DNA from: a virus | Length of the DNA stretch: 37,656 nt | Strand: one strand, 5' to 3' | Virus record (IMG/VR): IMGVR_UViG_3300031933_000229 | Coordinates: 1-37,656 of that record | Shown here: piece by piece, positions 1 to 37,656 of the stretch | Layout: each line of letters begins with the position of its first letter | Position numbering within the stretch: the stretch's first letter is position 1 | Notes under the pieces: generated by a model | Told to the model about the DNA's origin: nothing | Database searches by the model: none | Seen by the model: the letters and a program-made list of their open reading frames with translations, nothing else | Made by a program: the position numbers and the translations under genes

Positions 1-10
1 TGGCTGGTTT

Positions 11-50
11 AGTAAATTTTATTGACAATTTACTGTATGGTTTTTTATCT
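11..50 (+). promoter_or_regulatory. Host promoter with overlapping inverted repeat
   Basis: A consensus -35 box (TTGACA, 22-27) is followed 17-18 bases later by a weak -10 (around 45-51, TATCTT-like). An 8-bp perfect inverted repeat, AGTAAATT (11-18) and AATTTACT (27-34), overlaps the -35 box, the layout expected of an operator. It lies just upstream of a gene for an XRE-type DNA-binding protein, so autoregulation is plausible but inferred. Confidence 0.45.
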
Positions 51-107
51 TTAGATTGTCGCTCGTCATGGAGAACTGAAAACTATATGAGTTGAGGAGA
101 TTGTAAA

Positions 108-272
108 ATGTTTAGCGAAGACTTGATAAAGCTTGCGTTGAAAATTATGTCTTGCAGTCAAAAGGAACTTGCCAGTCAGCTTGGGGTTTCACCTACTCAG
201 ATCAGTAAATGGAAAAAGGGAGAGTACATGTTGAAGCGCCGCGCGAAAATTCGGGCGTTAAAACTGCGATAA
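108..272 (+). pseudogene. XRE-family HTH regulator truncated by prophage insertion
   Basis: The ATG at 108 follows a GGAG Shine-Dalgarno. The first ~41 residues form a Cro/CI-type helix-turn-helix: a helix, then KELASQLGVSPTQISKWKKG at about residues 18-37. At codon ~41 the reading frame enters sequence that matches the right end of phage Mu (232 onward), and it stops at 270-272. The last 13 or so residues are therefore basic phage-end translation (LKRRAKIRALKLR). The 54-residue product is most likely the remnant of a longer host protein. The remainder is not found beyond the left prophage end. A genuinely short 54-aa XRE protein is the alternative, but the match to a transposon terminus at exactly this point argues against it. 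Confidence 0.6.
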
Positions 273-305
273 ATAGCACCACAAACAGCTTTGACACGAT
301 CAAAT
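232..305 (+). other. Prophage right end with putative MuA-type binding sites
   Basis: The terminus TGAAGCGCCGCGCGAAAA (232-249) differs from the phage Mu right end at only a couple of positions, as I recall that sequence. Three similar cores follow: GCGAAAAT (243-250), GCGATAAAT (266-274) and ACGATCAAAT (296-305). The spacing of about 23 and 30 bp is like the R1-R2-R3 arrangement in Mu. They would be bound by the transposase encoded at 29642-31342. Transposase binding is inferred from family knowledge. Confidence 0.6.
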
Positions 306-328
306 ATATTTTGACTGACGCGAGAGAA

Positions 329-1330
329 TCATCCAAGAAACAAACGACGCATCAGCCTAAACGTATTTGCATGTCCGGCATGACCAATCCATGATCTAGC
401 TGAAAGCAGCAGCCTATCGCGGCTCAACTTGCCTTTTCTATACAGCAGCACCTTCCGTCTCATTTTACGCACAGAATCCTTACGCAACAAGCGATGCGTT
501 GGCCATATTTTATAGCCCAAGAAATCCAGGGCGCGGCCTCTACTGAGAGCCACAGGGAAAACCTGAGTTTTACTATTGGTGGCCAGTCGCAGCCTGTCGA
601 CCAGAAATTGCTCAACACTCACTCGCACCTGCTGAAGGTGATCCTTACTATGATGCACAACAATAAAGTCGTCCATATAACGCACATAATGTCGCTCACG
701 CAAATCCTGCTTAACAAATTGGTCCAGCTCATGCAAGTAGATATTCGCAAATAGCTGGCTTGTCAGGTTGCCGATGGGGATACCAACACCGTCCGTTGAG
801 TCAACAATGCCATCCAGTAGCCACAGGGTGTCTCGACAGGCGATCCTCTTGCGCAGTAAAGACTTGAGCACTTCATGATCAATACTGGCGAAGTAATGGT
901 GAATATCGGCTTTCAATACGTATGCCTTGCCATACTGTCGCTGTACCGTTCGCAACAGAGATTGCGCTTTGTCGGCTCCAGCATGGGTACCCCTCCCTAC
1001 ACGGCATGCGTAGCTGTCGGAAATGAATCTGGCCTCCCATATTGGCTCAATTGCTGCGACCAAGGCATGCTGCACAACTCGATCACGGAACGGTAACGCG
1101 GCCACCGTTCGCAGCTTTGGCTCGTAAACAAAAAATTCTCGATACTTGCCCGTTTGGTAGGTTTTCCACATCAGTTCGTTTTGCAGCTGGATCAAATTCT
1201 CTTCAAGGTGTGCCGAAAAGCGCAGCACTTCAGCCTTGTAGCGCTTGCCCTGTCGCGCACGCAGATAGGCAGCATGTAGCGCCTCGAAGGAGTAGATCTG
1301 CTGGTAGATATTTTTGTATGTTTTTGCCAT
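329..1330 (-). CDS. DGR reverse transcriptase
   Basis: This 333-aa reverse transcriptase copies the template-repeat RNA with adenine errors in a diversity-generating retroelement. Motifs in order: a motif-A aspartate in LKADIHHYFASID (D142), the DGR-type domain-4 sequence GIPIGNLTSQ (183-192, where retroviral or group II RTs have QGxxxSP), the catalytic YMDD (218-221), and a thumb-proximal FLGYKI (270-275). The IGxxxSQ signature together with an adjacent TR and avd makes the DGR assignment firm. The start at 1330 is chosen because the homologous region begins there (MAKTYKNIY) and a GGA-type ribosome site precedes it. An upstream in-frame start at 1480 would read through non-coding spacer. 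It is the last gene before the prophage right end. Confidence 0.95.
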   Translation of the reverse strand: MAKTYKNIYQQIYSFEALHAAYLRARQGKRYKAEVLRFSAHLEENLIQLQNELMWKTYQTGKYREFFVYEPKLRTVAALPFRDRVVQHALVAAIEPIWEARFISDSYACRVGRGTHAGADKAQSLLRTVQRQYGKAYVLKADIHHYFASIDHEVLKSLLRKRIACRDTLWLLDGIVDSTDGVGIPIGNLTSQLFANIYLHELDQFVKQDLRERHYVRYMDDFIVVHHSKDHLQQVRVSVEQFLVDRLRLATNSKTQVFPVALSRGRALDFLGYKIWPTHRLLRKDSVRKMRRKVLLYRKGKLSRDRLLLSARSWIGHAGHANTFRLMRRLFLG

Positions 1331-1488
1331 GTTAATTCCAAAAGAGCGGCAGAGCCGGAGGGTCACCAAAAGGTTACTACACCAACTCTGCCTGTTTATG
1401 TTTTTCGGCCAAAGCCGAGGACTAGATATCCTTTTATTGTCGCACTGGAACAGCCCGCGTGCGGACTGAACTTCTGGCATGATGTAAG
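1331..1488 (-). ncRNA. Putative DGR RNA spacer between TR and reverse transcriptase
   Basis: These 158 bases have no supported gene. In the well-studied Bordetella phage DGR the transcript downstream of TR and before the RT gene is a structured part of the RNA that primes cDNA synthesis. The position and length here fit that role, but I have not folded it, so this is inference from family knowledge. Confidence 0.4.
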
Positions 1489-1604
1489 AGCGGGGCGGAA
1501 GCCGATATTGCTGTTCGCATTCGAGCGGGCGTTATTGAGGTTGAGCATGAACACTCCGGCATTCGTGCCATTGTTCCAGTTCCCGCCACGGATCGGCAAC
1601 CGCT
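1489..1604 (-). repeat. DGR template repeat (TR)
   Basis: This 116-bp template aligns without gaps to 2029-2144 (offset exactly 540). There are 17 differences, at 1508, 1509, 1514, 1520, 1521, 1535, 1536, 1541, 1542, 1562, 1563, 1566, 1572, 1575, 1580, 1581 and 1593. Every one is a T on the + strand, i.e. an A in the TR sense RNA. 17 of 27 adenines differ and 0 of 89 other bases differ. In the frame of the target gene the TR is rich in Asn codons (AAY), the usual DGR design that allows many residues and avoids stops. Homology ends abruptly at both sides. Confidence 0.97.
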
Positions 1605-1637
1605 ATATAATATCTAGCCCTTCAATTATGCTGCCAA

Positions 1638-1979
1638 TTACTGGCGAACCGACTTTATCCAACCGCCAACCATGCGGCCAATTTCATCGAGCATTTTGCT
1701 CCACACTTCGTACTTCTTAAACGGTAAATAACCCAGCGTTTTGGCCATGCGCACCTGCGATCTCAGCAGGTCAAGTTCGGCGTCCAAATCCTGAAGTGTC
1801 GTCTTCTTGTAATAACGCCGGCTACATACGACAATTAGTCGCAATAGCCGCCACAAGCTCTGACGGATCTCCTGCGATAGTACGTGGCGTTCCGACTTCG
1901 GGAACTGCCGCAACGCCACGTAACCGTAAGAGATCATATCTTCGGTCTTTTGCTTAACAGCTAAATCGCTCACAGACAA
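1638..1979 (-). CDS. avd: DGR accessory variability determinant (Avd)
   Basis: Avd is a small basic, mostly helical protein that forms a pentamer and works with the reverse transcriptase and the template RNA in mutagenic homing. This product is 113 aa and all-helical in appearance. It has the family pattern of aromatic residues followed by FPKSERHVLSQEIR (about residues 26-39), a long LWRLLRLIVV helix (43-52) and a C-terminal helix with VWSKMLDEIGRMVGGW. Its place between the VR-bearing gene and TR matches the mtd-avd-TR-RT order of Bordetella phage BPP-1. The first start is TTG at 1979. A GTG at 1973 has a better-spaced GGGG ribosome site and may be the true start. Confidence 0.9.
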   Translation of the reverse strand: MSVSDLAVKQKTEDMISYGYVALRQFPKSERHVLSQEIRQSLWRLLRLIVVCSRRYYKKTTLQDLDAELDLLRSQVRMAKTLGYLPFKKYEVWSKMLDEIGRMVGGWIKSVRQ

Positions 1980-1984
1980 TACCC

Positions 1985-1998
1985 CGCGCTATCGCGCG
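1985..1998 (-). other. Hairpin/cruciform downstream of VR
   Basis: On the sense strand CGCGC and GCGCG enclose a GATA tetraloop (5-bp all-GC stem), inside a run that also contains the palindrome TATCGCGCGATA (1990-2001). It lies about 31 bases beyond the 3' end of VR. GC stems with a tetraloop shortly after VR enhance retrohoming in studied DGRs. The position fits; function here is inferred. Confidence 0.5.
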
Positions 1999-2016
1999 AT
2001 AAACAGATTACAGACA

Positions 2017-3096
2017 TCAAAGCACAAAAGCGGGGCGGAAGCCGATAGCGCTGCTCGCAGGCGAGCGGGCGTTAGCGAGGCCGAGCATGAACACTCCGGC
2101 AACCGCGCCATAGTACCAGCCCCCGCCACGGAGCGGCAACCGCTCACCGACATTGCGCGCATAGATGTAATCGCCGCCAAGGCCACTGCCTGCCGGGGCT
2201 AGGCCGAGCTGCAACAGCCGCTGCGGCACGGTAATGCCAGCATCGGCGGCCATGGACTCAAACACGCCAGCGGCATACGTGCTGCCATCCGACTGGCTAT
2301 CAACAACAGTATCGATCTGAACGCTGCCAGCTCCTGTTGCACCTGTTGCATCATATTTCAGTGTGCCTGCTGTACCCGGGTCGACTAACGAACCGTCGGC
2401 CGCTGCAATCGCTTTCCATAGCACACTAACTGCAGACTGATCCTTTGTATTGTCGGCTGCGTCATTGTCTGCCAGAACCTGGAGTTCACCATCGTCAATG
2501 CGCAGACCGCCTGACCATTCGTAAACATTGCCGTCAAGGTCGAAAATCCCATCCGGTGTATGATCATGGCTCCACGTTGCCGGGCCGCTGCCTGTTGCGG
2601 TCCGGGCGGTGCCGCTGGTGCCGAGGACAACGCCATCCTGCGTCAAACGACCAACCTCGTGTTTTTGATCAACATCGCGGCCGTAGTTATTGTTGCCACG
2701 CGGCATCGTGCCGTTTTTCCAGCTCCATAGCGCAATGGCCGCCCACTCGGCGTTGGTCATCAGGTGCCAGCCAGCGCCTTTATCCTTGCAGCGGGCCAGG
2801 GCGGTATCAAAATCGACATAGGTAGCCGGATCATGCCCCGGCAGCGACAGGGCCCGGCCATCGTGGACGGTTGCCTGATATTTACCGATAAAAATCGAGT
2901 TCTTTGCCACGCCATTAACGATAAATGCCGGATGCACGCCTGTACCCAGCGCCGGGTCGACATCCTCAAGATTAAACTTGGGGATCTCGACCATCACGCT
3001 CGGATAGCCCTTGTCATCGTACATCACGGTGTTTTTGCCACCGCTGGCCGCTTCAACGCTTTGGCGCAGGGCATCGGGGGTAGAAATAGTCAACAT
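2017..3096 (-). CDS. DGR-diversified phage receptor-binding protein (CLec/FGE-like fold)
   Basis: This 359-aa protein is the DGR target and probably the tip adhesin of the tail. Its C-terminal half resembles the formylglycine-generating-enzyme/C-type-lectin fold: WHLMTNAEWAAIALW (about 109-123), FDLDGNVYEWSGG (about 184-196), then RGGGWYYG (323-330) and the terminal GFRPA (352-356). The variable region lies in the last 42 residues, the ligand-binding face in known DGR proteins such as Mtd and TvpA. The ATG at 3096 follows a GGAG site. It is the last structural gene of the tail operon, after the tail-fibre gene, consistent with surface exposure. The present VR sequence differs from TR, so the system has been active in this lineage. 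Confidence 0.92.
   Translation of the reverse strand: MLTISTPDALRQSVEAASGGKNTVMYDDKGYPSVMVEIPKFNLEDVDPALGTGVHPAFIVNGVAKNSIFIGKYQATVHDGRALSLPGHDPATYVDFDTALARCKDKGAGWHLMTNAEWAAIALWSWKNGTMPRGNNNYGRDVDQKHEVGRLTQDGVVLGTSGTARTATGSGPATWSHDHTPDGIFDLDGNVYEWSGGLRIDDGELQVLADNDAADNTKDQSAVSVLWKAIAAADGSLVDPGTAGTLKYDATGATGAGSVQIDTVVDSQSDGSTYAAGVFESMAADAGITVPQRLLQLGLAPAGSGLGGDYIYARNVGERLPLRGGGWYYGAVAGVFMLGLANARSPASSAIGFRPAFVL
2029..2144 (-). repeat. DGR variable region (VR) in target gene
   Basis: This is the recipient copy of the template repeat at 1489-1604 and encodes residues 318-356 of the 359-aa target. The 17 base differences give 11 substitutions relative to the TR translation: I322L, N326G, N328Y, N329Y, T331A, N332V, N339G, N341A, N346P, N348S and N350A, with no stop. 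The 19 bases at the 3' end of the sense strand (2029-2047) are GC-rich and identical to TR, as expected for the initiation-of-mutagenic-homing part. Confidence 0.97.
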
Positions 3097-3117
3097 ATCA
3101 TATCTCCTTAAATTAGG

Positions 3118-3438
3118 TTATTGGATCGGCCACAGGACCAGCTTTACAGTATCCATGTTAATCGGCTGCAGCTGCCGGACCTGCAACGGATTGCCGTCAC
3201 TGTCAAGCTCGCTACTGTCAACAATTTGGTAGGCGCGTGGCGGCAGCATTACGCTGGCCACATACCTGCCTGCTAATCCCTCCTGAACTACGCCTACTTG
3301 ATCAACCGTTAAGTCAATGGTTGTCACCACATCGCTCTGTCGGTCGGCTAAATCGATTGCAAACCCGGCAACAGTCAGCTGCGAGCCGACCACGCCATGG
3401 TCGGCAACCGGCCCACTTGCTATACGCTCAATAATCAT
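3118..3438 (-). CDS. Small tail-region protein, function unknown
   Basis: This 106-aa product starts at an ATG with a strong GGAGG site seven or so bases upstream; a longer frame to 3501 would overlap the fibre gene. I do not recognise a domain. It is rich in beta-forming residues (VGSQLTVAGFAIDL, VVTTIDLTVDQVGV) and contains LPPRAYQIVDSSELDSDGNP, compatible with a small virion or fibre-associated protein. It lies between the fibre gene (3449-4597) and the DGR target, so a link between fibre and adhesin, or an assembly role, is possible. Confidence 0.75.
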   Translation of the reverse strand: MIIERIASGPVADHGVVGSQLTVAGFAIDLADRQSDVVTTIDLTVDQVGVVQEGLAGRYVASVMLPPRAYQIVDSSELDSDGNPLQVRQLQPINMDTVKLVLWPIQ

Positions 3439-3448
3439 GTTCAACCTC

Positions 3449-4597
3449 CTAATCCCTGTTGGTGGCGGCCACGGTGTAGCGCACCAGCACGTTGTCGGCA
3501 CGGCCGGTCATGCCGACCTTAAAGCCGTTATCCTGTTTGTCATAGGGGTACAACTCACCAACTGCCGAGCGATCCGTCGCCGACTCAACGGTCAGTAACA
3601 CGTCGTAGTCCTGTCCAGCTGGCATGGCGTAATCCAGAGCCACGTAGGCACTGGGGAGCGCCGTGGTCATCCAGGAGCGTGGCTCCCTGATCTCCCGATT
3701 GTCCGTCAGCGTCACAGCGCTGATATCGTTGCCGGTATTGCCAGCGGGGATTATCACGGTATAGAGCAGCATCGCTGCATCGGGCACCGTCTCCCCAAGC
3801 AGCACGCCATATTCACCCGCGCCTAAATCAGCCAGGCAGGCATAGCGGGTGATATCATCAGTGCCAGGGTTTTCAGGAATCGGCACTTCCAGATCATCAT
3901 CGGCAAGCTTGGCATAGCGGCCATCAATCCAGGCGATACTCTCACCACTACCGACGGTGCCGGTCTCGCTCAGATGCAGGTAACGAACATCGGCTTTTGT
4001 AAGCACAAAGCCCTGCACCACATGCTTATTCTTAATGGTGGTGGTGCCTTGGGAAAACACCCGCTGGCGCACATCATCTATGGCCTTTTGGTTTTGTGAT
4101 GCCCGCGCTAATGCCTCTTGCATGCCTACCGCCAGCGGATTGGTCTGCTCACCAATATACTCGCGTGTTGCCAGTATCAACGACGGATCGACTGACAGCG
4201 AGACCGCCGCCGCACTGCCGACATCGAGATAGAGGCGCAGGAACAAGTCCTTGGCGCTACCGGATTCCAGCACCGGTTTGTATGTTTCTGGAAACTTTGC
4301 TATAGCGAACAGGTCACCATCAGCATCAAATAATCCGACTTCACGGATGTACCAGCCTCCGGCTTCCGGCGGCACAACACCTTCGGCGATCACGCGGCCG
4401 GGATTCGCGGCATCAGTCCGTACCGTACTTAAGCTGGCACGCCATTTCTCACTGACCAGTGATGTTTGGCCGACGCTGGGCGTGTAGCTTCCATCGCCGA
4501 CGGCAATGTTAGCCAGATTGATCGAATCCTCGCTGGCCGCAGCAGCCGCCAACTTGGCTTGGCCGATGGTGGTTATTAATGTGTAATATTCATTCAT
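3449..4597 (-). CDS. Phage tail-collar fibre protein (gpH-like)
   Basis: This 382-aa protein opens with the tail-collar/fibre N-terminal domain: YYTLITTIGQAKLAAAAAS at 4-22, the INLANIAVGDG block at 26-36, and GGWYIREVGLFDADGDL at about 80-96. That domain attaches fibres to the P2-type baseplate. A central SVDPSLILATREYI segment is also typical of P2 H N-termini. The C-terminal half is not recognised. A GGGAGG site precedes the ATG at 4597. The gene follows gpI, the usual P2 order (J, I, H). It is short for a fibre, which suggests that receptor binding is handed to the DGR-diversified protein downstream. Confidence 0.85.
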   Translation of the reverse strand: MNEYYTLITTIGQAKLAAAAASEDSINLANIAVGDGSYTPSVGQTSLVSEKWRASLSTVRTDAANPGRVIAEGVVPPEAGGWYIREVGLFDADGDLFAIAKFPETYKPVLESGSAKDLFLRLYLDVGSAAAVSLSVDPSLILATREYIGEQTNPLAVGMQEALARASQNQKAIDDVRQRVFSQGTTTIKNKHVVQGFVLTKADVRYLHLSETGTVGSGESIAWIDGRYAKLADDDLEVPIPENPGTDDITRYACLADLGAGEYGVLLGETVPDAAMLLYTVIIPAGNTGNDISAVTLTDNREIREPRSWMTTALPSAYVALDYAMPAGQDYDVLLTVESATDRSAVGELYPYDKQDNGFKVGMTGRADNVLVRYTVAATNRD

Positions 4598-4606
4598 TTT
4601 GCCTCC

Positions 4607-5311
4607 CTACTGTAGTGGGTAAACATCTACTGTTTCGCGCTGCAACAGAGCTGCAGCCACGTATAATGTTGCAAGACCATCAAGCACAGTGGCGGCTTCC
4701 GGCGACCACGATGCGGGATAGATTGACACGATGTCTGTATGCTGGATTGCACCGCCGTAATAGAGTGCGCCCGTGGTGGATAGTTCGGTGATGGCCCATG
4801 GCTCGATGCAGATACACTCGGATGATTGAATGGCGGCGGCAAGCTTGATCTGACTAGCTAGGCACGAGCGGACTTTGACCTCAAAGTGTGTCCGTACGTT
4901 TGCAGCCCCTTTAGCTGCCCGCTCGGCGGCATCCCATACATCAACATTGCCAGCTTCCGGGGTCAGGGTGAGTCGTGCCGTATAAGGATCACCGCCAAAC
5001 TGCCACCACTCTTCAATCTGCACCTCACCGACACCGGCTGATGCCAGCGCCCTACGAACCGCACCGACAGTGCCCTTAATGCGATGTATGGCCATGCTTG
5101 CTGCAACCACGGCACGCTTTGTCTTTTCAGGCCAACTGCTGTCCCAATCATCGACACTCAATGCCCAAGCGAGCCAAGGCAACGCTTCAATTGGACAGGT
5201 TTGCGGATTCCACAAATCCCCCACTGGCACCGGCACATCACCAATGCGCTCGGTGCTGGCTTCAGTGGCCAGCTCAAACGGGGTGGCGTTAGGTGGCAGC
5301 AGGCTACTCAT
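4607..5311 (-). CDS. I: Baseplate/tail protein I (P2 gpI-like)
   Basis: This 234-aa protein has the P2 gpI signature: LLPPNATPFELA at the N-terminus, then PVPVGDLWNPQTCPIEALPWLAWALSVDDW (split across about 27-56) and a GTVGAVRRALASAG helix. gpI joins gpJ in the wedge of the P2 baseplate. The start overlaps the end of gpJ by eight bases, indicating translational coupling. The family is usually about 170-240 aa. Confidence 0.9.
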   Translation of the reverse strand: MSSLLPPNATPFELATEASTERIGDVPVPVGDLWNPQTCPIEALPWLAWALSVDDWDSSWPEKTKRAVVAASMAIHRIKGTVGAVRRALASAGVGEVQIEEWWQFGGDPYTARLTLTPEAGNVDVWDAAERAAKGAANVRTHFEVKVRSCLASQIKLAAAIQSSECICIEPWAITELSTTGALYYGGAIQHTDIVSIYPASWSPEAATVLDGLATLYVAAALLQRETVDVYPLQ

Positions 5312-6197
5312 CCGTGCCCCCGGTGGTCACGGTTATGGCCGTGCAGTAGGCAGCAGCGGTAGCAGGAACCGTCAGACTGGTGGTTGGTTCTGCCAGCTCA
5401 ACCCGTTGCACACCCGGCTGATGGAGAGCGGCATACACACCACTCAGGGTGACATCGTGGCCCAAAGCGTGATGATCGGATGTATATTTTGTGACGGCAT
5501 CCTCGGCCGCCTGGCGGACCACATCGGCATCGGGGCCGGGGTAGACATACAGCGTGGCATCAATGGTGTAAGTGGTAATCGTTGCCGCCTGCACCGTCAC
5601 CTGATCAGTCAGCGGCCGCACGGTTTCAACGTTGAGTGCGGCGGCCACCGCATCGAGCAACGATTGATCAGCGGTTCCATCAGCTGTAGTGCTAAGCACT
5701 GTCACCTGCACTTGGCCCGGCACCGGGCTTGCGATCGCTACATCTTTAACAGTGGCCGAAGCCGACAAGGCATGAAACACATAGCTGCCAGTGCTACCGG
5801 CGGTAGTGATCGCCTCTGGTGCCAGCTGTACGCGGCGGCGTAAGGCATCATCGGCTTCATAGCTGGCGGTGATCGGTGGCACCGCGCCCGGATCTCCGGC
5901 ATCAATCAGTAACCTGGATACACCGTAAAGGGCGGCAAGGTTATCCAGATCAGCTCCTTTGGCGTAAGGCAACATCACCGCCCGAGCGGTGTCGTTAACC
6001 CGCTGGCGGATCAGCAATTCGCGGTAGGCAGCCACTTCTAGAATCTTATAGGCCGGGTCGCTTTCCACCGGGGCATAAAATTCAAGGTCACGCGACTGCA
6101 GGTCGGACAACATGGCGGCCAAAATTATTTCATAGTCCAGCGCCTCGACTACCTGCGGCGCGGGCAGCTGGCTTAAATCAATGCCGGTTTCACTCAT
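5304..6197 (-). CDS. J: Baseplate assembly protein J
   Basis: This 297-aa homologue of P2 gpJ / Mu gp47 is a wedge protein of the contractile baseplate. The typical N-terminus IDLSQLPAPQVVEALDYEII is followed by the aromatic SDPAYKILEVAAYRELLIRQ region, then VNDTARAVMLPYAKGADLDN leading into LAALYGVSR. The alanine- and threonine-rich second half is the beta-sandwich part. It overlaps gpW upstream by four bases (ATGA type) and gpI downstream. Confidence 0.93.
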   Translation of the reverse strand: MSETGIDLSQLPAPQVVEALDYEIILAAMLSDLQSRDLEFYAPVESDPAYKILEVAAYRELLIRQRVNDTARAVMLPYAKGADLDNLAALYGVSRLLIDAGDPGAVPPITASYEADDALRRRVQLAPEAITTAGSTGSYVFHALSASATVKDVAIASPVPGQVQVTVLSTTADGTADQSLLDAVAAALNVETVRPLTDQVTVQAATITTYTIDATLYVYPGPDADVVRQAAEDAVTKYTSDHHALGHDVTLSGVYAALHQPGVQRVELAEPTTSLTVPATAAAYCTAITVTTGGTDE

Positions 6198-6529
6198 AAA
6201 ATCAATCCCTCCAATACCAGCTCACTGCCGTCGGGCAGATAGCTTCCATACAGGTTTAAAATCAATTGGCCAGCGGCAGTGATTTGCCCGGAAAGATCTG
6301 TCAAAGACACGCGAGGTTCCCAGGTGTCAAGCGCTTCAGCGGTAGCCGCATAGATCTCGATCAGGTTGGCCCGATTGAGCGGTGCATCAATGAGTTCAGG
6401 CAGGCGACTGCCGTAATCGCGGCGCATGACGCGAGTGCCAATACGGGTAGTCAAAATGTCACGGATAGACTGTTGTACATGCTGCTTGCCGGACAGCTCT
6501 GTTCCAGTGATTGCGTCCATACCTTTCAT
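6194..6529 (-). CDS. W: Baseplate protein W (gp25/lysozyme-like fold)
   Basis: This 111-aa protein belongs to the gpW/gp25 family, the conserved baseplate wedge core. It shows QHVQQSIRDILTTRIGTRVM (17-36), the family MRRDYGSRLPELID motif (35-49), and a beta-rich C-terminus ending in DGSELVLEGLIL. It overlaps gpD by four bases and gpJ by four bases, in a tightly coupled run. Despite the old 'lysozyme' label there is no enzymatic role. Confidence 0.92.
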   Translation of the reverse strand: MKGMDAITGTELSGKQHVQQSIRDILTTRIGTRVMRRDYGSRLPELIDAPLNRANLIEIYAATAEALDTWEPRVSLTDLSGQITAAGQLILNLYGSYLPDGSELVLEGLIL

Positions 6530-7500
6530 GGTGCCTCTCCGTCGATGGTGCAGCGGTAGCCCTGACCATTAATTGTATGGGTGACTGTCTTCATCAGCCA
6601 CGATCCGACAAGGCCGCTACGACCGGCTGTCACTTGAAGGTCTCCTTCAGCCATTAACAGGTTGTTTCCTGGCAGGGTGGCGCTGATGGTTGCCGCGCCT
6701 CTCTCAAAGGCAGCCAGCTTTGCACTTGCTGCAGATTTGGCCGTGGAGGCATCAGGATAGGCGTGGCGAATGACATAGACGGGCTGACCGCTGCCAATGG
6801 TTACAATAATGTCCTGGGCGCTTTCGATGTCATGCCAGCGAGCCTGGACACTGCCATATTTGCCTCGCTCGGCCATGGTGACATGCCACCTTGTCAGGTC
6901 GTTTTCTACTGCAGTGACAGGAGCGATGGTAATGCCACTGGCACTTTTCAGCTCACCACGAGGAACAAACAACAGGGTTCCATTGGCCGGTTTTGATACC
7001 GCGCCACGTTCTCTGGCCAAACGGGTCAGCAAGTGCAGATCTGATTCTTCGGTCTGGTCAATATGTTCCAGGAGCATATTGGTGAACGCCTCTGAAACTT
7101 TTGCTGTGTAGCCGTGCTCGGCGGCAATGGTCGTGACCAGATCGCCGATGGTGATCTGATCCCAGCTGCGCGATTTTGTTGCCTTGAATGCCTGACGCAT
7201 GTTGGCGGCTTTGGCACTTATGGTCAGCCTGTTCGGACGGCCAGAGATCTCCACTTCGTCAACCACATAAAGACCCATCTTGGCCAAGCCGGTTGAAACG
7301 TAGCCGATTGAGACGTCCAGCTCTGCGCCGGTGCGTGGCAACTCAATATGCGGTGCGCGATCGTCCAGGGTTATTTTGACCGTGTCGCTGTCCATGCCAG
7401 CCTGATCGGTGATATCCATTGACACAAACCGATCGCGGATCTGCGCGGTGACATCTGTGCTGTCGGCGAGTATTTTAAAATCTGGTGTCATCAGTCCCAC
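6526..7500 (-). CDS. D: Late control protein D / baseplate hub
   Basis: This 324-aa homologue of P2 gpD belongs to the T4 gp27-like hub family. Recognisable parts: PDFKILADSTDVTAQIRDRF at the N-terminus, SMDITDQAGMDSDTVKITLDD, and LHLLTRLARERGAVSKPANG in the middle. The hub receives the spike (gpV) and connects to the tail tube. It overlaps the X gene by ten bases and W by four. The P2 name 'late control' reflects its interaction with Ogr; no such regulator is seen here. Confidence 0.92.
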   Translation of the reverse strand: MGLMTPDFKILADSTDVTAQIRDRFVSMDITDQAGMDSDTVKITLDDRAPHIELPRTGAELDVSIGYVSTGLAKMGLYVVDEVEISGRPNRLTISAKAANMRQAFKATKSRSWDQITIGDLVTTIAAEHGYTAKVSEAFTNMLLEHIDQTEESDLHLLTRLARERGAVSKPANGTLLFVPRGELKSASGITIAPVTAVENDLTRWHVTMAERGKYGSVQARWHDIESAQDIIVTIGSGQPVYVIRHAYPDASTAKSAASAKLAAFERGAATISATLPGNNLLMAEGDLQVTAGRSGLVGSWLMKTVTHTINGQGYRCTIDGEAP

Positions 7501-7694
7501 AACCTCACAACGGTCTGCTCTTCAGTAACGCTAATATCCGGCAGGGTGACAATCAGACCACCCGGCAAAACGGGGCCGTATGCCGAAAGGCCCGGATTGG
7601 CAACAAGCACTTGCTCAACAATGCCTGACGTGGATCCATAGTAGCGGTGACAAATGGCGTCGAGGACATCACCGTCTTTGGTGCGGTATTGCAT
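7491..7694 (-). CDS. X: Tail protein X (LysM-like)
   Basis: This 67-aa protein has the P2 gpX pattern: YRTKDGDVLDAICHRYYG at the N-terminus, which is a short LysM-like motif, then VLVANPGLSAYGPVLPGGLIVTLP (positions about 28-51). gpX-type proteins help organise the baseplate hub and can bind peptidoglycan-like ligands. The start codon abuts the last base of the U gene and the end overlaps gpD, in the canonical P2 order U-X-D. Confidence 0.9.
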   Translation of the reverse strand: MQYRTKDGDVLDAICHRYYGSTSGIVEQVLVANPGLSAYGPVLPGGLIVTLPDISVTEEQTVVRLWD

Positions 7695-8086
7695 CAGCTA
7701 TCCTCCCCATAGAATCCAAGACGCAGGGCAAATTCTTGCTTACGTGGGATACCGTTGGCGAAGAACGTCCCCTGTTTTTCGTCAATGCTCTCGATGCACC
7801 ACTTGCCCCATACTTTGCCGGTGCCGTCGGTCATCATTTTCGGCTGGCCTGTTCCTGCGACTTCGCGCATCTTGTCGATCTGCTTTAAACCGCCTTTAAA
7901 TTCTGGATAAATGATTCCTTCAAGGGTGATTGTTTCATCACCTTTACCAACAAACTGGCGCGCCGGAGCACGCCCGATACGTTCCTGGATCGGCCAGCGG
8001 TAAGCAACGCTACGCCGCAGGTTTTGATAGGCTGCCGTATCCAAAGAAAAGCGAAATTCACCCAGAGCCATCATGACTTCAGTCAT
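7694..8086 (-). CDS. U: Tail terminator protein U
   Basis: This 130-aa P2 gpU homologue caps the contractile tail or joins the tail to the baseplate hub. It shows MMALGEFRFSLDTAAYQNLRR at the start, then ERIGRAPARQFVGKGDETITLEG and GQPKMMTDGTGKVWGKWCIE, and ends FALRLGFYGED as the family does. The ATG at 8086 follows GGAAATCTCT and lies within the end of the tape measure gene; an upstream in-frame ATG at 8116 lacks a ribosome site. Confidence 0.9.
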   Translation of the reverse strand: MTEVMMALGEFRFSLDTAAYQNLRRSVAYRWPIQERIGRAPARQFVGKGDETITLEGIIYPEFKGGLKQIDKMREVAGTGQPKMMTDGTGKVWGKWCIESIDEKQGTFFANGIPRKQEFALRLGFYGEDS

Positions 8087-10250
8087 AGAGATTTCCTCTC
8101 TGTCTGGCCTCTGCACGGCGCTGTTGCTCAGTCAAATGGTCAGTGACTATTTGAGCCACGGCCTGTTCGTCCATGCCGGGTGTGGCGTGGATGGTGATCG
8201 GCGCTGAGATGCTGGTTGATTGATTCACGGCCTGTTGCGCTGGCTGCGCACTGGCGATCTCGGCGGCCAAACCTGCAGGACTGACATTTGTGCGCTGGCG
8301 CTGAGACCGAGGTGACATGCTGGCACCGACTTTCACGCCAGAGTCAGAACGACTATCGCCTGGAAGCTGATCATCAACACCTGGTTGAGGATCGTCGTCA
8401 TCTCCGAACAGATCACCGATGAATCCAGCCAGTTTTTGTCCGGCTTTAAACAGCAAGCCGACAGGGCTACGCTCCCAGATCTTGGTCAAAAATCCCACGC
8501 CCTGACTGAACAGGCTCTTAATGCCGGACCACATGGAACTGAAGAACCCTGTAATCGGCTGCCAATAGTGAACAATCAGCGCCGCAGCCCCACCCAGTGC
8601 AGCGACAATAAGCCCGATCGGATTGGCCATCATTGCCGCGTTAAACGCCCACTGGGCTGCCGCTGAAGCCATCAACGCGCCTTTAAACAGGGTGAACCCG
8701 ACAACGGCTCCGGTGATAAACTTACTTACTGCTGGATATTTTTCGACAAATATTCCGATATGGCCAACCATGCCGGTAATCGGACGTAACACCGCATTTA
8801 CAGCCGGAAGCAAAGTCCCGGCAAAGGCCAGACCAAGTGTCCTGACATTGCTTGTGAAAAGAGTCAGTTGCCCGCGGCCATCGTCCATAAACTTCTGATA
8901 GCTGGCATCGACAATGCCCCTGGAACTGTCAGCGACATCCTTTTGTGCCTCTGATAGTTCGTGCAACTTTGGGCCAAGCAGTGACACCATCCTGATCCCT
9001 TCGTCACCGAAGACACGTTGCAGATCATCAATGGTGGATTGCTCCATGTTGTCAAAACCACCGATGGCGTCTGACATGGCCTGAAGCGTGGCAATGACAT
9101 CAAGGCCACCATCGAAACCACGCGACATATCGAAACCAAACTCTTCTGAAGCCTTGGACAAGTTACGGAAAGTTGCAGTCAGAGCCGTTCCCGCCATGCT
9201 CCCCTGTAGTCCGGCAGAGTTCAACGCACCGAGCAGTGTTGCACCCTGCTCCAGGTTGACGTTGTATTGCGCCAAGGCCGGGGTTGCCATTTTGAACGAT
9301 TCGCCAAGCTGTGAGAAATCCCGTAGCTGGAATTTGAACTGTGTTTTTGTCAGCACATCGCCAATGCGCTGCAGACGCTCAACGGTAGAGCCTTCAAGTG
9401 CCCCACCGAGATTATTAAAGGTGGTCGCCACAACTTCACCAACCTGCTCCGCAGCACCTTCAGTGATGGTTGAAACTTTTGAAACAATTTCAGATCCGGC
9501 ACGGGCCGTTGCCGCATCCAGCCCGGCAGAGTTCAGGGCATACTCGATATTGAGGAGATCGGTTTCATTGGCAAGGCTTTTACGGGCGTAGGCCAAGGCA
9601 TGACGGCGCGATTTCGCCAGTTCCTTGCCGACGTTTTCGGCGTTCATGACGGTGGATAATCGTGTCGCACTGCGGCCAAAATCCATGGCCTCGCCGACCA
9701 GACTACCGGCACCATAGAGCAGGCCTGCGGCACCGAGCATTTCACCACGCATATCCATGACACGGCCTTTGGCGGCATCACGTTGCGACATACGCTTTTT
9801 CAGGCGGGCGTACTTTGCTTCGGTTCTTTCAATTTCGCGGCCAAGGCGAGTGTATTCATGGGCAACATCTTTAACGCTGACACCAGAATTAACCATGGCC
9901 CGTTGGCTTTTCTGCAAATTGTCCCGCTGTTTTTCAAGAGCCGTTGACAGCTTTTCAGATTGCCGTTGAGCCACCTCAAGATCTTTTGCCAGGCCGCTGT
10001 TTTTAGAATCTTTTCGCAAAGCAGCCTTGACCCTCAAGACTTCTTTTTGCGCTTGGCTTAATTTCAACCGGGTTTTCTCAATGGCGACCTGGTCTTTTTC
10101 AAAACGCTCGATCAGCCCACGCTTACCGGACAAATCTTTTATTGCTGCGCCAAGCGTGTTAATCTGTTGTTTAGCGCCACTGATCGCACCAGGAAAACTG
10201 GCGGCCAGCGTGGCACCAACGACTACGCCTATTGATAAGGATTTGTCCAT
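8079..10250 (-). CDS. T: Tail tape measure protein (P2 gpT-like, TP901 core)
   Basis: This 723-aa protein sets tail length and travels through the tube. It has a coiled-coil N-terminal third (about 40-165), the conserved TP901 core around residues 190-480 (LSTVMNAENVGKELAKSRR, EYALNSAGLDAATARAGSE, VATTFNNLGGALEGS, ATALTATFRNLSKASEEFG-like text), and hydrophobic segments at about 520-565 (AVVGFTLFKGALMASAAAQW, NPIGLIVAALGGAAALIVHY). The C-terminus is low-complexity and ends in a QAVAQIVTDHL helix. A GGAAGA site precedes the ATG. The start codon region is overlapped on the other strand by the start of a small rightward gene (10249-10479). Confidence 0.93.
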   Translation of the reverse strand: MDKSLSIGVVVGATLAASFPGAISGAKQQINTLGAAIKDLSGKRGLIERFEKDQVAIEKTRLKLSQAQKEVLRVKAALRKDSKNSGLAKDLEVAQRQSEKLSTALEKQRDNLQKSQRAMVNSGVSVKDVAHEYTRLGREIERTEAKYARLKKRMSQRDAAKGRVMDMRGEMLGAAGLLYGAGSLVGEAMDFGRSATRLSTVMNAENVGKELAKSRRHALAYARKSLANETDLLNIEYALNSAGLDAATARAGSEIVSKVSTITEGAAEQVGEVVATTFNNLGGALEGSTVERLQRIGDVLTKTQFKFQLRDFSQLGESFKMATPALAQYNVNLEQGATLLGALNSAGLQGSMAGTALTATFRNLSKASEEFGFDMSRGFDGGLDVIATLQAMSDAIGGFDNMEQSTIDDLQRVFGDEGIRMVSLLGPKLHELSEAQKDVADSSRGIVDASYQKFMDDGRGQLTLFTSNVRTLGLAFAGTLLPAVNAVLRPITGMVGHIGIFVEKYPAVSKFITGAVVGFTLFKGALMASAAAQWAFNAAMMANPIGLIVAALGGAAALIVHYWQPITGFFSSMWSGIKSLFSQGVGFLTKIWERSPVGLLFKAGQKLAGFIGDLFGDDDDPQPGVDDQLPGDSRSDSGVKVGASMSPRSQRQRTNVSPAGLAAEIASAQPAQQAVNQSTSISAPITIHATPGMDEQAVAQIVTDHLTEQQRRAEARQRGNLYD

Positions 10251-10479
10251 GCGTCAATTCTTCCCGGCAAATATCATTTTTATTGCCATCTGGTGTGGAG
10301 CAACCTTCATCGCGGTACCACATTGTGAAGCGTTGTCCACCGCTTTCTTTCTTGGATTTATCTGTGCTCTTTTTCTCTGCATCCCAACAGCTTTTACAGT
10401 GGGGATCTTGACCAACCTGATGCATCAGCTTGTTCAACCGAAAGAGCGAACCACATCAAAGCCAGCAATTCTCGGTTAA
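10249..10479 (+). CDS. Small two-TM membrane protein on the opposite strand (possible moron)
   Basis: This 76-aa product starts with an ATG eight or so bases after an AAGGA site. It has two hydrophobic stretches, NIIFIAIWCGATFIAV (8-23) and FFLGFICALFLCIPTAFTVG (about 33-52), and a short basic tail (QPKERTTSKPAILG). It reads against the tail operon and fills the gap between E/E' and the tape measure gene. An intrinsic terminator for the same strand follows eight bases after the stop. The ribosome site, two TM segments and terminator together support a real, separately transcribed gene, perhaps lysogen-expressed (superinfection exclusion or similar). No homologue is recognised, and the start overlaps the tape measure ATG by two bases on the other strand. 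Confidence 0.6.
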   Translation: MRQFFPANIIFIAIWCGATFIAVPHCEALSTAFFLGFICALFLCIPTAFTVGILTNLMHQLVQPKERTTSKPAILG

Positions 10480-10486
10480 ACCTGCT

Positions 10487-10525
10487 CTGTGCTGGAGGAT
10501 CTCTATGGCCTCCAGCACAGTTTTT
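10487..10525 (+). terminator. Rho-independent terminator of the rightward gene
   Basis: A perfect 12-bp stem, CTGTGCTGGAGG (10487-10498) and CCTCCAGCACAG (10509-10520), with a 10-base loop is followed directly by TTTTT (10521-10525). On the opposite strand no T-run follows, so it terminates rightward transcription and protects the E gene from antisense reading. Confidence 0.85.
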
Positions 10526-10530
10526 CATCG

Positions 10531-10907
10531 CTACTTCTTCTTGTGAACATCCTTAATAACGTTCCACCAGTCCATCAGTTCCTCGACTTCCATCCCAATC
10601 AAATCACTGTAAGACCAATGGGTGTAGCTATTGACCAGGACGACTATTCGCTTGAGGTCTCCTGGTCGGGCGTCAAAAAACCGCGATAGGTATCCTGCAG
10701 TGATTGGTAATCAATAAGATCAAGCTCTTCAATAACCGCTGGCGATACTTCAGTAAGGTTTGCAAACAGACACACTTCCTGTTGAGCTTCGCTGGCTTTC
10801 ATTTTTGTCACTGCCAGTTGATCTTTAACGCGAGGACGGCGAATAGTGATGGCCTGGTGTTCCTGCCCATCGACGGTGACGGGATATTTCAAAATGATTT
10901 TTTTCAC
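10531..10907 (-). CDS. Tail assembly chaperone E+E' (programmed -1 frameshift product)
   Basis: The first 78 codons are shared with gpE. At the slippery heptamer T TTT TTG (10680-10674) a -1 shift opens a 47-residue extension (DARPGDLKRIVV..., containing SYSDLIGMEVEELMDWWN) that ends at 10531, giving a 125-aa fusion. This is the E/E' arrangement of P2, equivalent to lambda G/GT: the frameshifted form binds the tape measure protein while the short form keeps it soluble. The extension's aromatic 'MDWWN' end and its position directly before the tape measure gene fit the family. The shift is inferred from the sequence, not measured. Confidence 0.85.
10644..10907 (-). CDS. E: Tail assembly chaperone E (unshifted product)
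   Basis: This 87-aa P2 gpE-like protein has KIILKYPVTVDGQEHQAITI at the N-terminus, a RRPRVKDQL segment, and a helical SPAVIEELDLIDYQSLQDTY region (55-74) typical of the family. It is the main product; a minority of ribosomes would shift into the E' frame. It lies 27 bases downstream of the tail tube gene. The zero-frame tail after the slip site is only nine residues (TPDQETSSE). Confidence 0.88.
   Translation of the reverse strand: MKKIILKYPVTVDGQEHQAITIRRPRVKDQLAVTKMKASEAQQEVCLFANLTEVSPAVIEELDLIDYQSLQDTYRGFLTPDQETSSE
10674..10680 (-). other. Slippery heptamer for -1 frameshift
   Basis: On the coding strand the sequence is TTTTTTG, read in zero frame as (GG)T TTT TTG, which fits the X XXY YYZ rule exactly. 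The -1 frame downstream is open for 47 codons and encodes a recognisable E' extension. Confidence 0.85.
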
Positions 10908-10934
10908 TGCTTTAAACTCCTTTTAAAGGTCTAT

Positions 10935-11438
10935 TTACATACCAAGGGCGGCGCGCTGACCAGCCAGCTGGTCGACACCACCGATGATGCGGATCATGTT
11001 CTCGGCGTCGATTTCGTGGATCACCTCGCCGTCAAGGGTCAGCTTGTAGTAGCGCACGGCGATTGTGCCTTTGAGCGTGGCACGTTCTCCAGGCTTCCAG
11101 GTCCCCATATCCTGTTCTTTGAGCATGCCGCGCAGGTTGATGACGGCCGCTTTCACGTCGCCTTCCTCGGTTTCGATCGCGCCTCTGAACACCAGAGGAA
11201 CTTGGTTTCCTGGAGCCAGGCCGAACTGCTTGAGGATGTCGCTGTCGTATTTCGACAAGGTAAAACCGGCCTCCAATTTCTCCATACCGACTTCGAGTTC
11301 AACCGGGGCATCAAGCCCGCCGCCCCGGTATTCGTCGGTTTTCATTGTGAGCTTGGGCGGGGTGAGTTCGTCGGTGACTCCGGCATAGCCACGACCATCA
11401 ATGAACAGGTTCATGTTTTTCAGGATTTCGGCAATCAT
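10935..11438 (-). CDS. FII: Major tail tube protein FII
   Basis: This 167-aa homologue of the P2 tail tube protein begins with IAEILKNMNLFIDGRGYAG, continues with an LTPPKLTMKTDEYRGGGLD loop, and has a DAPVELEVGMEKLEAGFTL strand region, followed by GERATLKGTIAVRYYKLTLDG and a C-terminal helix. It polymerises into the inner tube inside the sheath. The ATG overlaps the sheath stop by four bases. Confidence 0.93.
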   Translation of the reverse strand: MIAEILKNMNLFIDGRGYAGVTDELTPPKLTMKTDEYRGGGLDAPVELEVGMEKLEAGFTLSKYDSDILKQFGLAPGNQVPLVFRGAIETEEGDVKAAVINLRGMLKEQDMGTWKPGERATLKGTIAVRYYKLTLDGEVIHEIDAENMIRIIGGVDQLAGQRAALGM

Positions 11439-12628
11439 GCGAAGACCTCCTCAATGTAATCGTCTACCAGATGACTACGGAGCGTGATGTGCTCTGCCGG
11501 ATACGGCGGGGTGAAGTCAAAGTCAAAATAGACTTTACCGGCGGCGATCTGGTCGGCGGTGTTCAATTCTTCATTGGCCCAGCACTCACCACCAAGAATG
11601 GCCCCTTTGGCTTTGAGGTTGCGCAGGTAGGCGTTGACGCCTTCGAGAACATCTTCGACATAGGTCTTGGTGATGTTGCGATCGACAGCCCACAGATGGT
11701 TAACCAGGATGCTTTCGTTGATCATGTCTGCCGTGCGAACAACGCTGAGGAATGCCCACTTGCTGTCTGCAGACAGGGTGCGATTACCCCAAAGCCGATA
11801 GCCGTTCTGGTTGATGATGGTGGCGATGTTTTGCTCGTTGAGCAAATTGGCGCGGCTGTTGGCGTCGCCCAGAGTAAAATCAATAGCGCGGGTGGTACCG
11901 CCGATGCCGTACATTTCACGGTTGGACGGTGACCACCAGAAACCACGCTCGTTGTCGCTCTTGGCGATCATGCCAGCGACACGGGCTGATGCAGGTTGGT
12001 CAATGTAGGCGCTGGTGGTTTCGTCCCATACCTTGACACCAGGGTCGACGACATAGACTCGCTTGCTGCCAAAATCAGAAGCCCAGGTCTGTGCGTCTGT
12101 GTCGTTGGTATTGGGTCCGTCGGCAATGATGACGGCACGCATCTGATCGGCAATGCCAAGCAGTTCAGTAACAACCGGGTTAGCCAGTGTGGCAGGCCGT
12201 TGGCTGGTGAATCCCGGCGCGCAGAGGATCTTAGGCGCATAGCCAAGAATGGATTCTGCGGCAAGAAATGCCTGCACACCTTGATATTGCCCAGTACCGG
12301 CATCAACACCACCAACCACATTGGTCAGCGTGGCTGTTTCATCAGCGCCTTCGTCAACTCGGACAACAACAACGACGGCCCCACACTGGTCGAAGATAGC
12401 GTCCATAGCGTCAGGCAACGTGCCTGCACTATCACCTACAGTGTCAAGCTTGGCGGCTTCGGTGCGATTACCGGCAATGAGCACCGGCGTGTTAAGTGGG
12501 AATGCGGTTGCATCGGCATCAGGCGCGGTGCCGATCATGCCGATGACGCTGGAACGCACCGTGGTGATCGGGCGGATACCATCGTCGATTTCAAGCACCT
12601 CAACCCCATGCAAAAAGGTCTCAGCCAT
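11435..12628 (-). CDS. FI: Contractile tail sheath protein FI
   Basis: This 397-aa P2 FI homologue shows FLHGVEVLEIDDGIRPITTV (4-23), SSVIGMIGTAPDA, the conserved GFTSQRPATLANPV region in the middle, and the C-terminal NRTLSADSKWAFLSVVRTADM followed by AHEITLRSHLVDDY-type strands. It forms the contractile outer sheath. It overlaps the small gene upstream by eight bases and the tube gene by four. Confidence 0.94.
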   Translation of the reverse strand: MAETFLHGVEVLEIDDGIRPITTVRSSVIGMIGTAPDADATAFPLNTPVLIAGNRTEAAKLDTVGDSAGTLPDAMDAIFDQCGAVVVVVRVDEGADETATLTNVVGGVDAGTGQYQGVQAFLAAESILGYAPKILCAPGFTSQRPATLANPVVTELLGIADQMRAVIIADGPNTNDTDAQTWASDFGSKRVYVVDPGVKVWDETTSAYIDQPASARVAGMIAKSDNERGFWWSPSNREMYGIGGTTRAIDFTLGDANSRANLLNEQNIATIINQNGYRLWGNRTLSADSKWAFLSVVRTADMINESILVNHLWAVDRNITKTYVEDVLEGVNAYLRNLKAKGAILGGECWANEELNTADQIAAGKVYFDFDFTPPYPAEHITLRSHLVDDYIEEVFA

Positions 12629-12809
12629 TGGTTACCTCCGTTTTCTTGGTTGTTTTCAAATCACGCTTGATTTTTCCTTCAAGCAGCAAATATTTAGCCT
12701 GGCGCGATGACAGTGTGAGCTGAGTTCCTTCAGCCTGGGGGATGTTGTTCAGGTCGAAGGGTTTGACCACAATGTATTTGTCAGGCGCTGTCTTTGTTCG
12801 TTTTGCCAT
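12621..12809 (-). CDS. Small basic protein (DUF2635/Mu gp38-like)
   Basis: This 62-aa basic protein (MAKRTKTAPDKYIVVKPF...) is placed immediately before the sheath gene, where Mu and many contractile phages have a small DUF2635-type protein. Its PxAxGxxL-like middle (NIPQAEGTQLTLSSRQAKYL) fits that family loosely. Function is unknown. It is coupled to both neighbours by one- and eight-base overlaps. Confidence 0.7.
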   Translation of the reverse strand: MAKRTKTAPDKYIVVKPFDLNNIPQAEGTQLTLSSRQAKYLLLEGKIKRDLKTTKKTEVTNG

Positions 12810-13024
12810 CAGTAAACCTTTCCTTCATGTTCGCTATCGGGTGCGCCGCTGGTGGTTTCAACCACGGCATTTTCGACGATCTCTTCAATGATTCCTGCGC
12901 ACATGGCTTCCAACGCTGCATCGCGGTATTCCAGGGCGTCTGCATTGTCACTGCCCTGATAGGCGGCAACCTGTGCCATGTGGGCCTTAATTTTGTCACG
13001 CATGCTCGATGCATTCAGGGCCAT
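12809..13024 (-). CDS. Small hypothetical tail-region protein
   Basis: This 71-aa acidic, helical protein (SSMRDKIKAHMAQVAAYQGS, EYRDAALEAMCAGIIEEIVENAVVE) starts at an ATG with a GGAGT site that overlaps the last base of the spike gene. I do not recognise the family with certainty. Small proteins of this shape commonly lie between the gpV spike and the sheath in Mu/P2 hybrids. Confidence 0.75.
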   Translation of the reverse strand: MALNASSMRDKIKAHMAQVAAYQGSDNADALEYRDAALEAMCAGIIEEIVENAVVETTSGAPDSEHEGKVY

Positions 13025-13551
13025 CAGAACGACTCCTTTACGGTTGGTGAGATGTGCGGATGCGGCTTGCCGGTGTAGGTACACAGGCAGTCGCCCTGGA
13101 CGGAGCCTTTTACCGTTCCACCATCTTTGCCGATAACCTCAACGGTGCCTTTTCCGATGATCTGAACCAATCCTTCAGCAGAGACGATCAGCTTGCCGCT
13201 GTTGCGATCGTACTCAGCAAAACCACCATCCTTAAATTCGATGCGGCACTTGTCCCTGGTAGTTTCCGGTGCCGGGTAGCTGCTCTGGTAAATGGACGGC
13301 AGCACGACGCCCTGGGCCAGATCTCCACCGGGGCTGAGCACCATCACCTGTTCACCTGGTTCCGGTGCCCACCAGCTGCGATCTTCCCCGGCGCGGCGAG
13401 TCAGCCATGGCAGCCAGGTGGTGGTGATGTTGCCAATGGTGACGGTGACGCGAGCGGTAGCATCGTCGAGTTGCTTGATCGTGCCGACGCGCAGCACGTT
13501 GGCCAGGCGGCGCTCGATCTCTGTGACCCGGAAGGCCAGATCATCATTCAT
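13024..13551 (-). CDS. V: Baseplate spike protein V
   Basis: This 175-aa P2 gpV / Mu gp45 homologue is the membrane-piercing spike. The N-terminal helix FRVTEIERRLANVLRVGTI leads into an OB-fold with VTIGNITTTWLPWLTRRAGE and the WWAPEPGEQVMVLSPGGDL motif (about 65-83). Near-repeated strands (KLIVSAEGLVQIIGKGTVEV, IGKDGGTVKG) form the beta-helix. The ending has GKPHPHISPTVK, which resembles the metal-binding HxH tip of gpV. A GGAG site lies before the ATG at 13551, inside the end of the gp37-like gene. Confidence 0.92.
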   Translation of the reverse strand: MNDDLAFRVTEIERRLANVLRVGTIKQLDDATARVTVTIGNITTTWLPWLTRRAGEDRSWWAPEPGEQVMVLSPGGDLAQGVVLPSIYQSSYPAPETTRDKCRIEFKDGGFAEYDRNSGKLIVSAEGLVQIIGKGTVEVIGKDGGTVKGSVQGDCLCTYTGKPHPHISPTVKESF

Positions 13552-14083
13552 CGGCGGTGATCTCCACGTAATCGTCAATGTGTGGCGGACCGACATCCGG
13601 GGTGACACCGACATAGACGTCGGTGGGGATAATTCCATCGGCTACAAGATCTTCTTCGCTCATGCGGATGGTCTGCCGCCAGATGACAGCCCAGATTGCA
13701 ACGCCAGCTTTATCGATGGTGCCGCTGTAGAAATTCTGAGCGGTAACCTTTTGCGCGCCGCCCGTTTTTCCAAATCGACGTGATGGCAACCAGGCCACCA
13801 ATACGCTGACGATATTGCTTGAGCTGACCTCCTTTGGTAGGTTCGGCACATCTTTCGTCAACACGTAGGCGACCATCTGCAGGGTGACATCGCGGGATTC
13901 GTCATCGACTTCTTCAACACCAACCACACCCATGCTGGCGACATAGACAGCAGGAACTCGCGTTGCCAGTCGCTTAACTTCATCAAGATTAAAGCGGCCT
14001 GGATGCGTGGTGCAGGCTTTGAGGTCTGGCAGCTTTGCCTTGATGGCTGCGGCGACTGATGTGCTGAATTCGTTGATGGTCAT
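13544..14083 (-). CDS. Mu gp37-like tail protein (DUF1834)
   Basis: This 179-aa protein has the gp37/DUF1834 pattern: MTINEFSTSVAAAIKAKLPD at the N-terminus, VKRLATRVPAVYVASMGV, then DVTLQMVAYVLTKD and RRFGKTGGAQKVTAQNFYSG. It lies between the G-type morphogenesis gene and the spike gene as in Mu-like phages and is probably involved in the head-tail connection or tail completion. Confidence 0.82.
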   Translation of the reverse strand: MTINEFSTSVAAAIKAKLPDLKACTTHPGRFNLDEVKRLATRVPAVYVASMGVVGVEEVDDESRDVTLQMVAYVLTKDVPNLPKEVSSSNIVSVLVAWLPSRRFGKTGGAQKVTAQNFYSGTIDKAGVAIWAVIWRQTIRMSEEDLVADGIIPTDVYVGVTPDVGPPHIDDYVEITADE

Positions 14084-14535
14084 TGCAGAATCCTGTTAAA
14101 AAATTCCGTGGTCAGTTGTTCGAGTTCGTCCATGTTGTCCGGTGACAGTCCTAAGTACGGGCGCTCCGGGATGGGAATGCCGACGGCTTCGCCACCGAAC
14201 TGGTGGATCGCGCCATAAATTAGGTTGGTGCCGATTTCGACGCCGTCGCCGGTCAGCTCCCAGGTGATGCTGTCAAGCAAATCTCCCTCACCGATGAGGA
14301 TCTGCTGGTTATCGTGCCGGGTATTGAGGTAGCGCGCCGACCACGGCTCCCAGGGGGTGCTGTCCGGCGCGCCTTCTTCATCTTCAATGCGCCGCCGGGT
14401 CTGGCTCTCGACCAGGGCACCGGCATCGCGCAGCAACGGGATGAGATCCCGATCGGTTAAGCTGGCCAGCTGATTGAGGCGATCGCACAGTCGGAGCAGA
14501 TCGGCGTCGTCGACGCGGATGCCAGTGCCGCTCAC
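14080..14535 (-). CDS. Virion morphogenesis protein (Mu gpG / P2 gpS-like)
   Basis: This 151-aa protein carries the phage virion morphogenesis signature: a helical N-terminus with LCDRLNQLASLTDRDLIPLL, RRRIEDEEGAPDSTPWEPWS (about 47-66), LLDSITWELTGDGVEIGTN (85-103), and IYGAIHQFGGEAVGIPIPER followed by PYLGLSP. It acts in tail completion or head-tail joining. It overlaps both neighbours by four bases. Confidence 0.88.
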   Translation of the reverse strand: MSGTGIRVDDADLLRLCDRLNQLASLTDRDLIPLLRDAGALVESQTRRRIEDEEGAPDSTPWEPWSARYLNTRHDNQQILIGEGDLLDSITWELTGDGVEIGTNLIYGAIHQFGGEAVGIPIPERPYLGLSPDNMDELEQLTTEFFNRILQ

Positions 14536-14948
14536 AGCAGTCCATCCATGCGGCCACGTCCCATGAGGCGCGGTGAGGCCACGAAACTGGCACCGCCGCT
14601 GCCGCCCTGGCTGGGCTTTTCGAGGCCCAGGGAGATTTCACCTTTTGCCACCTTGGTGAGGAACCGGATCGCATCTTCATAGCGGGTGCGCTTTTCCTCG
14701 GTTTGCGCCGTGGAGATACTGCCTTTGTACAAAGCAATGTCGACGGCCAGCGGCGGTATAACGGCCGGTGGACTTGCCAGCGGGGTGTCGTAACGGCCGA
14801 CCAGATAACCGTCAATCTCTGCCGAGGAATCTGCCAAGGCCTTGTTGGCGGCTGTTTCGTCAATTTCTCCGCTGGCAGTGCGATCGAAGGCCAGAATAAT
14901 TTCGTCCTGGCTGTAGCGATCAATCATGTCCTGGAGGGTGGCGTACAT
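14532..14948 (-). CDS. Mu gp36-like head-tail connector protein (DUF1320)
   Basis: This 138-aa protein starts MYATLQDMIDRYSQDEIILA and contains LADSSAEIDGYLVGRYDTPL (about 36-55) and ALYKGSISTAQTEEKRTRYE, all typical of DUF1320 / Mu gp36, likely a head-completion protein. The C-terminus is glycine-rich (QGGSGGASFVASPRLMGRGR), also usual for the family. Confidence 0.9.
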   Translation of the reverse strand: MYATLQDMIDRYSQDEIILAFDRTASGEIDETAANKALADSSAEIDGYLVGRYDTPLASPPAVIPPLAVDIALYKGSISTAQTEEKRTRYEDAIRFLTKVAKGEISLGLEKPSQGGSGGASFVASPRLMGRGRMDGLL

Positions 14949-14954
14949 GGCTTA

Positions 14955-15284
14955 TTACTCCGCTGCCGTGGTCAGATCTTCGCCACGCTTTTTGTAGGCT
15001 TCGAGCACGGTGGTGCGTTTTTCACCTTCGGGCAGCAAAGCGTTGAGTTCTTCCACGGTTTCGGCCTGTTCGATCAGTGCGATCAGCTCTTTGGCGGTCG
15101 GCACCTTGTCGCCATCGTCGGTGTCGGGATCTCCGGCGATCACTTCGACGACAAGCATCGGCTCGGCCTGGAGCTGCTTGAGTTGTTCGGCGGTAAACTT
15201 TCCGTCGTGGTATTCGGTTGCCGTGGTGGGGTGGGCAATGCCGCAGCGACGGAAACCGGCTTTTTTCGATGTAATTTTGATCAT
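14955..15284 (-). CDS. Mu gp35-like protein (HI1506-related)
   Basis: This 109-aa protein begins MIKITSKKAGFRRCGIAH, the typical start of the Mu gp35/HI1506 family, continuing with FTAEQLKQLQAEPMLVVEVI (29-48). The C-terminal half is acidic and helical, similar to a rho N-terminal or SAP-like helical module (TVEELNALLPEGEKR). A role in the virion head-tail connector region is likely from position; the exact function is unknown. Confidence 0.8.
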   Translation of the reverse strand: MIKITSKKAGFRRCGIAHPTTATEYHDGKFTAEQLKQLQAEPMLVVEVIAGDPDTDDGDKVPTAKELIALIEQAETVEELNALLPEGEKRTTVLEAYKKRGEDLTTAAE

Positions 15285-15346
15285 CGTTTAAACTCCTTTT
15301 AAACTCAGGGCGACGACTGCCACCCTGAGATAAGATCGGTTACGGG

Positions 15347-16372
15347 TTAGTCAAGCCACGGCACGACCAGGACTTCGACGGCCTTGTAGTTGGTGTTGCT
15401 TGCACCTGCGGCATTGCGCTCAGCCTCGATAACAGCTTTCGCAGCCGCACGGTTACTCGGCCCAACAACCAGCAGGACAGGCTGCAGCGCCAGCTTCTTT
15501 CCATAGTCACCGGGGATGGATCCCATGGCCGACATGGCGTCATCGAAATTTGTCGCGGTCAATTCAGCTTTGCTGCCGAAGGCCATCTGCCAGAAAGCGA
15601 AGCCAACATTGCAACGACTGTCGACACCGTATTGATATTCTTTCTTGGTGAAGACGCTCTGATCATCAGGGTTATCCATGGCGACAAATTCCGCCTTTTT
15701 GCGTTCCTGATAAATCAGCGGTTTGAGCGGTCGACGGGTGTCAAGCAGGAACCAGGGGTTTCCGGTACCGGCCTGCATATTGCTGACGCTGGTTTCGTTG
15801 CCGTCTGCGTCGATGACCGGGTGATCTGTGTCAAAGAAATATTGCCCGTCGTAGCACGTTGTCTCAAAACCGGCAGCAAGCAGGGCGAAGACCAGTTCGT
15901 CGGGATGTTCAGCAGCATTCTGTCCAAGCATCTCCATCATCGGCGTATATTGCCCGTACTGATCATCATCAATGTCATCACGGTCAACGCTGATCGTTGA
16001 TTCGAAAGACTTATTCTGAATGCTGTAGGAATGCAGCTTCAGGTTGTTAATCTGCCGGTCACCAATCCATTCACGCATACCGGGAATTTTACCGAGCCAG
16101 CCATAGTCATTGGTGCGGGTCGATGACGGGACAAGTGTGGCGACTTTTTGCCAGAGCGATGTCGGGCTTCCGAAACCTTTTTTAAAGGCAGCATTAAAGG
16201 CTCGCTTCAGGATGCCAAGGGTGCTGGCATTAATAGTCAGCGCGGGTGCCGCGCCACCACCGAGCAACATGGACCAGGTGAACGGCTCGGCCAGGGCCGG
16301 ATCGGCAAAGGCAATGCTGCCGAACAGTGCGGCAATCATTACCAGGGTGAACAGAATCAGTATCTTTTTCAT
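15347..16372 (-). CDS. Major head subunit gpT (major capsid protein)
   Basis: This 341-aa Mu gpT-type capsid protein shows TLGILKRAFNAAFKKGFGSP (about 50-69), SSTRTNDYGWLGKIPGMREW (about 82-101), and the N-terminal-arm and core motifs INNLKLHSYSIQNKSFEST. Later come TYDGQYFFDTDHPVID-like text and GVDSRCNVGFAFWQMAFGSK. The start at 16372 has a perfect GGAGG site. Unusually, residues 1-28 look like a signal peptide (MKK, a hydrophobic LILFTLVMIAALFGSIAF core, then AFADP), which I would not expect on a capsid protein; it may be a hydrophobic leader cut off by the prohead protease. Confidence 0.92.
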   Translation of the reverse strand: MKKILILFTLVMIAALFGSIAFADPALAEPFTWSMLLGGGAAPALTINASTLGILKRAFNAAFKKGFGSPTSLWQKVATLVPSSTRTNDYGWLGKIPGMREWIGDRQINNLKLHSYSIQNKSFESTISVDRDDIDDDQYGQYTPMMEMLGQNAAEHPDELVFALLAAGFETTCYDGQYFFDTDHPVIDADGNETSVSNMQAGTGNPWFLLDTRRPLKPLIYQERKKAEFVAMDNPDDQSVFTKKEYQYGVDSRCNVGFAFWQMAFGSKAELTATNFDDAMSAMGSIPGDYGKKLALQPVLLVVGPSNRAAAKAVIEAERNAAGASNTNYKAVEVLVVPWLD

Positions 16373-16441
16373 AATGGGTTCCTCCATTGAGTTAAGCGGA
16401 TGAGTTGTCAGCGTGTGTGCCTGCAGCTGTGTTCCTGATGA

Positions 16442-16852
16442 TTAACGGAAATCGACCCAGACGCCCTGGGCGTCAACGTCAAAAACTTCACCGGCAATAC
16501 TGCGCGTTCCAGTACCGTCAGTCTTGGCGACGGTCTGATCGTCGACGATGTAACAAGCGCTGCCAATGTCGGCGGTGGTGATTTCGTCGGTGTCGGCAGA
16601 GTTGGCAAATTGGAAAATGCCCTTTTCGATATCCACCCGCACATCACCGGCGGCACCTTCGCTGTTGTCGACATACTCTTTACAGCGGCCTGCACCGACC
16701 AGAGTTGTGGCTGCGGCTCCAGGGGTTGCGTTGCCATTCGCATCAATGGCGACAAGCGAGCCGGTAAAGAATTTCTTTGCAGCGGCGGCGAGCAGGCTCA
16801 GCAGATCTCCTGAGCGGGCCTTGGTGTTACGATCTTGAGTTAATGCTGGCAT
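16442..16852 (-). CDS. Capsid cement/decoration protein (DUF2190-like)
   Basis: This 136-aa, glycine- and alanine-rich beta protein lies between the protease/scaffold and the capsid gene. It contains KKFFTGSLVAIDANGNATPG, VGAGRCKEYVDNSEGAAGDV, FQFANSADTDEITTADIGSA and CYIVDDQTVAKTDGTGTRSI followed by AGEVFDVDAQGVWV, the layout of DUF2190 capsid cement proteins that sit on the capsid surface. Position supports a role on the head. Confidence 0.75.
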   Translation of the reverse strand: MPALTQDRNTKARSGDLLSLLAAAAKKFFTGSLVAIDANGNATPGAAATTLVGAGRCKEYVDNSEGAAGDVRVDIEKGIFQFANSADTDEITTADIGSACYIVDDQTVAKTDGTGTRSIAGEVFDVDAQGVWVDFR

Positions 16853-16883
16853 GTTCTATCTCCTCGTTAGGTGTTGACCCTGG

Positions 16884-17372
16884 TTACTCGACCGACAGGT
16901 AGTCTTCAGTGCTAATACCGAGGTTCCCACAAATCTCCTGTTCCTCGGCATTAAGTGATTTGCCTTCACCATCCGGTTTTTGCCTGTCCAGGTTGGACGG
17001 TGCCGCGATTTGCGGCGCGGTTTTGACAAACTCGTTGAATTGATCCAGGCCGGATTGGTCATGGCACATAGCCACGTAATAGTCCTTGCTTGCCGGGGCG
17101 ATCTTACCGGCTTCAAGCGCGGCATTAATGGCTTCGTCGCGGGCTTCTTTCAGTTGAGCTTTTTGATTGTCGGCGATGAGCTGCTCGGCATTCATAGCGC
17201 GTTGCTCCATCTGATCGTAATCAGAGCGGGGAACAAACTTTGCCAGGCTGGGCGTCTGTTCAGCGTTGCGGGCCGAGGCCAGATCGGATTGCAGGGTGGC
17301 GATTGCCGTGAGTACCTGCTGCTCTGTTGCGGTTTCGTCCAAACCAAGTTTGGCCAGAATGTTTTTGTTCAT
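16884..17372 (-). CDS. Scaffold protein from internal start (Mu gpZ-like)
   Basis: At codon 171 of the protease gene there is an ATG (17372) preceded by GGAGG with a five-base spacer. It would direct a 162-aa product starting MNKNILAKLGLDETATEQQV, followed by a coiled-coil (QMEQRAMNAEQLIADNQKAQ, LKEARDEAINAALEAG) and a short C-terminal tail. Mu makes its scaffold gpZ in exactly this way from gene I. The nested start is seen directly; production of the short form is inferred. Confidence 0.75.
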   Translation of the reverse strand: MNKNILAKLGLDETATEQQVLTAIATLQSDLASARNAEQTPSLAKFVPRSDYDQMEQRAMNAEQLIADNQKAQLKEARDEAINAALEAGKIAPASKDYYVAMCHDQSGLDQFNEFVKTAPQIAAPSNLDRQKPDGEGKSLNAEEQEICGNLGISTEDYLSVE

Positions 17373-17882
17373 GTCTTCCTCCGTGAGGTGTTGTTCGCTG
17401 TTGAGAGCAGCGAGTTCCAAATTCGGTTTATTGGTTAAGCCAACGCTGCTGATCCTTGAGATTTCAAAGGTTGAGCGGTGGTAGATAATGACCGGGCTGT
17501 AATAACGGTATTCCTTACTGCGCACGGCGGTCTCACCATCCGGCGTCCACAATTTGATACGGGCGGTGACTTGACCGTCTTCGACGGCAAAGTCGTCAAG
17601 CCAGGCGGCGGCTGGTGCTTTGTCGCCTTGAGGAGCTTTGAGTTCCGAGGCGTGTTCAAAGTCAAACACCACATCGACGTTGCGGGCCTTCATGGTATCG
17701 ACGATGCGCTGCGGATCGGGGTTGCGCCATTGACGGCCATCGCGACCGATGACAATCTGACCGGCAGGAACCAAAACAATCCGCTCTGGAAGTTCATCAG
17801 CCGGAGTCAATTCAAAGTTCAATGCGGTGGCGGCAAATCCTTCTGGCAGTTGGCTGTTCAATGCGATCAGATATTTATTCAT
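16884..17882 (-). CDS. Head maturation protease (Mu gpI-like)
   Basis: This 332-aa protein has an N-terminal protease half (about 1-160) with PERIVLVPAGQIVIGRDGRQ, VDVVFDFEHASELKAPQGDK, PAAAWLDDFAVEDGQVTARI, and SKEYRYYSPVII followed by ISSVGLTNKPNLELAALN, all typical of the Mu gpI family. The serine in ISSVGL is a likely active-site region. The C-terminal half is a helical scaffold. The protease processes scaffold and capsid during prohead maturation. An in-frame internal start at 17372 would give the free scaffold, as Mu gpZ is made from gene I. Confidence 0.9.
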   Translation of the reverse strand: MNKYLIALNSQLPEGFAATALNFELTPADELPERIVLVPAGQIVIGRDGRQWRNPDPQRIVDTMKARNVDVVFDFEHASELKAPQGDKAPAAAWLDDFAVEDGQVTARIKLWTPDGETAVRSKEYRYYSPVIIYHRSTFEISRISSVGLTNKPNLELAALNSEQHLTEEDMNKNILAKLGLDETATEQQVLTAIATLQSDLASARNAEQTPSLAKFVPRSDYDQMEQRAMNAEQLIADNQKAQLKEARDEAINAALEAGKIAPASKDYYVAMCHDQSGLDQFNEFVKTAPQIAAPSNLDRQKPDGEGKSLNAEEQEICGNLGISTEDYLSVE

Positions 17883-17986
17883 GTGACCCTCGTTTGTTTT
17901 TCGCCACTGTTGGCGTTTATAAACGTTTAAATTGTTCGATCTTCTTCCAATGGCTACCTATGTAGCCTTTTGGCTGGCTGAAGCGC

Positions 17987-18805
17987 TTAAAATGGATTTT
18001 CGCGTTTATAGTCTTCAACATCCCGGCTGATAGTTTCTTCAAGCATGGGGCTTGCGGTTTTAAGTTTTCCGGCCAGTGTCGCTTCCAGTGCCTGGTGCCT
18101 TGTTTTTCCGGGGTTGGTATCCCACCCTGGGTCAATTCCTTCCGGCACAAATTCGATTGCTCCAGTGCGCTTGTTTTCCCAGCGCACCATATTGATCTCA
18201 GGCGGCTGTGGCATGCTGTATCCTCGACGTTTTGCCTCGGATCGGCTGATCTGGCGCACTCGGCACTTGCAGTTCCAACCGTTGGGCGGCATGTGCGTTG
18301 CCCACCATTCATGATCAATGGGCAAGATGGTGCCGTGCCAGGCTTCATGCTCCGGCCGGTGTTCTCTGCTTGGGCCGAGTGAATAGAGGAAGAACGGCAA
18401 GGCTTCCTTGGTTCGTTCAGCGCGCTGGTATTGCCCGGCGGCTCTGGCGCTGCGCAGGTTCGCCCGGTAAATGGTGCGTAACCGGCGTGGGCTACCGAGT
18501 TGGGCGTCGATGACTTCGCCGGTCAGTGGATCAGTCATTTCGGCCTTGCCCCACCAGCCCTTACTTGCCAGCAGTGGCATCAGATCGCGCTGGAACTGGC
18601 GCAGCGTTTTGCCTTCGGACAGAGCGGAGTCGACGGCGTCGCGGATCGTCTGGAGCACATCAACCTGCATGGCTTTGGCCACGGTGAATGCTGCAGCGTG
18701 CTCATCACGCCAGACATCGCGCCAGTTAAAGCCAACCTGCAGGCCCTTGTTGCGGAAGAACTGCAGGACGGATTTAGGCACCGGGCCGGGCGGTTCAATC
18801 GTCAT
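17987..18805 (-). CDS. Minor head protein gpF-like (head morphogenesis)
   Basis: This 272-aa protein belongs to the Mu gpF/SPP1 gp7 family of minor head proteins. It shows AVDSALSEGKTLRQFQRDLM (about 66-85), RRLRTIYRANLRSARAAGQY (about 114-133), and the family metal-binding-like HRPEHEAWHGTILPIDHEWW followed by MPPNGWNCKCRV. The start at 18805 follows GGGAG and overlaps the portal gene end; a start at 18826 is possible. The 104 bases between its stop and the protease start contain only a small hairpin (GGCTAC/GTAGCC near 17951-17966). Confidence 0.9.
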   Translation of the reverse strand: MTIEPPGPVPKSVLQFFRNKGLQVGFNWRDVWRDEHAAAFTVAKAMQVDVLQTIRDAVDSALSEGKTLRQFQRDLMPLLASKGWWGKAEMTDPLTGEVIDAQLGSPRRLRTIYRANLRSARAAGQYQRAERTKEALPFFLYSLGPSREHRPEHEAWHGTILPIDHEWWATHMPPNGWNCKCRVRQISRSEAKRRGYSMPQPPEINMVRWENKRTGAIEFVPEGIDPGWDTNPGKTRHQALEATLAGKLKTASPMLEETISRDVEDYKRENPF

Positions 18806-20360
18806 CGCTGACATCTCCCAGGCCACGCGCTTTTGTTCCGGCCTTGCCCAGGGCTTTGATCAACAGATTGAGATCCTGTTGATCTGCCACGGCATCAAGC
18901 CTCTGCTTTAGATCATCGAGAGATTCGACTTGGCCGATCAGTTCAATGATCGGGTCAATGACCGGCTCCATAAGTGGTTGCCAGTCGGCCAGCTCATCGT
19001 TGATCAGACCGTCCAGTGTGTCGGTGGCCTGCTCGGCATTCAGCGCTTTGTACGTCTCATCCTGGTGGTTTAGCGCGGGTTCCGACACCGTCTGCGTTGG
19101 TGCCTGCAGCAGATCTTCCGGCTTGGCGTTGGGGTCAGGATCGGGAAGTCCGACTTTGTCGCGGATGACGGATTGCTCGACTTTTAGTCCCAGAGGAACT
19201 AGTTCTTTTACCGCGTTGACCAGGGCCGTGATGTTTTCTGCGGGGATCTCGCGCAGCTGAACTTCTGGGTAGTTTTCCTGGGGACCGAAGTTCAGATCAA
19301 TAAACGGTTTGACCAAGTCACGGTTCAGCGTTTCTTCAAGCTGTTCGGCATCGTCGTCGCGGATATCGTCACGGACTTCGGATTGCAGTTTTTCATCGCC
19401 TAGCTTGCCAGGTGTTCCGCTGCTTGATGCGGTTTGACCAAGGACACCTTTGCTGATCTGATCGTCAAGGTATTGGGCAAGACGCTCGAAAAAATCGGAA
19501 CTGCCACCTTTGTTACCGGCCTCGACCAGTTCAACTTTCATTGATTCTGGGAAGACGGCTGCGGCATCGATGCCAAGGTTGGCGACGGCCATTTTGAGAA
19601 CATTGATTTCGTCTGCGTTGGCATTGCTGCCGTACTTGCCCATGCGCAGCGGCATGCCGAAAACCTCGGCAAACGCCAGCCAATCTTTGATGGTGAATGC
19701 TTTGCACATGTATGCCCAGGCTGACAGCCGGGCCAGACCACCGCGAATTGGGATTCCTGATTTCATGCGGTGGATATGGACAATATATTTGTACGGCGAC
19801 AACTCGATACCGTTGACCATGTCGGCTTCGTCACGTAGGCGCAGCTGGCGTTTTGACACCTGGTCAAACAGGAAAAAACGCGGATCGCGCCATTCATAGC
19901 GATCTGGACGCCACTGTTTGCCGAAATTCCAGATCATTTCCGTCACGCTGTAGCCTTTACCCAGGGCGTCGAGGCAATCTTTCAGCAGGGTTCTTGTCCC
20001 TGGACGGCGCAGCAAGGCACGAACGGCGTCAGCCAGCTCCTTGTCTTTGGCATCGTCGCTGTAGCTCTCGACGGTGAGCGGCAAACGAGCCACGGCAAGC
20101 TTGCGTTTGCTCAGCTCTGCAGCGTAGTGGAGATCTCGTTCCTCCATCTCCTCGGCAAGAGTCAGGTATGAGTTATGGTCGCCGTCGGCAGCATCACGCA
20201 GCAGGCCAGCCAGGCGCACTGGTGTCAGGCCGCTGGCAACGGTCTCATTCCAAAGGGTACGCACGCCGGTTAGCGATGGAGCGGAGTGCTCTTTGGTCAG
20301 CTCTTTGATGATGATTCTGCGGCCACTGGCGTCAACCAGTCCGGTATCGCGCTCTGCCAT
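18795..20360 (-). CDS. Portal protein (Mu gp29-like, DUF935)
   Basis: This 521-aa DUF935 portal forms the dodecameric DNA entry ring. It shows VDASGRRIIIKELTKEHSAP (9-28), GLTPVRLAGLLRDAADGDHN, LTLAEEMEERDLHYAAELSK, and in the centre PYKYIVHIHRMKSGIPIRGG, then LAFAEVFGMPLRMGKYGSNA. The C-terminal part is acidic and helical and ends with DVSDDD. It starts one base after the terminase stop and overlaps gpF, as in Mu-like phages. Confidence 0.93.
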   Translation of the reverse strand: MAERDTGLVDASGRRIIIKELTKEHSAPSLTGVRTLWNETVASGLTPVRLAGLLRDAADGDHNSYLTLAEEMEERDLHYAAELSKRKLAVARLPLTVESYSDDAKDKELADAVRALLRRPGTRTLLKDCLDALGKGYSVTEMIWNFGKQWRPDRYEWRDPRFFLFDQVSKRQLRLRDEADMVNGIELSPYKYIVHIHRMKSGIPIRGGLARLSAWAYMCKAFTIKDWLAFAEVFGMPLRMGKYGSNANADEINVLKMAVANLGIDAAAVFPESMKVELVEAGNKGGSSDFFERLAQYLDDQISKGVLGQTASSSGTPGKLGDEKLQSEVRDDIRDDDAEQLEETLNRDLVKPFIDLNFGPQENYPEVQLREIPAENITALVNAVKELVPLGLKVEQSVIRDKVGLPDPDPNAKPEDLLQAPTQTVSEPALNHQDETYKALNAEQATDTLDGLINDELADWQPLMEPVIDPIIELIGQVESLDDLKQRLDAVADQQDLNLLIKALGKAGTKARGLGDVSDDD

Positions 20361-21860
20361 TTACCAGATCCCCTTTCCTGCGCCGAGGCCAGCGGTTACG
20401 CGCACTGGTCGGTGTTCGATGTCGTCGTTGTTGCGGGTGCTGACTGATTCGTAGGCGTATAGTGAGACTTCCTGCCTGCTGCGATAATCGGCCAGCAGGC
20501 CAGCAATGGCGCTGTCACCATGGCGGTCGCCTTTTTTGTCTGTCTTTCCTTGAGGGACACGCGGCACCCCACGGACCAAGCGCACGGCGCGATGATCTTC
20601 CAGGATGTCATCATGCCGGATAATTGTGGTGGTGCGATCCTCGAACCCAGCCTTATATTTCGGGAATTCTTCCCGGTAGAACTGCTCTGTAAAGTGGATC
20701 TCATCCACCATGAATTCACCCCAGGTATCTCTGGCCTCTTCAGCGCAGAATCCGCCATTACCTCCGGCATCAATCGCGCAACCTCCAAACCGGGGCAGAC
20801 CGTTGCCGAGAGCTTTCATTACCTGAGCCTGTTGGCGATAAGGAACATTGTGCAGTTCAACTACGAACGGCCAGCGCTTGTTGGTGTTGGCTTCAATGAC
20901 CAGAGGCACCATGTCGGTCATGTCGCCACTGCGGGCGAAGTCCATTCCGAAAACATGGCGTCGCGCTTGGTCGAGTGAAACAAGCTGCGGCGTCAAAATA
21001 TCTTTGATCCAGTCGGCTATTTCAGCAGCACGAACCGGCTCCGGGGCCATATTGAATGATCGGGTGCCATCAAAACGCAGCAGTTCTCCATCAGCCATGT
21101 TGACTTCAACCAATTGACGGGGCAGATAGTTACCACCACCGAACGATGGAATGGCGAAAAGCTCTTCGTCTTCGTTGGGGCGATAGCGCTTGATCAGTGA
21201 TTCACGCCATTCCGCCTCAGCTTGTTCGCTCCATTCCTGCCCGGTAACTTCACAGATCCGCTTGAACAGTCCATCATCCATGGCGTCGTCGAGAGTGACG
21301 CGGTGGATGGAGTAATCATTTTTTCCGGCGCGGGCATCCTGAATCACTGCGTTAAACGGGTTTTCATCACCGTTGTGGGTACTGAGAATGTGGACGTGAC
21401 CGCCCCACATGGTCATGGCCAATGCGGCCTTGAGCAGTTCTTCCAGATCGTCAACGAATGCCGCTTCATCAATGATCAGGCGTTCTCTCGGACGGCCCTT
21501 GCTGCGCAGGTTGCGCGGGTTAGAGCTGAACGTTTTGATGCTGTAACCGCTGTCAAATTTGATGTCATAGACGTGAATGTCGCGGCCATCGTCCCTGGTG
21601 AGGATCTGTTCGCCGATGCCACTGGCAGCGGTATGAAATGCCTTAGCCCAGGTTGAGCAGTCTTGAATAAAGCCTGCCGTCATCTCTTTGTCGTAGGAGA
21701 TGTAGTAGACATTCGCGCCCCGATCAGCGTCCGACGCGTGCAGTACAGCGTCAGCGGCTTCGCAGTACGAGAGACCGATACGACGGCTTTTCTCGATGAT
21801 CTTGACCGGGGAATGGTCGTCAATCCAGCGTTGCTGATATGGCAGCAGAATGGCACTCAT
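20361..21860 (-). CDS. Terminase large subunit (Mu gp28-like)
   Basis: This 499-aa DNA-packaging motor has an ATPase domain with a Walker A-like EKSRRIGLSY (23-32) and Walker B RLIIDEAAF (D131/E132), an adenine-binding-like QQRWIDD at 9-15, and a coupling motif HILSTHNGDE (157-166). The C-terminal RNase-H-like nuclease starts with VFGMDFARSGD (D307), followed by a GGCAIDAGGNGG region and ending in a HGDSAIAGLLAD motif. It overlaps the small terminase gene by four bases. Confidence 0.93.
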   Translation of the reverse strand: MSAILLPYQQRWIDDHSPVKIIEKSRRIGLSYCEAADAVLHASDADRGANVYYISYDKEMTAGFIQDCSTWAKAFHTAASGIGEQILTRDDGRDIHVYDIKFDSGYSIKTFSSNPRNLRSKGRPRERLIIDEAAFVDDLEELLKAALAMTMWGGHVHILSTHNGDENPFNAVIQDARAGKNDYSIHRVTLDDAMDDGLFKRICEVTGQEWSEQAEAEWRESLIKRYRPNEDEELFAIPSFGGGNYLPRQLVEVNMADGELLRFDGTRSFNMAPEPVRAAEIADWIKDILTPQLVSLDQARRHVFGMDFARSGDMTDMVPLVIEANTNKRWPFVVELHNVPYRQQAQVMKALGNGLPRFGGCAIDAGGNGGFCAEEARDTWGEFMVDEIHFTEQFYREEFPKYKAGFEDRTTTIIRHDDILEDHRAVRLVRGVPRVPQGKTDKKGDRHGDSAIAGLLADYRSRQEVSLYAYESVSTRNNDDIEHRPVRVTAGLGAGKGIW

Positions 21861-22327
21861 GCATTCAGTCCTTGCATAATGGCGGCACGTAACGAGTCGA
21901 TAGTGGCCGCACTGGCTCCTTGGCGCTTGGCTTCGTCTTTGACGTTTTCAGCGGCTTCTCTCAATGCCTCTTCTCTCAAGCGCTGACGTTCTTTCTCGGC
22001 CAGGCTATCCCACCGTTCGACAATGGCGCACAGCTTGGAGAGCGCATCCATGGTCTTGCTGTCCCGATCTTCGGGATTGAGCGATTCCATGTAGTCCATC
22101 TGTTCGTCGAACATGGACCGCAGTCGTTCGGCGCGGCCGCGCTTGTTCTCGCGAGAGCGGTCCCATTCGTCGAAATCTTCACCGGGTTTTTGGGTGCGCT
22201 TTTTCCAAACACTGAGGGTTTGACGGCTGACGCCGATCCGCTCCTCTATTTCCGTGAGGCTCAGACCGTCGATGTACAGCCTCTTGGCCGTGGGTTCGAG
22301 TTTTGCGCGATCACCTTTTTCAGCCAT
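21857..22327 (-). CDS. Small terminase subunit-like protein (Mu gp27, DUF1804)
   Basis: This 156-aa DUF1804-type protein has an N-terminal helix-turn-helix (AKRLYIDGLSLTEIEERIGV, SRQTLSVWKKRT, about 14-45) and a long charged helical C-terminal half (DSLAEKERQRLREEALREAA). It recognises phage DNA for packaging. It sits directly before the large subunit and overlaps both neighbours by one to four bases. Confidence 0.88.
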   Translation of the reverse strand: MAEKGDRAKLEPTAKRLYIDGLSLTEIEERIGVSRQTLSVWKKRTQKPGEDFDEWDRSRENKRGRAERLRSMFDEQMDYMESLNPEDRDSKTMDALSKLCAIVERWDSLAEKERQRLREEALREAAENVKDEAKRQGASAATIDSLRAAIMQGLNA

Positions 22328-22575
22328 TAGCCGAGTTCCTTCTCCAGCCGCTCAATCTGGCTATTGACAACGGCAAGATCAGCCCAGGCCTCCTGCAGTT
22401 CGTCCATTTGCTCAGCGGCCATGGGAATATCGAGGTTATCGACTAACACCACCATGGCGGTGTTAAGCACGGTACGCACGGCCTGGCAGTTGCCCTCAAT
22501 GCGCAGGCGCAGCTTTTTACGTTTTTCAGCCAACTCGGCCAGCTGGCCCCTCATGGCGCTACGTTCTAAATTCAT
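22327..22575 (-). CDS. Coiled-coil protein at the Mu gp26 position
   Basis: This 82-aa, fully helical protein (AMRGQLAELAEKRKKLRLRI, EQMDELQEAWADLAVVNSQI) has heptad-like leucines at both ends. It is in the position of Mu gp26, a small protein of unknown function before the terminase genes. Overlaps of one and four bases show operon membership. No enzyme motif is present. Confidence 0.8.
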   Translation of the reverse strand: MNLERSAMRGQLAELAEKRKKLRLRIEGNCQAVRTVLNTAMVVLVDNLDIPMAAEQMDELQEAWADLAVVNSQIERLEKELG

Positions 22576-22883
22576 TCCGACCCCTGTTGTTTACGTGTTA
22601 TCGGGCAAAAGAGATTGTTCTTGACTGCGTTAACCAAGTTGGTTTGCACCTGGGTGTTAAGGGTGATAATTCCAGTCAGATCACCGGCGAGCTTTTCATA
22701 GCCTTTGACAAGCAGCACGTTGTCTTCATACATCCGAACAACACGAGCCATGTCCGCGTCGTAACGCTTCATCATTTTGTCAAGGCGCTTCTGGTCGACG
22801 TACCAGATGACAAAAATCATCCCCGGAAGACCAAGAACGTTAATGACCAGCGTTATTGTTGAGATCGGCAAACCTTCGATCAC
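22572..22883 (-). CDS. Membrane-anchored protein, possible lysis accessory (Mu gp25 position)
   Basis: This 103-aa protein starts at GTG 22883, five bases after a GAGG site; longer ATG frames overlap the upstream gene. A single N-terminal TM segment (STITLVINVLGLPGMIFVIW, about 8-27) is followed by a charged coiled-coil (KRLDKMMKRYDADMARVVRM) and a small C-terminal helix. This topology matches small inner-membrane spanin-like or Mu gp25-type proteins. Its place in the lysis cassette supports a lysis role, but no family is certain. Confidence 0.7.
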   Translation of the reverse strand: MIEGLPISTITLVINVLGLPGMIFVIWYVDQKRLDKMMKRYDADMARVVRMYEDNVLLVKGYEKLAGDLTGIITLNTQVQTNLVNAVKNNLFCPITRKQQGSE

Positions 22884-22896
22884 GAATACCTCCGGG

Positions 22897-23184
22897 CTAT
22901 GCTGACTTGAGGCCTTGGACGGCCGCTTCAATTGCTGCGTTGATCATGCTGGTTGTGACCGTAGTGCCAAGGGCGACGCCTTGAGACTTCAGATCATCAA
23001 CAATCAGGTCATAGGCAGCCTGACGCTTATCACTTCCAGACCCATCGGCTAAACTCTGCGCTGTTGCTTTAACGGCCTTGGTTGCCGCATCGGCTAACAC
23101 CGGCCCGGCGGCCGACATGAAAATGCTGACGAACGGTTTCAGAAAGCTCCAGGCAGAGGAGAAAAACAGCTTGAAACGACTCAT
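22897..23184 (-). CDS. Holin-like protein (LL-H superfamily 6 type)
   Basis: This 95-aa protein has a basic-hydrophobic N-terminus (RFKLFFSSAWSFLKPFVSIF, 3-22), then an alanine-rich amphipathic helix, then SGSDKRQAAYDLIVDDLKSQ and a helical VTTSMINAAIEAAVQGLK end, the pattern of LL-H-type phage holins. Holins release the endolysin (23553-24101). The ATG at 23184 overlaps the stop of a tiny upstream reading frame (ATGA). Confidence 0.65.
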   Translation of the reverse strand: MSRFKLFFSSAWSFLKPFVSIFMSAAGPVLADAATKAVKATAQSLADGSGSDKRQAAYDLIVDDLKSQGVALGTTVTTSMINAAIEAAVQGLKSA

Positions 23185-23273
23185 GACGATTTCCTTTTCA
23201 GTTTTCTGGTGAGTTTCTTGATCCAGCGAACCAGGGCTAGATCCCAATCAAAGTGATAGGTTTTCTTAACCAT
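23181..23273 (-). CDS. Possible tiny basic peptide in the lysis cassette
   Basis: A 30-residue frame (MVKKTYHFDWDLALVRWIKK plus a basic tail) ends in an ATGA overlap with the holin-like gene. The arrangement suggests translational coupling, and it fills the only gap between the two membrane-protein genes. The ribosome site is weak and the peptide is too short to assign. It could be a leader peptide or simply chance. Confidence 0.3.
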   Translation of the reverse strand: MVKKTYHFDWDLALVRWIKKLTRKLKRKSS

Positions 23274-23295
23274 CCAATCACGCTGCTTGAGCGGG

Positions 23296-23556
23296 TTACT
23301 GCTCATTGCCAGACGCCTGGACAGCTTTGGTCAGCTTGTCGCCCTTATGGCCGATGCCGATGGCAACCAGGCCGCCGCTGATGGTGGTCAAGGCTTGCTC
23401 AAGTTCCATCGGCGGCAGGCCGGTATCCGGCCACAAATAACCGATAAGACCGACAACGCCGGAGAGGATCAGGCCAATGCCACCGATAATGGTTTTGTAG
23501 CCATCTAGCTTTTTAGCTCCCCATTTGAGAGCACGTAGAGCAATCCAGTTCTTCAT
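23296..23556 (-). CDS. Small holin-like membrane protein
   Basis: This 86-aa protein has a basic N-terminus (WIALRALKWGAKKLDGYK) and a hydrophobic glycine-rich hairpin (TIIGGIGLILSGVVGLIGYL, 22-41), then a PPMELEQALTTISGGLVAIGIGHK-type amphipathic segment (divided at about 48-71). Such proteins, often annotated as phage holin or 'lysis' proteins, follow the endolysin gene in many Geobacter/Desulfuromonas-type phages. The start overlaps the endolysin stop by four bases. Confidence 0.7.
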   Translation of the reverse strand: MKNWIALRALKWGAKKLDGYKTIIGGIGLILSGVVGLIGYLWPDTGLPPMELEQALTTISGGLVAIGIGHKGDKLTKAVQASGNEQ

Positions 23557-24101
23557 GCGTCACCTTCCAATCTTTCCAGCCATCCGGGCAGGAATGTTGG
23601 TTTGTTCTGGACGATAAAATGGTCGCAGGCTTCGGCTTTCATGGCGGCAAGGATCGCGTCTGGATAGGGACACAGGGCGATTACCTCCAGCGTGATGGGG
23701 CCGATAATTCCGTCAACAAGCAGCGGCTTGTTGTTGAGGACACGGGCAATCTTCTGTCGCCAGCTGTTTTTTCGCTGCGCCGGGATATTCTGGCTGACAA
23801 TGTTGACTGCCCGCTGTAGGAACTTGGCGGCTCGGCGTGGAGAAACAAGCACTCCAAGGTCGAAAACTTTGGTGGCTAGGGCATGATTTGAAACACGATT
23901 AAACCGTGGCCCCTTCCAGAAATCGCGGTAGTAAATCCGGGCAATATCACTTGTTGCCAGATTTTTTATGTCCAGGTTTGGATAGCTGCGTTTACTGATT
24001 CCGCAGTTTGTTTCACCACCCGGATCAAGGGGGTGAATGACGTAGCCGCCTTCATGCTGCAAAGTGAACGCTAATGCGGCCTGAAAAACCGGATTATCCA
24101 T
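23553..24101 (-). CDS. Endolysin: GH108 N-acetylmuramidase
   Basis: This 182-aa phage lysozyme cleaves peptidoglycan to release virions. The GH108 signature is clear: LQHEGGYVIHPLDPGGETNC followed by GISKRSYP, with catalytic Glu17 in EGGY. DIARIYYRDFWKGPRFNRVS follows. The second half is the peptidoglycan-binding type domain with LLVDGIIGPITLEVI. The start at 24101 is chosen because the conserved domain begins there; the frame extends to 24269 but that part looks non-coding. No signal peptide, so it depends on the holin. First gene of the late operon. Confidence 0.9.
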   Translation of the reverse strand: MDNPVFQAALAFTLQHEGGYVIHPLDPGGETNCGISKRSYPNLDIKNLATSDIARIYYRDFWKGPRFNRVSNHALATKVFDLGVLVSPRRAAKFLQRAVNIVSQNIPAQRKNSWRQKIARVLNNKPLLVDGIIGPITLEVIALCPYPDAILAAMKAEACDHFIVQNKPTFLPGWLERLEGDA

Positions 24102-24130
24102 AACCAACCATTCCTTTTTTGTTTGAAGTG

Positions 24131-24152
24131 GCGGGGAGCAAAAGCTCCCCGC
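24131..24152 (-). other. GC-rich hairpin in the endolysin leader
   Basis: A perfect 9-bp stem GCGGGGAGC / GCTCCCCGC with a four-base loop lies about 30 bases before the endolysin ATG. No T-run follows on the coding strand, so it is not an obvious terminator. It may affect leader stability or translation. Confidence 0.5.
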
Positions 24153-24197
24153 GTTACAGGGGGACAGCACGGGGCAGGTCGCGCTGTGTATGGTCGG

Positions 24198-24203
24198 ATC
24201 ATA
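24198..24203 (-). promoter_or_regulatory. Possible late promoter -10 element
   Basis: TATGAT on the coding strand lies about 100 bases upstream of the endolysin gene, with no good -35 box. In Mu the late promoters have poor -35 boxes and need an activator (C). The region 24102-24379 is the only sizeable gap before the late genes, so a late promoter is expected here, but this exact site is a guess. Confidence 0.25.
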
Positions 24204-24252
24204 GGGGATATTTAGATAGGTGGCCTGCGGGTCTGGCGGGGTTTGACATAAG

Positions 24253-24291
24253 AACAGCCCCTTACTCAAAAAAAAGAGTTAAGGGGCTGTT
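24253..24291. terminator. Strong hairpin between early and late gene blocks
   Basis: Arms AACAGCCCCTTACTC (24253-24267) and GAGTTAAGGGGCTGTT (24276-24291) pair over 15 bp with one bulged base around an A8/T8 loop. It sits between the last early gene and the endolysin leader. A T-rich stretch (GGTGTTTTT) follows at a distance on the + side; on the coding strand there is none. It probably separates early from late transcription, possibly in both directions. The remainder of 24102-24379 holds another GC-rich dyad (GGCCCGCC near 24310 and GGCGGGCC near 24365) but no gene. Confidence 0.5.
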
Positions 24292-24379
24292 TGATGGGTG
24301 TTTTTAAATAGGCCCGCCGGTCACCACCGACCCTGTGCCGGTGCGCTTCAGCAACGCGTGTTATGGCGGGCCATAGCTG

Positions 24380-24694
24380 TTAAAACAAATCCATCTGTCG
24401 TGGGTCGACGGCGTTTTGCCGCTGGTAGGTCTGGTTGCGCTGCAAGTATTCCACCATGGCATCATAAGGCACCCGGCGATTGCCTTTTGTCATGTAACTA
24501 TCCAGACAGGCAGGGGTGCGTAATTTGCCGGTCAGGGGGTCAATCTCATGGGCTGCGGTCAAACGCCAGAAGGTACTTTCGCTGATGCCGAGCACGTCAC
24601 GCACCTCTCCGGGGTGATAGCTTGGCTTCCTAGGCAAACCTGCTACGCGCAACATGCCGAGGAGGCGTTCTTCCGCAGCGCTGACCTTATCCAT
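24380..24694 (-). CDS. Small helix-turn-helix protein, candidate middle/late regulator
   Basis: This 104-aa protein starts at 24694 with a GGAG site, overlapping the gemA stop by eight bases. It contains a HTH-like segment, YHPGEVRDVLGISESTFWRL (26-45), of the excisionase/MerR DNA-binding type, then KLRTPACLDSYMTKGNRRVP and a polar tail. In Mu the gene after gemA is mor, the middle-operon activator. This protein is in that place and may have a comparable role, but it lacks the Mor family sequence as far as I can tell. Confidence 0.75.
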   Translation of the reverse strand: MDKVSAAEERLLGMLRVAGLPRKPSYHPGEVRDVLGISESTFWRLTAAHEIDPLTGKLRTPACLDSYMTKGNRRVPYDAMVEYLQRNQTYQRQNAVDPRQMDLF

Positions 24695-25274
24695 GGCTCC
24701 GATCCTTGATGATCTCCGGTCCGAGACTGTATTCTTCCGGTCGGTGGCGTCTGATGTAGCCCATGATCCGCTCATCGGCAAATTCCAGCAGCCACCAATC
24801 AGGGCCATACTGTTTTTTCATGCCGTTTTCAAACAACTTTTTCAAGGCTTCAATGGCCATATAGGCATCCTGACTGGTACGCACCTTGCCATTTTTAACT
24901 CTGGCGCGTTTTTCCAAGAACAGCTCCAGGCCGTTTTCTACCCGCCAGTCGATCAGTTCGGCGAGGATCTGAATCTTCTCCCGCTCGGCTGGGCTGGCCA
25001 AGGAAACCGTCTTGCCGCCTTGCTTGGTCGTGCGACGGGCAGGCTTGACACCTACGCTGCGCCAATCCGGGTTGACGGGTTTTAACAGGAATCCCTTTTT
25101 CTGTAAAATATCGATAAATCGATTGGCCTGGTGAAGATCAAGCCGAGTGCAGCTTTGGACTCCAAATTCAGCCATGAGTAGTTCGCGGTAAGCGGTATCA
25201 TCCATGCTGAGTTCTTTTCTTGCCAGCTGTATAATTCTGATTTGCTTGTTAGTTATTCCCGCTGGTTTTGCCAT
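24687..25274 (-). CDS. gemA: GemA/gp16-family regulatory protein (DUF1018)
   Basis: This 195-aa protein has the typical GemA start GITNKQIRIIQLARKELSMD followed by DTAYRELLMAEFGVQSCTRL (about 5-46), with an LDLHQANRFIDILQKKGF segment next. The C-terminal part contains DAYMAIEALKKLFENGMKKQ. GemA in Mu modulates host functions around the end of the early operon. A GGAGGG site precedes the ATG at 25274, and the gene starts inside the end of its upstream neighbour. Confidence 0.9.
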   Translation of the reverse strand: MAKPAGITNKQIRIIQLARKELSMDDTAYRELLMAEFGVQSCTRLDLHQANRFIDILQKKGFLLKPVNPDWRSVGVKPARRTTKQGGKTVSLASPAEREKIQILAELIDWRVENGLELFLEKRARVKNGKVRTSQDAYMAIEALKKLFENGMKKQYGPDWWLLEFADERIMGYIRRHRPEEYSLGPEIIKDRSHG

Positions 25275-26043
25275 AATTGCCCTCCGATGCTGATTTGAAA
25301 AACGCCGCTGCTGTTTGCCGATCATCGTCACTTAACCCCTCCGGCAGATTCTTACGCTCCGGTCGGCGTGGCATGTTTGCGTAGAGGTCTTTCGGTTCCG
25401 GCCAGCCGTCAAAGCTGCTGATCAGTTGCTCAAAGCCCTCGCGAATGCGCGGCTGATCTATTTCACGGACGGTCTGATTGCGTTTAACCAGGAACCGTTC
25501 AAATTCGGATGCCGTAACCAGGATGGTGTCTGCGGCGGGTGCGCCACTGCGTTTGAGTACAATCAGCCGAGCCAGTCCGGCCCCGATCTCTTGTTTGAGC
25601 CAGTCATCACCGGCCCATTCCAGCAAGCTGGCCGCCGCTTGCTTGCTTTTGCTCATTGCGGGCTGGCGGTCTCTCTTAACCTCAGATGGCCGAGGCTGAT
25701 CGGTTGACACGGTTTCCAGCACGCTCAGCAGATAGTTGTGGTTTTTAAACGGCTTGGCCGTGCCTTGCTGGCGCTTGGCGTGGATCGCCTCGACGGTGTC
25801 ATGCAGGGCAATGGCCAGCCGCTCCGGCTCAATGCCCAGCGCAACCACTTCATTGACCAGCTTGAGCGCCTTGGTATAGCTCAAATCGCGCTGCGCGGTG
25901 CGAAACAGGCCGACATACTGCACCAGTGGCCGGAATAGCTGGCCCTGCTGTGATAGAGCAATCAGCAAATCGCGCCCGGCATCGCTGGCGACAATGGCCT
26001 CCAGACTGAAGGTGCAATGGCAGACGGGGCAGCGTAGTTTCAT
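25249..26043 (-). CDS. Zinc-ribbon N-terminal early protein, unknown function
   Basis: This 264-aa protein starts MKLRCPVCHCTFSLEAIV with a CxxC pair, followed by a helical GRDLLIALSQQGQLFRPLVQ segment, TKALKLVNEVVALGIEPERL, and later WLKQEIGAGLARLIVLKRSG and a charged C-terminus. Similar proteins precede gemA in related deltaproteobacterial Mu-like phages to my recollection, but no function is established. The ATGA overlap with the upstream zinc-ribbon peptide suggests that the two act together. Confidence 0.75.
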   Translation of the reverse strand: MKLRCPVCHCTFSLEAIVASDAGRDLLIALSQQGQLFRPLVQYVGLFRTAQRDLSYTKALKLVNEVVALGIEPERLAIALHDTVEAIHAKRQQGTAKPFKNHNYLLSVLETVSTDQPRPSEVKRDRQPAMSKSKQAAASLLEWAGDDWLKQEIGAGLARLIVLKRSGAPAADTILVTASEFERFLVKRNQTVREIDQPRIREGFEQLISSFDGWPEPKDLYANMPRRPERKNLPEGLSDDDRQTAAAFFKSASEGNYGKTSGNN

Positions 26044-26189
26044 GAGCTAACCCCACGAAACCGATTTGCAGCAGGCCAATAGCCGCATTTTTCACAAACA
26101 GCTTTTCCTTTGAGTGCCGGTTTGCGTTTTCCAGTTTTCTGTATGGGGACATAGACGATAGTCCCGCCGCATTGTGGACAGGTGTTCAT
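26040..26189 (-). CDS. Small zinc-ribbon protein
   Basis: This 49-aa protein has two CxxC knuckles, NTCPQCGGTIVYVPI and AVCEKCGYWPAANRF, separated by a basic lysine-rich loop: a minimal zinc ribbon. A GAGGTG site five bases upstream supports the ATG at 26189. It ends in an ATGA overlap with the next gene and begins inside the end of the preceding one. A nucleic-acid or protein-binding role is likely; nothing more specific can be said. Confidence 0.7.
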   Translation of the reverse strand: MNTCPQCGGTIVYVPIQKTGKRKPALKGKAVCEKCGYWPAANRFRGVSS

Positions 26190-26383
26190 TCTTCACCTCG
26201 AACAGATTCAACAGACACCACCACGCGTGGGCTGCGTTTCATGGCTTCGTATTGGCTGAGCGGCACTTTCACATCCATGCCGATATGGACAATGGCCTGG
26301 GACTGCTCACCAACCACGACCCGTTTCAGATCCATAATGCCCAGGCACGGTTGCGGCCAGGTGATTTGTTTGGCTTTTGACAT
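26186..26383 (-). CDS. Small early protein, unknown
   Basis: This 65-aa protein (MSKAKQITWPQPCLGIMDLK ... VVVGEQSQAIVHIGMDVKVP) starts at 26383 with GGAG six bases upstream. It is beta-rich and ends RVVVSVESVRGEE. It has no recognised family. The preceding 119 bases (26384-26502) contain a Cys-rich frame (GECAAGQVWNGYHCTCGVEH) without a clear ribosome site, which I do not call. Confidence 0.65.
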   Translation of the reverse strand: MSKAKQITWPQPCLGIMDLKRVVVGEQSQAIVHIGMDVKVPLSQYEAMKRSPRVVVSVESVRGEE

Positions 26384-26502
26384 GTTCAACTCCGCATGTG
26401 CAGTGATATCCGTTCCAGACCTGACCGGCGGCGCATTCGCCGCTGTGGCCAGCAGCGATCAGTTGCCGCATTTCGCAGGCTTCAGTAGCGTAGATGCCAC
26501 CT

Positions 26503-26640
26503 TCAGGACTTCTTTTCCTCAACCTTGTATTCCTTGCGCTGGCGGTATTCTTCCTGTTTGCCTTTGTTCCACTGCTGGATTGGCCGAAAGAAGCCGACGA
26601 CACGGCTATATACTTCTGTCGGTGCTTTGCACTTGCTCAT
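26503..26640 (-). CDS. Mini NrdD-like protein (anaerobic RNR C-terminal motif)
   Basis: This 45-aa product resembles the C-terminal end of anaerobic ribonucleoside-triphosphate reductase (NrdD): TEVYSRVVGFFRPIQQWNKG then KQEEYRQRKEYK, compared with the family's 'YSRVVGY-RPVQ-WN-GK--EF--R'. Full NrdD is about 600-700 aa, so only the tail motif is present and the glycyl-radical catalytic core is missing. A small N-terminal Cys (SKCKAP) remains of the zinc finger. It may be a short stand-alone family often labelled NrdD in databases, or a relic. The start at 26640 is the only ATG. Confidence 0.65.
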   Translation of the reverse strand: MSKCKAPTEVYSRVVGFFRPIQQWNKGKQEEYRQRKEYKVEEKKS

Positions 26641-26658
26641 TTCATTCTCCGTTGTCGG

Positions 26659-26994
26659 CTAAACGATGAAGCACATCCGACCACACTTCGAACAGTAACG
26701 AGGGCCATGTCCCTTGTACGGCCCGGCTTCTAACACTCGGCTGGTGTCAAAAGGTGCTTCACAGCAACTTGACAGTCCTTTGCGCATCAAGGTCAGGTGG
26801 CGATCAATATCTTCCTGTTGCTTCAGCAGCTCGGCGGCTGTAAATGGGCTGTAGGAGATACACCCATCAGTAGTTCCAAAGCAGCATGATGCGCTATGAT
26901 CTTTGTAGCGGACCTCTGCTTCACATTTCTCGTTAATAAGGCCGTTGAAGTGACGGCATTTTTTTGTTTTATCGTGACGTTGCTGTTTCATCAT
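26659..26994 (-). CDS. Cysteine-rich early protein
   Basis: This 111-aa protein starts at 26994 (MMKQQRHDKTKKCRHFNGLI) with AGGA seven bases upstream. It has several Cys groups: CRHFNGLINEKCEAEV, SASCCFGTTDGC, LSSCCEAPF, and a final zinc ribbon RYCSKCGRMC. The C-terminal 'CC-AP ... CSKCG' looks like a treble-clef/zinc-ribbon module. The function is unknown. A terminator-like hairpin lies just upstream (27007-27051). Confidence 0.7.
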   Translation of the reverse strand: MMKQQRHDKTKKCRHFNGLINEKCEAEVRYKDHSASCCFGTTDGCISYSPFTAAELLKQQEDIDRHLTLMRKGLSSCCEAPFDTSRVLEAGPYKGHGPRYCSKCGRMCFIV

Positions 26995-27006
26995 TTTGTT
27001 TTCCTG

Positions 27007-27051
27007 AAAAAGTCCCGGAGGTGCGTAAGGAGGGAGAAAAACACCTCCGGG
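27007..27051 (-). terminator. Terminator or attenuator within the early operon
   Basis: On the coding strand a perfect 10-bp stem CCCGGAGGTG / CACCTCCGGG with an 18-base loop is followed by ACTTTTT. It lies in a 144-base gap (26995-27138) without a supported gene and would end or attenuate early transcription before the cysteine-rich genes. A second, weaker dyad CCATTTC / GAAATGG is present near 27109-27134. Confidence 0.6.
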
Positions 27052-27138
27052 CAAGCTTGCTTCTGGCTGCTCTTCAGACCATGACCGCCACGCCATGGTG
27101 ACAACCATTTCCCCGGAATCAGAGAAATGGCTGTTTCG

Positions 27139-27300
27139 CTACTGTTCGAGTTGTTCCGCTGCGCTTTCCAGCGCATTTCTCACATATTCAGCTTCTTTTG
27201 ACTTGCGGCTCTCAAGTGGCAAGGTGGCCTGCAATAGAAGGTCGGCAACCAGGTCCGGATCAAGTCCCATTTCTTCTAGCTCTTCGCGATCTTCGAACAT
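27139..27300 (-). CDS. Small acidic early protein
   Basis: This 53-aa protein (MFEDREELEEMGLDPDLVAD then LLLQATLPLESRKSKEAEYV) starts at 27300 with GGAGGGG six bases upstream and begins directly after the stop of the preceding gene (TAAATG). It is acidic and helical. No homologue is recognised. Confidence 0.6.
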   Translation of the reverse strand: MFEDREELEEMGLDPDLVADLLLQATLPLESRKSKEAEYVRNALESAAEQLEQ

Positions 27301-27690
27301 TTACCCCTCCCGTCTCAGTAGTTCGCAAAGCGCCGGGTCAACATATTGCGTTTGCGGTTTGATAAACTGACACGACCATTTGATTCTGATTTTTCCTTTA
27401 CCAACCTGGATGACGGTGGCTCTTTCCGGCTCACATTTAGGATCGTCGTTGACCTCAATTTGGTCTCCAAGTTCAACGGCTTCACCATCGCCGCAACGCA
27501 AGCTGGTTATCTTTTCGATTTTGGTCACTTTTCCCCAGGAGCGGCAGTTCCCACACACCAGGCGATCAATGGTGTAGGTGCCGCCTGCAGTATTCGTTTT
27601 TTCTACCTGCTTGCGCTGGCCTTTAAATTCTGTTACTTGGCAGCGGTCGTTATCGCAGATAGCGGTGATCTCAAAGTACGGTACGTTCAC
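27301..27690 (-). CDS. Zinc-knuckle early protein
   Basis: This 129-aa protein starts at GTG 27690, eight bases after GGAGG. It has Cys pairs at CDNDRC and VCGNC (about 13-18 and 45-49), then a C-terminal SH3-like beta part (AVELGDQIEVNDDPKCEPER, ATVIQVGKGKIRIKWSCQFI). The ending has the look of a 'KOW/SH3' small-barrel domain. The function is unknown. It starts within the end of the 47-aa upstream gene. Confidence 0.65.
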   Translation of the reverse strand: MNVPYFEITAICDNDRCQVTEFKGQRKQVEKTNTAGGTYTIDRLVCGNCRSWGKVTKIEKITSLRCGDGEAVELGDQIEVNDDPKCEPERATVIQVGKGKIRIKWSCQFIKPQTQYVDPALCELLRREG

Positions 27691-27814
27691 GGTGCAGCCC
27701 TCCATTCTCGAAGGTGTAGATCTTGTCACCATCAAGCACACGCATGGGGCTAGTGCGTTTGATCGGTCGTTTTCCCTGATTGTTTTTTCCATTCCTGCCC
27801 ATTTTTTCACTCAT
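27671..27814 (-). CDS. Small basic early peptide
   Basis: This 47-aa, strongly basic protein (SEKMGRNGKNNQGKRPIKRT then SPMRVLDGDKIYTFENGGLH) has a near-perfect AGGAGG site before the ATG at 27814. It overlaps the next gene by 20 bases. No family is recognised. Confidence 0.6.
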   Translation of the reverse strand: MSEKMGRNGKNNQGKRPIKRTSPMRVLDGDKIYTFENGGLHRERTVL

Positions 27815-27839
27815 AGTTCCTCCTGCAATTTTGCGCGTT

Positions 27840-28367
27840 TTAAACAGCCTCTTTGAGTAGTTCTTCGCCCTCTTCAAGCAGGGCCGCGACCAGCTTGTCA
27901 ATCTCGCTGCCAACCGGCTTGATCTGCACCTGATCGGTATCGTCTGTGACGGTGACGCCGATTTTCTTCAACTCGGCCACCTTGAGGTTACCGAGTGGGG
28001 TCTTTAGCACGGATTCGGTTTCTTTGATCAGCGTGTCCGCAACATCCGGCAAATGTTTGCGGATCAGCCGGATCACCGTCTCTTCATCTTCAAAAATCAG
28101 CTTGCCTTTTTCTTTCTTAAATCCGACGCGCACCCCGGAAATGACCATGGTCTTTGGCTTCTGAAAATAGCCGGGGCTGTCTTTAATGGTGGAGTGCAGT
28201 ACGGCCTGGCTTTCGGCGACGTCTTCAGCTGCGGCCTTAATGGCAGGAAGGTGAACGCGCTTGACCTTCTCCAGTTCGTCTTGCAGCGTCTGGACTAAAC
28301 CGCTGAGGGCTTTGTGTTTGGTGGCGAAATCCTGGGTGTTTTTTTCAATGGTAGCTAAGTCGCTCAT
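27840..28367 (-). CDS. Gam-like host-nuclease inhibitor (probable)
   Basis: This 175-aa protein, the same length as Mu Gam (174 aa), has an N-terminal coiled-coil (DELEKVKRVHLPAIKAAAED) and a mixed C-terminal half with GYFQKPKTMVISGVRVGFKK, DEETVIRLIRKHLPDVADTL, and KVAELKKIGVTVTDDTDQVQ. The order coiled-coil, strand, helix pair, strand matches Gam, which binds DNA ends and blocks exonucleases, and its place after the MuB gene fits the Mu early operon. Primary-sequence similarity is not strong enough for certainty. Confidence 0.55.
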   Translation of the reverse strand: MSDLATIEKNTQDFATKHKALSGLVQTLQDELEKVKRVHLPAIKAAAEDVAESQAVLHSTIKDSPGYFQKPKTMVISGVRVGFKKEKGKLIFEDEETVIRLIRKHLPDVADTLIKETESVLKTPLGNLKVAELKKIGVTVTDDTDQVQIKPVGSEIDKLVAALLEEGEELLKEAV

Positions 28368-28384
28368 GGTGGTGTTTTCTCCTC

Positions 28385-29620
28385 TTAATATAATGCCTGG
28401 ATCACATCGCCGGTGACCCGTTCTTCGCCCATTTCATGGGCCAGATTGATTGCGTCAATAACCAGACTGTTAACGCGCAGCGGATGGGCAAGACTGACTT
28501 TGCGGCGGCTATCGTCCTGGGTGGTGAGCCGGCGGCTGATCATGTCGAAGGCATCATCGGTAAAGATGCTGTCGAGCTTGACGCCGAGGCGCTCAAACTT
28601 GACTTTCAGGTAACCTTTGAGGGAGCCGTTGAGGCCGTGAATCTCAGCGATCTGCACCCGCTGGATCACTTCGCGCATGTCGATGTTCTGGCTCTCAGTA
28701 AAGCGACTTTTCAACTCGGTTTGTGCAACCAGAATAATGCCGAGCATTTTCTTGTAGCCGTCTTCAAGCTCATGGAAGCGCTTGAGGTATTTGAGCACGG
28801 GCACGCTCAAATCGTGGGATTCTTCGAGGATGATGACGTGGCGAAAGCCGTTGCGGCTGCGATCCAGCAGCAGGCGTTGCACCTGGCGGCTTTTGGCTTC
28901 AAGGCGCATCTTGGGTTTTTCGTTGCTGATATCGTAGATAATGGCGTCGCACAGGCTCCCGGCCGTGACGCGCTCTTTGTCGATCACCTGCGGGTAGATC
29001 ACCAGTACATCGCCATCGCGTTTAAGCTGTTCGATCACCTTGCGGCGCATGACGCTTTTACCGCTGCCGACTTCACCGATAACAGCCAGAAACCCGCCGT
29101 GACGGGCGGCGTCGAGCATGGCGGCTTCAATGTAGCGGTGTTCATCGGACATGAAGATGTCGCTATCCTTCAAAATGTCGTCAATGAAGGGATGACGAAA
29201 GAGTTTGAACTGTTTACGTGCCCCGTCTGTAAGCATGCTGACCTCCTTGGGTGTAATATCTTCCGGGTTTGCTGTGGTGACTTTTGGTTGTGTGCGATTG
29301 CGCTGGTGCCAGTTGGCCGGGCCGATGCGGTGGAGATCTTCCTCGGCTTCGTCCCAGATCGCGGCGAGTTCCAGGCCACGTTCTGCCAGAAAGGCCATGG
29401 CTGCTGGTGATTCGCTGACCACCTTTTCTACGCGGAGCGGCCATTCCGGTTCACGCTTTGGCATGTAATCTCGGTTAAGCGAGAGATTGACGGCCGTTTT
29501 TGAAACGCCGGTCAAATTCGCCATCTCGCCATGACTCAGATTCATGACATTGAGCACCTGTTTCAATACCCGCTGTTTTTTCGGCATATCCCAGCCGTTT
29601 GGTCCGTCTGTTTTGGTCAT
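28385..29620 (-). CDS. MuB-type AAA+ ATPase (DNA transposition protein B)
   Basis: This 411-aa target-selection ATPase has an N-terminal helix-turn-helix (about 20-55: LSHGEMANLTGVSKTAVNLS), a linker, then the AAA+ core with Walker A GEVGSGKS (182-189) and Walker B HVIILEESHD (261-270), followed by LVAQTELKSRF as sensor 1. MuB binds DNA in an ATP-dependent way, captures target DNA for the transposase and gives target immunity. It follows the transposase gene by 21 bases, as in Mu. Confidence 0.93.
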   Translation of the reverse strand: MTKTDGPNGWDMPKKQRVLKQVLNVMNLSHGEMANLTGVSKTAVNLSLNRDYMPKREPEWPLRVEKVVSESPAAMAFLAERGLELAAIWDEAEEDLHRIGPANWHQRNRTQPKVTTANPEDITPKEVSMLTDGARKQFKLFRHPFIDDILKDSDIFMSDEHRYIEAAMLDAARHGGFLAVIGEVGSGKSVMRRKVIEQLKRDGDVLVIYPQVIDKERVTAGSLCDAIIYDISNEKPKMRLEAKSRQVQRLLLDRSRNGFRHVIILEESHDLSVPVLKYLKRFHELEDGYKKMLGIILVAQTELKSRFTESQNIDMREVIQRVQIAEIHGLNGSLKGYLKVKFERLGVKLDSIFTDDAFDMISRRLTTQDDSRRKVSLAHPLRVNSLVIDAINLAHEMGEERVTGDVIQALY

Positions 29621-29641
29621 TTCCTGCCCCTGTTGGTGGTG

Positions 29642-31342
29642 TTACAGTGCCTGGGCCTGGTCGGCGGCCACCTCACGCCAATCCTGATTGGCGCAGATCG
29701 CCTTGATCACTTCCTCGGCCCGGTTGACTTCGATGCTGTTTCCAAAGGTTTGTTTAAGCTCACGGTTTAATGCCGGTTCGACATGGTCGATTTTCTGCCG
29801 CAGTTCATTGATAAACACCATGATCGGCTTGTATTGCGGCACGTGATCACGGGGAATTTCCAGCGGTGTGCCGCGTTTGGGAATACTGGCCGTGTTGCCG
29901 AACTTCTCGGCCTGATAACCGAACACTTTCAACGTGCCGCCGAAGGGCACATCGTTCTTCTTGCGCTCTTCGCCGTAAGCCAGATTTTCCGCCTTTTTGA
30001 CCGCCTTTTGGGTGGCTGTTTCTGGTTGCGCCTTGAACTCCTGGCCGATAATGGCGCTGTTGGCACTGAACCCGCCCGCCAGCGTGCCGATGGGTTCCAC
30101 CACATAGGCTTGTTTGTCATAAGTAACGGTGATTTCCGCTTTTTCCTTCCAGGTATAAGGCCGCAAAGAAACCGTCACTGTCATACCTGGACGCAAACCT
30201 TCGATGTGCTTGAGGTGGTACTCGTTATTGCGTAAAGGAATGGTGAAATCGCGCCGCACGGTGCGGGTCACTTCAGGCTCAGCGTAGATATCCTGCAAGA
30301 TTTTCTCTTCGGGCAAAATGCGTAGCTGTGGCTGAGTAATGGTTTGCCAAAGCGCACAGCGGCTCGTACGGCTACGGCGTAGCTTGCGGCTGTTGTTGAA
30401 ATGCACCAGCCAGTCAATGCACCATTCGTTGAGCTGCTCAACCGTGTCGGCCGGACAAAAGCGCAGCCGCGATTCAAATTGCCGTTCCACAATGTTCTGC
30501 ACCACCTCGGCGCTACCTTGTCGGCGCGGGTTATGCGGCAAGGCTTCGGGGGTTTTGATGTCCAACGCCCGTAAAAACGCCTGCATGGCTTTGGCGGTAT
30601 GAGCGGCACCGGCATCCATCAGCACATAAAACGGCACCCCTTGAAACGGCAGCATATCGTGATGCCCGCCACGCCAGGCACTGGTGAGAAAGTCATGCAC
30701 CGTGTCCCTGTTTTCGCCGCCGATGTTGTAATACTTCACAAACAGGAAATGGCTGAAATGATCTACCAACACGTAGCGAATCAGGCGGGTTTTGATCTTG
30801 GCGAAGTTGTCGGGCTTATTTTTGTAAAAGTCCCGCTCATCCATGATTTGCATCCCTTTTTTACCCTGAAGGTAATACTGAATGCAGACCGAAGCATCGA
30901 ACACATGGCAGTAGTTCGGGTGCAGGGAGGCCATGCGGATGTGTGGCGTTTCAGCGTCCAGATCGGCGGCACTTACGCCCCGTTCGCGCAGGATGGCTTG
31001 CAGACGGGAAACGGAAATCTGCCCAGGTTCAATCACGCCGTTGATAATGGCGACTTCCAGAGCGGTTTCCACCGACATGATCGTACCTTTGACCTGCCTG
31101 GAACTCTCCTTGATCAAAGACACCACATGGAGGATCTGCTCCTCGGTCAAACCAGACTTGAGGGTTCCCTTGTCGCTGCGGCGCTTGCGCTCAGGGGCAT
31201 ATCCGCGACTTTCGGCGAGCTTGCCCAAGGTGGAGCGGCATTTTCCCGTCAGTTCGCTGTATTTGTCCCAGATGGCTTTCTTTTCGCCGTGACCGGCCTG
31301 ATTTAGCTCTTCAACCATCCTGTCCTCCCATCCCGCAGCCAT
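29642..31342 (-). CDS. MuA-type DDE transposase
   Basis: This 566-aa transposase carries out replicative transposition at the prophage ends. It has an N-terminal HTH-rich part (about 1-135), then the RNase-H-like DDE core: D149 in HVFDAS, D243 in VLMDAGAAHTAK, and E279 or E285 in the GSAEVVQNIVERQFE motif. After a beta-barrel-like section (RPGMTVTVSLRPYTWKEKAE) comes a charged C-terminal region, which in Mu contacts MuB and ClpX. Mu A is 663 aa, so this version is shorter mainly at the N-terminus. Confidence 0.93.
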   Translation of the reverse strand: MAAGWEDRMVEELNQAGHGEKKAIWDKYSELTGKCRSTLGKLAESRGYAPERKRRSDKGTLKSGLTEEQILHVVSLIKESSRQVKGTIMSVETALEVAIINGVIEPGQISVSRLQAILRERGVSAADLDAETPHIRMASLHPNYCHVFDASVCIQYYLQGKKGMQIMDERDFYKNKPDNFAKIKTRLIRYVLVDHFSHFLFVKYYNIGGENRDTVHDFLTSAWRGGHHDMLPFQGVPFYVLMDAGAAHTAKAMQAFLRALDIKTPEALPHNPRRQGSAEVVQNIVERQFESRLRFCPADTVEQLNEWCIDWLVHFNNSRKLRRSRTSRCALWQTITQPQLRILPEEKILQDIYAEPEVTRTVRRDFTIPLRNNEYHLKHIEGLRPGMTVTVSLRPYTWKEKAEITVTYDKQAYVVEPIGTLAGGFSANSAIIGQEFKAQPETATQKAVKKAENLAYGEERKKNDVPFGGTLKVFGYQAEKFGNTASIPKRGTPLEIPRDHVPQYKPIMVFINELRQKIDHVEPALNRELKQTFGNSIEVNRAEEVIKAICANQDWREVAADQAQAL

Positions 31343-31345
31343 GGT

Positions 31346-32266
31346 CTATTCTCCGTCGTCGTTGTTGACAACGCGCAGGTTCGGCGGCACCCAGCCGTCA
31401 TCAAGCTCAGCATGGCCGTAACGCTCAGAGGCCACGGCGTAAGCTTCATCCATCACACGCTTGAAATAGCTCAGGGTGGTGACATACGCGGCCATCATCC
31501 GTTCGGTGGCGTCTTCAGGTAGAGGGTTGATGTCGGGATCGAATTTGAGCAGGTAGCCATCCACGGTAGTGCGGGCATTTTCCATTTGCTGCAAGAACGC
31601 CTCTTCGCCCGGTGCATAGCCCTGCTTTTGTGCGCGGGCTTCGTGCTTGGCCAGCTCTTTTTCCTGCTTATTGATCACATCCTCTTTGCCCTTGATGATG
31701 CGATCTTTTGCCCGGACGGTGGCTTTGGCTTCCTCGGCTTCTTGCGATTTTGCTTCGAGAACGCTTTCAATGGCAGTTTGGAGATCTTCGGCGTGGTCAT
31801 CATCAAGAGGGATGCTTTCACTGCCGATGGTAACGGTTTGAGCTTCGATCTGAACGCTGCCGTCATGGGTAAGCTGGCGGAGTTTGCGCAGATCATGATA
31901 TCCGACACGTAACTGGCGACACGTCGCCAGAAAGTCCTCTCCAAACACTTGCAGATTTTGTAAGTCCTCATCGACCTTACGGCGAGACATCCCCACGTAA
32001 TCACAGAACTTATCCCAACTTCCAATACCGGGAATATCTCTGTAAATTTTCTGTTCTTTAACTTCCTTCAACCAAAGCAAACTGGCGACGTCGCCAAATT
32101 TCGACATCAGCTGGTTCGCCTGAATTCGACCAATTATCTGGTGGCATTGGGCAATCAAAGATTCTCGCTGTGTCTGTTCATTGACAGCTGCGGCTTCCTG
32201 CTTTTGTTCCATGTCGACAACGGCGAGAGCGGCTGTCGTTTGTTCGTCAACGGGTTTCTTCGCCAT
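31346..32266 (-). CDS. Coiled-coil early protein, unknown
   Basis: This 306-aa protein lies between the HTH gene and the transposase. It has a helical N-terminus, a small HTH-like section GSWDKFCDYVGMSRRKVDED (about 83-102), and a long coiled-coil (EAKSQEAEEAKATVRAKDRI, KGKEDVINKQEKELAKHEAR; about 193-236). The C-terminal part contains PEDATERMMAAYVTTLSYFK. The layout resembles DNA-binding regulators or ParB/KfrA-like proteins, but no function can be named. Confidence 0.75.
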   Translation of the reverse strand: MAKKPVDEQTTAALAVVDMEQKQEAAAVNEQTQRESLIAQCHQIIGRIQANQLMSKFGDVASLLWLKEVKEQKIYRDIPGIGSWDKFCDYVGMSRRKVDEDLQNLQVFGEDFLATCRQLRVGYHDLRKLRQLTHDGSVQIEAQTVTIGSESIPLDDDHAEDLQTAIESVLEAKSQEAEEAKATVRAKDRIIKGKEDVINKQEKELAKHEARAQKQGYAPGEEAFLQQMENARTTVDGYLLKFDPDINPLPEDATERMMAAYVTTLSYFKRVMDEAYAVASERYGHAELDDGWVPPNLRVVNNDDGE

Positions 32267-32557
32267 TTACTTCTCCAATTCGTTCAGTTGTTCAGTGTTT
32301 ACAGCGATGGTGTTTTCCAGCAGGGCCTTTTTACGGGCCCAGAACAGCGCCAGCTCCATACCCAACTCGTAATGTTCACCAATCTTGCGCACAAACCCGG
32401 CATCCTCAAGGGTGGCAAGGTGACACATGATCGTGCCGTTAGCGGCATCCAGTGCGCGGGCCACTTCCTGGCCGGGGACTGGCTTCTTTTGTGCGGCCAG
32501 CATCTTCAGAATACGGGTGGTCAATTCCACCGCTGCAATGCGTTTATAGGTGGTCAT
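32267..32557 (-). CDS. Winged-helix DNA-binding protein (IclR-like wHTH)
   Basis: This 96-aa protein starts at ATG 32557 (a TTG one codon earlier is possible). It contains a winged helix: AVELTTRILKMLAAQKKPVP, GQEVARALDAANGTIMCHLA and TLEDAGFVRKIGEHYELGME (about 8-70), like the N-terminal domain of IclR regulators. The remaining sequence is helical. A regulatory function in the early operon is likely. It overlaps its small membrane neighbour by one base (TGATG). Confidence 0.8.
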   Translation of the reverse strand: MTTYKRIAAVELTTRILKMLAAQKKPVPGQEVARALDAANGTIMCHLATLEDAGFVRKIGEHYELGMELALFWARKKALLENTIAVNTEQLNELEK

Positions 32558-32706
32558 CAATCATTCTCCAGCGGCATATTCCGCAAAATAAGCGCCATGC
32601 AGCCGATCAGCGCGGCACCAAGTAAGTTAATCCATGGGAACAGCGGTCCATCCGATCCGGCCAGCGATATCCCTGCAACAAAGAGTGTGGCGGCAACCAA
32701 TTTCAT
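32557..32706 (-). CDS. Small two-TM membrane protein
   Basis: This 49-aa protein (KLVAATLFVAGISLAG, then LFPWINLLGAALIGCMALIL) has two TM segments joined by a short SDGP turn. A strong GGAGG site lies six bases before the ATG at 32706, which overlaps the end of the upstream gene; its stop overlaps the next start. The function is unknown. Confidence 0.75.
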   Translation of the reverse strand: MKLVAATLFVAGISLAGSDGPLFPWINLLGAALIGCMALILRNMPLEND

Positions 32707-33233
32707 CGCCCGCCTCCTTTCAACTGCTTTTTAAGCTTTTGCATTTCGGCAATGGTTTCATCCAGGCGGCCCAGTTGCAGGAGTCGCACCTCTTCAGCCG
32801 TCGCCACCTGGGCACCTTCAGCAGCGACAATTGTCGCCCCTGGCTCAACAATGCCGGTCACATGATGGATGGCATACAGGTAATAAGCCGGGATCGGGTA
32901 ATCGCATGGTTTGCTCAAGTGATTGTTCAGGCCATGGATCGTCAATGGCTTGCGACACTCTGCCGGATCTTTCTGAGCACCTTCCTCAGTTCGTCCAAAA
33001 TAGGCATTGATGCCGTCAACCAGTTGATCACGACTCATGCCGGATTCACGCAGAGTGCGTTTAATGGCGACGGCGATTTCAATACACGCCTCCATCTCGC
33101 TTTCCACGCTGACGGGGTGTGCCGGTTCGCTTGCCGCTTCAATCAAGCGAGACTTGATCTCTTCATAGCCATCCACCCGTGCGGTGAAGTCCAGACTAAG
33201 CTGATCCGGGTTATGTGCGTTGCGTCGAGCCAT
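32703..33233 (-). CDS. Early regulatory protein, HTH-like, unknown
   Basis: This 176-aa protein starts at ATG 33233 with AGGA upstream. It contains VAIKRTLRESGMSRDQLVDG (about 56-75), which looks like a helix-turn-helix, then INAYFGRTEEGAQKDP, a YPIPAYYLYAIHHVTGIVEP segment (about 109-128) and a coiled-coil end. Proteins of this kind, with an HTH and a 'YLYAIHHVTG' motif, are found early in Mu-like phages of Gram-negative bacteria to my recollection. The function is not known. Confidence 0.75.
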   Translation of the reverse strand: MARRNAHNPDQLSLDFTARVDGYEEIKSRLIEAASEPAHPVSVESEMEACIEIAVAIKRTLRESGMSRDQLVDGINAYFGRTEEGAQKDPAECRKPLTIHGLNNHLSKPCDYPIPAYYLYAIHHVTGIVEPGATIVAAEGAQVATAEEVRLLQLGRLDETIAEMQKLKKQLKGGGR

Positions 33234-33340
33234 AATGTATTCCTGTGTCAATGACTAAAATTCGTTGAGCTTTAGAGATTGTGCCGGTTGTTTTCGACTG
33301 ATACGCTTTTCACATCACACAAACGGACAGGAGAACAGCC

Positions 33341-33883
33341 ATGATCAAATCGTTTACATTTTGCTGTACGCAGTGCCAGACCAGGACAACCGTCAACGCT
33401 CAAGAGTTTCACCGGCTGGCGGAGCATCCTTTCACCTGTAAAAACTGCGGCGCAGGGTCCGGCCCCGCGGCAAAACTGTTTTGGGTTGCCGAGAAGCTAA
33501 TCCTCTCGTGGCGCAACCTCCCCACCTGCGGTTTTTTGCCTGCGGAACCCTGTCAGGTCACCGGTTCAGACATGGAACGGCCATTTTTGTATCAACTGCG
33601 CCTGACAAAAAAATACAGTGACAAAACCTACGAGTTTTCATTTACCGAGCGTGATGCCGTTGGCATTACTGCTGTGCCGCTTTTGCACTGTTGCGGGCAT
33701 GTCTTGCCCGAGCCTCTGCAACGGCTACCACCCGAAATTCAAGCAGAAGTCTCAGAGTTGGAGCCACTTTTGTACTGGTGGCGTCGGTTAAATACGGAAA
33801 TGTCTGAGATGTCTCTTCACAGAATTGTTTCAGCCGAGCCTTATGCCGTATCAGCCATTCATCGTTCAACTCCAAGATGGTGA
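33341..33883 (+). CDS. Zinc-ribbon protein on the opposite strand (possible moron)
   Basis: This 180-aa protein starts with a GGAG-preceded ATG and has an N-terminal zinc ribbon, CCTQCQTRTTVNAQEFHRLA ... FTCKNCGAGSG (Cys near 8-12 and 33-36). The rest contains hydrophobic and helical parts (LFWVAEKLILSWRNL; EIQAEVSELEPLLYWWRRLN). It is divergent from the early operon gene at 33233, with 107 bases between them, and convergent with 33666-34586, overlapping that gene's 3' end by 218 bases. It may be expressed in the lysogen; no family is recognised. Confidence 0.6.
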   Translation: MIKSFTFCCTQCQTRTTVNAQEFHRLAEHPFTCKNCGAGSGPAAKLFWVAEKLILSWRNLPTCGFLPAEPCQVTGSDMERPFLYQLRLTKKYSDKTYEFSFTERDAVGITAVPLLHCCGHVLPEPLQRLPPEIQAEVSELEPLLYWWRRLNTEMSEMSLHRIVSAEPYAVSAIHRSTPRW

Positions 33884-34586
33884 GTCCCAAGCGGCTCATT
33901 TTGACATCAACACACCAGAGCAGCACATCGCGCACATCTGCCCCCCCCAACCCAAGGCGTTCAAGGGTGGCAGTAAACGCTCTTTCATTACTCATCAATG
34001 GGGTTGGTATCGTGAGTGGTAAGGGTATTTCGAGCACATTTTTTATTGGCCCAAGGGCAAAAAACTCACGCAATGCCGGGGCGTAATCTTGCCCCGAATA
34101 ACGACATATAAGCGTGTCTGGCACGCCGTCCTTCAAGGCGATGTCAAGAGCCTTTTCTGCCGAAAGAACAACAGCGGTGCCCTTCTGATGTTCATCACAG
34201 CAATCATCGAGATCTATGTTGTTTTCGGCAGCAAGAGACCTGGCCTGAAGCAGAGAATAATGGACGCCTGGCAATGCATTGCTGTTGAGCATTTGCTGAA
34301 AACAGAAAGGACACATTGGGGCTTGTTTCATAACAACCTCATTTTTAAAACTGTTTTGATTTGCTTTCTCACGCCTAGTTTGAACCCGACGCTGACGCCG
34401 TTCTTTTCGGTGTTCCTCGCACCGCTGACTGATGTCGATCGCGTTGTCTTTAGCAATCTGGCGGCACTTTTCGCGGGAATAATGAACTCCGCGCTGGTTC
34501 GTGTTCATGGCTTTGTAAAAACAGTCCGGGCAGGCTTTACCGCTACTGATATCCAGCGTTGACGGTCTGGTTATGATGCGCTCCAT
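33666..34586 (-). CDS. Duplicated zinc-motif early protein
   Basis: This 306-aa protein has two similar N-terminal modules: ACPDCFYKAMNTNQRGVHYS with REKCRQIAKDNAIDISQRCE (about 18-57), and MCPFCFQQMLNSNALPGVHY then SLLQARSLAAENNIDLDDCC (about 91-130). Each has CPxCF, GVHYS and a C/EH ending (CEEH, CDEH), suggesting a zinc site. The last part (residues 150-306) is unrelated helical sequence. The second module has its own internal ATG (34331) with a GAGG site and upstream bases that match those before the first ATG. The function is unknown. Confidence 0.75.
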   Translation of the reverse strand: MERIITRPSTLDISSGKACPDCFYKAMNTNQRGVHYSREKCRQIAKDNAIDISQRCEEHRKERRQRRVQTRREKANQNSFKNEVVMKQAPMCPFCFQQMLNSNALPGVHYSLLQARSLAAENNIDLDDCCDEHQKGTAVVLSAEKALDIALKDGVPDTLICRYSGQDYAPALREFFALGPIKNVLEIPLPLTIPTPLMSNERAFTATLERLGLGGADVRDVLLWCVDVKMSRLGLTILELNDEWLIRHKARLKQFCEETSQTFPYLTDATSTKVAPTLRLLLEFRVVAVAEARARHARNSAKAAQQ

Positions 34587-34620
34587 AATTTCTCCGTTTT
34601 CAAAACCGTTTTGACGCGGT
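34587..34620 (-). promoter_or_regulatory. Palindrome before the duplicated zinc-motif gene
   Basis: TCAAAACCGTTTTGA (34600-34614) is a perfect 7-1-7 palindrome located 14 bases upstream of the ATG at 34586. A near copy (TTAAAACTGTTTTGA, 34345-34359) lies at the identical distance from the internal ATG at 34331. It may be an operator for the Ner-like protein encoded next door, or just duplicated leader sequence. Confidence 0.45.
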
Positions 34621-34667
34621 TTGGCGATTGCGCTATAAACACTATTAATGCATCTGTTAATAACGGC

Positions 34668-34928
34668 TCAGCTGGCGGCGCACTGCGCCAGCGGTTCAAC
34701 GCGTGGGCCACGGCCATGTGCCGGATAGCGGGTAGGGAAAACCTTGACCACATCCATGCGGATCGACTTGGCAATCTCACGCTGCACGCGATCAGAGGTA
34801 CTCTTACCCAAAATGACCCGGTGGACATGGGCAGCGGTTACCCCGCACTTGCGGGCGACTTTGGCCTGAGAAGAGCCGGTACGAATCATCTCAATCTTGA
34901 TTTCAGTGGGGGTCATATCTTCGTTCAT
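34668..34928 (-). CDS. Ner-like early repressor (HTH)
   Basis: This 86-aa HTH protein starts at 34928 after an AAAGGAGT site. It shows MTPTEIKIEMIRTGSSQAKV then ARKCGVTAAHVHRVILGKST (about 5-44), the pattern of Mu Ner and related lambda-repressor-like Nlp proteins, with SDRVQREIAKSIRMDVVKVF after it. Ner turns down both the early and repressor promoters in Mu. Its place as one of the first leftward genes next to the divergent repressor agrees. Confidence 0.85.
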   Translation of the reverse strand: MNEDMTPTEIKIEMIRTGSSQAKVARKCGVTAAHVHRVILGKSTSDRVQREIAKSIRMDVVKVFPTRYPAHGRGPRVEPLAQCAAS

Positions 34929-34993
34929 GTGGTGACTCCTTTCTTCTTGCGGTTTATGGCTTGCATAATATGTAAGCGAAAAAGGGTTGATAC

Positions 34994-35386
34994 TTGGAAC
35001 CAAAGCCTGAAAATACGCGGTCTGAACTTGGCGCCAGTGCTTTATGCATCAGTTCCATGGTGGCATTTTTGACCGCCGCGGCATTTGCAAAGTCCGGTTT
35101 CGGCCTGTGGGAATGGTGGATCTTCGTTATTGCCGGCGCAGCTTGGATTACCTGGTTCGCAAGAGGCTTCTTGTCCTTGCACCTCAGAAGATTCACCCTG
35201 GAGGCGAATCAGGATTTTTGTGAGAAGCAACTCGCGACGGTAGCAGCCCAAAGTGACCTCTTGCGTGCGTATCGCGAGCTGCTTAAAACGACGGGTGTCG
35301 GCCCGGTCGCGCCACAAAGCCCAGATGAGCAACAAGACACAAACAAACAGCAAAAGGTCGGCAACGAGAGTCAGTTCAACGTGTGA
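34994..35386 (+). CDS. Alternative membrane-protein frame opposite the early gene
   Basis: This 130-aa frame starts at TTG with an AAGGG seven bases upstream. It contains a hydrophobic stretch (ALCISSMVAFLTAAAFAKSG, GLWEWWIFVIAGAAWITWFA; about 16-56) and a polar C-terminus. It lies before the repressor in the same direction. It overlaps the leftward frame 35042-35395 almost entirely; only one of the two may be real, or both could be overlapping membrane genes. The TTG start and the lack of a visible promoter lower confidence. Confidence 0.35.
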   Translation: MEPKPENTRSELGASALCISSMVAFLTAAAFAKSGFGLWEWWIFVIAGAAWITWFARGFLSLHLRRFTLEANQDFCEKQLATVAAQSDLLRAYRELLKTTGVGPVAPQSPDEQQDTNKQQKVGNESQFNV

Positions 35387-35395
35387 CAGCGGCAT
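35042..35395 (-). CDS. Small membrane protein, candidate first early gene
   Basis: This 117-aa frame starts with an ATG preceded by AAGGAG at five bases, immediately downstream of the putative early promoter. The N-terminal part is a single TM helix (ADLLLFVCVLLLIWALW, about 12-28) followed by basic helical sequence (RFKQLAIRTQEVTLGCYRRE). The C-terminal third is Cys-rich and unconvincing (GLCKCRGGQKCHHG). It competes with a rightward frame (34994-35386) that covers the same DNA. The excellent ribosome site and promoter position favour this one. Confidence 0.5.
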   Translation of the reverse strand: MPLSHVELTLVADLLLFVCVLLLIWALWRDRADTRRFKQLAIRTQEVTLGCYRRELLLTKILIRLQGESSEVQGQEASCEPGNPSCAGNNEDPPFPQAETGLCKCRGGQKCHHGTDA

Positions 35396-35449
35396 AACGG
35401 CTCCTTTTTTTAAAACTCAACATATTGCGCTTTTTGTCCGCGCTTTTTT

Positions 35450-35508
35450 GTTAACTTGGAAATAACGATAACTTTCTTTTTTGAAAGTTTCAAGAAAAAA
35501 CTTAACTT
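35450..35508 (-). promoter_or_regulatory. Early promoter with overlapping operators
   Basis: On the leftward strand TTGAAA (35493-35488), a 17-base spacer and TATCGT (35470-35465) form a plausible early promoter. Inverted repeats cover it: TTGAAAGTTTCAA (35481-35493) and AACTTTC-N6-GAAAGTT (35470-35489). TAACTT occurs three times (about 35452, 35470 and 35503), including within a GTTAAC palindrome at 35450-35455. These are candidate sites for the repressor starting at 35523 and for the Ner-like protein. Confidence 0.5.
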
Positions 35509-35522
35509 TTGGAAAGATTCCT

Positions 35523-35885
35523 ATGTCTATAGGCCTGCGAATAACACAAGCTATTAAAATAATTGGAATTAATCGCGCAGAGCTTTCGCGCAGGTCAGGC
35601 GTTCCAGAAGGTCAATTGTCTAAAATCGTTAATGGCCACACTAAAAGCCCAAGAGGTGAGACTTTATCTAAAATCGCAAAAGCACTTGAAGTGCAAGAGG
35701 GGTGGCTAATTACAGGGGAAGGTGAAAGGGAGATCAGTAGTAAACAAGAGCCTACAAGCCTTCATCCAAGGGCTGCTGCCCTATTGGACAACTGGGAGCA
35801 TCTAAGCGAAGAAGACAAGGCAGCTCTTGAGCGTATGGCTTTTGCGTTGGCGCAATCGGATAAAAAAATAAACAAGGCTGAATAA
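35523..35885 (+). CDS. Phage repressor (cI/XRE-type)
   Basis: This 120-aa protein starts at ATG 35523 with GGAAAG upstream. It has an N-terminal XRE HTH: LRITQAIKIIGINRAELSRR, SGVPEGQLSKIVNGHTKSPR and LSKIAKALEVQEGWLITGEG (about 5-64), then an acidic helical tail (LDNWEHLSEEDKAALERMAF). It lacks the S24 protease domain of LexA/CI repressors, so it is unlikely to be cleaved by RecA. It is the first gene of the rightward lysogeny operon and should keep the leftward early promoter off. Confidence 0.88.
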   Translation: MSIGLRITQAIKIIGINRAELSRRSGVPEGQLSKIVNGHTKSPRGETLSKIAKALEVQEGWLITGEGEREISSKQEPTSLHPRAAALLDNWEHLSEEDKAALERMAFALAQSDKKINKAE

Positions 35886-35898
35886 AAGGAGAAGAGAT

Positions 35899-36339
35899 AT
35901 GGCACTGAGTCGCGAACAAATATTTGAAGGAGCAACCGGCAACCAGTTTATTGCAATAGATAAACTGCCCGACTCTCAAGGTCCCTTAAATCGCTTCAAA
36001 GTGCTGGAAATCAAAATAACTAAAGGGATGTCTCCAGATCAACTGATCAATGCGTTAATTACAGCCCTGGGTGAAAAGCCCAAGTATGGAGGTGGGGAAA
36101 TCAGGGCGAGGCAACTATCCTCCTTACTTAAAAGCGCAACCAAGAATGTCGGCAAGCTGATTTTTATTATCCAGAGCGCCCATCTACTACCGCCACGCAC
36201 TATAACAATAATGAAATCTCTTGGTGAAATAACTGAAATGGCTGGATTCGTATTCTGTGGCGAAATGAATAAATTTAAAAAGAAGCTGGAAAAAATTGAC
36301 GGAATGAATCTTCGAACAGAGGTTATCTCTAAGGCGTAA
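35899..36339 (+). CDS. MuB-like pseudo-ATPase in the lysogeny operon
   Basis: This 146-aa protein starts after a GGAG site 14 bases downstream of the repressor. The stretch VGKLIFIIQSAHLLPPRTIT then IMKSLGEITEMAGFVFCGEM (about 92-131) looks like the Walker B to sensor 1 part of MuB-type AAA+ ATPases (compare HVIILEESHDLSVPVLKYLK in the phage's own MuB). The acidic Walker B residues are replaced by Q-S, and no Walker A is present. The N-terminal ~90 residues are not recognised. It may be a non-catalytic partner or inhibitor of the MuB protein. Similarity is judged by eye only. Confidence 0.6.
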   Translation: MALSREQIFEGATGNQFIAIDKLPDSQGPLNRFKVLEIKITKGMSPDQLINALITALGEKPKYGGGEIRARQLSSLLKSATKNVGKLIFIIQSAHLLPPRTITIMKSLGEITEMAGFVFCGEMNKFKKKLEKIDGMNLRTEVISKA

Positions 36340-36403
36340 CTGGCCAGATATTGACAATGGACCAATCTTGCTATCTACTCCCGTATAAAAGGAGGGCAGC
36401 GCT

Positions 36404-37114
36404 ATGGATATGGTTCATTTTCAGTTTGAAGGGTTGGCGTTAAAAGAATCCTGCTGGTTTGACGGGAAGCCATATTTTACCGCACGGGCGATCGGGGAAC
36501 TGCTTGAATATAAAGACCCCGTTCGAGACATAAATCATATCATCAGACGCAATCCACACATCAACGACCCGAGGTGGTCAGTAGTGGGTAAACTGCCCAC
36601 TACTGACGGAAAAAAATACAACACTCGGATATATGATCCGGTCGGCCTACAACTTATCATTTTTGAATCTCGGCAACCTAAAGCCGTTCAATTTAAAATT
36701 GCCGTTGCCAACCTGGTCTATGACTATATGAACGGCAAACTCAAACCTTCAAAGTGGGCACAAAAAGGCGACCTGCTTTCAGCCGCCAGGCAAATCCTCT
36801 CTTTACCGCAAGGCCGCAAACGGGCCGCCCTGGTAAAAGACCTGGCAAAACAGGAAGGTTGCAACATCTCAACCGCCTACCGCCGAATCGAATTAGCCAC
36901 CGGACAACGCCTGAAAACAACCAAAGGCCAGCCGATCCACCGCAGTGACAAAGGCTCTTCAAAATATCCCGACGAAAAACAAGCCGTCAGGGTTTATCTA
37001 CAAAAAAATCCCGACTCACAAAAAGCCGAGATCAAGAGAGAACTAAACCTCAAAGTTTCAACCAGCACAGTGAAAAGATGGATCCGAGAAATCAAAAAAA
37101 CTCAGGATCAATAA
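36404..37114 (+). CDS. Bro-N domain protein with C-terminal HTH (antirepressor-like)
   Basis: This 236-aa protein starts after GGAGG. It has a Bro-N domain at about 5-110: FQFEGLALKESCWFDGKPYF, TARAIGELLEYKDPVRDINH and the IYDPVGLQLIIFESRQPKAV motif, as in phage antirepressors. A second part contains two HTH-like elements: GCNISTAYRRIELATGQRLK (about 155-174) and LKVSTSTVKRWIREIKKTQ (at the end). Bro-N proteins act as antirepressors or transcription regulators. Co-direction with the repressor gene suggests expression in the lysogen. It is the last phage gene before the left end. Confidence 0.8.
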   Translation: MDMVHFQFEGLALKESCWFDGKPYFTARAIGELLEYKDPVRDINHIIRRNPHINDPRWSVVGKLPTTDGKKYNTRIYDPVGLQLIIFESRQPKAVQFKIAVANLVYDYMNGKLKPSKWAQKGDLLSAARQILSLPQGRKRAALVKDLAKQEGCNISTAYRRIELATGQRLKTTKGQPIHRSDKGSSKYPDEKQAVRVYLQKNPDSQKAEIKRELNLKVSTSTVKRWIREIKKTQDQ

Positions 37115-37157
37115 TTCCATCAAAACACTTTTGAAAAAACAGCCAAAAATAATCTCT

Positions 37158-37218
37158 TCAAGGCAAACGTAAAGCAACGTAAATCACAATTATCGTAATG
37201 TTGGGGTTTTGAATATCA
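37158..37218 (-). other. Prophage left end with possible transposase sites
   Basis: The sequence from the end inward (leftward strand) starts TGATATTCAAAACCCCAA, with ACGATAATT at 37196-37188, about 23 bases in. That is similar to Mu L1, where ACGAAAA begins 21 bases from the end. Further in are two TTTACGTT repeats (about 37167-37182). The boundary at 37218 is chosen because the reading frame of a host ATPase gene breaks there. The region 37115-37157 shows no other feature. Confidence 0.5.
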
Positions 37219-37304
37219 TAGGCCCCCTCACCATCGACGTCAAGCAGACGACCACACAAGGTTGTGGTTCCAAGATCCAGCGCCAAAAACAGGGATGACG
37301 ACAT
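37158..37304 (-). pseudogene. RACo-like ASKHA-domain gene truncated by the prophage
   Basis: The ATG at 37304 follows a GGGAG site and lies 30 bases after the alr stop. The first ~28 residues (SSSLFLALDLGTTTLCGRLL then DVDGEG) are the phosphate-1 loop of an ASKHA-fold ATPase and match the start of DUF4445/RACo-type corrinoid protein reactivators, which are several hundred residues long. At 37218 the frame enters phage sequence and stops at 37158. Only 37219-37304 is host-derived. The rest of the gene is not on the other side of the prophage. Confidence 0.6.
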
Positions 37305-37334
37305 GCTCAACTCCCGCTGCAGAAGGATAGAACG

Positions 37335-37656
37335 TTAAGGCAGTTGGGGCAAATAGTGACGAGGCACGCGCTTACTGATCTGGCAGAAGACCTCATAGGA
37401 GATTGTACCAATTTTTTCCGCCCATTGTTCAGCCAGCACCCATTGGTCGCCATCGCAGCCGAGCAGTGTCACGCTATCCCCACACTGCACATCCGGAACA
37501 TCGGTCACATCGAGCAACGTCCAGTCCATGCAGACGGTTCCAGCAACCGGGGCCTGGCAACCGCGCACCAGAGTGGTACCGCAATTTGACAGCAAGCGAT
37601 TATACCCGTCAGCATACCCGACCGGAATGGCGGCAATCAGCGATGGACGCTGCGCC
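37335..37656 (-). CDS. alr: Alanine racemase, C-terminal part (runs off the window)
   Basis: The visible 106 codons show the C-terminal domain of the PLP enzyme that interconverts L- and D-alanine for cell-wall synthesis. [20 protein letters not shown] is followed by [20 protein letters not shown] (the conserved GRVCMD-type motif with catalytic-loop methionine-aspartate), [12 protein letters not shown] and the final [14 protein letters not shown] motif. The N-terminal part with the PLP lysine lies beyond the window. It is a chromosomal host gene upstream of the disrupted RACo-like gene, probably in one operon with it. Confidence 0.93.

Follow-up and report, generated by a model that had tools for sequence, protein, structure and literature searches.

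The 37,656-bp stretch of DNA analyzed here, referred to as the window, raises the question of whether the two repeats, the accessory gene, and the reverse transcriptase (RT) near one of its ends form a working diversity-generating retroelement (DGR) and, if so, what this element diversifies and how its target is told apart from its template. The window is an entire IMG/VR record, which is not necessarily a complete phage. We consider it very probable that it carries a complete, probably functional DGR of the BPP-1 type and that this element diversifies a C-type-lectin tail-tip protein of a Mu-like (transposable) myophage. The features discussed below are listed in Table 1.

Table 1. Position and basis of the features described in the window
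Feature	Position	Strand	Basis or remark
DGR reverse transcriptase, 333 aa	329..1330	-	YMDD intact, IGNLTSQ motif
TR-RT spacer (Sp), putative part of DGR RNA	1331..1488	-	Position; has GCCAGAAG
TR (template repeat)	1489..1604	-	Alignment and repeat search
avd, accessory variability determinant	1638..1979	-	PF22296, phrog_3206; exact start codon uncertain
Hairpin/cruciform CGCGC[GATA]GCGCG, GRNA loop	1985..1998	-	Counterpart of BPP-1 hairpin (PMC3240598)
7-nt unit array, about five units	1997..2028	-	Between VR and hairpin; periodicity kept in relatives
VR (variable repeat)	2029..2144	-	17 A-only differences from TR
DGR target (variable) protein, 359 aa	2017..3096	-	FGE-type C-type-lectin fold (predicted); C terminus encoded by VR
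Tail-collar fiber protein (Phage_tail_fib N terminus)	3449..4597	-	PF12571, E 3e-47
P2-type tail/baseplate block	4607..13638	-	gpI, gpJ, gpW/25, gpD, gpX, gpU-like, tape measure, sheath, gpV
Mu-like head block	15347..21860	-	gpT, gpI protease, gpF, Mu portal, large terminase
MuB-like ATPase and MuA-like transposase	28385..31342	-	phrog_296, E 4e-50; phrog_310, E 1e-62

An earlier note on this DNA had described a TR and a VR that align over 116 bp without gaps and differ at 17 positions, all of them TR adenines, and realignment gave the identical result. On the sense (minus) strand, 17 of the 27 TR adenines and none of the 89 other TR bases are changed (hypergeometric P = 8.3e-14), and a repeat finder independently returned the same pair (1486 to 1604 and 2026 to 2144). 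VR reaches nearly to the stop codon of the target gene, in whose frame the changes fall in about 12 codons; in TR these are mostly AAY (Asn), where an adenine change alone cannot make a stop. The similarity between TR and VR stops sharply past a GC-rich segment, and no mismatch block like the 21-bp IMH/IMH* of BPP-1 is recognizable. An exact pattern search with the TR/VR core gave no match in viral contigs and species-representative genome contigs. A gene duplication with ordinary divergence would likewise leave two similar repeats, the one fact in its favor; it is refuted by the position of all 17 differences at adenines (P = 8e-14) and by the RT and Avd genes that adjoin the repeats, and its probability is negligible.

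The RT matched PF00078, phrog_1423 (E 6e-146), and the BPP-1 bRT complex (PDB 8ub7; E 9e-72). It carries the motif IGNLTSQ, and its YMDD, mutation of which would mark an inactive enzyme, is intact and invariant across a 22-member alignment. The open reading frame at positions 329 to 1480 encodes 383 aa and is probably over-extended. Its 333-aa reading (MAKTYKN...) aligns with BPP-1 bRT from residue 1 over the whole length, and the RT probably starts at position 1330 rather than 1480, with the extra 50 residues probably corresponding to untranslated TR-RT spacer. If the RT begins there, the segment between it and TR is the candidate spacer. Avd matched PF22296 (bAvd; E 1e-34) and phrog_3206, annotated as "Avd protein of DGR." These matches agree with the earlier note, which had placed Avd, TR, and an RT with YMDD and an IGxxxSQ motif in the BPP-1 order, and the element proved to be complete, with Avd, TR, VR, a full-length RT, and an FGE/C-type-lectin target.

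A phmmer comparison aligned residues 4 to 359 of the target with TaqVP (5vf4; E 1e-95), and matches to PF03781 and phrog_2889 (E 1e-148) were also obtained. TaqVP, encoded by a Thermus aquaticus prophage, is a DGR variable protein with a solved C-type-lectin structure (5vf4; PMC6328139). The C terminus of the window protein (...GFRPAFVL) matches the invariant C terminus of TaqVP, and the protein is predicted with confidence to have a C-type-lectin fold. The target gene is the last of the tail block and adjoins the tail fiber gene; gene position and homology suggest that the protein is located on the virion as a tail adhesin, and it is probably a receptor-binding protein. The TaqVP DGR has the same layout as that of the window (PMC6328139), with homology of the targets over their whole length; the two differ in host and carrier phage, and the VR residues differ as expected.

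The BPP-1 DGR (mtd/avd/TR/brt) shares with the window the gene order, the adenine-specific change from TR to VR, Avd, a homologous RT (42% identity), an FGE/C-type-lectin target at the tail end, and a GRNA-loop hairpin after VR. The BPP-1 hairpin lies 4 bp after VR, whereas that of the window lies 30 nt past it, and the list of sequence matches to the window target does not include BPP-1. The phage that carries the BPP-1 element is not Mu-like. In BPP-1, the hairpin after VR is required, and phage DGR hairpins have been reported to have GC stems of 7 to 10 bp and GRNA loops and to lie 4 to 34 bp after VR (PMC3240598). The window hairpin (folding z = -3.2) has a stem of 5 bp, below this reported range, and the stem is the same in the nearest relative, L053, a prophage of the Desulfuromonas sp. 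isolate AUK168 (a metagenome-assembled genome [MAG]; contig JAGGYC010000109.1). Other relatives have hairpins of the same kind with different stem sequences. By analogy with BPP-1, the window hairpin would be the target-recognition stem-loop.

Whether the element is active was addressed by comparison with relatives. A second copy of the exact window phage was not found. L053 is 92% identical to the window in RT, 95% in Avd, 88% in the target, and 93% in TR (108/116), with flanking DNA at about 78%, and comparison of the two VRs shows differences in 18 of the 26 TR-adenine columns that they share and in 1 of the 82 shared non-adenine columns. Between 19 pairs of DGRs with nearly identical flanks, which are not independent of each other, the VRs differ at 285/484 A sites and 13/1839 non-A sites. 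Across 73 related loci, 930 of 1876 TR adenines and 42 of 6857 other positions differ between TR and VR; the detector used to find these loci itself demands an adenine bias, so these pooled counts are descriptive. Because VR divergence between relatives is confined to TR adenines, the window lineage can be said to diversify by adenine-specific homing, and on this comparative evidence it is active. Present-day homing by the window copy would be expected from BPP-1 biology.

It is conceivable that the DGR was recently killed or silenced, so that its anatomy is complete and homing has ceased in the window copy. A hairpin stem of only 5 bp fits this explanation, as does the finding of only one copy of the exact phage. 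However, all proteins are full length with intact catalytic residues, VR holds no non-adenine change at all, and L053, with an equally short stem, shows adenine-confined divergence. We therefore regard a dead element as unlikely and a functional one as much the better reading.

The carrier has Mu-type head genes (gpT [E 7e-129], gpI protease, gpF, and Mu portal), MuA-like transposase and MuB-like ATPase genes, and genes for a P2-type contractile tail (sheath, gpI, gpJ, gpW/gp25, gpD, gpV, and the tail-collar fiber), so that the earlier note was right to describe it as Mu-like and its tail as P2 type. The DGR sits at the end of the late block, after the tail fiber gene. No close relatives of the transposase were found in viral contigs. 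The combination of a gpT head, a P2-type tail, and a DGR is ordinary phage mosaicism. Two further features lie toward the ends of the record: a small helix-turn-helix reading frame (MFSEDLIKLALKIMSCSQKELASQLGVSPTQISKWKKG...) at 108 to 272 (+), downstream of the RT and on the other strand, and, at the opposite end, an anti-repressor-like gene at 36404 to 37114 (+; phrog_5060, E 6e-11), which is not on the strand of the late genes.

The earlier note could name no previous description of such an element where the carrier is transposable and its tail is P2 type. As cited in PMC5883640 (its reference 30, Toussaint 2013), DGRs on transposable phages have been known since at least 2013. Activity has been measured for the DGR of the transposable hankyphage (PMC6199706, PMC12135933) and shown for those of the transposable phages Mushu and FP_Lagaffe (PMC5883640), and Avd and RT are also present in the Mu-like phage YPCBV-1 (PMC9769972). 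Database relatives also combine MuA with a DGR, in some cases together with gpT. When 24 DGR-bearing records were tested, 6 had a long match to MuA-like transposase and 2 had gpT. The Vibrio phage vB-Vv-ZX4290 has MuA, gpT, Avd, and RT in a single GenBank record; another record with MuA, gpT, and a DGR (L004; 37,033 bp) is the same locus as one in the genome of Pseudoruegeria aquimaris strain CECT 7680 (L057). In light of these prior examples, the claim of novelty falls, and the window DGR, including its presence on a transposable phage, is one further member of an already known class.

Within this class, hankyphage, Mushu, FP_Lagaffe, BalMu-1, YPCBV-1, Bise, and vB-Vv-ZX4290 are likewise transposable (mostly Mu type) and carry a DGR, with RT identity to the window below 62%. 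The gpT head is common to the window, vB-Vv-ZX4290, and the L004 record. Some of the others have different heads or tails; vB-Vv-ZX4290 lists a tail-tip protein and no sheath, and the DGR target of Mushu, unlike that of the window, is a Hoc-like protein. As in the window, a similar cassette of target, Avd, and RT lies beside P2-type tail genes in Pseudoalteromonas ACA1 and ACA2 and Vibrio VHML, although ACA1 belongs to the P2 group, has an integrase, and is not transposable. L053 has the same tail and DGR module, with a tail fiber 88% identical to that of the window, but its carrier has a lambda-type portal, an HK97-type capsid, a gpA terminase, and tyrosine integrases; searches of the L053 genome for gpT and of its contig for a MuA-family transposase found neither. 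Since the window and L053 have the same block on different backbones, the tail and DGR block is common to a transposable and an integrase phage, which suggests that this cassette is exchanged as a block between phage types.

The same relationship could be read as a sign that the window is chimeric, the assembly having fused a Mu-like phage to the tail and DGR end of another phage, given that its closest tail and DGR relative is on a phage of a different type, whose head is lambda type and which has tyrosine integrases. Against this, MuA, gpT, and a DGR also occur together in the L004 record and within the one GenBank record of vB-Vv-ZX4290, and the late genes of the window are all on one strand in the expected order. 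An assembly artifact is thus very unlikely, even less likely than a dead element, and an intact mosaic phage with a DGR remains our reading.

In the window and most of its relatives, VR is separated from the hairpin by a series of short units, each with YCTG at its end, that recur at intervals of 7 or 8 nt. In the window, this array reads TTTG.TGCTTTG.ATGTCTG.TAATCTG.TTTATCG and includes the stop codon of the target; an example from a relative (L017) is CTAATCTG.GGATCTG.ATCCCTG.TAATCTG. Among 19 non-redundant DGRs, 4-mer self-matches after VR numbered 40 at lag 7 and 18 at lag 8; the corresponding values were about 4.5 and 4.2 for shuffles and 3 and 1 for the DNA that follows TR. The statistic was fixed first and then applied to a new set of 23 non-redundant DGRs, which had been retrieved with an RT profile. 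In this held-out set, matches at lags 7 and 8 together numbered 64 after VR, versus 10.5 +/- 4.1 in shuffles (maximum of 27 in 300 shuffles) and 3 after TR, and TCTG was counted 40 times downstream of VR but a single time downstream of TR. In 14 of the 23, VR was followed by a GRNA-loop hairpin whose stem had 6 bp or more; none had such a hairpin after TR. When all 43 non-redundant DGRs were considered, 28 had a chain of at least four units after VR and none had one after TR, compared with about 0.8 of 43 in shuffles. In related arrays, compared in pairs that are not independent, core bases change less than linkers (1311/7941 versus 3948/9141). At two loci (L285 at 1210 and L082 at 8541), a second VR is served by the same TR and each has its own array; in L285, the linkers have changed and the YCTG cores and their spacing are kept. 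The array is missing in a Lachnospiraceae group, where the hairpin nearly adjoins VR, and in Bise and YPCBV-1.

The published descriptions of DGR target sites that were searched name a (GC)14 element, IMH, and a stem-loop and mention no array (PMC3240598, PMC12875486); the second of these papers rebuilt the BPP-1 DGR in E. coli. No description of a YCTG array was found in the openly accessible papers searched. We give an even chance to the proposal that, in this clade, DGR target sites have a further undescribed cis element in addition to the GC-rich 3' end, IMH, and the hairpin, namely, an array of four to six units (consensus about TAATCTG, core YCTG, spacing of 7 or 8 nt) that takes up the space from VR to the hairpin. 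The BPP-1 IMH has only two such units, CCTG and CTTG, with CCTG among the positions altered in IMH*, and under the cis-element proposal it would be a reduced, two-unit version of the array. More speculatively, the array may be recognized unit by unit, by pentameric Avd or by the RT-Avd-RNA complex. If it is a true recognition element, it offers a cheap and concrete test of what the homing complex recognizes at the target and not at the template.

By analogy with BPP-1, the avd-TR-spacer region would be transcribed, RT and Avd would bind the spacer and copy TR with errors opposite adenines, and the mutated cDNA would take the place of VR. This replacement may be guided by the GC-rich 3' end common to TR and VR together with the elements found after VR only, namely, the unit array and the GATA-loop hairpin. 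The outcome would be variation at the affected codons of the probable receptor-binding protein, by which new receptors could be tried.

Other interpretations of the units were dropped. Pairing in the RNA with the CAGA motif after TR is contradicted by loci in which CCAGAAG is constant where the units change (L051 and L242) and by one with TCTG units and no CAGA (L060). A role in supplying stop codons in all frames was rejected, as the conserved part is YCTG and not TAA or TGA. When the dimer TAATCTGTAATCTG was tried as a DGR marker in viral contigs, no more than 2 of the 80 stretches followed a VR that could be detected, and the dimer alone is therefore not diagnostic. At three loci, judged by eye, a CCCTTT-type array (CCCTTTTA-like, with units of about 7 to 8 nt) lies at the same place; these DGRs are from a Poribacteria MAG (L081), an unclassified bacterium MAG (L082), and a Chromatiaceae MAG (L088). 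On the template side, GCCAGAAG lies at 1471 to 1478 (-), 10 nt past TR, and most of the related DGRs likewise have a motif of the CCAGA type after TR; in the 23 held-out DGRs, CAGA occurred 17 times after TR and once after VR. This motif may belong to the structure of the RNA spacer to which RT and Avd would bind.

Follow-up and report, generated by a model that had tools for sequence, protein, structure and literature searches.

In a 37,656-nt stretch of viral DNA (the window: positions 1 to 37,656 of IMG/VR record IMGVR_UViG_3300031933_000229), a small gene directly downstream of the phage repressor encodes what is, as judged from its sequence, a MuB-derived protein that has kept the core from the first strand to the arginine preceding the lid, but from which the entire ATP site has disappeared, along with the lid and any N-terminal HTH. 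We refer to it as pseudo-MuB (Table 1). In our reading, which we hold to have about an even prospect of being right, it is expressed in lysogeny and acts on MuB as a dominant-negative partner, so that transposition dependent on MuB is blocked, whether that of its own phage or that of incoming relatives.

The window phage is Mu-like and of the B3 kind, and in tblastn searches its transposase matched 58 phage records, 51 of which were Pseudomonas phages, including B3. Only 13 nt separate the stop codon of the repressor gene from the start of the pseudo-MuB gene, and a Bro-N/antirepressor-like gene follows 64 nt beyond the 3' end of the latter, possibly as the third gene of the same unit. From this gene order we infer that pseudo-MuB is expressed from the lysogeny operon. 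The gene for the Bro-N plus HTH protein lies at the phage end, on the same strand as the repressor gene, and its product shows a weak PADLOC match to mad1 (E 6e-4, confined to residues 144-163). The sequence from about 37160 to 37656 looks like host DNA, which would place the phage end near 37160: it contains an ORF whose start is cut at about 37160 and which resembles ASKHA/corrinoid-activator proteins, and an alanine racemase-like end.

Table 1. Features discussed in the text (coordinates are those of the window unless another record is named)
Feature	Position	Strand	Remarks
Transposition genes			
Full MuB of the window phage, HTH + AAA_22	28385..29620	-	phrog_296 DNA transposition protein, E 4.3e-50; AAA_22, E 4.9e-18
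Transposase, MuA-like, B3 kind	29642..31342	-	tblastn to phage transposases; NCBIfam transposase models
Repressor side			
Repressor gene, XRE/Cro-C1 HTH	35523..35885	+	120 aa from ATG; Pfam HTH_3, E 1.9e-10; PHROG transcriptional regulators
Shine-Dalgarno sequence of pseudo-MuB gene, AAGGAG	35886..35891	+	7 nt upstream of ATG; from sequence
Pseudo-MuB gene (MuB look-alike)	35899..36339	+	146 aa; ATG start; without ATP site
Bro-N/antirepressor-like protein, C-terminal HTH	36404..37114	+	Pfam Bro-N, E 8e-8; phrog_5060 anti-repressor, E 5.8e-11
Within pseudo-MuB			
LPDSQGP, residues 23-29	35965..35985	+	LP-x-S-x-x-P in common with the L063 copy, at the place of the MuB P-loop; from alignments
E67-R71-Q72 motif (E...RQL, residues 67-73)	36097..36117	+	In MuBs, E67 26/27, R71 27/27, Q72 26/27
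Q92-S93, replacing the Walker B acidic pair	36172..36177	+	Two acids in 50/50 MuB and AAA_22 domains
K106-E110 codons, MuB-typical K and E	36214..36228	+	MuBs K 27/27, E 26/27; other AAA_22 R 23/23, N 23/23
E122, replacing the sensor-1 Q	36262..36264	+	Q in 50/50 compared ATPases
R139 (LRT), conserved arginine before the lid, kept	36313..36315	+	R in 16/16 MuBs and 50/50 ATPases
Other records			
L063 repressor, CI-type	7328-7831 of L063		40 nt upstream of L063 pseudo-MuB
L063 pseudo-MuB	7872-8330 of L063	+	152 aa; full-length homologue of window pseudo-MuB
Separate HTH ORFs of L027-type phages	L027 2212-2634; L068 6686-7108; L070 8609-9103		B3-type MuB HTH profile

A second copy of the gene came to light in a distant Mu-like phage (L063, IMG/VR record IMGVR_UViG_2579778963_000002), through a scan with an alignment (A3) covering Walker B and the residues that lead up to it. 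The two proteins align over their whole length of about 150 residues with 30% identity (84.7 bits), a better conservation than that between the transposases (24% identity, 60.8 bits) or the full MuBs (26%, 49.7 bits) of the same two phages, while their repressors are alike only in the HTH (21.9 bits). Both genes have ribosome sites, and in L063, too, the full MuB gene is on the strand opposite to that of pseudo-MuB. Since the second full-length copy follows a different repressor and has likewise lost its ATP site, this is a conserved gene and not a decaying fragment; two colinear, intact copies in the same place behind unlike repressors argue for a retained function that would be tied to lysogeny.

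The kinship with MuB is well supported by several sequence comparisons, and is closer than that with other AAA_22 ATPases. Against the Pfam AAA_22 profile (PF13401), the window protein scores 21.4 bits (E 3.2e-4) and the L063 protein 24.5 bits, both below the curated cut-off of 27; the match of the window protein starts at profile position 33, so that the P-loop part is not covered. BLASTP links it to the resident MuB over residues 8-145 (E 0.002). A profile of ten MuBs, built without the window protein, gave that protein 30.9 bits, compared with at most 8.8 bits among the 1,788 of 2,000 shuffled controls for which a score was reported, and with -1.6 when the protein was reversed; among 8,520 ORFs of 71 records (in which the window protein is counted also as the re-fetched locus L001) the same profile had no matches at E <= 0.01 other than full ATPases and the two pseudo-MuBs. 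When profiles of 27 MuB domains and of 23 other AAA_22 ATPases were compared, the window protein scored 39.4 and 10.8 bits, respectively, and the L063 protein 38.5 and 25.4. A profile made from the two pseudo-MuBs alone found the ten-MuB profile with a probability of 97.8 (E 1.2e-12, the E-value being that of a single comparison). Moreover, both proteins have the MuB letter at all five MuB-diagnostic positions (E67, R71, Q72, K106 and E110), the residue counts being taken over the 50 domains (27 MuB and 23 other AAA_22) with the divergent MuBs of L016 and L022 left out. The relation to MuB that the earlier note had proposed for this product is thus borne out by the profile comparison and by these residues.

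In a tree of 54 domains, from which re-fetched duplicate loci were left out, the window and L063 pseudo-MuBs are sisters (100/100) on long branches, beside the MuBs of L027-type phages (94/89). The tree does not settle their affinity: approximately unbiased (AU) tests rejected neither a grouping with B3-type MuBs (p-AU 0.126) nor one with other AAA_22 ATPases (p-AU 0.081). The earlier description of the protein as a pseudo-ATPase mimicking MuB is supported by the profiles, by the MuB-typical residues and by the presence of the gene at the same place in a second phage. A recent duplication of the resident MuB is out, because that MuB scores the window pseudo-MuB at 10.3 bits, as against up to 33.4 bits for MuBs of other phages, and because the protein pairs with the L063 copy at 100/100. 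(Similarly, L063 pseudo-MuB obtains 23.4 bits with the MuB of its phage, as against a maximum of 27.4 with others.) Nor is this a split MuB in which the repressor would represent the HTH half and pseudo-MuB the ATPase half, an idea that we reject for the window because the N-terminal HTH profile misses the repressor: with a profile of the N-terminal regions of nine MuBs, neither the window nor the L063 repressor was listed at E <= 5. The L063 repressor has a feature of its own, a P-loop-like GKSGLGKT after the HTH that gives a weak match to AAA_22 positions 6-60 (E 0.023), which is the part missing from the neighbouring L063 pseudo-MuB; such a motif occurs in five of 1,088 ORFs of 120-220 aa, and is absent from the window repressor.

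The loss of the ATP site is thorough. The earlier note had drawn a parallel with the Walker B/sensor 1 stretch of MuB, with Q-S in place of the acidic pair and no Walker A, and this was confirmed: the acids are invariable in the compared domains, and no GxxxxGK[ST] motif occurs in the window protein. Four P-loop columns (G, G, G and K) that are invariant in 16 of 16 MuBs are occupied by K, D, Q and G in the window protein and by Q, E, E and H in that of L063, in which the Walker B pair has become H-D and the sensor-1 glutamine D. The N-terminal HTH of B3-type MuBs is missing, as is the lid, the window protein stopping immediately behind LRT. The conserved arginine that precedes the lid, on the other hand, is present in both pseudo-MuBs; its pairing as R139 rests on later alignments, because an earlier one, made without the second copy, had given the C-terminal end another pairing. 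As R139 lies just ahead of the lid, we assume that it could serve as a finger acting in trans.

AlphaFold2, given the ten-MuB alignment, produced a model of the window protein with pLDDT 77.6 and pTM 0.71, for which Foldseek placed the TnsC of ShCAST first (E 1.7e-4) and MuB sixth and eleventh, and VIA-align gave Z-scores of 15.8 for TnsC (7plh), 15.5 for MuB (8xvc), 13.4 for a second TnsC and 13.3 for Cdc6 from an archaeon. Modelling without the MuB alignment fails (pLDDT 38.9). Sequence searches of the PDB with the protein or with profiles returned no MuB or TnsC entry (in one search, among the best 60 of 319 rows), and it was only by comparing structures that TnsC and MuB were matched; as the alignment behind the model consists of MuBs, the fold match is not independent of the sequence argument. 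Of the two outcomes that would have told against the earlier note, a fold unrelated to AAA+ and profiles without a link to MuB, neither came about: the profiles lead to MuB, and the predicted fold is AAA+, with TnsC and MuB nearest, in a model that depends on the MuB alignment.

No third copy was found in the phage, plasmid, viral contig and genome sets searched. Tblastn found none in phages, and each of two such searches of plasmids returned a single weak, off-target row. With the window protein as query, viral contigs and genome contigs gave no match, and 277 genomes of one class gave two, both full MuBs. Viral contigs yielded four loci with alignment A1, all of them full ATPases; eight with A3, including L063 with its second copy; the L063 record again, and nothing else, with A4; and no match with A6. 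In 395 genomes of one phylum, A4 found no match at E <= 1e-8, an empty result that carries no weight. A1 matched at least 301 of 395 genomes, the matches listed being mostly other AAA_22 ATPases. The one match of A4 in 46 genomes of another class was a 416-aa frame, which is a full MuB (L034).

How might a MuB without an ATP site act? AAA+ transposition helpers are reported to assemble through a bipartite site made of the arginine finger of one subunit and the Walker motifs of its neighbour (PMC11208146), and MuB is described as forming ATP-dependent filaments and capturing target DNA (PMC7350765). A MuB core that has the arginine and lacks the ATP site could have a single docking face, and for this reason we favour the dominant-negative partner. 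The functions proposed in the earlier note (poisoning of MuB filaments, restraint of transposition, immunity against related phages) would fit this anatomy. Pseudo-MuB would probably be made in the lysogen together with the repressor; its R139 face would engage the ATP site of a genuine MuB subunit. Having no such site to offer in return, pseudo-MuB would either cap the MuB filament or cause it to hydrolyse ATP and disassemble. With the filament lost, target capture and activation of the transposase would fail. We infer such binding and inhibition, as well as the identity of the MuB concerned, and propose that the resident full MuB is the target or a relative of it. Pseudo-MuB could then be a second lock behind the repressor, directed either against leaky MuB of its own phage or against MuB of incoming heteroimmune Mu-like phages. 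That neither pseudo-MuB is closest to its own MuB leans, weakly, towards the incoming phages. A more far-reaching version, which we put forward tentatively and think distinctly less probable than the partner role as such, is that this constitutes a second, protein-level immunity at the transposition step: the ATP-blind MuB of the lysogen would cap or dissolve the MuB filaments both of incoming heteroimmune Mu-like phages and of a leaky prophage, so that superinfecting DNA would be injected but unable to transpose.

Several other explanations have to be weighed against the dominant-negative partner. The foremost of them, which we nevertheless consider unlikely, is that pseudo-MuB has kept the MuB surface that receives the C-terminal tail of the transposase, and ties up the transposase (proposed here as an alternative target) while staying out of filaments. 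The C-terminal end of the transposase does bind the helper, as a hook of TnsB on TnsC, and the C terminus of MuA acts on MuB, but the same study also reports that the transposase-contacting residues are not conserved between MuB and TnsC (PMC9371665); the retained E67, R71, Q72, K106 and E110 could form a partner surface. Also unlikely, and next in our ranking, is that pseudo-MuB has left MuB biology and tunes lysogeny by binding the repressor or its operators. That it comes straight behind the repressor in each of the two phages would fit; yet the two repressors share no more than the weak HTH match, whereas pseudo-MuB is conserved over its whole length. Third in rank and again unlikely would be an accessory gene for exclusion or defence that is aimed at neither MuB nor the transposase but at something else, such as an AAA+ protein of host or foreign origin. 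The low G+C of the repressor-side genes (0.42-0.46, against 0.534 for the whole phage) is compatible with this, as are the variability of the slot after the repressor (taken by another gene in L010, and followed by an extra two-gene unit in L063) and the accessory and exclusion genes described for the corresponding region of B3-like phages (PMC9936078); it sits less well with the retention of MuB-specific residues, with the presence of both copies in MuB-carrying phages, and with the result that PADLOC found no match for either copy.

We regard as improbable a helpful co-subunit that, as a one-sided cap and not an inhibitor, would determine, during the lytic phase, how long MuB filaments grow or which target is chosen. 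The docking logic would be identical to that of the dominant-negative model, but the pseudo-MuB gene shares its strand with the repressor and is separate from the early operon with MuB and the transposase. Least probable of all is a functionless, decaying remnant of a MuB gene: truncation at both ends relative to MuB would agree with this, against which are the intact, colinear reading frames of the same length in two distant phages, their ribosome sites, and the shared motif that replaces the P-loop.

In L010 the slot directly after the repressor is occupied by the gene for a protein of about 190 aa (6241-6813, minus strand), also present in L004 (2960-3544, minus strand; 39% identity). In L063, pseudo-MuB is followed (8381-9819) by genes for a 311-aa phrog_26543 protein and a membrane protein; the same two-gene unit, with 29% and 48% identity, occurs in L004 (263-1690, minus strand), and is a candidate exclusion or defence unit. 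The full MuB of the window is 98.8% identical to that of L003 (687-1913) in the AAA and lid part (two differences in 176 core residues), and only 32% identical in the N-terminal HTH part, a difference that, on alignment, is a domain swap. L027-type phages have a MuB without HTH, and just after it a separate ORF that matches the HTH profile of B3-type MuBs (E 3.9e-12), so by these matches the same domain is fused in B3-type MuBs and has its own gene in L027-type phages.

Among known proteins, pseudo-MuB resembles the MuB/TnsC ATPases (AAA_22 region; phrog_296, phrog_2630) in core sequence and, in the model built on a MuB alignment, in predicted fold, and the phages that encode it also carry a full MuB. 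It differs from them in having no Walker A, Walker B acids, sensor-1 glutamine, lid or HTH, and in being encoded after the repressor, outside the early operon. The Tn5 inhibitor Inh is a shortened, inactive transposition protein with a dominant-negative effect, made from the transposase gene itself; pseudo-MuB, by contrast, has a gene of its own, which has diverged and whose kinship is with the ATPase helper. By way of working alone, it may be likened to ORF104 of phage 77, a small phage protein proposed to stop the self-assembly of the AAA+ helicase loader DnaI; this one is directed against a host loader, from which it is not described as derived in the available part of the paper (PMC4887207). 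The position next to the repressor, at 13 nt in the window and 40 nt in L063, is like that of superinfection exclusion genes of transposable phages. In the B3-like phage Fc02, e4 is likewise directly after the repressor, e4 and olg1 lie in the region transcribed in the lysogen, and e4 is absent from some relatives; olg1, which is linked to a DEDDh exonuclease domain, and gene 10 bring about exclusion on expression, and in the accessible part of that report a relation to MuB is mentioned for none of the three (PMC9936078).

In the literature searched, which did not include most subscription journals, we found no account of a MuB relative that is inactive and encoded next to a repressor.

Control in Mu-like phages has been described mainly in terms of a DNA-binding repressor, and target choice in terms of MuB-based immunity. 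A conserved pseudo-MuB, encoded by its own gene beside the repressor, would bring in a further level of control, at the AAA+ helper itself. It would also provide a natural probe of the assembly of MuB and TnsC filaments and, more speculatively, a docking, ATP-blind subunit could be a starting point for the study of inhibitors of TnsC-like proteins in CRISPR-associated transposons.
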